Positions 1 through 32,586 of a stretch of DNA of 32,586 nucleotides are shown piece by piece. The stretch spans positions 1 to 32,586 of IMG/VR virus record IMGVR_UViG_3300032397_000047; one strand, written 5' to 3'. The DNA is from a virus. A program made the position numbers and the translations under genes. The stretch's first letter is position 1. Each line of letters begins with the position of its first letter. A model generated the notes under the pieces. The model saw only the letters and a program-made list of their open reading frames with translations. It was not told the origin of the DNA and ran no database searches.

Positions 1-268
1 CCATCTGAGCGATCCGCGCGTCTTCTCGAACACCAAACAGCGTGTTGGGCTCAGCGCGGACGATGCCTACAGGCTGATCGCAGCAATACGCGACCGCGTC
101 TGCCTCCCACGCGAGGTCGTCAGCGCTAGGGCGTCTGCCAGTCCCTGCGATCTTGAACGGTGTTGCCTTGCACAGCGGACACGCGCCATCTACGACCGCG
201 TGATCGGCGCCCACGAAAGGCGTCTTGCACGCAATCCGCTTACCTTCGTAGATCAAAAAGGTCTTCAC
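1..268 (-). CDS. Partial unknown protein with a CxxC motif (C-terminus beyond window)
   Basis: The frame starts with GTG at 268, has a GGAGGT ribosome binding site just upstream, and stays open for 89 codons to the window edge, so the end is missing. It begins MKTFLIYEGKRIACKTPF and contains CPLCKATPF followed by YCCDQP, a spacing that could bind zinc. The start lies only 4 bases after the stop of the upstream gene, so it is the last visible member of a minus-strand operon. I do not recognise the family; a small zinc-ribbon protein is possible, but that is inferred from the cysteines alone. Confidence 0.7.
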   Translation of the reverse strand, partial: MKTFLIYEGKRIACKTPFVGADHAVVDGACPLCKATPFKIAGTGRRPSADDLAWEADAVAYCCDQPVGIVRAEPNTLFGVREDARIAQM

Positions 269-271
269 AGC

Positions 272-538
272 CTACCTCCCCATGTCGTCGCGGTAGGTGT
301 GCTGCAGAAGCTCCGCCTCAAGCCGGAGGACCGCATACTTGGTTGCTGCCAGCTCTTTCCGGGCGCGTTCAAGTGCGACCGACATCTTGTAGCCTTCCGA
401 GTTGGTCCTTCGGCCCGCCTCCTTGCACACCCAGTCGATGCCGTCGTTCACGCCGCGATCATACGCCTCGCTTGGTGGCTCAGCGAACTGCGGGCTGTAC
501 TCAGGCTTAGGGTGTTCGTGTGGTTCTTGGTCGCTCAT
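272..538 (-). CDS. Small unknown phage protein, 88 aa
   Basis: The start is placed at the ATG at 538 because it overlaps the upstream stop codon (ATGA) and has an AGGAG about 9 bases before it; a longer frame reaches 604 but would cover the upstream gene. The protein begins MSDQEPHEHPKPEYSPQFAE, a polar proline-rich head. After it come an acidic stretch (YDRGVNDGIDWVCKEAG) and a probable helix over the last 35 residues. No catalytic motif or membrane segment is seen and I do not recognise it. It is translationally coupled within the minus-strand operon. Confidence 0.7.
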   Translation of the reverse strand: MSDQEPHEHPKPEYSPQFAEPPSEAYDRGVNDGIDWVCKEAGRRTNSEGYKMSVALERARKELAATKYAVLRLEAELLQHTYRDDMGR

Positions 539-777
539 GCGCTCATCTCCTCTGCGAAGTTCTTGGCCTCGCTCACGCTTTTGAAGCCGTCGACGCGGCG
601 CCACGGGCGATCCTTAGCCGGCGCGGCGCAGTGCATGAGCAGGAAGGGCCTGCGCTGTTTGGCGGCGTAGGTGTCGAAGCCTTCCGCGATCCACCACTGC
701 CCGTCGGCGCTGCGGTAGTCGGTGTCGCCGCCCACCTTCTCAGCACGCCACACGAGCGTAGGTTTGCGCTTTCTCAT
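535..777 (-). CDS. Small unknown phage protein, 80 aa
   Basis: The frame begins MRKRKPTLVWRAEKVGG and ends SEAKNFAEEMSA. Its middle (YRSADGQWWIAEGFDTY) suggests a small beta-rich domain of the kind seen in many short phage proteins, followed by a C-terminal helix. Both ends overlap neighbours by ATGA, so its position in a coupled minus-strand operon is clear. I do not recognise a family and propose no function. Confidence 0.7.
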   Translation of the reverse strand: MRKRKPTLVWRAEKVGGDTDYRSADGQWWIAEGFDTYAAKQRRPFLLMHCAAPAKDRPWRRVDGFKSVSEAKNFAEEMSA

Positions 778-1109
778 AGGAGCAGGATCCTCCTGTCGAT
801 CTTGGGAATGGTTTTGGCGTTGCTCTCCAACAGCTGCCTTGTGGTCGCGGCGGGGTGGTAGGTGGGCCTGTCAATGACTTGCCACCTGTGGTGCGCCTTG
901 TCATACCGGATCTTCCGACCATGGCAGAGCTGGTTGAGCGCTTGCTGCAACGGAGGGCCGTGCGTGCGCGCCTTGTTCACGGCTCTGGGAGTAATCGCGC
1001 GACCGGCGAAGAGCGCGAGCCGCTGGACCTCTGTCTGCAGAGCGATAGGCGTGTCGCAGCCTTCAGCGATCAACTGCAAGATGAGCCGCTTGTACTCAGG
1101 CATCTTCAT
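774..1109 (-). CDS. Unknown protein, 111 aa, possible winged-helix fold
   Basis: The start is taken at the ATG at 1109, which overlaps the TGA of the nuclease gene; an upstream in-frame start would extend 14 residues into that gene. The sequence MKMPEYKRLILQLIAEGC, then RAITPRAVNKARTHGPPLQQ and KIRYDKAHHRWQVIDRP, has the rhythm of helix, helix, beta-wing in winged-helix DNA-binding domains. That is an impression from secondary structure, not a family match. The C-terminal 30 residues are basic. It lies directly after the RecB/Cas4-like nuclease and is probably translated with it. Confidence 0.65.
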   Translation of the reverse strand: MKMPEYKRLILQLIAEGCDTPIALQTEVQRLALFAGRAITPRAVNKARTHGPPLQQALNQLCHGRKIRYDKAHHRWQVIDRPTYHPAATTRQLLESNAKTIPKIDRRILLL

Positions 1110-1903
1110 CGAACAAGTTGCCCGCCTACGCACACCGTAGAGGCTCGGCACCCGCGGCAGTGTGGCCCAGGAATCACGTCCGGCTCAATCTTCTCGTGCC
1201 GTAGCTCATCCCTCGTTTCCAGCGTGAGCAGGTGAGCGCGGCGCATCCGTGCCATGTGCGTCTTCAGGTGCTTCTCGGTGTAGATGGTTGGGTGCCAGAT
1301 CAAATCGCCTGTCTTGGCCACGTCAATGATCGCGCCTCGCACCCGCTCCACGTTCTGCATGAGCTGGATGCCGACAGCGAGCGTGAGGAGTTGCGCGTTG
1401 CCTTCAGGCTGCACGCCGTGTTCTGTGCCGCTCTTGTAGTCGCCAACGTTCCACTCCACCGCGGCGCCTTCGTTGCGGTACACGATGTCGGCCGTGCCCA
1501 ATATGTTCTTGTCGGCCTCGGCGAACTCGCGCTCAGACGCCTCTGCGGTGCGTGCTTCCATGTCCACCATGATCTTCATCTCAGGGATCGCGTGCGACGG
1601 GATCTTACTCACGTCGATCCTGCTGCAGACGTTGATCACACCCTTGTTCCGCTTACTCTTCACGTACGCCAGCGCGGCCGTGTGCCCGCGTGTCAGCACG
1701 TATTCGAGGAAGCGATGAATGAAGATGCCATGCCACATGCCAGGGTGCGGCTTCTCGCGCGGCCCGACGTAGACGCGTGCTGCGGGGCAGATTTCGTTGC
1801 GATCGATGTCGTTTGGCGACATGATGTAGTCCTTAGCTCGCAGACCGCTGCCACGGTCGTGCTCCGCCATCAGCTCGTCTTCGCTTTCTTCTGCAGTGCC
1901 CAT
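1106..1903 (-). CDS. PD-(D/E)XK nuclease, RecB/Cas4-like, probable Fe-S cluster
   Basis: A 265-residue protein with the hallmarks of the RecB/Cas4 exonuclease family. An early His lies in GIFIHRFLE (H63), followed by GTADIVYR with Asp139 and GDYKSG with Asp155 and Lys157, which form the metal-binding D...DxK site, then a glutamine-rich helix (QLLTLAVGIQ). One cysteine near the N-terminus (C39, EICPAA) and three near the C-terminus (C249, C252, C258) match the four ligands of the Cas4/AddB-type 4Fe-4S cluster. Such enzymes degrade DNA ends in recombination or replication. The start has GAGG about 6 bases upstream and follows the VWA gene by 2 bases. There is no cas neighbour, so a CRISPR role is not implied. 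Confidence 0.8.
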   Translation of the reverse strand: MGTAEESEDELMAEHDRGSGLRAKDYIMSPNDIDRNEICPAARVYVGPREKPHPGMWHGIFIHRFLEYVLTRGHTAALAYVKSKRNKGVINVCSRIDVSKIPSHAIPEMKIMVDMEARTAEASEREFAEADKNILGTADIVYRNEGAAVEWNVGDYKSGTEHGVQPEGNAQLLTLAVGIQLMQNVERVRGAIIDVAKTGDLIWHPTIYTEKHLKTHMARMRRAHLLTLETRDELRHEKIEPDVIPGPHCRGCRASTVCVGGQLVR

Positions 1904-1905
1904 CG

Positions 1906-3156
1906 CTACCTCGGCTGCATGCCTTGTGCGTTCGTGCGCGGTTTAGGCACGACGATCGACGCGCCCCACGGCACGGCGCCAGGAGCAGCGTATTGGCATT
2001 GTAGGAGCCAGATGACCTGGCACCATGCCGGGCGCACTTTCGGAAAGACTCCGAAGGCGTCCGTGCTGAACACGACCACATCGGGCCGCGGCCGCGCTTT
2101 CGCCAGCGCGTCGAAGACGGGGCGGAAGTCGGTACCGCCTCCGCCTATCATGCTCTTTCGGATCTCGCCTACGCTAGAGACTTGGCGCATGGTGTGCACC
2201 TTCGCATCGCAAGCGATGAACGTGACGCGCCCGCCGGCCGCCCGTAAGATCGGCGCAGCTTGGGCGAGTGTGTACGCCATGTCGGCGTCGCTCACGCTGC
2301 CGCTCGTGTCCTGCACGAGGCAGACGTTGGGAACGGGGGACACGGGTGCAGAGAGGATAGGGCAGCCGGGACCGAACCCGAGCCCGCCTTGCCTGCGGTT
2401 GATCTGGGAGTAGGTGCTGCTCAAGTTGCCCCGCTTCCAGGCCACCGCGCGGCGTGTGAGCACGGCAAGCCGCGCCTCCCAAGGGATCAAAGGTGCACGG
2501 AGCTTCTCCGCGCTGTACCGCTTCAGGGACAGCGGCGCGGTGCCGGCTTGCTGGATCGCGTGAGACACATCGTTCCGCATGCCTTCCAGCTGCGCCGCAC
2601 GCGTCTTGGTGAGGTTGGGGAGCTCGATGTCTTCCTCGCCAGGGAACGGATTGCCGGCGCCGCTCCCGCACGCACCGCGACCTGGCGGCACGGCTTGTGG
2701 CCGCTTTGCGTGGCGCTCTACGCTCTCGTGGTAGTAGTGCTCGGCGGTGAGGCCGTTTGCCTGGCCCAGGCGCGCAGGCAAGATGTCGGAAGCGAGCATC
2801 AGGCACCCCATCGCCTGCAGGTCGTCTGCTAGCTCCGCATCGCAGCAAGCGTTCCACCGCTGGTGGTCGCAGTCGGCGATCAGCTCTGCGCGTTCCGCGT
2901 GGTTGCGATAGATGTGCTCGGCTTCGTGGAGAGTGCCCGTCGCCATGTCGTCCACAGACCACTGGTTGAGGATGACCTCCGGCTCGTAGAGCATCACGCC
3001 GCTGGCGGTGACCGCGGTACCGACACCAGGCGGCAAGAGCCCCGCGGCCGACCAAGGGATCAGCGCGTACACGGCGTCAGAGAAGTACGGGGCGAGGCGG
3101 ATCGCCCGCATGCGGCCTTGCGCCAGCGCTTCCTCTTCGTCGGGCGTGGGCTTCAT
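1906..3156 (-). CDS. VWA-domain protein with metallopeptidase-like N-terminus (DUF2201-like)
   Basis: A 416-residue protein. The N-terminal half has TLHEAEHIYRNHAERA (about 75-90), a HExxH-like metal site in which the second His is one position late (HEAEH), as in the putative metallopeptidase domain of the DUF2201 family. It also has a CGSGAG segment near 163-168. The C-terminal third is a von Willebrand A domain: VQDTSGSVSDADM (DxSGS, about 283-287) and GGGGTDFRP (about 338-346) are the MIDAS metal site. The start at 3156 overlaps the stop of the AAA+ gene. In bacteria such proteins pair with MoxR-type ATPases, as here; the pair is thought to act on protein complexes. The substrate in a phage is unknown. 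Confidence 0.8.
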   Translation of the reverse strand: MKPTPDEEEALAQGRMRAIRLAPYFSDAVYALIPWSAAGLLPPGVGTAVTASGVMLYEPEVILNQWSVDDMATGTLHEAEHIYRNHAERAELIADCDHQRWNACCDAELADDLQAMGCLMLASDILPARLGQANGLTAEHYYHESVERHAKRPQAVPPGRGACGSGAGNPFPGEEDIELPNLTKTRAAQLEGMRNDVSHAIQQAGTAPLSLKRYSAEKLRAPLIPWEARLAVLTRRAVAWKRGNLSSTYSQINRRQGGLGFGPGCPILSAPVSPVPNVCLVQDTSGSVSDADMAYTLAQAAPILRAAGGRVTFIACDAKVHTMRQVSSVGEIRKSMIGGGGTDFRPVFDALAKARPRPDVVVFSTDAFGVFPKVRPAWCQVIWLLQCQYAAPGAVPWGASIVVPKPRTNAQGMQPR

Positions 3157-4346
3157 CCTGCGTACCCTGCCGCCTTCATGGCTGGGTGGAGGGCGGCGAG
3201 AACCTTCTGCCCGACCTTGTGATCGGAAAGGCGCTTGCCGCCGTCGAACGGTTGAGCTCGAGCAACGACGCGCGCAGCCTGCATCGCGAGGTCTACCGCG
3301 CGTGCGTCGACCACTGCGGCGAGGATGCCCCACATGGCGTCGAGACGCGCGGCGCGGTCGGCGCACTTCGGGTCAGCCACGAGCGCGGCGCACGAGTTGA
3401 GCACTGCGCGGGTGATGTCGAGGCGCGTTGGGTCGTGCTCAAACGCAACGTGTCCATCGAGTACGTCTGAGGCAAGCGGCAAATCGAGCGACGCTTCCCA
3501 CTTCAACAGCTCCTCGGCAGCAGACTTGCCCACGAAGGCCTTCAGCATGGTGAGCCTCGCTTCGTCCTTCAGGCTATGCACGCCACACGAAGCGAGCGCG
3601 CACGTGGCTAGGTACCAGGTGCGCCGCGAGGGCCACGCGCGCGACAGCTCGGGGCTGTCCATGCTCGGCTTCTGGTGGAGCTGGCCAGACTTGCCGCCCA
3701 AGAACCCTGTCACGAGGCCACGCGCTGCGGCGAACGGTTCCGCCCACTCCGCCAACACCCGCTGCTCCTCCAGTGCGGCAGAGTGCTGCGGAAGGGAGCT
3801 GCTGGCGGCAGAAGGGCTGCCGTCCAGCGCCATGAGCCACTGAGACCAAGCCTGCACACTGGGCGCGCGCCACTGCACGTGGCCGAGCCGGTTGGCAGTG
3901 CTCGCCGGCAGGTCTGACCCGTCCGCCGCGTCATCGGGCGGGTTGGCAGCGCCCATCACGCGCGTCAGCGCTCCGAGGTACTCGCCGCCGATGCGCTTCG
4001 CCTGGATCAACCCAAGCAAGGCAGGCTTGGCGCTGCCTTGCGCCGTGTTCAGCTCGTCCACGAACACGATGCCGCGCCCATCGTGCTCCTCCAGCTTGAG
4101 AAGCCACTCGGGAGCCGGGTAGGTGATGTAGTGGGTTTTGCCGCGCGCCACAGGCATCGGCGTGACACCGAACGCGCCCTCGCCTCGCTCCCCCGGCGAC
4201 AGGACTTCGACGTGCAGACCGTACGAGTGGCCAACGTCTTCGATGATGTCGCTCTTGGCCACACCAGGTTCGCCCCAGAATAGAAGCGGCAAGCCCCAGC
4301 CTTTGTATGTAGGCGTGAATATCGCCGCCTTGATGATGTCGTGCAT
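3153..4346 (-). CDS. MoxR-type AAA+ ATPase
   Basis: A 397-residue ATPase. The Walker A motif is GEPGVAKS at 25-32, Walker B is GIVFVDELN at about 92-100, and sensor 1 is the Asn in MGAANPP near 135. The block SPGERGEGAFGVTPMP and the sentence WGEPGVAKSDIIEDVG are typical of MoxR/YehL-like ATPases, which remodel partners together with VWA proteins. The downstream gene is such a VWA protein and overlaps by ATGA, so the two are almost surely partners. A GGAG lies about 7 bases before the ATG. The C-terminal 200 residues are helical and specific to this protein. Confidence 0.85.
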   Translation of the reverse strand: MHDIIKAAIFTPTYKGWGLPLLFWGEPGVAKSDIIEDVGHSYGLHVEVLSPGERGEGAFGVTPMPVARGKTHYITYPAPEWLLKLEEHDGRGIVFVDELNTAQGSAKPALLGLIQAKRIGGEYLGALTRVMGAANPPDDAADGSDLPASTANRLGHVQWRAPSVQAWSQWLMALDGSPSAASSSLPQHSAALEEQRVLAEWAEPFAAARGLVTGFLGGKSGQLHQKPSMDSPELSRAWPSRRTWYLATCALASCGVHSLKDEARLTMLKAFVGKSAAEELLKWEASLDLPLASDVLDGHVAFEHDPTRLDITRAVLNSCAALVADPKCADRAARLDAMWGILAAVVDARAVDLAMQAARVVARAQPFDGGKRLSDHKVGQKVLAALHPAMKAAGYAG

Positions 4347-4430
4347 AGATCTCCGTATAGTGGATAGCCTTGTGCGTTGTGCGCGCGTTTCGTGCCTATT
4401 CTTGGTCAGGATCCTTGCGGCTTCCCTAGT

Positions 4431-4715
4431 TCATAACGGCGCCGCCTCTGCAACGGAGATCAGCGTGAGGCGAACAGAGATAGCGCGGACCACTTGATCC
4501 GCTAGCGCTTGCGGCAGCTCGGCGATTTCGTACACGGTCATCTTGCCGAGAATGTCTGCCGGCATGGCCGCGCCAGCGAGTTGCTGCGCGATGTGCGCGC
4601 GCTCGGCGAAGTTGGCGGCACGTTGGTTCACCGTGATCACTGCGGCGACATATGACGCGAACGTACTCAAGGCGATGTGCGAGTGGCCGACTTTCACGTG
4701 CGTGGTGTTTCTCAT
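4431..4715 (-). CDS. Small unknown protein, 94 aa, first gene of the minus-strand operon
   Basis: The frame starts MRNTTHVKVGHSHIALSTFA with GGAG about 10 bases upstream. It continues with AAVITVNQRAANFAERAHIAQQLAG and PADILGKMTVYEIAELPQAL, mainly helical, with no cysteine and no membrane helix. I do not recognise it. It is separated from the AAA+ gene by 84 bases and is the first gene after the 4716-5305 non-coding region, so the promoter for the 1-4715 block should lie just upstream, in the repeated TAGTAAAG elements. A role as an early regulator is possible but unsupported. Confidence 0.65.
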   Translation of the reverse strand: MRNTTHVKVGHSHIALSTFASYVAAVITVNQRAANFAERAHIAQQLAGAAMPADILGKMTVYEIAELPQALADQVVRAISVRLTLISVAEAAPL

Positions 4716-4742
4716 AGACAGGCTCCATATGGGTGTTGGAAA

Positions 4743-4781
4743 TAGTAAAGCATCTTTACTACATAGTAAGGTTTAGTAAAG
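4743..4781. promoter_or_regulatory. Operator-like cluster of TAGTAAAG elements at a probable minus-strand promoter
   Basis: TAGTAAAG (4743-4750) and CTTTACTA (4754-4761) form a perfect 8-bp inverted repeat around CAT. A shorter copy TAGTAAG follows at 4764-4770 and another full copy at 4774-4781. The spacing puts all elements about one helical turn apart, 28-66 bases upstream of the 4715 start codon. On the minus strand TACTAT could serve as a -10 box, with only a weak CTTACT 17 bases before it. This looks like a repressor or activator site controlling the 1-4715 operon; the binding protein is unknown. Confidence 0.5.
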
Positions 4782-4907
4782 AAGACTGACTTGTTACATG
4801 TTTCCGGCTGAGATTTTCCTGTGTGATTACGGGGGCTCATTTGCGGATTTTCGACCATGTGCTAAACACGCGAGGCAAAAGGATCCCCGGTCCGAAAAAC
4901 TTGCAAG

Positions 4908-4946
4908 TCGAGTCGAAGACGAGACGCGTTCGAGTCGAAGACGAGA
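4908..4946. repeat. Direct repeat, two 17-bp copies at 22-bp period
   Basis: TCGAGTCGAAGACGAGA occurs at 4908-4924 and again, identically, at 4930-4946. The copies are two helical turns apart, a spacing that suits a protein binding the same face of the helix. They lie in the non-coding region, about 60 bases before the long hairpin at 5009. Confidence 0.85.
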
Positions 4947-5008
4947 TGCTGAGCAGAGCGAAGCAGTGCGCGATACGGTGCAGTGTTTTAGTTTTATCTC
5001 AATGTTCC

Positions 5009-5054
5009 AACATCAGTTCTTACCGAACGCGGAGCGTTTGAAAGAGCTGATGTT
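5009..5054. other. Long stable hairpin
   Basis: AACATCAGTTCTT (5009-5021) pairs with AAGAGCTGATGTT (5042-5054) over 13 positions with one G-U pair. The inside, CGAACGC (5024-5030) with GCGTTTG (5034-5040), pairs over 7 more with one G-U pair, closing a 3-base loop. A 2x1 internal loop separates the two helices. No U-tract follows on either strand, so it is not a normal terminator. It may be part of a structured RNA or a protein or replication site. Confidence 0.7.
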
Positions 5055-5169
5055 TCCAGGCCGGAGGACTGGCGCGAAACAAAAATGTTCTGAAGCGCGG
5101 CAAGCGCGCGACGGAACGCGCGTCCTATTGTCAAAAAAAATTTCCATTTTTTGGACCAAAGACGACGAA

Positions 5170-5314
5170 AGCGCTCTCACAGGGAGCGCTCATCCTGAAT
5201 GGCGGGTGCGCAGTGCACTTTCGACGTGCGCTTGGAGCCTTCGGCTCAAGCTGCGCCTCAAAGTGCAAGTCCTTGTGAAGGCCTCGGGCTTCGCCCTCAC
5301 GGCCTTCACGGACT
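5170..5314. ncRNA. Chain of three hairpins, candidate structured RNA or 3' trailer
   Basis: Hairpin 1: AGCGCTC (5170-5176) with GAGCGCT (5184-5190). Hairpin 2: TGCACTTT (5214-5221) with AAAGTGCA (5260-5267), enclosing an inner stem built on GAGCC-ttc-GGCTC. Hairpin 3 abuts it: AGTCC and GTGAAGGCC (5268-5283) pair with GGCCTTCAC and GGACT (5301-5314), enclosing GGGC-ttc-GCCC. On the plus strand T-rich sequence follows at 5319-5331, so hairpin 3 could terminate plus-strand RNA. On the minus strand the stop codon of the last gene of the right-hand operon (5306) lies inside hairpin 3. The strand and role are not settled. Confidence 0.55.
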
Positions 5315-5512
5315 GGTGATTTTTGGTTTTTCTTGATCTCGCATAGCGAGCTTCTCCACTGCACCGACTCGCAAGCGCACCAGCACCGCTTCGTCGTGTT
5401 TTACGCGGCACGCTGGCAAGAACTGCCCGGTGAGGTGCACGACTACCTCGACGTCTGCGCTGATCACCAGCCGTTCGTTGTCTTCTGTGACGAACCGGGT
5501 GACGCGTTTCAC
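5306..5512 (-). CDS. Small unknown protein, 68 aa
   Basis: The frame starts with GTG at 5512, overlapping the stop of the preceding tiny gene as GTGA. The sequence MKRVTRFVTEDNERLVISAD, then VEVVVHLTGQFLPACRVKHDEAVLVRLRVG, looks like a small beta-strand-rich domain. I see no strong ribosome binding site of its own, so translational coupling would be needed. The stop codon falls inside a strong hairpin that may end the operon. I do not recognise the family. Confidence 0.5.
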   Translation of the reverse strand: MKRVTRFVTEDNERLVISADVEVVVHLTGQFLPACRVKHDEAVLVRLRVGAVEKLAMRDQEKPKITSP

Positions 5513-5625
5513 GTTTCGGTCCGATCGTTAGCGCGGCGAAGATACGCGTCTGCCGTTGCGCAGTCAGTGCTGCCGCCAATGATGCGGAGCCAGGTGGCAA
5601 GAGCTTGATCGAGATTCCTCTTCAC
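5509..5625 (-). CDS. Tiny unknown protein, 38 aa
   Basis: A GTG-started frame of 38 codons (MKRNLDQALATWLRIIGG then STDCATADAYLRRANDRTET). It overlaps the genes on both sides by 4 bases (GTGA at 5625-5622 and at 5512-5509). An AT-poor sequence with two clean coupled junctions in the same operon argues that it is real despite its size. It is probably one or two amphipathic helices. No function can be given. Confidence 0.5.
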   Translation of the reverse strand: MKRNLDQALATWLRIIGGSTDCATADAYLRRANDRTET

Positions 5626-5738
5626 CGAGCCGCCTGCGCTGCGGTGACGTTTGGGGTGTGCTGCAGGGCGAGGTACTGAGCGGCGCGAGTGATGAGCTTG
5701 TCTTCGACGATCTCGAAGGACGTTCTACGCTTCGGCAT
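5622..5738 (-). CDS. Tiny unknown protein, 38 aa
   Basis: The ATG at 5738 shares its A with the preceding TGA (TGATG), and the frame ends with TGA at 5622-5624, overlapping the next gene as GTGA. The product begins MPKRRTSFEIVEDKLITRA and continues AQYLALQHTPNVTAAQAAR, basic at the start and helical after. The TGATG and GTGA junctions are the support. It could be a small DNA-binding or regulatory peptide, but nothing in the sequence shows that. Confidence 0.5.
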   Translation of the reverse strand: MPKRRTSFEIVEDKLITRAAQYLALQHTPNVTAAQAAR

Positions 5739-5977
5739 CACTTGCGCCCCGTGATTGAGGAGATCTCGTTGCGAATGATGCCGCACACTTCGTTGTCGAA
5801 ACTCGCGAGGAGCGGGATCAGTGCATCGCTTTTGCGGAGCCGATCTTGCATCGCGTAGACAGTCGGTTCGAGCGCGTCACTAGGATCTACTGCGCCGAGG
5901 TCGTGCGCAATGGCGCTGAACGCCTCATAGGCGAGATCGCGAACACGCTTCTCGAAGGCTAAACCACTTTTGCTCAT
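5738..5977 (-). CDS. Small unknown helical protein, 79 aa
   Basis: The start at 5977 has GGAGG about 8 bases upstream and overlaps the stop of the upstream gene (ATGA). The protein begins MSKSGLAFEKRVRDLAYEAF and continues with helices rich in acidic residues (AHDLGAVDPSDALEPTVYAM, then SFDNEVCGIIRNEISSITGRK). A longer frame to 6232 would simply overlap the neighbour and reads as arginine/glycine-rich shadow sequence. No recognised family. Confidence 0.65.
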   Translation of the reverse strand: MSKSGLAFEKRVRDLAYEAFSAIAHDLGAVDPSDALEPTVYAMQDRLRKSDALIPLLASFDNEVCGIIRNEISSITGRK

Positions 5978-6339
5978 CGCGCCTCCTCCGCCGTCAGTTC
6001 GCGCACTGTGCTGCGGATCTGCACACCGTAAACGGTATCGGCCGTGTAGCGCGTGACTCGGTAGTCGATGAAGCCTGTGCCAGGTGCCGCCACGTACTCC
6101 CGCCACACGGTTCCGACGGGGTGCGTTTGCAGGAAGTCCTGAACGGTTGCGTCGTCGACCTCGTCGAACGCCTGCGTGGCCTCGTTGAAGCGGTACCGTT
6201 TGGCGGAATGGATCGTGACCTCCTTCGCGCACATGAGTGCCTGCCCCGCGCCGCTAGGTTCGGCCGGCGCCCCGCAAGTGCAAAGGGTATCGCGGCAGGC
6301 CCAGGGCCAGTACATACAGTTAGGGTTCTTTTCTCGCAT
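5974..6339 (-). CDS. Unknown protein, 121 aa, cysteine-rich N-terminus
   Basis: It begins MREKNPNCMYWPWACRDTLC and has cysteines at 8, 15, 20, 22 and 37 (the last in ALMCAKEV), enough for a small zinc site. The rest (KRYRFNEATQAFDEVDD, then YVAAPGTGFIDYRVTRYTAD and VYGVQIRSTVREL) looks beta-rich. AAGGTG lies about 9 bases before the ATG. The gene starts a tightly coupled run of five genes ending at 5306. The function is unknown. Confidence 0.65.
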   Translation of the reverse strand: MREKNPNCMYWPWACRDTLCTCGAPAEPSGAGQALMCAKEVTIHSAKRYRFNEATQAFDEVDDATVQDFLQTHPVGTVWREYVAAPGTGFIDYRVTRYTADTVYGVQIRSTVRELTAEEAR

Positions 6340-6423
6340 TTTTGATCACCTTTCGGTTTTTGATGGACTCATCAGTGCGCGAGTCACGCGCATAGGCGCC
6401 GGGGCGCCTTTCGTCCTAGATCA

Positions 6424-6972
6424 TCACTCTGCAGCGCGGAGGTGTGCCGCAGCGATAAACAGCCGCGCGCCGTCTCCAGTGGTCACACTGTAGATAGCGT
6501 TCCCGTTCTTCATGTGTGCCTTCTTCACGATGCGCAGGTCGTCCATCTCTTCCGGCTCGATCAGGCCTTCGTACTTCTTTTTCCATGCGTCTGTTACTGC
6601 GACGAGCTGGTTCGCGTTGAACGTCTGGCGCGTGAGCTTCTCGCGGCGTGCACGCGCCCAGCTTGCGTCGAGCAGGCCGATGCTTCCGTTGAGATCGGTT
6701 AGAGCCTTGAGAGCTGCGTTCGCCTCGTCCTCTGCAACGCTGTCGCGCAGGAAGTCGTTCGCCTGTCGCATCTTGCGGATCATGTTGCTGACCCTTCTGA
6801 CCATCAGCGCCTTCTGGCTCTTCTTCGCCGTGCCTTCTACCGCGTCTTCGTCGTCTTCGACCGCTTCGGGCTTCTTGGCGACCGTTAGAATCGCCGCCGT
6901 TCCGGCCGCCCTCGCGGGCACGTTCGCAGGCTTTGTGAAGGTCTTGGGAGCAGTCTTTGCAGTCTTTGCCAT
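6424..6972 (-). CDS. Unknown phage protein, 182 aa, first gene of the second minus-strand operon
   Basis: The start at 6972 is chosen for the GGAG about 10 bases upstream; the frame stays open to 7233, but that part crosses the promoter and repeats. The N-terminal 50 residues are low-complexity (alanine, lysine, threonine, then the acidic VEDDEDAVEG). The rest is mostly helical (VRRVSNMIRKMRQANDFLRD, then EANAALKALTDLNGSIGLLD). A C-terminal part (GNAIYSVTTGDGARLFIAAA) could be beta. A consensus-like promoter at 7046-7074 drives it. The family is not recognised. Confidence 0.7.
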   Translation of the reverse strand: MAKTAKTAPKTFTKPANVPARAAGTAAILTVAKKPEAVEDDEDAVEGTAKKSQKALMVRRVSNMIRKMRQANDFLRDSVAEDEANAALKALTDLNGSIGLLDASWARARREKLTRQTFNANQLVAVTDAWKKKYEGLIEPEEMDDLRIVKKAHMKNGNAIYSVTTGDGARLFIAAAHLRAAE

Positions 6973-7045
6973 GATGTCTTCTCCAGTATCTTTTTGGTGG
7001 GCGAGTAAGTTCGCCCTGCCAACCAACTTCGGTTCCCGTACTCTC

Positions 7046-7072
7046 ATTATGTGCATTATGTGCATTATGTGC
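7046..7072. repeat. Three tandem copies of a 9-bp repeat
   Basis: ATTATGTGC is repeated exactly three times (7046-7054, 7055-7063, 7064-7072). The array supplies the -10 box and nearly all of the -35 box and spacer of the minus-strand promoter. Copy-number change would alter promoter spacing by 9 bases. It may also be an iterated protein-binding site. Confidence 0.9.
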
Positions 7073-7074
7073 AA
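7046..7074 (-). promoter_or_regulatory. Sigma-70-like promoter for the 6972-leftward operon
   Basis: On the minus strand TTGCAC (plus coordinates 7069-7074) and CATAAT (7046-7051) are 17 bases apart, a near-consensus housekeeping promoter. Transcription would start near 7039, leaving a leader of about 65 bases before the ATG at 6972. The promoter is built from three tandem copies of a 9-bp repeat. Confidence 0.65.
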
Positions 7075-7176
7075 TATCTGAATCCGAGAAATCCAGACGG
7101 TGCTGCGTGCTGCGCGTGGCACTGCAGAGGGGAGCACGTACGCACTGCACGCGCTAACGCGCTGTAGGGGCGCACA

Positions 7177-7230
7177 GGGCGCGCTGCGAGGGGGCGCGCT
7201 GCAAGGGGGCGCGCTGCAAGGGGGCGCGCG
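7177..7230. repeat. GC-rich 15-bp tandem repeat, three full copies plus part
   Basis: A 15-bp unit close to GGGGCGCGCTGCAAG repeats from about 7177 to 7220, with a partial fourth copy to 7230. The first copy differs by G for A. A palindrome, CGCACGTGCG, follows at 7229-7238. The array lies in the divergent control region 50 bases before the plus-strand promoter. Confidence 0.85.
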
Positions 7231-7279
7231 CACGTGCGTGCGTGGTAGTTGTGTAGTGGCTGCAGCTCACGCACTATAG

Positions 7280-7308
7280 TTGACATACCGCGTTTTGTGT
7301 GCTATAGC
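7280..7308 (+). promoter_or_regulatory. Sigma-70 promoter for the long plus-strand block
   Basis: A perfect -35 box TTGACA (7280-7285) is followed after 17 bases by TATAGC (7303-7308). Transcription would begin near 7315, 40 bases before the ATG at 7355, whose GGAGG (7344-7348) is well placed. It is the strongest promoter visible in the window and would be read by a host housekeeping RNA polymerase. Confidence 0.8.
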
Positions 7309-7354
7309 GCGCACACCTGTTCCCAACGGGGGAGAACAGACACGGAGGACAGTC

Positions 7355-8233
7355 ATGGCAAAAAATGCCGAAGTCATCGCGGTATCTGAGATGTCGAAAT
7401 CAGCAGGCTTGATCACTTGGTGGAAACTAGGCGGCGAGATAGACCTCGATTCTCTCGGCGCCGCTTGGCGCACGGCGGGGTTGAGCGAAACGACGTTGCC
7501 GCTCCAGAGCAGCCCAACGGTGGCGCTGAGGCGTGCGCTGGAGCGGCTGTTCGTGAAGCCGAACAAAGGCGTAGACCTGCAGCGCATCGCGCCGAAAGGC
7601 CAGTCGCCAGGCGGCTTCGCAGTGATCCGATTCTCGCAGGAGGACTCAGAAGACGCGTTGCAAGATCTCGTTTTCAACACCAAGTTCAAGGTGTGGCTGG
7701 AAGACGGCATCGTGAACGTCGCCTGTAGCGAGAAGTCGAAGGACGAGCTGCGCCGCGCAGTCTGGCAGGCGTTCCAGGAGGAGCAGCAGAAGGTCAACGC
7801 GCACGACCTCAGCGCGTGGCTCGTGCGGCGCGTGGAGGCCGTAGGCGCGGTGCGCTTGCGCGAAGGCGGCGGCGTGTATTTCGTACCGGACACGAAGGTC
7901 CAAGTGTGGCGCGCCATCGCCGGAGCGTTTGAAAGCGTGAGCACGTCTACCATCTACGAGATTCCGGCGATGCGGAGTTCGCGCGCTGTCACTGCCATTC
8001 TCGACGCACTCGTAGCCGAGGCACAGCAAGAGGCAGACCGTATGAACGGTGAGCTAGACCAGGCTGCCCTCGGAGAGCGCGCGATCGCGTCTCGGCAAGA
8101 GGCGTGTAAGGCGCTGCTCGCCAAAGTGGCTGACTATGAGAAGCTCCTCGGCACCAAGATGGAATCCCTGCACAGCATGCTCGGCGTCTTGCAGGCGCGC
8201 TTGATCGAGGCAACGCTGATGGTGGCTGAATGA
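7355..8233 (+). CDS. Unknown phage protein, 292 aa, first gene of the plus-strand block
   Basis: The start is the ATG at 7355, with GGAGG 6 bases before it; an upstream in-frame start at 7280 lies on the -35 box. The protein begins MAKNAEVIAVSEMSKSAGLI. It continues with a mixed domain (WWKLGGEIDLDSLGAAW, FAVIRFSQEDSEDALQ, RLREGGGVYFVPDT) and ends with a coiled-coil-like region from about residue 205 (LDALVAEAQQEADRMNGELD and following). Proteins of this layout occur in actinobacterial and other phages as conserved unknowns. As the first gene behind the best promoter it should be made early and in quantity. No enzymatic motif is seen. Confidence 0.75.
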   Translation: MAKNAEVIAVSEMSKSAGLITWWKLGGEIDLDSLGAAWRTAGLSETTLPLQSSPTVALRRALERLFVKPNKGVDLQRIAPKGQSPGGFAVIRFSQEDSEDALQDLVFNTKFKVWLEDGIVNVACSEKSKDELRRAVWQAFQEEQQKVNAHDLSAWLVRRVEAVGAVRLREGGGVYFVPDTKVQVWRAIAGAFESVSTSTIYEIPAMRSSRAVTAILDALVAEAQQEADRMNGELDQAALGERAIASRQEACKALLAKVADYEKLLGTKMESLHSMLGVLQARLIEATLMVAE

Positions 8234-8781
8234 AACCTGCACACCTAGCGAAGATCACGAGTAATGCTCGGGCGCTGGTGTGCAGGCACAGGCACTTGGC
8301 TTGGCGGCTGTCATTGGGGGATCTTGAACAGGAGGCGCTGCTCGCGCAGGTGGATGCAAGCACGCGCTTTGACGATGCGCGGGGCACACCGTTCGGTGCA
8401 TACACGTGGCGCGCAGCCGTGATCGCGGCCTACAGATACGTTTTGACCGACTCGGCGCCTGTAAGCGGCCGACATGACCCGCAGGTGCTCATAGGGCTGT
8501 ACCGCGAGGAATACGTAGAGGCGCAGCACGAAGGTGGGGGCTCGCAGGAAGACGAGCTCGGGCGCGCCGAGTGGTCGCAGTTGGTTCGGCAGCGTCTCGA
8601 TGCCGTGATAGGCGACGGGGGCGCAGAGTTCGTCACGCAGATGCTCACAGGCGAGTACAAACCGGCAGACGTCGCAGAAGCGCACGGTGTCGAAATTGCG
8701 GAGGTGTACAAGGCCGTTCGAGAGGCTAAGAAGAAGATCTCGGGAGATCCTGAACTGTTCGAGTTGTGGAGGAACATGTGA
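8230..8781 (+). CDS. Sigma-70-like factor (phage RNA polymerase sigma homologue)
   Basis: A 183-residue protein with a region-2-like segment at about 27-71: LSLGDLEQEALLAQ, then FDDARGTPFGAYTWRAAVIA. This matches the pattern of sigma factors, where an acidic DLxQEA helix is followed by FDxxRGxxFxxYxxxxI. A C-terminal helix-turn-helix at about 147-172 (YKPADVAEAHGVEIAEVYKA, then VREAKKKI) resembles region 4. It overlaps its neighbours by ATGA and GTGA. It may redirect host RNA polymerase to phage promoters. A sigma-like helicase loader or plain HTH protein is the alternative. Confidence 0.65.
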   Translation: MKPAHLAKITSNARALVCRHRHLAWRLSLGDLEQEALLAQVDASTRFDDARGTPFGAYTWRAAVIAAYRYVLTDSAPVSGRHDPQVLIGLYREEYVEAQHEGGGSQEDELGRAEWSQLVRQRLDAVIGDGGAEFVTQMLTGEYKPADVAEAHGVEIAEVYKAVREAKKKISGDPELFELWRNM

Positions 8782-9470
8782 CAAAAAAGAAGGCGGCAGA
8801 AGCGGTGACGGCGAGCCTAGCCGCGCAAACGATCCCTATGGGAGACTTGATCCCTACGTACACGAGGGAGACGAACCCAAACAAGATGTCCGACACCGAG
8901 TTCACAGCGCTCACGTCCTTGATCAAGGCTGAAGGGTTCATGCAGTCGATCCTCGTCTCGCCGATCCAAGGGAAGCGGGGCAAGTTCAAGATCGTAGACG
9001 GCCATCACCGCTTCTGGGCGTGCCAGCAGGCGGGCAAAACGGAGATCCTAGCCGTAGTGAAGCCCGCGTCAGAGTCGCTGGCGGCCGCGCTTGGGCTCGG
9101 CCTGAACCGCATCCGCGGTGAGCTCGACCTCAGCCTCTCCGGCCTGGTGATGCAGCACGTGATGGAAGACACGTCGTGGACGGTCGATCAGATGGCGCTG
9201 CTCACAGGCTTTCCGCAGAGCGAGATCGACGCGCTCACTCAGCGGGCGCACAACGACGCAGACGAGATGCTGGAAGAGGTGTCGGCCGCGATGCCTGAGG
9301 ACGAGGCAGATCTGGAAGGGGCCGAGAAGCCGTATGTCCTTGAGATCTCATTCTCGGATAGGGCACTGTACCAACTCGCCCGTCGCAAGCTCCGTAAGGC
9401 TGCTGGAGCGAGTAAAGATCTCGCGAAGGGGCTGCTCGCCGTACTCGGGGAGGATAACGATGGTACGTGA
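8778..9470 (+). CDS. ParB/Srx-fold domain protein
   Basis: GTG at 8778 overlaps the previous stop (GTGA) and has GGAGG 5 bases upstream, so it is preferred over the in-frame GTG at 8766. The N-terminal domain reads IPTYTRETNPNKMSDTEF, then IKAEGFMQSILVSP and FKIVDGHHRFWACQQAGK. The GHHR (75-78) is the ParB/Srx phosphate-contact motif of ParB-like nucleases and CTPases. A middle HTH-like segment (TVDQMALLTGFPQSEIDAL) may bind DNA. In phages such proteins act in regulation, partition or DNA nicking. A second ParB-like gene lies at 31650. Confidence 0.8.
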   Translation: MTKKKAAEAVTASLAAQTIPMGDLIPTYTRETNPNKMSDTEFTALTSLIKAEGFMQSILVSPIQGKRGKFKIVDGHHRFWACQQAGKTEILAVVKPASESLAAALGLGLNRIRGELDLSLSGLVMQHVMEDTSWTVDQMALLTGFPQSEIDALTQRAHNDADEMLEEVSAAMPEDEADLEGAEKPYVLEISFSDRALYQLARRKLRKAAGASKDLAKGLLAVLGEDNDGT

Positions 9471-9756
9471 CAAGAAATCAGTTGACTCTGATGCGCGTGT
9501 CGATCAAGTTGCCTTGATGGTCCGCAACGGCTACCTGCCGGCCGTGGACGTAGCGAACAAGATGGGCGTGTCGCTCACGACAGTCGGGCGTTGGGCAGAC
9601 CAAGAAGTAATCGAGTCTGAGACTGTCGGTCACCGCAGGTTCGTAAAGGTGACATCGTTGATCGCCTACATCGGTGTTACACAGGCGCAGATCTTTGGCT
9701 TCCTCGATACTGGGGCAGTCGGCAAGAAAAAGAAGGCAGCAGGAGAGAAGACATGA
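9460..9756 (+). CDS. Small helix-turn-helix DNA-binding protein (MerR/excisionase-like)
   Basis: The start is the ATG at 9460, inside the end of the ParB-like gene, with GGGGAGG just before it. Residues about 28-62 (YLPAVDVANKMGVSLTTVGR, then WADQEVIESETVGHRRFV) have the pattern of a winged HTH of the MerR/excisionase type, where a tip after the second helix reads xHRR. The C-terminal tail is lysine-rich (GKKKKAAGEK). It probably regulates transcription. There is no integrase nearby, so excision is not suggested. Confidence 0.75.
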   Translation: MVRDKKSVDSDARVDQVALMVRNGYLPAVDVANKMGVSLTTVGRWADQEVIESETVGHRRFVKVTSLIAYIGVTQAQIFGFLDTGAVGKKKKAAGEKT

Positions 9757-10082
9757 GCCACAGCATAAGGATCAACGACGCGGCAAAGGAAGCGGTAGAC
9801 GCAGCGGCTGCCGAGAAAGGCATCTCAGCAAACGAAGCCGCCGAGATGCTGATCGGCGTCGCAGTCACACGCCGCAACGCACTCGCCAAGTACGCGGACA
9901 AGGTGAAGACTGGCGAGAAGCAGCCCAAGTCGCTGAAGAAAAAGAAGGCTGCAGGCAAGAAGAAAGCAGCAGGCAAGAAGAAGGCTGCCAAGGCTGCTAA
10001 GAAGAAGGGCGGCAAGGCTGTCCGGAAGAGCAAGCGCGAGCAGGCAGACGGTGCGCAGGTTGAGGAGTTGTCACTCAACTAA
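9753..10082 (+). CDS. Ribbon-helix-helix-like protein with histone-like lysine/alanine tail
   Basis: A 109-residue protein. The N-terminal 50 residues (SIRINDAAKEAVDAAAAEKG, then ISANEAAEMLIGVAV) fit a ribbon-helix-helix fold: a short strand followed by two helices. Residues about 60-93 are a repeat of KKKAAG units ending in KAAKKKGGKAVRKSKRE, like eukaryotic linker histone tails and some bacterial DNA compaction proteins. It should bind DNA with little sequence specificity through the tail. It overlaps the HTH gene by ATGA. It may compact or mark phage DNA, or act as a repressor. Confidence 0.7.
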   Translation: MSHSIRINDAAKEAVDAAAAEKGISANEAAEMLIGVAVTRRNALAKYADKVKTGEKQPKSLKKKKAAGKKKAAGKKKAAKAAKKKGGKAVRKSKREQADGAQVEELSLN

Positions 10083-10105
10083 GAGCAGCGGGTAGGAAGG
10101 CGTGC

Positions 10106-11560
10106 ATGTTGATCGAGTTAGGAAACCTGCACTGCCATGTTCTTCGCAGCGCTGAGGACGAGCTGAGGTGGCTCGACCGCGTGCTGTCGTTCGAGGACAA
10201 GAGTTTCCAGGCTCGCGTGCACGGCGACGGCCGCATCCACCTGCTGACGTCTGCGGGTTCGTTCCCGGCAGGCCTAGTCGGGGCGGTGCAGCGCCGCGGC
10301 GTGCGTGACGGCCGTAAGGTCGAGGTCGTGGACAAGTGCGTGCGGGGCACTCCGCCCGAGCTGCGGCCGGACGTAGGGTGGCTCCGCTCACACCAGCTCG
10401 AAGCTCTTGCGGTAGCTCGCCGGTACTCACGCGGCGTCTTCCATCACCCGACGGGCGCTGGAAAAACGGAAGTCATGGTCGGCTTAGGGGAGCAGAACCC
10501 CGGCTCGTGGTTGATTCTCGTTCATACGAAGATCCTCATGGACGAAATCCGCAATCGGTTTCTCAAGCGCACTGGCGAGGCGCTGGGGATGCTGGGCGAC
10601 GGGCATCGCGTTCTGAACAAGCGCATCACGGTGGCCATGTTCCAGACGGTCTACAAAGCGATCGTTGCGACGCCGCGCGACCCAGCGATCGTGGAGTTTC
10701 TCAAGCGCCAGCAAGGTATGATGGTCGACGAGGTGCACGTCGTCCCAGCCTCGACGTTCTGGAAGGTCACGCACGCGCTGCCCAACGCTTACTACCGGTA
10801 CGGGTTCTCAGGCACACCGTTCGCGCGGTCAGACTCCAAATCGATCTACGTCATCGCAGCGATCGGACCCACGATTCACAGGGTCACGGCCACGGAGCTG
10901 ATCGACAAAGGGCTACTCGCGAAGCCCAACATCCGGCTTGTGCCCGTGCAACACAAGCCGCCGGCGAGCACGAAGGGATCGCCAACTTGGCAGGCCGTCT
11001 ACAAGTCGGCCGTCGTGTGCAACGACGCACGCAACGCCACCTTGACGCAGATCGCGACCATCGCCGACAAGCCTACGCTCTTGTTCGTAAAGGCGCTGGA
11101 GCACGGCAGGATCCTAGAGAAGTTGATCCGCGCGCGCGGCTTGCGTGTGGAGTTCGTGTGGGGGGAGCACATCACACCGCAGCGCTGGGCAGCGATTCGC
11201 AGATTGGTGCACGGTGACGTGGACGTTCTTATCTGTAATGTGATCTTCCAAGTCGGTGTGGACATCCCGGAGCTACAGTCCGTGATCATCGGAAGTGGTG
11301 GCAAATCGGCGATCATGGTGCTACAAAACACAGGTAGAGGTACGAGGCGCCACGCGCACGACGGAACGGTGACCAAGGATGAGTTTTCAGTTTACGACAT
11401 ACAAGATCGCGGATGCGGCTGTAGAGGCAGGCACGCGGCATGTCGTTGGCTGGAGAAGCACACGAAGGAACGCCTCGCCGCATACGCCATGGAGCAATAT
11501 TCGGTGTTCATCACACGGTTATCGGAGGAGCAGAGAGGAGTGCGTCATGAGAGTCACTGA
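10106..11560 (+). CDS. SF2 DNA/RNA helicase (UvsW-like DEAD/DEAH family)
   Basis: A 484-residue superfamily 2 helicase. Motif I is HHPTGAGKT (about 113-121), motif II is DEVH (208-211), and motif III is SGTPFAR (about 235-241). Motif V lies in NVIFQVGVDIPEL and motif VI in LQNTGRGTRR (about 410-419). The first 90 residues form a separate N-terminal domain, as in T4 UvsW, which unwinds branched DNA and R-loops during recombination-dependent replication. A cysteine/arginine-rich patch (DRGCGCRGRHAACR) follows the helicase core. It heads the replication section of the plus-strand block. Confidence 0.9.
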   Translation: MLIELGNLHCHVLRSAEDELRWLDRVLSFEDKSFQARVHGDGRIHLLTSAGSFPAGLVGAVQRRGVRDGRKVEVVDKCVRGTPPELRPDVGWLRSHQLEALAVARRYSRGVFHHPTGAGKTEVMVGLGEQNPGSWLILVHTKILMDEIRNRFLKRTGEALGMLGDGHRVLNKRITVAMFQTVYKAIVATPRDPAIVEFLKRQQGMMVDEVHVVPASTFWKVTHALPNAYYRYGFSGTPFARSDSKSIYVIAAIGPTIHRVTATELIDKGLLAKPNIRLVPVQHKPPASTKGSPTWQAVYKSAVVCNDARNATLTQIATIADKPTLLFVKALEHGRILEKLIRARGLRVEFVWGEHITPQRWAAIRRLVHGDVDVLICNVIFQVGVDIPELQSVIIGSGGKSAIMVLQNTGRGTRRHAHDGTVTKDEFSVYDIQDRGCGCRGRHAACRWLEKHTKERLAAYAMEQYSVFITRLSEEQRGVRHESH

Positions 11561-11741
11561 GCAAGAGATCGAGAGCATGAAGCGCAAGTTGTGCGAACAG
11601 CTTGGCAGTGACGTAGAGCCCGCCGTCGTGGCGGACTTTGCGACGCGCGCCCTCGCGCGCATTCTCGGTGACTACCAAGCGTTGCGGCGTGAGAATGCCA
11701 AGCTGCGCCTCAGGCGCGCTAGCGAACTTCGCTGTGCCTGA
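11547..11741 (+). CDS. Small unknown protein, 64 aa, coiled-coil-like
   Basis: ATG at 11547 overlaps the helicase stop by 14 bases and has AGAGGAG just upstream. The protein begins MRVTEQEIESMKRKLCEQLG and ends with a charged helix (YQALRRENAKLRLRRASELR), a heptad-like pattern. I do not recognise it. It may be a helicase-associated small factor, which is only inferred from the overlap. Confidence 0.65.
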   Translation: MRVTEQEIESMKRKLCEQLGSDVEPAVVADFATRALARILGDYQALRRENAKLRLRRASELRCA

Positions 11742-11768
11742 CGAGCGGTTCTAAAGCGCGCCATACCG

Positions 11769-11801
11769 CGTAAGGCTATCCCTGACGAAAGGGGCTTTAC
11801 G
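11769..11801 (+). promoter_or_regulatory. Hairpin holding the ribosome binding site of the next gene
   Basis: CGTAAGGC (11769-11776) pairs with GCTTTACG (11794-11801) with one G-U pair. CCC (11780-11782) pairs with GGG (11791-11793) across an 8-base loop. AGGGG, the only plausible Shine-Dalgarno sequence for the ATG at 11803, is inside the stem, so translation may depend on opening it. It could also be a weak terminator, but no U-tract follows. Confidence 0.5.
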
Positions 11802-11802
11802 G

Positions 11803-12501
11803 ATGGGCGCAGAACTGCGCGGCGCGGCGCACAACGACTGGACACGGATACTGTTGGAGTACGGTACGGAGATCCCTCACTACCCTGGTGTGGAGGTGAT
11901 CAAGCCTGCGCGCATCCCGCCACCGCCACTGCTCACTGGCGACGACCCAGAGCAGTGGTCGCTTCAGCTTCTTCGGGCCTATACCGCAGTGGTGGCGCGA
12001 GCACCTCGGGTGGTGCGCCTCACCGACTTGCAAGAGCTGCCTGACAGAAAGCAGCGGCTGCTCTTGCAGGCGGGCGAGTGGCTAGAGGCGCGGCAGACGC
12101 AGCCTGTGCCCTGGTGCAGGTTCGCGCTGGTCTCGTGGCGTCGGTACGGCCCTGCGCAATTGCGCGCTTGGGCGCCGTCGCTTCAGTGGGTGTACGGGCA
12201 AGCGCGGTTGACGAAGGCCGACTTGTGGTACTCGTGGGACGGGGCCACAACAGGTGGTGTGCGTCTCGTGTTTTCCAAGAGCCATAAGGCCTTGATCCGG
12301 CGGTACGACAGGATGCGCCTCGCGCTTCTCGCCGAGGCCAGGTGTAAGGACTTGACCTATGAAACGGTCCGGCACATCGTGTCCGCGACGTTGCCTAAGG
12401 GGTGGTACAGGCAGGCAGTCAGCGCAGCACAGTTAGAGTCAGAGATAGCGCAGGCGGAGATCAACGCCGGCCTGCGGCGGGGGACGGATCTTTGGGGTTG
12501 A
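11803..12501 (+). CDS. Unknown phage protein, 232 aa
   Basis: It begins MGAELRGAAHNDWTRILLEY and is rich in Trp, Arg and Leu (LQLLRAYTAVVARAPRVVRL, WCRFALVSWRRYGPAQLRAW, KALIRRYDRMRLALLAEARC). The composition is that of a globular, mainly helical protein; there is no cysteine cluster, Walker motif or signal peptide. It sits between the SF2 helicase and the replicative helicase, so a role in replication (for example a loader) is possible. No motif supports that. The frame is uninterrupted and follows the local reading direction. Confidence 0.65.
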   Translation: MGAELRGAAHNDWTRILLEYGTEIPHYPGVEVIKPARIPPPPLLTGDDPEQWSLQLLRAYTAVVARAPRVVRLTDLQELPDRKQRLLLQAGEWLEARQTQPVPWCRFALVSWRRYGPAQLRAWAPSLQWVYGQARLTKADLWYSWDGATTGGVRLVFSKSHKALIRRYDRMRLALLAEARCKDLTYETVRHIVSATLPKGWYRQAVSAAQLESEIAQAEINAGLRRGTDLWG

Positions 12502-12520
12502 ACGGCAGAAGGAGCCACCT

Positions 12521-13804
12521 GTGGGGGATACGACGGTTGATTCGTATGGGCTTGATCCTGTGTTTGAAAGGAGCGTTGCAGTGTTGTGTGCCTCGTCGCC
12601 GAAGTTCTTCGGGAGCGTAGGGCACGCGCTTGATCCAGATGCGTTGAATAGTGAGACGGCTCGGTTGGTCGTGAAAACCGCTGCCGTAATCTTCAAAGAA
12701 GCAGGGCGTGGGCCAGCCCATCCGGCCATCCTGGTGCAGCGGTTGCGCAGGCTGAACATGGAAGGGGCAGTCACAATCAAGCAGATCAACGGGGTGCTAG
12801 ATCTGCTGATCGAAACCGACGTACTGGAGGAACCTGACGTAGTGGCGGAGATCGCGCCCGTGCTGCGCCGTCGTATGCACGCAGATGTGGTGCGGTCGTC
12901 GATGGACGAATACAACAGGCACACCGACTTCGAGAAGGTGGTGGCGAAGATCGACAAGGCGCGCCGTGTCGGAGTGCAGGACGCGAGTCTCGGCCTGCGC
13001 CTCGGCAACGACAGCTTCATGGAGATCGACCGTATACGGCGCATTCATAAACTACCGTTAGGGATCCCCGAGCTTGACGCAGTCCTCGGAGGCGGAGTAC
13101 CGCGTGGAACCCAGACGCTGTTTATCGCAGCCAGCGGCGGCGGCAAGAGTATGCAAATGTCGCACACGATCGCGCGCAACCTGTCCTACGGCATGTTCTG
13201 CGGCTACGCGACGCTGGAGCTGCCGGAGACAGAAGTGGTGGCCCGCGTGAAGGCAAACCTTACGGGTGTCGCTACCTCTGTGATCTCCTCAGGCGACTTC
13301 ACTGCCGCGCGTGCCGAGCTGGAGAGGATGTACCCGACCCTCGGCACGCTACTCGTGCAGAGGTTCTCGCCCAAGCACACCACGTTCGCAGATATCCGCG
13401 CGTGGGTGAAGGAGTGCGAGGACGCAGAAGGCTTTGCCATGGACCTGATCGCGATCGACTACATCGACAAGCTCAAAGGCCGGAACTTGAAGGACAACGA
13501 GTACATCACGCAAGGGGAGCAGGCGGAGGAGTTTCGCGTGTTCTGTGAGGATCACGGCAAATGGGGCCTCACCGGATCGCAGGCCACGATGAAAGGGCGA
13601 GACACGCGCAAGCGCATTGGCATCTCAGACGTGCGCGACTCATCACGTAAGGTAGACGTGGCAGATCAAGTGATCACTCTTACTAAGAGTGCTGACGGTG
13701 AGATGATCACGTACTTCATTGGAAAAAACAGGTACGGCGTCGGCGAGGTAGAGATAGGGCCGCTGCCGCACGACTGGGTTCGCGGGAGGATGGTGGTGTC
13801 GTGA
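12521..13804 (+). CDS. DnaB-like replicative helicase (RecA fold)
   Basis: GTG start with AAGGAG about 7 bases upstream; 427 residues. The N-terminal 150 residues form a helical domain (VAVLCASSPKFFGSVGHALD and following). The C-terminal part is a DnaB/RadA-type ATPase: LPLGIPELDAVLGGGVPRGT, Walker A AASGGGKS near 203-210, TLELPETEV after strand 2, Walker B DLIAIDYIDKL near 309-319, and the SSRKVDVADQVITL segment typical of DnaB family members. It unwinds DNA at the fork ahead of the polymerase. The primase gene follows with a GTGA overlap, as in many phages where the two form a primosome. Confidence 0.85.
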   Translation: MGDTTVDSYGLDPVFERSVAVLCASSPKFFGSVGHALDPDALNSETARLVVKTAAVIFKEAGRGPAHPAILVQRLRRLNMEGAVTIKQINGVLDLLIETDVLEEPDVVAEIAPVLRRRMHADVVRSSMDEYNRHTDFEKVVAKIDKARRVGVQDASLGLRLGNDSFMEIDRIRRIHKLPLGIPELDAVLGGGVPRGTQTLFIAASGGGKSMQMSHTIARNLSYGMFCGYATLELPETEVVARVKANLTGVATSVISSGDFTAARAELERMYPTLGTLLVQRFSPKHTTFADIRAWVKECEDAEGFAMDLIAIDYIDKLKGRNLKDNEYITQGEQAEEFRVFCEDHGKWGLTGSQATMKGRDTRKRIGISDVRDSSRKVDVADQVITLTKSADGEMITYFIGKNRYGVGEVEIGPLPHDWVRGRMVVS

Positions 13805-14712
13805 GTGGCTTCGAGAATAGTGCGCGCGTTGAATCGTCGCTTGATTCCGCGCTCCACACAGGCGACAAGGCACGCATGTCGTGCCCGTTCTGTGAGGACG
13901 CAGGGCACAGGGATCGCAAACGCTCGCTGTCTGTGAGCACGTCGAGCGGCTTCTGGCGGTGCTTTCGTTGCGACATGAAGGGTAAGATCGGATCACTAGA
14001 TCGCGGCGAAGACTACTCCGAGCGAGGATCGCGCTCTGTAGCAGACCCGGAGGAGGAGGTGTACGACAAGCCTCACGAGTTCTACCCGCTTGCACACGAT
14101 CGGTCTGAGGCGTTGCGCCAAGCGCGTCGTTACCTACTCGGCAAGGGCAAGCGTGCACGGCCAGTGCCAGTGCCGCGGGAGATCTGGGAAGCTGCCGACC
14201 TGCACGCGTGCGCGGATGGGTTCTGGCAGAATAGGATCATCGTGCCTTTGTACGCGCCAGGGAAGCGCGCTTGGCTGGGGTGGATCGCACGGTTATGGTT
14301 TCACGAGATTGATCCTAGCGCAGAGGGCCTCGCCGCGCTGAAATACCTGTACCCGCGTGGCATGGACAAGGGGGAGATGTTCTACAACCAGCGTGTTCTG
14401 GATCTCGATACAGAGGATCCGGTACTGGTTGTGGAAGGCGCGTTTGACTGCTTCTCGTTCTGGAACGATGCGTGCGCGATGCTCGGCGATTGCAGCCACC
14501 AGCAAATGCAAACGCTGATCAAGTCCGACCGACCTGTGTGTGTTGTTTTGGATGGGGACGCGCATCAAAAAGGCTGGACGATGGCGGCGCGTTTACGCTT
14601 TGAAGGGCAGCATGCAGGGCACGTCCGGCTGCCACCACGCGTGGATCCTGACGAGGTTGATAAAGGGTGGCTCTTAGAAGAGGCCAGGCGTAGCATCAGC
14701 GCCCCTCTGTGA
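13801..14712 (+). CDS. DNA primase, DnaG-like (zinc finger and TOPRIM)
   Basis: GTG start overlapping the helicase stop; 303 residues. A zinc-binding domain at 28-57 has CPFC and CFRC with H36 between them. The TOPRIM domain has VLVVEGAFDCFSFW with Glu212, and VCVVLDGDAHQKG with Asp251 and Asp253, the metal-binding residues used in primer synthesis. The central part (FWQNRIIVPLYAPGKRAWLG) matches the RNA polymerase domain of DnaG-type enzymes. At 303 residues it is shorter than bacterial DnaG and lacks its helicase-interaction domain. It should make RNA primers for the lagging strand together with the adjacent helicase. Confidence 0.85.
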   Translation: MSGFENSARVESSLDSALHTGDKARMSCPFCEDAGHRDRKRSLSVSTSSGFWRCFRCDMKGKIGSLDRGEDYSERGSRSVADPEEEVYDKPHEFYPLAHDRSEALRQARRYLLGKGKRARPVPVPREIWEAADLHACADGFWQNRIIVPLYAPGKRAWLGWIARLWFHEIDPSAEGLAALKYLYPRGMDKGEMFYNQRVLDLDTEDPVLVVEGAFDCFSFWNDACAMLGDCSHQQMQTLIKSDRPVCVVLDGDAHQKGWTMAARLRFEGQHAGHVRLPPRVDPDEVDKGWLLEEARRSISAPL

Positions 14713-14736
14713 GGGCGCAGGAAAGGTAGGTTGATC

Positions 14737-15123
14737 ATGGCGACTAAGAAGAAGCAGTGGGCCCTCAGGCCGCAGGTGCCGATAGCAGAACCGGATCCTG
14801 AAGAATCGGGACTGGCGCTCAGCGCGCTCACTCAGGATCAGCAAGAGATCGTGGAAGTGTGCGACGGTATCCGCGCCCTGTTGCTCGAAAAGAACAAGGC
14901 GTATGGTTCGAGCGCCTTGAAGCCGATGCGCGTGTTCTCGCGCGCAGACAACGTGGAGCAGATCAAGGTTCGCATCGACGACAAGATCAGCCGGCTGTGC
15001 CGAGGGCACGCCTTGCCGGACGAATCGTTGGAGCAAACGGCAGACGACCTCATGGGCTACTTGGTGCTCCTAAAGATCGCAGCGCGCCGCCGGCGCAATC
15101 CTGCGCTTGGCGCGCGGTTGTGA
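14737..15123 (+). CDS. DUF1599-like (nucleotide modification-associated) protein
   Basis: The start at the ATG 14737 follows AGGTAGG. After a basic head (MATKKKQWALRPQVP), residues about 45-118 read LEKNKAYGSSALKPMRVFSR, then NVEQIKVRIDDKISRL and DDLMGYLVLLKIAARRR. This is the pattern of the DUF1599 family (KN..YG.S, R..DK..R, D.L.GY), a group tied by context to phage nucleotide metabolism or DNA modification. No reaction is established for the family. It sits next to a HIRAN protein in a replication operon. Confidence 0.7.
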   Translation: MATKKKQWALRPQVPIAEPDPEESGLALSALTQDQQEIVEVCDGIRALLLEKNKAYGSSALKPMRVFSRADNVEQIKVRIDDKISRLCRGHALPDESLEQTADDLMGYLVLLKIAARRRRNPALGARL

Positions 15124-15422
15124 AGAAGCGACGATTCCGGTTGTGCGCGCTTACGGTTGTCGGAACGCAGTACCAGAACCCGCACTTGCTCGCGAAAGTT
15201 GGCGAAGCAGACGAACTGCAGCTTGAGCGCGAGCCGGAGAACGTCTATGACCCCAGCGCTGTCGCGGTGCTGTGGGAAGGAGAGCGCATTGGGTTCGTGC
15301 CGAGGGACCACGCGCCGACGCTTGCCGCGCTCATAGACCATGGCTTCAGGATGCGGGCGACAGTGGACTACGCTGCCAAAGGGATCGTTACCATGGATGT
15401 TTGGATGTACGCGGCAGTCTAA
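15120..15422 (+). CDS. HIRAN-domain protein
   Basis: GTG at 15120 overlaps the previous stop (GTGA); 100 residues make up a single domain. The order LTVVGTQYQNPHLLAKVGEA, LQLEREPENVYDPSAVAVLW, then GERIGFVPRDHAPTLAALID is the HIRAN signature: a hydrophobic strand, ExxNxYDxxAVxV, and the GxIGxVPR turn. HIRAN domains recognise DNA 3' ends or damaged and stalled forks; in HLTF the domain binds the 3'-OH. A stand-alone phage copy might direct repair or replication proteins to ends. The partner is not known. Confidence 0.85.
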   Translation: MKKRRFRLCALTVVGTQYQNPHLLAKVGEADELQLEREPENVYDPSAVAVLWEGERIGFVPRDHAPTLAALIDHGFRMRATVDYAAKGIVTMDVWMYAAV

Positions 15423-15462
15423 ATCTGCCGTGATCGCACAAGGCTAGAACGAAGGAGACCGT

Positions 15463-15930
15463 ATGAAGATGACAGAATACACGATCACAGTGGACGCCGC
15501 CGGTGCGGTAGTTCTCGCCATCAAGCTTGGCTTTGCCGATGTTGTCAGCGCTGCAGAGTTTGCGACCAGCTTAGGTAAGAAGGCCAAGCCAGCCGCCGCC
15601 GCGCCGAAGCAAGGCAAGCCAAAGCCTCCGCCGGCCGAAGAGGAAGAAGAAGAGGAGGAGGAAGAAGAAGAGGAGGAGGAAGAGGAGGAGGAAGCGCCTC
15701 CGCCCAAGGCCGGCAAGGGCAAGGTGTTGCAGATCACAGATGATCTCAAGAACGCAACCAAGCTCCGCGAGGTGATCGTCGCGTTGATGAAGCAAGGGCT
15801 CAAGTCGAAAGCCGAAATCACAAATGCGTGCCTGAAGCTCAAGACGAAACTCAAGGTCCTGGAGACCATTGATAACCTGGAGCAGCGGGTGCCACGCGCT
15901 ATCGAGTTGGTATCGCCGGACATGCGCTGA
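15463..15930 (+). CDS. Unknown protein with 19-residue poly-glutamate tract
   Basis: GAAGGAG lies upstream of the ATG. The N-terminal 45 residues (MKMTEYTITVDAAGAVVLAI, then KLGFADVVSAAEFA) form a small domain. It is followed by an alanine/proline/lysine linker, 19 consecutive glutamates (15637-15693), another linker, and a C-terminal helical domain (KNATKLREVIVALMKQGLKS, then KAEITNACLKLKTKLKV). The C-terminal part could be a winged-helix or helical bundle. The acidic tract is a DNA-mimicking or spacer element by composition only. Function unknown. Confidence 0.65.
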   Translation: MKMTEYTITVDAAGAVVLAIKLGFADVVSAAEFATSLGKKAKPAAAAPKQGKPKPPPAEEEEEEEEEEEEEEEEEEEAPPPKAGKGKVLQITDDLKNATKLREVIVALMKQGLKSKAEITNACLKLKTKLKVLETIDNLEQRVPRAIELVSPDMR

Positions 15931-16012
15931 ACCGCCCGCGCGAGCCTCGCGCTCGCGGGTTGCGCACTGCAGGCAAGCGAGTTGCATGTAGTGCGGAGCC
16001 AAAGGGGATCAA

Positions 16013-19000
16013 ATGCGGAAGCTTCTGTTGTACCCGAAGGGGCTGCCAACGGCGGCAGCGAATGCTGCAGAGCCAGAACAGCGCGACCTTGCGTGCGCGC
16101 GGTGCGTGCTGCACGAGAATGTTCGCTACGTGTGCATGGCGCCAGAGGGGCAAGCCGGCGGTGTGCTGGTGATCGGCGAGAAGCCGAGTCGGCTGGAGGA
16201 CACGGCCGGCAAGGTGTTCTACGGGCAGTACGGCTTGCAGTTTCGGCGCATGCTGGAGAAGCATTGGCGCGGCGCAACGCGCTACGACTACGCGATCCGG
16301 TGCGCAACGGGCGCAAAGAAGATCTCGGATAAGCAGATCGCCGCGTGCCGTGTTTACACGGCGGCTGCGCTGGAGCAAAGCCCTCAACGCATCCTGTGCC
16401 TCGGGAGCGAAGCAGCGCTCTCTGTGCTCGGCCGCCGCGTGTCTGCGCAGGTAGTTCGCAAGGCTTACGGTTGGGCGAAGAACGCAGACGGTGACCCAAT
16501 CCCTGTCTACACCCTACCCAACCCAGCGATCGCGTTTCGCAACCCGTTCTCGACCCGGGCGTTCGAGGAAGATTTGCAGTGGGCGCTCGCTGCGTCGCAC
16601 ACGCCGTGGTTCAAGGACGTGTACACGGTCTTGGTTGAGACCGAAGATCACGCGCGCGTCGCTGCCAGCTCGCTGAGCAAACATCAGTGGTACGCCTACG
16701 ACGTAGAGACCACGGATCTGATGCACGACAAGGCTTTCCGCATCGAGACGGTCACGCTACTCGGTGACACGGCCACGAGATCGTTCACCTGGACGAAGGA
16801 AGCGATGCAGGACAAGGGCGCACGCGAGATCCTCGCGACTTTGTTCAGGAGCCCAAAGCTTGCCACGGTCACGCAGAACGGTAAGTATGATGATCGTGCT
16901 GTGATGCTCGATCTTGGTGCAGAGATCCCGAACATCATGTATGACACGCGTCTCGGTCGTAAGCTCCTTGATCCTGAAGCAGATGCGCGCTTGTCTACGA
17001 TCGCAGAGACAGTGGGCATGGGCGGGCACAAGTTGGAGGCGAAGGCTGCGCTCAGTGCGATCAAGAAAGAGCTAAATCGGCAAGCCAACCCGCTGCCCGA
17101 GTTCACCCCGAAAGGGAAGCGCAGGAAGACCGCACCACCGAAGTTCAGCGTGCCGACTGAGGTGCTGACAAAGATCCGCGCCGGCCACGACACCGAGGCG
17201 TTTGCTTACGGTTTCATGGATCACAGGACGCTGTATCGATACAACGCCCGCGACGTGTGGAGCACGCGGGAAGTGGCGCACGATCAGATGCCACGCCTGT
17301 TCGACCACCCTACGATCTCTCGTGCGTGGAACTTGGTCGTGAAGGATGCGAACAAAGCCGTGCGGTACATCGAGCACTGGGGCTTTCCGGTGGACAAGGC
17401 TGCAGTGCAGAACCTCGCTGCCTACTGCGACCAGCGCATCGGAGAGACGCAGGCGCAGATGCGTCAGTACACGGACATCAACCCGGCGTCGCCCAAGCAA
17501 CTCGCCAAGTATCTGTTCGAGGATCTCGGCCTGCGCTCTGTGAAGGAGACGGACAGCGGGGCACAGAGCACAGACGAGGACGCGTTGGAGACGCTCCGAG
17601 GTGAGCACCCGTACGTGAACCACCTGTTGGAGTTTCGGAAGCTCTCGAAGTTCAGCGGTACCTACGCGCACGGTCTGTTGAGGCACATCCGAGACGATGG
17701 CCGCGTGCATCCTTCGTTCCTCATAGACGGGGCTGGAACTGGCAGATTGTCTTGTGTGGCGTCTTGGACAATGTGCCGGACTGACCGCGGTGTGCTACCT
17801 ATGGCAGAAGTTCGCGTAGGCGATAATGTTTGGACGCACAAGAACAGGTGGCGGCGAGTTCTCGCTACAATAGATCAAGGCAGTTGTCTCACGTATGATC
17901 TGAAGATGAGTAATGGGAACGTCTTGACGTGTACGCCGTCTCACCGGTTGTTGCGTGAAGACGGTGCGTGGGTAACCGTCGCAGAGGTTATTGATGTCGG
18001 TGTCAAAGGCGTGGGTTGGCAATACACAGAACCAGAAGGCAGTTCTGCGTGCTTATCGCGACTTGCGCGCGTTGATGACGGTAGAACAGATCGCAGAGGA
18101 CGCAGGCACGACGTTTCACAACGTGCGCCACGTTCTGAGCCACTACTTACCGGCAGAGGAATACCGGCTACTGAAGGTCGCTCGGTACTCAGCGTCGAAA
18201 ACAAGCTGGCGCAGCCTTATGTACGGCAAGACAGGCGAAGCGCACCACAACTGGAAAGGTGTGTGCGAGGACGGCTACGGTTATCTGACTTGCCTCTGGG
18301 ACGGCAAGCGGGTGTTTCTGCACAGCCGCAAAGTGGCGGAAGCGCTCGGGCTGAAGTCGGTCCCGAAGGGCTTTGTTGTCCACCATATCGACGAGGACCC
18401 AACGAACAACTCGATCGACAACCTAGCGTTATGTACGGCAGCGGGGCACAGGCAGATTCACGTACGGCAGACCAGAGAACCGGATTCATTACGATTGAAG
18501 AGATCCACTATCGCGGAAATCTTGAGGTCTTCGACCTAACCATCGATGAAGACGAAAGCTACGAGACAGAGGGCATTTTTTCGCATAACTGCCGCGATCC
18601 AAACCTTCAGAACATACCTCGCGCAAAGGGCAGCGTGCTGGGTAAGATGGCGCGCGACTGCTTCATCGCTTCCTCGCCTAGTCATGTATTGATCGAGGCA
18701 GACTTCAGCCAGCTGGAGCTGCGTATCGCAGCGATGCTCGCTGGCGACGATGTGATGATCGCCGACTTCAAGAACGGCATCGACATCCACACCAACGGCG
18801 CCACTTTGTGCTGCGAAGCTGCCTGGAAGCTGCCGCGCGCCAAGTGGGACAAGATGACGAAGGACGAACGAGACCCGTATCGTTCGCAGATCAAGACGGT
18901 CATCTTCGGCAGACTGTACGGCAAGACAGACAAAGGGATCGCGCGCGAGTTTGGTGTGTCGGTAGGCACCATCGTGCAGATCAACAAGATGATCTGGGGC

Positions 19001-19441
19001 AGGTACAAGAAGCTAGAGCGTTTCATGCAGGCCTGCGTCACGGAGTCGCGCAGGACTGGTGAGGCGTGGACGTGGTGGGACGGCGGCCGCGCTCGGGTGC
19101 GCCCCATCTGGCGCATCCTAGATCAAGACCAAGCGATGCGAGCGCACTACGAGCGCACCGCTGGCAACACGAGTGTGCAGGGCACGGCGGCGGAGTTCGC
19201 GACAGCCAGCCTGTCCCCAATCGTGGAGTGGCTAGTGGGCGACGCGGTGCCTGGGCAGCTCGTCTGCACCGTACACGACTCGATCATGCTGAACGTGCAT
19301 CGATCGGCGGCGTATGAAGCGCGCTATCAGCTCAAGCGCATCATGCTCAGCCATAACTCCAACGGAGTGCCGCTGGGCGTAGACGTGAAGTGGGGCCCGA
19401 GCTGGGGCAGTCTCACAGACATGTCGGAGGAGAAAGAATGA
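16013..19441 (+). CDS. Fused uracil-DNA-glycosylase-like, 3'-5' exonuclease and family A DNA polymerase with intein
   Basis: The 1142-residue frame has four parts. Residues about 25-195 resemble a family 4 uracil-DNA glycosylase: four cysteines (C28, C31, C97, C112) fit its 4Fe-4S cluster, and GEKPSRLED and CLGSEAALSVLG fit its core. Residues about 226-450 are a DEDD exonuclease (YDVETT, NGKYDDRAVM, YNARDVWST). The rest is PolA: TGRLS, RDPNLQNIPR, motif A DFSQLELR (Asp897), FGRLYGKTDKGIA, motif C VHDS (Asp1089), where the usual HDE Glu is Ser. An intein (residues 581-859) splits TGRLS from CRDPNLQNIP. After splicing the protein would be 863 residues. It is the phage replicative polymerase. 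Confidence 0.85.
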   Translation: MRKLLLYPKGLPTAAANAAEPEQRDLACARCVLHENVRYVCMAPEGQAGGVLVIGEKPSRLEDTAGKVFYGQYGLQFRRMLEKHWRGATRYDYAIRCATGAKKISDKQIAACRVYTAAALEQSPQRILCLGSEAALSVLGRRVSAQVVRKAYGWAKNADGDPIPVYTLPNPAIAFRNPFSTRAFEEDLQWALAASHTPWFKDVYTVLVETEDHARVAASSLSKHQWYAYDVETTDLMHDKAFRIETVTLLGDTATRSFTWTKEAMQDKGAREILATLFRSPKLATVTQNGKYDDRAVMLDLGAEIPNIMYDTRLGRKLLDPEADARLSTIAETVGMGGHKLEAKAALSAIKKELNRQANPLPEFTPKGKRRKTAPPKFSVPTEVLTKIRAGHDTEAFAYGFMDHRTLYRYNARDVWSTREVAHDQMPRLFDHPTISRAWNLVVKDANKAVRYIEHWGFPVDKAAVQNLAAYCDQRIGETQAQMRQYTDINPASPKQLAKYLFEDLGLRSVKETDSGAQSTDEDALETLRGEHPYVNHLLEFRKLSKFSGTYAHGLLRHIRDDGRVHPSFLIDGAGTGRLSCVASWTMCRTDRGVLPMAEVRVGDNVWTHKNRWRRVLATIDQGSCLTYDLKMSNGNVLTCTPSHRLLREDGAWVTVAEVIDVGVKGVGWQYTEPEGSSACLSRLARVDDGRTDRRGRRHDVSQRAPRSEPLLTGRGIPATEGRSVLSVENKLAQPYVRQDRRSAPQLERCVRGRLRLSDLPLGRQAGVSAQPQSGGSARAEVGPEGLCCPPYRRGPNEQLDRQPSVMYGSGAQADSRTADQRTGFITIEEIHYRGNLEVFDLTIDEDESYETEGIFSHNCRDPNLQNIPRAKGSVLGKMARDCFIASSPSHVLIEADFSQLELRIAAMLAGDDVMIADFKNGIDIHTNGATLCCEAAWKLPRAKWDKMTKDERDPYRSQIKTVIFGRLYGKTDKGIAREFGVSVGTIVQINKMIWGRYKKLERFMQACVTESRRTGEAWTWWDGGRARVRPIWRILDQDQAMRAHYERTAGNTSVQGTAAEFATASLSPIVEWLVGDAVPGQLVCTVHDSIMLNVHRSAAYEARYQLKRIMLSHNSNGVPLGVDVKWGPSWGSLTDMSEEKE
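17753..18589 (+). other. Intein (279 aa) inserted at the PolA TGRLS/RDPNLQNIP site
   Basis: The intein begins with Cys (CVASWTMCRTDRGVLPMAEV), and its block B is GNVLTCTPSHRLL (TxxH). It ends with block F/G (NLEVFDLTIDEDESYETEGI, then FSHN) before Cys+1 of the C-extein. Removing it restores GRLS-CRDPNLQNIP, matching the conserved polymerase motif, so the limits are firm. About 165 residues between the splicing blocks (about 663-828 of the precursor) are arginine/glycine/serine-rich with no homing motif in this frame. In another frame that DNA encodes the HNH endonuclease at 17994. Confidence 0.85.
17994..18539 (+). CDS. HNH homing endonuclease nested out of frame inside the polymerase intein
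   Basis: ATG at 17994 has GAGG 6 bases upstream; the 181-residue frame is shifted +1 relative to the polymerase and ends within the intein. The N-terminal part has a helix-turn-helix (MTVEQIAEDAGTTFHNVRHV). Then come AHHNWKG and the HNH_3-type domain: YGYLTCLWDGKRVFLHSRKV, VPKGFVVHHIDEDPTNNSID and NLALCTAAGHRQIH. The HHIDEDPxNNxxxNL block is the catalytic core and appears complete. Such enzymes cut intein-free alleles so the intein spreads. Here it would be made as a separate protein, not as part of the intein. Confidence 0.8.
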   Translation: MSVSKAWVGNTQNQKAVLRAYRDLRALMTVEQIAEDAGTTFHNVRHVLSHYLPAEEYRLLKVARYSASKTSWRSLMYGKTGEAHHNWKGVCEDGYGYLTCLWDGKRVFLHSRKVAEALGLKSVPKGFVVHHIDEDPTNNSIDNLALCTAAGHRQIHVRQTREPDSLRLKRSTIAEILRSST

Positions 19442-19899
19442 CCAAAAAAGCAGCAACCGCAAAAGGCACACCTCGACCGCGCCCTTCCTTCAACATCGTT
19501 CCTGAGGACGTGAAGAACGAATACATCCGCATGTCGCCACAGATCGCGCGAGCGACAGAGGAATACTCAGAGGCGCTGCAGGCTGTGCTGGAGACGAAGC
19601 AGTACCGAGACGAGACCTACGCCATGCTCTACATGGAGGTTTGCAGCGACGCGGATAAAAAGCCAAGCGAAGGCTACATCAAGAACTCGATCCTCTCGAA
19701 CAGCATCTACCAGGACGTGTGCCGTGCGTACAGTGCGGCAGAAGGGCAGAAGTCGCGCCTCGCCGGCGACCTGGAAGCGCTGCGGACGAAGAAGGATATG
19801 CTGGTGTCGCTCGGCGCCCACGTGCGCATCGAGCTGCAGGCAGAAGGCGGCGGAACCCGCGACGACGCGGCTGTGGAGGACGAAGACGAAGACGAGTAG
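19438..19899 (+). CDS. Unknown helical protein, 153 aa, acidic tail
   Basis: ATG at 19438 overlaps the polymerase stop (ATGA) with GGAGGAG upstream. It begins MTKKAATAKGTPRPRPSFNI and continues as long helices (YIRMSPQIARATEEYSEALQ, then SAAEGQKSRLAGDLEALRTK), coiled-coil-like. It ends in EDEDEDE. An acidic tail of this kind is common in proteins that contact SSB or polymerase partners. It lies between the polymerase and SSB genes, so a replication accessory role is a fair inference. I do not recognise a family. Confidence 0.7.
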   Translation: MTKKAATAKGTPRPRPSFNIVPEDVKNEYIRMSPQIARATEEYSEALQAVLETKQYRDETYAMLYMEVCSDADKKPSEGYIKNSILSNSIYQDVCRAYSAAEGQKSRLAGDLEALRTKKDMLVSLGAHVRIELQAEGGGTRDDAAVEDEDEDE

Positions 19900-19950
19900 T
19901 TTAGAAGATCCAGCCCACATTCCCAAATGGCCCATTGGCCGAGGTGAGAC

Positions 19951-20754
19951 ATGGCAAAGAAGACACGAGATCCGGTTTTAGAGTTTGAGGAGTACACGCC
20001 TGCAGACGCGCAGAAGGACAAGGCGGAGCAGCAAGCGCAGAGCGGCAGCGGCCGTTACGTCAAGATCCAGGCAGGCAAGAACACGTTCCGCATCTTGCCT
20101 GCTCGCCCAGGCGAGCGGTGGAAGCGGGTGTTCTGGAAACACTTCATTGATGTGCCTGGGGCGGGGACGGTTTCGTTCTTCTGCCCGCGTCTGGAAACGA
20201 AAGGGCAGCGCAAGTGCAAGGCGTGCGAGCGAGAGCAGAAGCTGCGCGCGTCTGGCAACCCTCTGGACGAGAAGCAGGCAGACCGGTACAAGCCTGTGCG
20301 CAAAGTTGTGTGCAACGCTGTGGATCGCAAGAACGAGGAGGCAGGCCCCGCGATCTTTGAGTACGGTACTGGCATTGATCGCGACCTTACGGAGATGCGC
20401 GACGTGGAGGACGTGGACTTCACGCACCCGATGAACGGCAGTGACATCTTGTTCTTCAAGACAGGCCAAGGCCGCTCCAACACGCGGTACAAGGTGAAGG
20501 AGGGCCCGCAAGGCCCTCTCCACGAGGATACGAACGTGATGCGAGATTGGATCGCAAACCAGCCTGACCTCAGGCAGTTCGTCCGGTTAGAGAGCGACGA
20601 CGACATCGACGCCAGGCTGCGGGGGGAAGACCCGCGCGACCGCCGCGACAACGACCGCAGGTCTTCGCGCCGCGGTGTAGTCGAGGATGACGAAGAGCTC
20701 GACACGGCTGCCTTCGTAGTCGACGATGCCGAGATCGAGGAGATCGAGTTGTAA
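19951..20754 (+). CDS. Single-stranded DNA-binding protein, T4 gp32-like
   Basis: A 267-residue protein with YVKIQAGKNTFRILPARPGE (36-55), the conserved opening of gp32-type SSBs, then HF at 64-65. C78, C89 and C92 (FFCPR, KCKACE) with H64 reproduce the H-C-C-C zinc site of T4 gp32. The C-terminus is acidic (VEDDEELDTAAFVVDDAEIE), the usual protein-interaction tail. A polar arginine/aspartate linker (DPRDRRDNDRRSSRR) precedes it. It would coat single-stranded DNA for the polymerase, RecA and Mre11/Rad50 encoded around it. Confidence 0.85.
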   Translation: MAKKTRDPVLEFEEYTPADAQKDKAEQQAQSGSGRYVKIQAGKNTFRILPARPGERWKRVFWKHFIDVPGAGTVSFFCPRLETKGQRKCKACEREQKLRASGNPLDEKQADRYKPVRKVVCNAVDRKNEEAGPAIFEYGTGIDRDLTEMRDVEDVDFTHPMNGSDILFFKTGQGRSNTRYKVKEGPQGPLHEDTNVMRDWIANQPDLRQFVRLESDDDIDARLRGEDPRDRRDNDRRSSRRGVVEDDEELDTAAFVVDDAEIEEIEL

Positions 20755-20756
20755 AA

Positions 20757-20860
20757 GGCAGCGACTCGGATTTTCCGGGTTGCGTGCTGCCTGCGAGGGC
20801 GGCGGGTCTCGCCAATACCCTAAGCGAGATGACGCGTGGAGCTAGTTGGGCGCTAGCTCC
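20757..20860 (+). promoter_or_regulatory. Three hairpins between SSB and RecA genes
   Basis: Three stem-loops fill the 135-base gap. GGCAGC (20757-20762) pairs with GCTGCC (20786-20791), starting two bases after the SSB stop. TCTCGC pairs with GCGAGA at about 20807-20829. GGAGCTAG (20838-20845) pairs with CTAGCTCC (20853-20860) and is followed by TCTTT. The last may be a partial terminator or processing site that lowers recA expression relative to ssb. Confidence 0.55.
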
Positions 20861-20889
20861 TCTTTCGCAGGCGGCCCGGAGGCTGGAAG

Positions 20890-21984
20890 ATGGCTGCGAC
20901 GAAGAAGAAAAAGAAGGCAGCGCGAAGGGCGCCTGCGAAGAAGGCCGTTCGGCGCGCCAAGCCGGCCAAGACTCCCGGTACGACGGGGAAGGGTGCCGCG
21001 CTTGCTGCCGTGCTGCAGAAGAAGCACGCGAAGACGTTTGGATCGCGGATCACAACCGTTGCAGAGGAGCAGCACGGCTTGGCGCAGATCAAGGAGTTCA
21101 TCCCAACTGGCATCGACGCGCTCGACAACTATGTGATCGGCCGAGGCGGCTTTCCAGTCGGCCGCATGTCTGAGGTTTTCGGCGCGGAGTCCAGCGGCAA
21201 GACAGCCTTACTGTACAGGTGCCTCGGCGCGGTGCAGCAGATCGGCGGTGTGGCAGTGCTACTGGACGCTGAGCATAGCTTCGACGAAGAACGTGCCGAG
21301 ACGCACGGTATCGAGATCTCTGATCTGGTCATCGGGCAGCCTGCGCACCTCGAAGAAGCGATCGAGATGTTGAAAGCTGCCTTGCGAAGCCACGATCCTC
21401 AGCGCGGCCCACTGCTCCTCGGGCTCGACTCTATCGCGAGTCTCAACACCAAAGCAGGCCTTGCGTTGGACGCAGGCGAGAAAGGCGTCGCAGCAGAGGC
21501 GCGCGTCTTGAGCGATGAGCTTCGAGACATGCCGCGACTGCTGCAAGAGCACCGGGCGCACTTGTTCATGGTAAACCAGATCCGGCACATGATCGGCGGC
21601 TCCAAGTTCGCCAGCAACATCACGACGCCGGGCGGCAACGGGCCGCGCTTCTACAGCTCAGTAAGGCTGCAGTTTTTCGGTGGCAAGGCGATCAAGAACG
21701 CCGACGACGAGCACGTGGGGAAGGTCGTCACGATCATGGCCGTGAAGAACCGCCTCACCGCGCCCTTCCATAAGGCGCGGGTGCGGTTCGACTACGCGAC
21801 AGGGTACAACAACCAGTGGACTACGATCGAGCACGCGAAGCGCCTCAAGCTCGTTGCGGCCAAGGACAAGCCTACGTACGTCGACGCGCTCGAAGCGCTT
21901 GACTGGGACTTCAACGTGGTCGGTTCGATTGGCAGAGAGGTTGGGGCAGACGATGCAACCGAGGCCGACTCAGATGATGACTGA
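20890..21984 (+). CDS. recA: RecA/UvsX-type recombinase
   Basis: A 364-residue recombinase. A lysine/alanine-rich N-terminal extension (first 30 residues) is followed by IPTGIDALDNYVIGRGGFPV and Walker A GAESSGKT (98-105). The catalytic-Glu block is LLDAEHSFD (Glu128), Walker B is LLLGLDSIASL, and MVNQIRHMIGGSKF carries the L2-like region. TPGGNGPRFYSSVRLQ is the typical strand after L2. The C-terminal tail is acidic (DDATEADSDDD). It should load on SSB-coated ends made by Mre11/Rad50 and do strand exchange. The basic head is unusual for bacterial RecA. Confidence 0.9.
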   Translation: MAATKKKKKAARRAPAKKAVRRAKPAKTPGTTGKGAALAAVLQKKHAKTFGSRITTVAEEQHGLAQIKEFIPTGIDALDNYVIGRGGFPVGRMSEVFGAESSGKTALLYRCLGAVQQIGGVAVLLDAEHSFDEERAETHGIEISDLVIGQPAHLEEAIEMLKAALRSHDPQRGPLLLGLDSIASLNTKAGLALDAGEKGVAAEARVLSDELRDMPRLLQEHRAHLFMVNQIRHMIGGSKFASNITTPGGNGPRFYSSVRLQFFGGKAIKNADDEHVGKVVTIMAVKNRLTAPFHKARVRFDYATGYNNQWTTIEHAKRLKLVAAKDKPTYVDALEALDWDFNVVGSIGREVGADDATEADSDDD

Positions 21985-22150
21985 AGTGCCGTATGCCTTG
22001 CCGCCACTTAGCGCGTTGACGATCGCCGTGATCGACGAGCCGAGTGGTACCAAGGCATTCATACGCGCCGATTTCGCAGCGCACCCGTCGATCATAATGG
22101 AAGTGCGGGCACGCGGTGCCAAGACAGTCGTGAGGGGAGGAAAAGCATGA
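21974..22150 (+). CDS. Small unknown protein, 58 aa
   Basis: Two adjacent ATG codons at 21974 and 21977 overlap the recA stop; the frame ends with an ATGA overlap onto the next gene. The product (MMTEVPYALPPLSALTIAVI, then DEPSGTKAFIRADFAAHPSI) looks like a compact alpha-beta peptide. The double overlap supports it as real. No family is recognised. Confidence 0.6.
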   Translation: MMTEVPYALPPLSALTIAVIDEPSGTKAFIRADFAAHPSIIMEVRARGAKTVVRGGKA

Positions 22151-22533
22151 GCTGTACGACAATCGTGGTGAATGGCAAAGCTGTGGGGTTTGCGTGCGCA
22201 CGTACTTCTGGAAAGCGGTGCGTGCAGTGCGGCGCACGCGCAGGAGCACTCTGTGACTTCCCGCTGAAGGGGGCGAAGGCGGGGCAGACCTGCAGTCGCT
22301 CCCTGTGCGAGAAATGTCTCGTGAAGGTCGGCGCCGCGCTCGACTACTGCCCGCAGCACGCGGCTATGACGACGCGCGCACGCCCTAAGCCTGACATCAC
22401 CCTCACGAGGCCTCGGCGAACCTGGGAGGGATCAAAACCCTTGACCGCGACGTTGCTGGCGCCGCCGCCGCCCTTGCGCACGTTGGAGGACGCGGTTGAG
22501 GAGTTTGATCAGACACCGCTGGTGCGCCGATGA
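22147..22533 (+). CDS. Cysteine-rich zinc-binding-like protein, 128 aa
   Basis: GGGGAGG lies upstream of the ATG. Cysteines at 17, 25, 28, 36, 49, 54, 57 and 68 plus H71 (RCVQCGARAGALCDFPL, SRSLCEKC, DYCPQH) would bind two zinc ions. The spacing recurs in small phage zinc-finger proteins. The C-terminal half is proline-rich and likely disordered. It overlaps genes on both sides, between recA and the Mre11-like gene, and may contact DNA or recombination proteins. That role is inference. Confidence 0.7.
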   Translation: MSCTTIVVNGKAVGFACARTSGKRCVQCGARAGALCDFPLKGAKAGQTCSRSLCEKCLVKVGAALDYCPQHAAMTTRARPKPDITLTRPRRTWEGSKPLTATLLAPPPPLRTLEDAVEEFDQTPLVRR

Positions 22534-23648
22534 GGATCGCAGCCGTTTCAGACCCGCACGTAGGCAACTTCCCGAAGTTCGGCGGTGCGCACGTTTCGGG
22601 GATCAACGAGCGGTGCACCGCTTCGTTGCAGTCTCTCCACCGCGCCGTGCATGCGGCGAACAAGCATGAGTGCGAGTACTTCGTGGTGAATGGCGACCTG
22701 TTCGATACCGACACGCCCACGCCGCAAGTCGAGGCGGCAGTGATCAGCGCCTTGCAGCCGTTCAATGGCGACGTTCACTTGATCGTAGGCAACCACGACC
22801 AGCGGAGCATGTCAGAGGGCGACCACGCCCTTGGCCCCCTCAACGCGCACCGGACAGCTGGCGGGGAGATCGTCGTCCACGAAGTACCTGGCGTGATCGA
22901 GGTTGATGGGCACCGCATTCTCTTCGCCCCGTTCAACCAGAGCGCTGTGGGGGAGTGGCTGCCGCAGCTCCTCGCTATGCACAAGCCGCACACGGTGTTC
23001 GCGCACTTCGGCATTATCGACTCCAAGACGCCGGAGTTCCTCAGGCACGCCGGCGCGGACGCGCACGATTGGGAGAGCCTGCGTGAGATGATGGATCGCG
23101 CCGGCACGCGCCTCCTGTGTGTTGGGAACTGGCATGACCACGGATCGTGGACATCCAAGCAATCGCGCATCGAGCAGGTGGGCGCGCTGACGCCTACAGG
23201 CTTCGACAACCTCGGACCAACTTTCGGGCGCGTGTTACTGATCGACACAGGTGTTGATCCGAGTAAGCAGGTCAAGGCAGTGAAGATCTCCGGCCCACGC
23301 TTCGTGAAGCTCGTGTGGGGTTCTGACCTCGCGCATCAGCTCGCTGGCCACGGCACCTGCATCTACGCGCACATGGAGGCGGAGCCTACGGAGCTGCCTG
23401 CAGCTCGGGCATGGTTGAAAGGGCCAGGGGTGCAAGCCGGGATCAAGGACTACACACTGGTGCCGAGTAAGGTGTCGGCAGTAAAGCAAGCGCGAGCGGC
23501 GGCGAAGGCCACCTCGCAAGCGAGCAACATGCGGGAAGCTCTGGAGGCGTATATCGCCAAGATGCCGGTGCCTGGTGCCGTTGATCGCGGCGCAGTGAGT
23601 CGAAGAGTGCAAGGGTACTTGAAGGCAGTAGGAGGGCTGAATGAGTGA
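22530..23648 (+). CDS. Mre11/SbcD-like nuclease (T4 gp47-type)
   Basis: A 372-residue calcineurin-like phosphoesterase. Motifs in order are SDPHVG (D8, H10), NGDLFD (D56), GNHD (N88-H89), FAHFG (H159) and GNWHDHG (H202, H204), the two-manganese site of Mre11 nucleases. The C-terminal 80 residues are helical and could bind Rad50. The Rad50-like gene follows after one exonuclease gene, so the pair should process double-strand ends for RecA, as gp46/gp47 do in T4. Confidence 0.85.
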   Translation: MRIAAVSDPHVGNFPKFGGAHVSGINERCTASLQSLHRAVHAANKHECEYFVVNGDLFDTDTPTPQVEAAVISALQPFNGDVHLIVGNHDQRSMSEGDHALGPLNAHRTAGGEIVVHEVPGVIEVDGHRILFAPFNQSAVGEWLPQLLAMHKPHTVFAHFGIIDSKTPEFLRHAGADAHDWESLREMMDRAGTRLLCVGNWHDHGSWTSKQSRIEQVGALTPTGFDNLGPTFGRVLLIDTGVDPSKQVKAVKISGPRFVKLVWGSDLAHQLAGHGTCIYAHMEAEPTELPAARAWLKGPGVQAGIKDYTLVPSKVSAVKQARAAAKATSQASNMREALEAYIAKMPVPGAVDRGAVSRRVQGYLKAVGGLNE

Positions 23649-24231
23649 AGTCGACAATCAGCAGTGGGTCGTGTTGGATCTGGAAACAGAGGGGCTTGTC
23701 CCGTCGCAGTGCCGGGTCTTGGAGTGCGCTGCGATCCACGTAGGCCGTAAGGATCTGCAGACGCACAGCGCGGTATCGTGGTTGGTGACGCACGGGTCGC
23801 CTGGCTACATGGACGCGTTCGTGCAGGAGATGCACACCAGGAGCGGGCTCTTGGCAGCGCTCGACGCTGACCGGTCCTTCCTCGCATCGACGAACCAGCT
23901 ACTGGATGACGCGCACCCTTGGCTGGATCGCGCGCTGACGGCGCACTTTGCCAGTGTCAGCCCAGCGCTTCGCAGCATTGTGCTCGTGGGGAACTCGATT
24001 CACTTCGACCGGGCGTTCTTGGAGCAGCACTGCCCGGTGGCGTGCAAGTACCTGCACCATCGCATGATCGACGTGAGTGGCTTGCGTATGCTGTACCGCG
24101 CGTGGGTCGGCGAACCGCAGTCTGCAGAGAGTAAGGACGCGCACCGTGCGCTGAGCGACTGCAACATGTCGCTCACCGACCTTCGCTGGTTTGCGCGCAA
24201 CGTGTTCTTCAACAACTCAGTGCCGTTGTGA
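23641..24231 (+). CDS. DEDDh exonuclease, oligoribonuclease-like
   Basis: A 196-residue protein with all five catalytic residues: VVLDLETEGL (D13, E15), GNSIHFDRAFL (D123), and AHRALSDC (H168, D173). The sentence RVLECAAIHVG and YLHHRMIDVSGL matches oligoribonuclease (Orn) closely. Orn clears 2-5 nt RNA; phage relatives may also trim DNA ends. The gene overlaps the Mre11-like gene by 8 bases and the Rad50-like gene by 4 bases, so it is translated with the complex and may share its substrates. Confidence 0.85.
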   Translation: MSEVDNQQWVVLDLETEGLVPSQCRVLECAAIHVGRKDLQTHSAVSWLVTHGSPGYMDAFVQEMHTRSGLLAALDADRSFLASTNQLLDDAHPWLDRALTAHFASVSPALRSIVLVGNSIHFDRAFLEQHCPVACKYLHHRMIDVSGLRMLYRAWVGEPQSAESKDAHRALSDCNMSLTDLRWFARNVFFNNSVPL

Positions 24232-25880
24232 GGATCAAGTCTGTCGAGCTGCGCGACTTCATGTCGCACGTCAGCACGAAGGCGGTGTTCCCTGAGCGCG
24301 GCATCGTTCTACTGCGGGGCGCTAACGGCGCAGGGAAGAGCGCGATCAGCGAAGCAGTGAGTGTCGGGCTGTGGAACAAGCCGCTCCGCGGTCGAGGGCA
24401 GCAACGAGGCCTCTCGCTGTGGGCGTCCCCTAAAGGGGCGCTGCAGGTTGAGGTAGACGACCTCGTTGTCAGCCGTTCTGCGAAGGGCAAGGCGACGTGG
24501 CACCGCGCTGGCGAAGCGCCTGAGAAGTTCGAGAACGCACGGAAGGCGCAGGAAGAGCTTGAGCGCGTGATTGGCGAGCACGCCGTGTGGTCGCGCGTCA
24601 GCGTGTTCAGCTCGCAGGACGCGGCGCACTTCTCAACGGCCACGGACAGCGAGCGTAAGCGGCTCATCGAGTCGTTGCTCGGGTTGCTGGTGTTCGACGA
24701 GGCGAGTGAGGCGTGCCGTAAGGACTGCCGGGCGAAGCGGCAGGAGCTGGACACGGCCCGTGGCCAGGCCCGGTTGCTGGAGGAGCGGGTGCGCGGGCTA
24801 GAAGACCGCCTGATTGCTGAGACTACACCTGAGGCAGTCGAGCACGCAGGCAAGCCCGTCACCCTCGCCACGCTCCCTGCAGTGCGCGAGAAGCTGGCCG
24901 CGGTGCAAGGGGCCGTCGACCCCAAGGCCAAAGCGGTACGCGCTGCGATGGCGCACGTGGCGGACGCGCGCGTGGAGCGCGCACGCTGTGAGCAGGTCGT
25001 TACGAGGGCTACTGCGCAGCTCAGCCGGGCCCAGCAGGGGCGGTGCAGCACGTGCGGGGCACAACTGCCCCCTGGGGGGTTGGACAGCGCTGTAGGGGCG
25101 CACAGGGCGGCCGTGCAAGCCCTCGCGGAGCAAGACAAGTTGCTGGCCCACGCCCAGCGTGCGCACGACAGCGCGCTGCAGGCGCGCGAGGTGGCTGGGG
25201 CGGCAGCGGAGCGCGCTGGGGAGGCCCTCGCGGAATTGCGGGCGTGGGAGGCAGCCATGGCGGGAGTAACAAGCCGCCGCACCGTTGTCGCCGAGCGCTT
25301 GGAAGACGCGCAGGAGGAACTAGACACAGCACGAGCGGAAGAATCTAGCGTGGCTGAAGCGCTGGCGGAGCTGCAGGCGGCGGACGACGTGCTGAGCGTG
25401 AGCGGTGTGCGGAGCCACATGCTGCACCAGGCCTTGGCCGGCATCGAGGCAGTGGCGAACGTCTGGCTGAGCCGCCTCGCCCTAATCGGAGATTACGCGC
25501 TGACGCTCTCGCTGAAGCCTTACACGGAGAACGCGAAGGGTGCGGTGAAGGACGCGATCTCTCTGGAGATCGAAGGCGCAGGCAACGGGCAAGGTTACGC
25601 CGCGACCTCTGGCGGCGAGAAGCGACGGATCGACGTGGCACTCCTGCTCGCATTGGCGGAGGTAGCGGCAGGATCGAGCAGCCGCGCCCCTGGCACGCTG
25701 TTCTTCGACGAGTGCTTCGACACGTTGGACGCTGAAGGGCGCGACTCAGTGCTGGAGGTTCTGGAGGAGATGGCGGAGCAGTGTTGCGTCGTGTTGATCA
25801 CGCACGCGACTTCCTGGCCGCGTGTGGAAGCACTGGCTGCGGCTTGTTGGGTTGTGGAAGGCGGAAAAGTGGTGGGATGA
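24228..25880 (+). CDS. Rad50/SbcC-like ATPase (T4 gp46-type)
   Basis: GTG start overlapping the exonuclease stop; 550 residues. Walker A GANGAGKS (31-38), Q-loop VFSSQDAAHF (about 126-135), coiled coil from 165 on. The zinc hook is CSTC at 273-276, then a second coil. The ABC signature is TSGGEKRRIDVALLLALAE (about 462), with Walker B and D-loop in TLFFDECFDTLDAEG. At 550 residues it has short coils, like phage gp46 proteins and unlike 1000-residue cellular SbcC. A 23-bp segment of it (25087-25109) recurs in the non-coding region at 7159. Confidence 0.9.
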   Translation: MRIKSVELRDFMSHVSTKAVFPERGIVLLRGANGAGKSAISEAVSVGLWNKPLRGRGQQRGLSLWASPKGALQVEVDDLVVSRSAKGKATWHRAGEAPEKFENARKAQEELERVIGEHAVWSRVSVFSSQDAAHFSTATDSERKRLIESLLGLLVFDEASEACRKDCRAKRQELDTARGQARLLEERVRGLEDRLIAETTPEAVEHAGKPVTLATLPAVREKLAAVQGAVDPKAKAVRAAMAHVADARVERARCEQVVTRATAQLSRAQQGRCSTCGAQLPPGGLDSAVGAHRAAVQALAEQDKLLAHAQRAHDSALQAREVAGAAAERAGEALAELRAWEAAMAGVTSRRTVVAERLEDAQEELDTARAEESSVAEALAELQAADDVLSVSGVRSHMLHQALAGIEAVANVWLSRLALIGDYALTLSLKPYTENAKGAVKDAISLEIEGAGNGQGYAATSGGEKRRIDVALLLALAEVAAGSSSRAPGTLFFDECFDTLDAEGRDSVLEVLEEMAEQCCVVLITHATSWPRVEALAAACWVVEGGKVVG

Positions 25881-26380
25881 TGGATGATCTAGAAATGCTC
25901 AAGACAATGCAGGCAGAGGCTGCGATCTGGACTCGGTATAACTTCCCTGACCAGCGGACTTATCAGCCGCTCCTCGGCATGGTGGAGGAGCTAGGCGAGT
26001 TGTGGGATGCGGAGACCACATCGCTTCAGCTGGATGCGTTGGCGGACATGTTGATCTTCGCTACCAACTTCTGCACGCACTTAGGCCTGGACGTTGTCGA
26101 GGTTTGGCAGCACCGAAGGCCGTTCTCGATCAGCGGCACGCAAGGGCACGCAAGGGCGATGTCCTCGGCGCTGGGCAGGGTTGCGCACTGCCAGCTCAAG
26201 CAGGAGCAAGGTATTCGCGGAGATCAAGAGACGCATCGTCGTAACCTCAGCAACGAGCTAGGAGCGCTGTTCAGCGTCTTGGACGATCGCGCGAGATCGT
26301 TTGGTGAGGGTGTCGTTGCCCTCGCGTTCAGGGTGTGGCGTGAGGAAGTGAAGCCGCGAAACTGGCGGCCGATTCCCTGA
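25877..26380 (+). CDS. MazG-like NTP pyrophosphohydrolase
   Basis: ATG at 25877 overlaps the Rad50 stop; 167 residues. The first half has GMVEELGELWDA and LDALADMLIFATNFC, the helical E-rich and D-rich metal motifs of MazG/all-alpha NTP pyrophosphatases. The second half (LGRVAHCQLKQEQGIRGDQE, then LFSVLDDRARSFGEGV and VWREEVKPRNW) repeats the pattern with weaker catalytic residues. It may hydrolyse non-canonical nucleotides or lower (p)ppGpp. It lies just before the base-modification block, so it might remove competing nucleotides; that link is inference. Confidence 0.75.
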   Translation: MMDDLEMLKTMQAEAAIWTRYNFPDQRTYQPLLGMVEELGELWDAETTSLQLDALADMLIFATNFCTHLGLDVVEVWQHRRPFSISGTQGHARAMSSALGRVAHCQLKQEQGIRGDQETHRRNLSNELGALFSVLDDRARSFGEGVVALAFRVWREEVKPRNWRPIP

Positions 26381-26443
26381 AAGAGTTGACCTCGCGCTGC
26401 CAGCAAGCGACAACTACGGTGCGGCCAGAAGGAGGCTTGGGTA

Positions 26444-27142
26444 ATGGGGAAGACTTACGCACTCGCAGAGTGCTTCGAGACGATCCAAGGGGAAGGATCG
26501 TGGGCAGGCACTCCTGCGCTGTTCATCAGGCTGGCAGGTTGTAACCTGTGGAGCGGTCGTGCTGAAGACCGGCAGCGCGATGCGAAGCGCAATCAAGCTC
26601 AGTGCCCGCTGTTCTGCGACACCGACTTCGTGCCCCGCCTGAAAATGTCTGCCGACGAGATCGTGGCGGTAGTTTCCGCGTATGCAGAAAAAGGCGGGCG
26701 GCTAGCTGTGATCACAGGCGGCGAGCCGCTGCTTCAGCTGGACCACGACATCGCTTCAAAGATGCTGGATTTCCTGCAAGTCGCGATCGAGACGAATGGC
26801 ACAGTCGCGATGGGCCCCGAGCTGGCGCAGCTTACGGCGCGCCAGCTCGATCATGCGCGGTTGTGGATCACGTGCTCGCCGAAGCATGCTGCAGACAAGC
26901 TCCTGCTTGATCCGCACGCTGTGAGCGAGCTGAAGGTGGTATACCCGAACTACGATCCCCTTCAGTACGCGGCGTGGGTGCGCCCCGGCACCAAGCTCTA
27001 CGTGCAGCCTGCAGCGTCGCAGTGCGGAGTCGGCGTCTCGGTGTTGGACAAGGTGAACATGACGAACGCAGCCCAGTGGTGCATGGAGCACCCTGCGTGG
27101 TCACTATCCGTGCAAACTCACCGCGTGCTGGGTCTTCCATGA
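26444..27142 (+). CDS. queE: 7-carboxy-7-deazaguanine synthase (QueE), radical SAM
   Basis: A 232-residue protein with GAAGGAGG upstream. It begins [20 protein letters not shown], then [14 protein letters not shown], and [19 protein letters not shown] and AIETNGT, in the order of QueE. It converts carboxy-tetrahydropterin to 7-carboxy-7-deazaguanine (CDG). The Fe-S cysteines are C33, C54 and C58, a C-x20-C-x3-C spacing, whereas QueE relatives of this type show C-x14-C-x2-C. FolE follows with an ATGA overlap. Confidence 0.9.
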
Positions 27143-27723
27143 CCCACCACGAGAAGGCCAAGCAAGGCGTCCGTGAGCTGCTCCTAGTTATGGGAGAAGA
27201 TCCTGAGCGCGAAGGGCTCATAGACACGCCAGCACGTGTTGTGAAGGCGATGCGCGAGATGACGGGTGGCTACGATGAGGATGTTGCCAAGATCCTGTCC
27301 GTTACGTTCGATAGCGGTCAGTATGACCAGGTGATCGTTGTGGCCGGGATCTCCTTCATCTCGATGTGCGAGCACCACTTGCTCCCGTTCTCAGGGCGCG
27401 CGGCAGTGGCGTACCTGCCAGGCAAAGGTACGGAAGGGTATCGTGTCGTGGGCCTGTCGAAGATCCCGCGCGTCGTGGAGGCGTACGCGAGGCGGTTGCA
27501 GCTGCAGGAGAGGATGACGACGCAGATCGCGGATGCGCTTGCCGAGCACCTCAACCCGCGCGGCGTGGCAGTGGTGATCGAGGCCGAGCACTCCTGTATG
27601 GTGTGCCGAGGCGTGCGTAAGCCCGGCGCGAAGATGGGCACGAGCGAGATGCGCGGCACGTTCCGTGAGCGTGCCGAAGCGCGCGCGGAAGTGATGCAGC
27701 TCATCGATCGCTGTTCACGGTGA
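27139..27723 (+). CDS. folE: GTP cyclohydrolase I (FolE)
   Basis: The start at 27139 overlaps the queE stop; 194 residues. The zinc ligands are in [11 protein letters not shown] (C77, H80) and HSCMVCRGV (C153). [20 protein letters not shown] and [14 protein letters not shown] are the signature stretch, and HS at 151-152 is part of the active site. It makes dihydroneopterin triphosphate from GTP, the first step of 7-deazaguanine synthesis. It is a complete T-fold type I enzyme, encoded in the same block as queE and a QueD-like gene. Confidence 0.93.
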
Positions 27724-27847
27724 CGCCCCCGAACAAGGGGCTCTAGTAGGGCCGGCAAACGAGTGACCCTGAAAGACCCAGAGCGCCGCGAGGCACAGTT
27801 CAAGCTCTTAGGCCGGCGTCAGGGCGTCTTCAACGAAGAGAGACCGT

Positions 27848-28198
27848 ATGATCAAGACAGTCATCGCAACGTTCAAAGAGGTCGGGTTTCACTGCTGGCC
27901 CGACGCGCCGGCAGAGGTTTCGTACCTGTGCAGCTCGCATCGGCACGAGTTCTTGATTCGCGTAGAGGCGCGGGTTAGCGGCTCTAACCGTGAGGTTGAG
28001 TTCCACATGCTCAAGCGCGAGGCGAAGCTGGCGATGATCACAGCGTTTGACGCGGCTGAGTGCGGCGGCGAGTTCCAGTTCGGCCACCGCTCCTGCGAGA
28101 TGATCGCGCAACACCTTTATGCCTCCATCCGGTACCCTGTGAGCGCGATTGAAGTCTGGGAGGATCAAGAAAACGGCGCGCGCGTGGAGTTCGTATGA
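27848..28198 (+). CDS. queD: QueD/PTPS-like 6-carboxytetrahydropterin synthase, divergent
   Basis: A 116-residue T-fold protein with three likely zinc histidines: H15 (VGFHCWPDAP), H31 and H33 (SSHRHEFLIRVEA), the HxH pair of PTPS/QueD. REVEFHMLKRE, HRSCEMIAQHLYASI and AIEVWEDQENGARVEF take the places of the DFxxLK, pTsEN and Et segments. It is a divergent short form known next to phage folE and queE genes. It should convert dihydroneopterin triphosphate to the QueE substrate. The 124-base gap before it has no clear gene. It overlaps the glycosyltransferase gene by ATGA. Confidence 0.7.
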   Translation: MIKTVIATFKEVGFHCWPDAPAEVSYLCSSHRHEFLIRVEARVSGSNREVEFHMLKREAKLAMITAFDAAECGGEFQFGHRSCEMIAQHLYASIRYPVSAIEVWEDQENGARVEFV

Positions 28199-29328
28199 AG
28201 ATCCACTACCTGCCCCTTGAGGGATACCGGGAGCGCTACACTGAGCAGCTCCAGCGTTGGACGATTTCGGGGCTGTCGCGCTCGCCACGCGCTGTGGTTC
28301 GGGTGATCCAAGGAACGACGCTCACAGATGAGGTCAATACAGGCTCCGTGCTTGACGCGTACGGTCGGTGCTATTTTGGTGCCACGCAGATCGCCGCCCT
28401 TGTGAAGGCGCTGCAAGAACAGCACCTCGCGCAGAACGACGTGATCTACCTGGATGACATGTTCACGCCAGGCTTCTCAGCGATCCCGTACATCTTGGAG
28501 CAACTGCCTCGGCAGTTCCGGCCTCGGATCTACGTCAGGAATCACGCGCAGAGCGTTGATCCCGACGACTTCACGTTCAACATGCGGCGTTGGATGCGGC
28601 ACTACGAGCAGATGGTGCACCACGCCGAGTCGGTCACCGTGCTCTGCTCCTCAACCGCCCACAAGGAGATGATGCGCGCCGCCTGCCTCGAAGGGGACAT
28701 TCGAGTTGTTGGGCATGTCTACGACTCGCAGGACGTGCTGAGCACTGTCGAAGGTGCGCCTGTGCCTTGGCGTAGCAGAGGGCGGAAGGTGATCTACAGC
28801 TCGCGGCTTGACGCCGAGAAGCAGCCGCACTTTTTCATGGACGTTGTGGAGCGCACGAGAGCGCTGGGCCGCGACATCGAGTTCGTCGTGTGCACCGGCA
28901 GCTCGGAGGTCAAGTCCACGGACGCGACTGCCCTCGCGCGTCTCCGCGGTTTGGAAGAGCAGGGCGCCGTCTTGATCAAGCGCAAGTGCACCAAGCCTGA
29001 GTACTACGGCCATCTCGCGTCTTCCCGCGTTCAGCTCAACACGGCAAAGCAAGACTTCGTGTCCTACACGGCCCTCGAAGCCAGCACGTTCTCCACGCAC
29101 ACGCTCGCGCCTGCGTTCAGGTCATTTCCTGAGGCACTGCGGAACGACCGCGATCATCTGTTCGTGCCGTGGTCGGTTGAGGACGCCGTAGACAAGCTGG
29201 TCGCACTTGTTGACGGGGACGCAACTCCTGACGTCGGCTGGCTTGCGCGTACGCATAGCGGCACCGCTGACCGCATTCTCGATCTCATGTACGGCAGGGA
29301 AATCAAGAACTGGTGGGAGCTTCCATAA
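28195..29328 (+). CDS. GT-B glycosyltransferase (GT4-like)
   Basis: A 377-residue protein. The N-terminal half is a Rossmann-like domain (NDVIYLDDMFTPGFSAIPYI, then ESVTVLCSSTAHKEM). The C-terminal half has VIYSSRLDAEKQPHFFMDVV, the start of the GT4 nucleotide-sugar domain, DIEFVVCTG, and PEYYGHLASSRVQLNTAKQD. It continues FVSYTALEASTFSTHTLAPA, where the ALEA Glu is the E of the EX7E-like donor motif. It is coupled to queD and precedes an unknown and a kinase gene. A sugar donor for a modified base is the natural inference. Cell wall or capsid glycosylation are alternatives. Confidence 0.75.
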   Translation: MKIHYLPLEGYRERYTEQLQRWTISGLSRSPRAVVRVIQGTTLTDEVNTGSVLDAYGRCYFGATQIAALVKALQEQHLAQNDVIYLDDMFTPGFSAIPYILEQLPRQFRPRIYVRNHAQSVDPDDFTFNMRRWMRHYEQMVHHAESVTVLCSSTAHKEMMRAACLEGDIRVVGHVYDSQDVLSTVEGAPVPWRSRGRKVIYSSRLDAEKQPHFFMDVVERTRALGRDIEFVVCTGSSEVKSTDATALARLRGLEEQGAVLIKRKCTKPEYYGHLASSRVQLNTAKQDFVSYTALEASTFSTHTLAPAFRSFPEALRNDRDHLFVPWSVEDAVDKLVALVDGDATPDVGWLARTHSGTADRILDLMYGREIKNWWELP

Positions 29329-29808
29329 ATGGACAATCGCTTGGCGCACCCTGCTCGGCTGGGCGCGCGTCGGTACTGGTTCGGCCCTGAGGTTGAAGGC
29401 GCGTTGTCAGCGGATCAACTCTATACCGTATTTATCCCGAACTTCCTGCGTTCGGACGAGTGGGCACGTGTTCTAGCCGAGCCGCACCTGCGCCAGGTGT
29501 TCCTCACGGAGACTTTCTTGGACTGGCAGTGGCTTTCGACGGTCTGGCAAGCCGTTGCAGAGAAAGGGTACGTGGTCACCAAAGGCGTGATGCTCCAAGA
29601 CGTTCCGGCATTCCTGCGAGTTCGCGAAAGCGCGCCCTGGGGAGGCTCTATCAGCATGATCGTCCGAGTGTTCGGCGCGCCATGGTCCTCTGCGCTCAAG
29701 CCAGGAGATCAGGTTTCGGTGGGCGTGCCTTACTCGATGATTACGATGAGTGTCGGCCAAGGGGTCTTCACTCGCCCGGATCAATACATGAAGGACGTAG
29801 CACCATGA
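29329..29808 (+). CDS. Unknown protein of the 7-deazaguanine block, 159 aa
   Basis: It starts right after the glycosyltransferase stop (no gap) and ends with an ATGA overlap onto the kinase gene. It begins MDNRLAHPARLGARRYWFGP and continues LYTVFIPNFLRSDEWARVLA, FLDWQWLSTVWQAVAEKGYV and GGSISMIVRVFGAP. It is a mixed alpha-beta domain with many Trp residues, few Cys and no Walker or SAM motif. I do not recognise it. Its position between a glycosyltransferase and a kinase/nucleotidyltransferase gene makes it a candidate base-modification enzyme or partner. Confidence 0.7.
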   Translation: MDNRLAHPARLGARRYWFGPEVEGALSADQLYTVFIPNFLRSDEWARVLAEPHLRQVFLTETFLDWQWLSTVWQAVAEKGYVVTKGVMLQDVPAFLRVRESAPWGGSISMIVRVFGAPWSSALKPGDQVSVGVPYSMITMSVGQGVFTRPDQYMKDVAP

Positions 29809-30677
29809 TCAACGGTAAGAAAGTCATCGCCCTCTCGGGCGTCGAGAGCACGGGCAAGACGACCCTCGCGACGATGCTTGTCGGCAGGCTCCGCTCCAGG
29901 GGCATTCTTGCAGAGATCGTGTACGAACCCGGCGCGTCGCTGCCGTTCCCGCCTACTTTCCTTGATCAAGGCTTAGACGGCTGGATGTACCAGGTGACGC
30001 GGCGCATCTCGAACGAGATCGCGACTTCGACTCGCTCGAACGTGGCGTGGTTGATCCTAGATCGTACGCCGATCGACTTCGTTGCGTACTATAAGACGCG
30101 CTTCGTGCCGAAGCACAGCGAGGTGATGCTTGCGCGCTCGATGGCAGCGCTGGCCGCTTCGTGGGTGCGGCAGTACGACGGCATCTACTTCCTGAGGTCA
30201 CAAGGCGCTGAGTACCGCGAGGACGGCTACCGAGCCGCGCCTGGTGTCAACACGTGGCGTGAGATCTCCGAAGCGCCCATGCTGAAGGCCTTGCAAGACG
30301 CCCGGCCCATCCAGCACCCTGTGGAAGTGGCGGGCAGTTTCCGAGAACGCTCAGAGTTCGTGTATCACGACATCCTGCGTGAGCACCTCAACGAGACTCG
30401 ACCGGCTCGGGCTTACGAGCAGGTTTCGGTGTGGTTGAGGCAGCGCGGCTGGAAGCTCAAGGAAGTTAGGGCGCAAGGCTCAAACAGCCTTACTCGGTTT
30501 CACGCGCCTACCGACAACGACGACATCGACATGATGGTGGTTGTGGAGGGCGACGCCAACTACGCGGTGAGAGTCCGCGCCGACTTCATGCAGCACAAGG
30601 AGCAGATGGAGAACATGGTGCAGGCAGACCTGGACGTTCTGATCGTTCCTGCGGGCCTGGAAGCGCACGAGGTATGA
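29805..30677 (+). CDS. P-loop nucleoside/nucleotide kinase fused to nucleotidyltransferase-like domain
   Basis: The start at 29805 overlaps the previous stop. The N-terminal domain has ALSGVESTGKTTLA (Walker A 12-19) and LILDRTPIDFVAYY (LDR near 85-87), like the AAA_28/NadR/dNMP kinase group. Residues about 215-283 resemble a polymerase-beta-type nucleotidyltransferase: KEVRAQGSNSLTRF (GS at 225-226), NDDIDMMVVVEG (D240, D242), ADLDVLIVPAG (D277). A two-domain protein that phosphorylates and nucleotidylates could activate a small molecule such as a sugar. It overlaps the dpdA-like gene by ATGA. Confidence 0.7.
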   Translation: MINGKKVIALSGVESTGKTTLATMLVGRLRSRGILAEIVYEPGASLPFPPTFLDQGLDGWMYQVTRRISNEIATSTRSNVAWLILDRTPIDFVAYYKTRFVPKHSEVMLARSMAALAASWVRQYDGIYFLRSQGAEYREDGYRAAPGVNTWREISEAPMLKALQDARPIQHPVEVAGSFRERSEFVYHDILREHLNETRPARAYEQVSVWLRQRGWKLKEVRAQGSNSLTRFHAPTDNDDIDMMVVVEGDANYAVRVRADFMQHKEQMENMVQADLDVLIVPAGLEAHEV

Positions 30678-31666
30678 GAGTCTATCTAGCCGCGGTTTCG
30701 CAGTTCTATTCCTCCGCGCCTAGGTCAAAGCACGGCGGCAGTAGCCAGATCCACCGACTACTCACGTCGTACTTGCCCCAGTTCAAGGACGAGCAGAAGC
30801 TGCTCACGGCACTTGATCGCGGCTGCCAGCCTATCGACTACTGCGTGGACTCGGGAGCGCACGTCTGGCTCGCCGCCTTCTTCAAGAAGGATGAGAAAGC
30901 GCCGGTCTCGCAGATTGAAGACACGATCGCGCGCTTCTTAGCGTCCGTGCGCCGACTGCCGCGCAAGCCTACGTTCATCGTTGAGCTAGATCTCCAGCGC
31001 ATCTACGGACTCGACACCATCACTGCGTGGCGCAGAGACCTTTGGGCGCCGTTTGAAAAGGAGACCGGGATCCGAGTCTGCTACGTATGGCACGAAGTCG
31101 ACACAGCGAAGCGGTGGTACGAGATGCTCGAACACCCCGACATTCGCTACATGGGGATGGGCGGTAACCGGGCCGTCCCAGTCGATCTCCGTAAGGTGCT
31201 CATGTACGATGCCTACAAGGCAGCGAAGCCCGTGCACGGTTTCGCTGCGGTCGACGCAAAGTGGATGAAGCAGATCCCGTTCTACAGCGTCGACTCCACG
31301 AGTTGGTCCGTTGGAGCGCAAGTCTTCGGCCTCGCCCCCACGTTTGATGCAGCTGTTGGAAAGATCCGGCAATACCCTGTAGGCAACAGGGAGTTTCGTA
31401 CCAACCCGCGCCAAGCTGCAGCGAACCTGATCAAGGCAAAGAAGTTCTTTGCCAGTGACATCGTGGAGAAGGAAAATGGGCAGAAGAACTACGGCCGCTT
31501 CCATACCGCCGCCGCTGACGTCTTCCGAAGACTCGAAGAGTGGCACACGGCCTACTGGAAAGCGAAAGGGCTCGACTGGGACGCGCAGCTCCGCAAGCAC
31601 GGTAATGAAATCCCAGGGCTCGCCGGCGGGCACCTCCTCAAAGAAGCCAGTGAACACGCTGGCTGA
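30674..31666 (+). CDS. dpdA: DpdA-like DNA 7-deazaguanine transglycosylase
   Basis: A 330-residue TGT-superfamily protein. YCVDSGAHVWLAA (D59), FIVELDLQRIYG, VCYVWHEVDTAKRWYEMLEH, IRYMGMGGNRA and FYSVDSTSW (D207) follow the order seen in phage DpdA: the two aspartates take the catalytic and nucleophile places of tRNA-guanine transglycosylase. No C-x-C-x-x-C zinc cluster of tRNA enzymes is visible, which fits the DNA-acting branch. It should exchange guanine in DNA for the 7-deazaguanine base made by FolE, QueD and QueE. Confidence 0.85.
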   Translation: MRVYLAAVSQFYSSAPRSKHGGSSQIHRLLTSYLPQFKDEQKLLTALDRGCQPIDYCVDSGAHVWLAAFFKKDEKAPVSQIEDTIARFLASVRRLPRKPTFIVELDLQRIYGLDTITAWRRDLWAPFEKETGIRVCYVWHEVDTAKRWYEMLEHPDIRYMGMGGNRAVPVDLRKVLMYDAYKAAKPVHGFAAVDAKWMKQIPFYSVDSTSWSVGAQVFGLAPTFDAAVGKIRQYPVGNREFRTNPRQAAANLIKAKKFFASDIVEKENGQKNYGRFHTAAADVFRRLEEWHTAYWKAKGLDWDAQLRKHGNEIPGLAGGHLLKEASEHAG

Positions 31667-32387
31667 TCTGGCAGTCGACATCTCAAAACCGCTGGCGTTC
31701 GATAAGCACGGGATCGTGAGGATCGGACCGATGCGCATCGGCTTCGTGAAGCCAGCGGACATCAACCCGCGCCGAGACAACCCTCGCGCCATGTCCCCCG
31801 AGGAACTGACAGCGCTGCGGTCGAGCGTGGACAGCATGGGCTTCAAGAGCTTCGTGCTCGCGGAGGAGCTGAAGCCAGGGAAGTTCGGCATCGTCGACGG
31901 CCACCACCGTGTGCAGGTGCTCAAGGAGAAGGGCGCCCCGCGCGTCCCCATCATCTTGCTGGACCCCGGAACGGACGCAGGGCAGGTAGACCTTGCCATG
32001 CTGTCGTTCAACGTCACAGGGAGCCCCAACGGGCCCGTGTTCGTCGACTTCGTGCGCGAGTTGGTGGCGAAGATGGGTGTCGATATCGTTGCCTCGCACG
32101 TGGCGCTCGACCCAGCGTTCTTGCTCGACCTCAGCAAGACAATGGACGACGCACTGGCAGCCATGGCGTTGGTGAACCAGGACGGGTCGCCCGCAGGCGC
32201 AGAGGCGGCTGAAGACGGCGAGTTCTGGCAAGGGCGCCCGTTGCGCGTCGAGTTGGTGAACACGCCGGCCACGCGCCGGCTGTTGGGTGAGGCCAAGCGC
32301 AAGTCTGGCGCTGACACAGACGGGCAGGCAGTGCTGGCTGCGCTGAAGTGGTACGTCGAGCTTGAGAGCAGCATAGCTGTCGAGTAA
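31650..32387 (+). CDS. ParB/Srx-fold domain protein (second copy)
   Basis: GTG at 31650 is chosen because it overlaps the dpdA end; the upstream part of the long frame is shadow sequence. No strong ribosome binding site is seen, so coupling is likely. The domain reads FVKPADINPRRDNPRAMSPE, LRSSVDSMGFKSFVLAEELK and FGIVDGHHRVQVLKEKGAPR, with GHHR as in the first ParB-like gene. The C-terminal part is helical. It is the last gene of the block and lies 30 bases before a terminator. It may nick or regulate DNA. Confidence 0.75.
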   Translation: MNTLADLAVDISKPLAFDKHGIVRIGPMRIGFVKPADINPRRDNPRAMSPEELTALRSSVDSMGFKSFVLAEELKPGKFGIVDGHHRVQVLKEKGAPRVPIILLDPGTDAGQVDLAMLSFNVTGSPNGPVFVDFVRELVAKMGVDIVASHVALDPAFLLDLSKTMDDALAAMALVNQDGSPAGAEAAEDGEFWQGRPLRVELVNTPATRRLLGEAKRKSGADTDGQAVLAALKWYVELESSIAVE

Positions 32388-32416
32388 GGGCGCTAAACAG
32401 AAGCATCCCGCACAAG

Positions 32417-32443
32417 GCTTACGCTGAGAAGCGTAGGCTTTTT
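32417..32443 (+). terminator. Intrinsic terminator at the end of the plus-strand block
   Basis: GCTTACGC (32417-32424) pairs with GCGTAGGC (32431-32438) with one G-U pair, a 6-base loop, then TTTTT (32439-32443). It follows the last gene by 30 bases and precedes the next gene's GGAGG. It should end transcription from the 7280 promoter. Confidence 0.8.
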
Positions 32444-32459
32444 ACGTTGGAGGAATCGA

Positions 32460-32586
32460 TTGGACCCTAATGAATCACTGGAAGAACTCCGCGCCGCGAT
32501 AGCGGTCTTTCGCCCTCACGCTTACGCGCCTGTCGGTGATAGCTCAACAGTCCTTGCGCGCTTGATCCTCATCGCAGAGGCAGGCG
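32460..32586 (+). CDS. Partial unknown protein, N-terminus only
   Basis: A TTG start at 32460 has GGAGG 6 bases upstream, and the frame stays open for 42 codons to the window end. It begins MDPNESLEELRAAIAVFRPH and continues AYAPVGDSSTVLARLILIA. An acidic helix at the N-terminus of this kind is common in short phage proteins. No function can be assigned from 42 residues. Confidence 0.6.
   Translation, partial: MDPNESLEELRAAIAVFRPHAYAPVGDSSTVLARLILIAEAG

Follow-up and report, generated by a model that had tools for sequence, protein, structure and literature searches.

In phage ICP1, an RNA of about 800 nt is made from a gap that holds no open reading frame (ORF), as reported in PMC7567579, and lnc001 of phage K, at 13595–14229, amounts to 635 nt by its coordinates (PMC9241854). 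The GOLLD and ROOL RNAs are described as lying frequently, although not strictly, near tRNA islands, and as being of unknown function (PMC12286853). Another use of hairpins is made by the virion RNA polymerase of phage N4, which according to PMC4496689 recognizes the tips of hairpins with a GNA triloop; the promoters described there start at a C, which as position +1 lies 11 nt away from the middle of the loop, with an A-tract between the two. The N4 heptamer can be written as GCGRAGC (a 3-nt loop on a stem of 5–7 bp), with letters that we deduced mainly from the contacts in that paper.

The locus treated here lies in a window of 32,586 bases, i.e., the whole linear virus record that was analysed, which belongs to a taxonomically unclassified phage. 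Like GOLLD, ROOL, the ICP1 RNA and lnc001, it combines an ORF-less phage gap, here of 590 bp, with dense predicted structure, but it differs from these RNAs in that no covariance model matches it, the window is without tRNA, and closure of the structure into a domain is at chance level. It resembles the intrinsic (rho-independent) terminators and 3′-protecting hairpins of operon ends in its GC-rich stems and its site directly past a last stop codon, and a pair of U-rich minus-strand tails recalls such terminators. Unlike these systems, it consists of several long hairpins spread across 240 nt, its tails fall below consensus, and one hairpin lies past the presumed end. Reminiscent of the N4 early promoters are 3-nt GNA loops, within GCGGAGC on the plus strand of hairpin 1 and GCGAAGC on the minus strand of hairpin 4. 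The reading that we prefer, with a probability of roughly 40 %, is that transcripts of the minus-strand operon to the right may have their 3′ ends in the hairpin cluster, which would act as a terminator zone.

The gap between two minus-strand operons

Two gene groups, both running leftward (minus strand), occupy the left end of the window. The first gene of the left-hand operon, recognized by its codon score, lies at 4431–4715 (minus strand, 94 aa); it is followed by a MoxR-type ATPase (3153–4346, minus strand) and a VWA/DUF2201 protein, both assigned by family searches in PHROGs and Pfam. A PD-(D/E)XK exonuclease also belongs to this group. The ATPase and the VWA/DUF2201 protein adjoin each other (1906–4346). 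Distant matches to the VWA protein occur in Pseudomonas phages (23–24 % over 91 %), one of which, PA15, is a Schitoviridae record where the protein is annotated as N4 gp25-like.

The right-hand operon is a series of small minus-strand genes at 6424–6972, 5974–6339, 5738–5977, 5622–5738, 5509–5625 and 5306–5512, most of which overlap their neighbours by a few bases. Searches of family libraries, which covered the five genes other than 5509–5625, gave no known relatives. The 38-aa gene at 5509–5625 (minus strand) has a stop codon that overlaps the start of the following gene, to which it is likely to be translationally coupled. This following gene (5306–5512, minus strand) is the last of the operon. 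It encodes 68 aa from a GTG start, ends with a TGA at 5308–5306 and has the codon usage of a gene (a score of +0.19 bits per codon), with 0 homologues in PHROGs, Pfam and NCBIfam.

What separates the two operons is a gap at 4716–5305, delimited by codon scores and a gap list and attributed to no strand. In the gene set used, these 590 bp form the longest intergenic gap, and the ORFs listed there score negative on codon use. The GC content is 0.51, compared with about 0.6 around the gap. A protein hidden in the hairpins was considered and rejected, as the ORFs at 4798–5319 (plus strand), 5131–5364 and 5190–5600 (both minus strand) all score non-coding; no Pfam family was found for 4798–5319 and no PHROGs family for 5190–5600. 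At 4908–4949, TCGAGTCGAAGACGAGAYGC is present in two near-identical copies with a spacing of 22 nt, an arrangement that looks iteron-like.

Upstream of the left-hand operon, at 4743–4780, the motif TTTACTA / TAGTAAA, assigned to no strand, occurs three times where 0.31 copies are expected. None of 100 shuffles reaches three copies; a near copy is present as well, and the copies stand in direct and inverted order. This cluster is likely to be an operator. Since the left-hand operon has operator-like repeats of its own, a boundary between the two operons is to be expected.

Farther to the right, a plus-strand replication module begins at about 7355 and encodes a helicase, a DnaB-like helicase, a primase, a DNA polymerase of 1142 aa, a UvsX-like recombinase and an SbcC-like protein. 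A good sigma-70-like promoter, TTGACA-N17-TATAGC, can be read at 7280–7308 before the plus-strand operon. Between the divergent operons there are 9-nt repeats, CATTATGTG, and a GC-rich unit in three copies 15 nt apart (7045–7080 and 7177–7229). The protein encoded at 8230–8781 has weak similarity to sigma-70 region 2 (22.0 bits, with a Pfam cut-off of 24) and is possibly a phage sigma factor.

The hairpins and their stability

An earlier note on this DNA had proposed four hairpins in non-coding sequence, and all four are present where it placed them; every one also folds on the minus strand. Hairpin 1 (5009–5054, either strand) is indeed a two-part structure of 20 bp, with 13 + 7 pairs on the plus strand, 18 of them Watson-Crick and two G-U (5017–5046 and 5025–5039), and a plus-strand GGA loop. 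Its folding energy is −24.7 kcal/mol on the plus strand (z −5.9) and −19.0 kcal/mol on the minus strand (z −3.6). Hairpin 2 (5170–5190, either strand) has nine plus-strand pairs, one of them G-U, and is followed on the minus strand by TTCGTCGTCTTT. At −14.2 kcal/mol on plus and −14.6 kcal/mol on minus, with z values of −2.6 and −1.5, respectively, it is ordinary when taken alone. Hairpins 3 (5214–5267) and 4 (5268–5314), again possible on either strand, are adjacent, and both are capped by a triloop that reads UUC in plus-strand RNA, which agrees with their description as back to back on ttc loops, and GAA on the minus strand. The former comprises about 23 pairs with bulges (−29.9 kcal/mol on plus, −28.9 on minus, z −4.8 on both strands) and the latter 18 pairs (−28.9 kcal/mol and z −4.3 on plus, −30.4 kcal/mol and z −5.6 on minus). 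The last gene of the right-hand operon does end inside this final hairpin, with its TGA at 5308–5306. A further hairpin that had escaped the earlier note, hairpin 1c (5087–5117, either strand), is followed on the minus strand by ATTTTTGTTT (5086–5077).

When compared with shuffled controls, 4985–5330 folds at z −4.9 on the plus and −5.1 on the minus strand, and none of 100 shuffles is equally stable. Across the record, 72 sampled windows of 346 nt have a mean z of about −0.3, and a single one of them reaches z ≤ −4.5 on either strand. This one, 5150–5495, is the most structured of the sample and overlaps the hairpin region. From the shuffle controls together with this sample it follows that base composition does not account for the structure. 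Singly and by raw energy, the hairpins are strong yet not unique: among 56-nt stretches, 5265–5320 ranks about 12th in the window, after GC-rich and partly coding stretches. Nor are perfect palindromes enriched window-wide (5 compared with 4.5 expected). The claim that this is non-coding structure beyond the needs of a terminator is borne out, in that the structure is real, lies outside coding sequence and exceeds one simple terminator.

The GNA loops recall N4-type hairpin promoters, a candidate that was rejected because the start-site features disagree and the hairpins are not repeated before early genes. Heptamers of the GCGRAGC type number 39 window-wide; that of hairpin 1 on the plus strand sits on a perfect 5-bp stem and that of hairpin 4 on the minus strand on 4 bp. 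Unlike the N4 promoters, hairpin 1 has a T at +1 and ACCG in place of AAAA, whereas hairpin 4 lacks the A-tract though it has a C at +1, and its tip stem is just 4 bp long. In a further departure from the N4 early promoters, GNA hairpins do not recur ahead of other operons here: of the five with a stem length of at least 5, the three outside the gap fall in coding sequence of the plus-strand operon.

The hairpins could instead act as DNA, in a cis-acting element such as a replication start, a single-strand priming site or a set of extruded hairpins bound by a protein, and the GNA triloops, the repeat at 4908–4949 and A+T-rich patches would then assist them. We consider this improbable. It would suit such an element that the structure of 4985–5330 is equal on both strands, that three hairpins end in triloops of the GNA type (hairpin 1 with GGA on the plus strand, hairpins 3 and 4 with GAA on the minus strand), that a direct repeat occurs at a spacing of 22 nt, and that the gap is lower in GC than its surroundings. 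However, the repeat array stops at two copies, GNA hairpins with a stem length of at least 5 number five in the window where 2.6 are expected, and the change in GC skew near 4000 is weak.

Strand cues and a possible plus-strand RNA

The gap as a whole (4716–5340) folds better on the plus than on the minus strand (z −5.9 vs −2.7), as does its left part, 4716–4990 (z −2.7 vs +0.4). Moreover, the arms of hairpins 1–3 contain four positions that are not Watson-Crick, and every one of them is G-U when read on plus and A-C when read on minus, a 4:0 count that is small and comes from hairpins that had been chosen with G-T allowed on the plus strand. A symmetric search for pairs gave plus-strand G-U to A-C ratios of 2:1 in hairpin 1 and 1:0 in hairpin 3. 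For nine gap hairpins taken at a low threshold, among which hairpins 2 and 4 are not listed as such, the symmetric G-T to A-C count is 28 to 16; this set is too permissive, so that the strand is not decided by it. Taken as hints, the G-U pairs point to a plus-strand RNA.

Such an RNA would be a long non-coding RNA (lncRNA) of some 330–600 nt that fills the gap, converges with the right-hand operon, has the hairpins as its arms and belongs to a sequence class of its own. It would have precedents in ICP1 and K, where ORF-less gaps of similar size yield abundant RNAs according to the two reports cited above. It is the main rival of the preferred reading; we consider it somewhat less probable than that, with a fair chance nonetheless, and several findings speak against it. 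A loose promoter scan gave nothing convincing on the plus strand of the gap, and when the hairpins were scored on both strands their plus-strand tails reached −0.9 at best, i.e., a U-rich tail is absent there. In addition, the main hairpins are similarly strong on the minus strand. Rfam yielded 0 matches at gathering score window-wide and nothing relevant at E ≤ 5 in 4650–5420; matches to sX5 (15.9 bits, with a gathering score of 50) and mir-H11 are sub-threshold and were taken as chance. No tRNA or tmRNA was found, with 0 tRNAs in the window, which is a fragment.

The predicted plus-strand fold contains a helix, 5154–5166/5316–5328, that encloses hairpins 2, 3 and 4 with closing pair probabilities of 0.7–1.0. 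A closed multi-branch domain of this kind was rejected, as the linker duplex is matched in 626 of 2000 shuffles in which the hairpins were kept and the linkers shuffled, and linker-shuffled versions fold as stably in 89 of 150 cases. This chance-level closing helix also counts against the plus-strand lncRNA. If everything in 4716–5345 except the four hairpins is shuffled, equal stability is reached in 2/40 cases on plus and 35/40 on minus. Structure beyond the hairpins is marginal, with at most a weak plus-strand surplus. These shuffles argue for a row of separate hairpins, in which nearly all of the excess structure resides. The earlier note's idea of a structured RNA is thus partly supported: the non-coding structure is real, but for a single structured RNA the closing helix is at chance, Rfam gives no match and the strand cues conflict, with G-U pairs in favour of plus and U-rich tails in favour of minus. 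That the arms form one particle or a protein-binding scaffold during infection, within a plus-strand lncRNA outside the Rfam classes in a large, replication-rich phage, we regard as unlikely. A plus-strand RNA, if true, would add a phage lncRNA outside the few classes described.

On the minus strand, the tail 3′ of hairpin 1c, AUUUUUGUUU (5077–5086), is U-rich and scores −2.73, and TTCGTCGTCTTT after hairpin 2 scores −2.19. Scores as good as these are found at 2.6 % and 6.2 %, respectively, of minus-strand positions in the A+T-richer gap. Given this background and the 12 tests of hairpin and strand, the U-tails are suggestive only and may have arisen by chance. For a minus-strand transcript spanning 5345 to 5075, the probability that hairpin 1c forms is 0.92; in shorter RNAs the value is 0.48, 0.02 or 0.62, varying with the 5′ end. 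Together with its tail it is a weak terminator candidate for the minus strand, and a scan of 1–12000 for consensus terminators found none at these hairpins on that strand.

The proposed operon end and the search for relatives

What is observed, namely how the genes are ordered, where the last stop codon lies and which hairpins and tails follow it, fits best with a 3′ end of the right-hand operon. Polymerase would enter from the right and cross the overlapping small genes from 6972 down to 5306. Right past the last stop codon it would transcribe hairpin 4 and then hairpin 3, followed by hairpins 2 and 1c, whose U-rich tails would halt it at about 5160 and 5078. Hairpins 4 and 3, both large and lying ahead of these, would guard the 3′ end of the RNA against exonucleases, and the left-hand operon would begin anew at its own operator and a promoter near 4743–4780. 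Transcription along this course, its termination, the protection of the 3′ end and the left-hand promoter are all proposed from the sequence. Several findings count against the operon-end reading: hairpin 1 is situated past the proposed stop point, the arm positions of hairpins 1–3 that are not Watson-Crick can pair as G-U in a plus-strand RNA but are A-C in a minus-strand one, the opposite of what it would lead one to expect, and there is more structure than termination needs. If the cluster does mark an operon end, it would represent ordinary phage regulation with an unusually heavy 3′-end structure.

No relative carrying the hairpin region was found in phages, plasmids or IMG/VR. The phage collection gave no DNA match to 3000–7300 or to 4716–5340 and no match to gene 4431–4715, the plasmids no DNA match to 4716–5340, and a 24-base piece of hairpin 3 is present in 0 other IMG/VR contigs. 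When IMG/VR was scanned with one protein at a time, neither the MoxR ATPase nor the VWA protein nor an ORF at 4426–4728, out of frame with gene 4431–4715, yielded a relative, and two scans of genome contigs with neighbouring proteins gave none either. A covariance model of 5154–5328, run against 92 sources and 44 whole records, matched the window alone, which also speaks against the plus-strand lncRNA; its one extra match is hairpin 3 on the opposite strand of the window. Alignment-based scans returned distant kin at 21–32 % identity among the matches listed. The nearest of these listed matches in gene content, IMGVR_UViG_3300030329_003373, has the ATPase, the VWA protein, DUF6744 and, weakly, the polymerase in common with the window, and nothing in it aligns convincingly with the gap.

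That the searches yielded no relative, family or conserved partner would also be consistent with a relic or a coincidence, i.e., decayed sequence or a captured cluster of palindromes with no present function. This is distinctly unlikely, however: phages retain little idle DNA, and none of the 72 windows sampled exceeds this region in structure.

The scan with the DNA polymerase also retrieved a 20,080-base metagenome record (L007) whose sequence agrees with the window without any difference across the polymerase gene and across 29000–32586. It covers the window from about 15,790 rightwards only, starting about 10 kb from the gap, and adds 3,324 bases beyond the right end of the window, in which there is what we take to be a ThyX-like gene. 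Within the right part of the window, a radical-SAM protein and a queuine tRNA-ribosyltransferase-like protein are encoded at 26444–27142 and 30674–31666, a pair that hints at 7-deazaguanine modification of DNA or tRNA.
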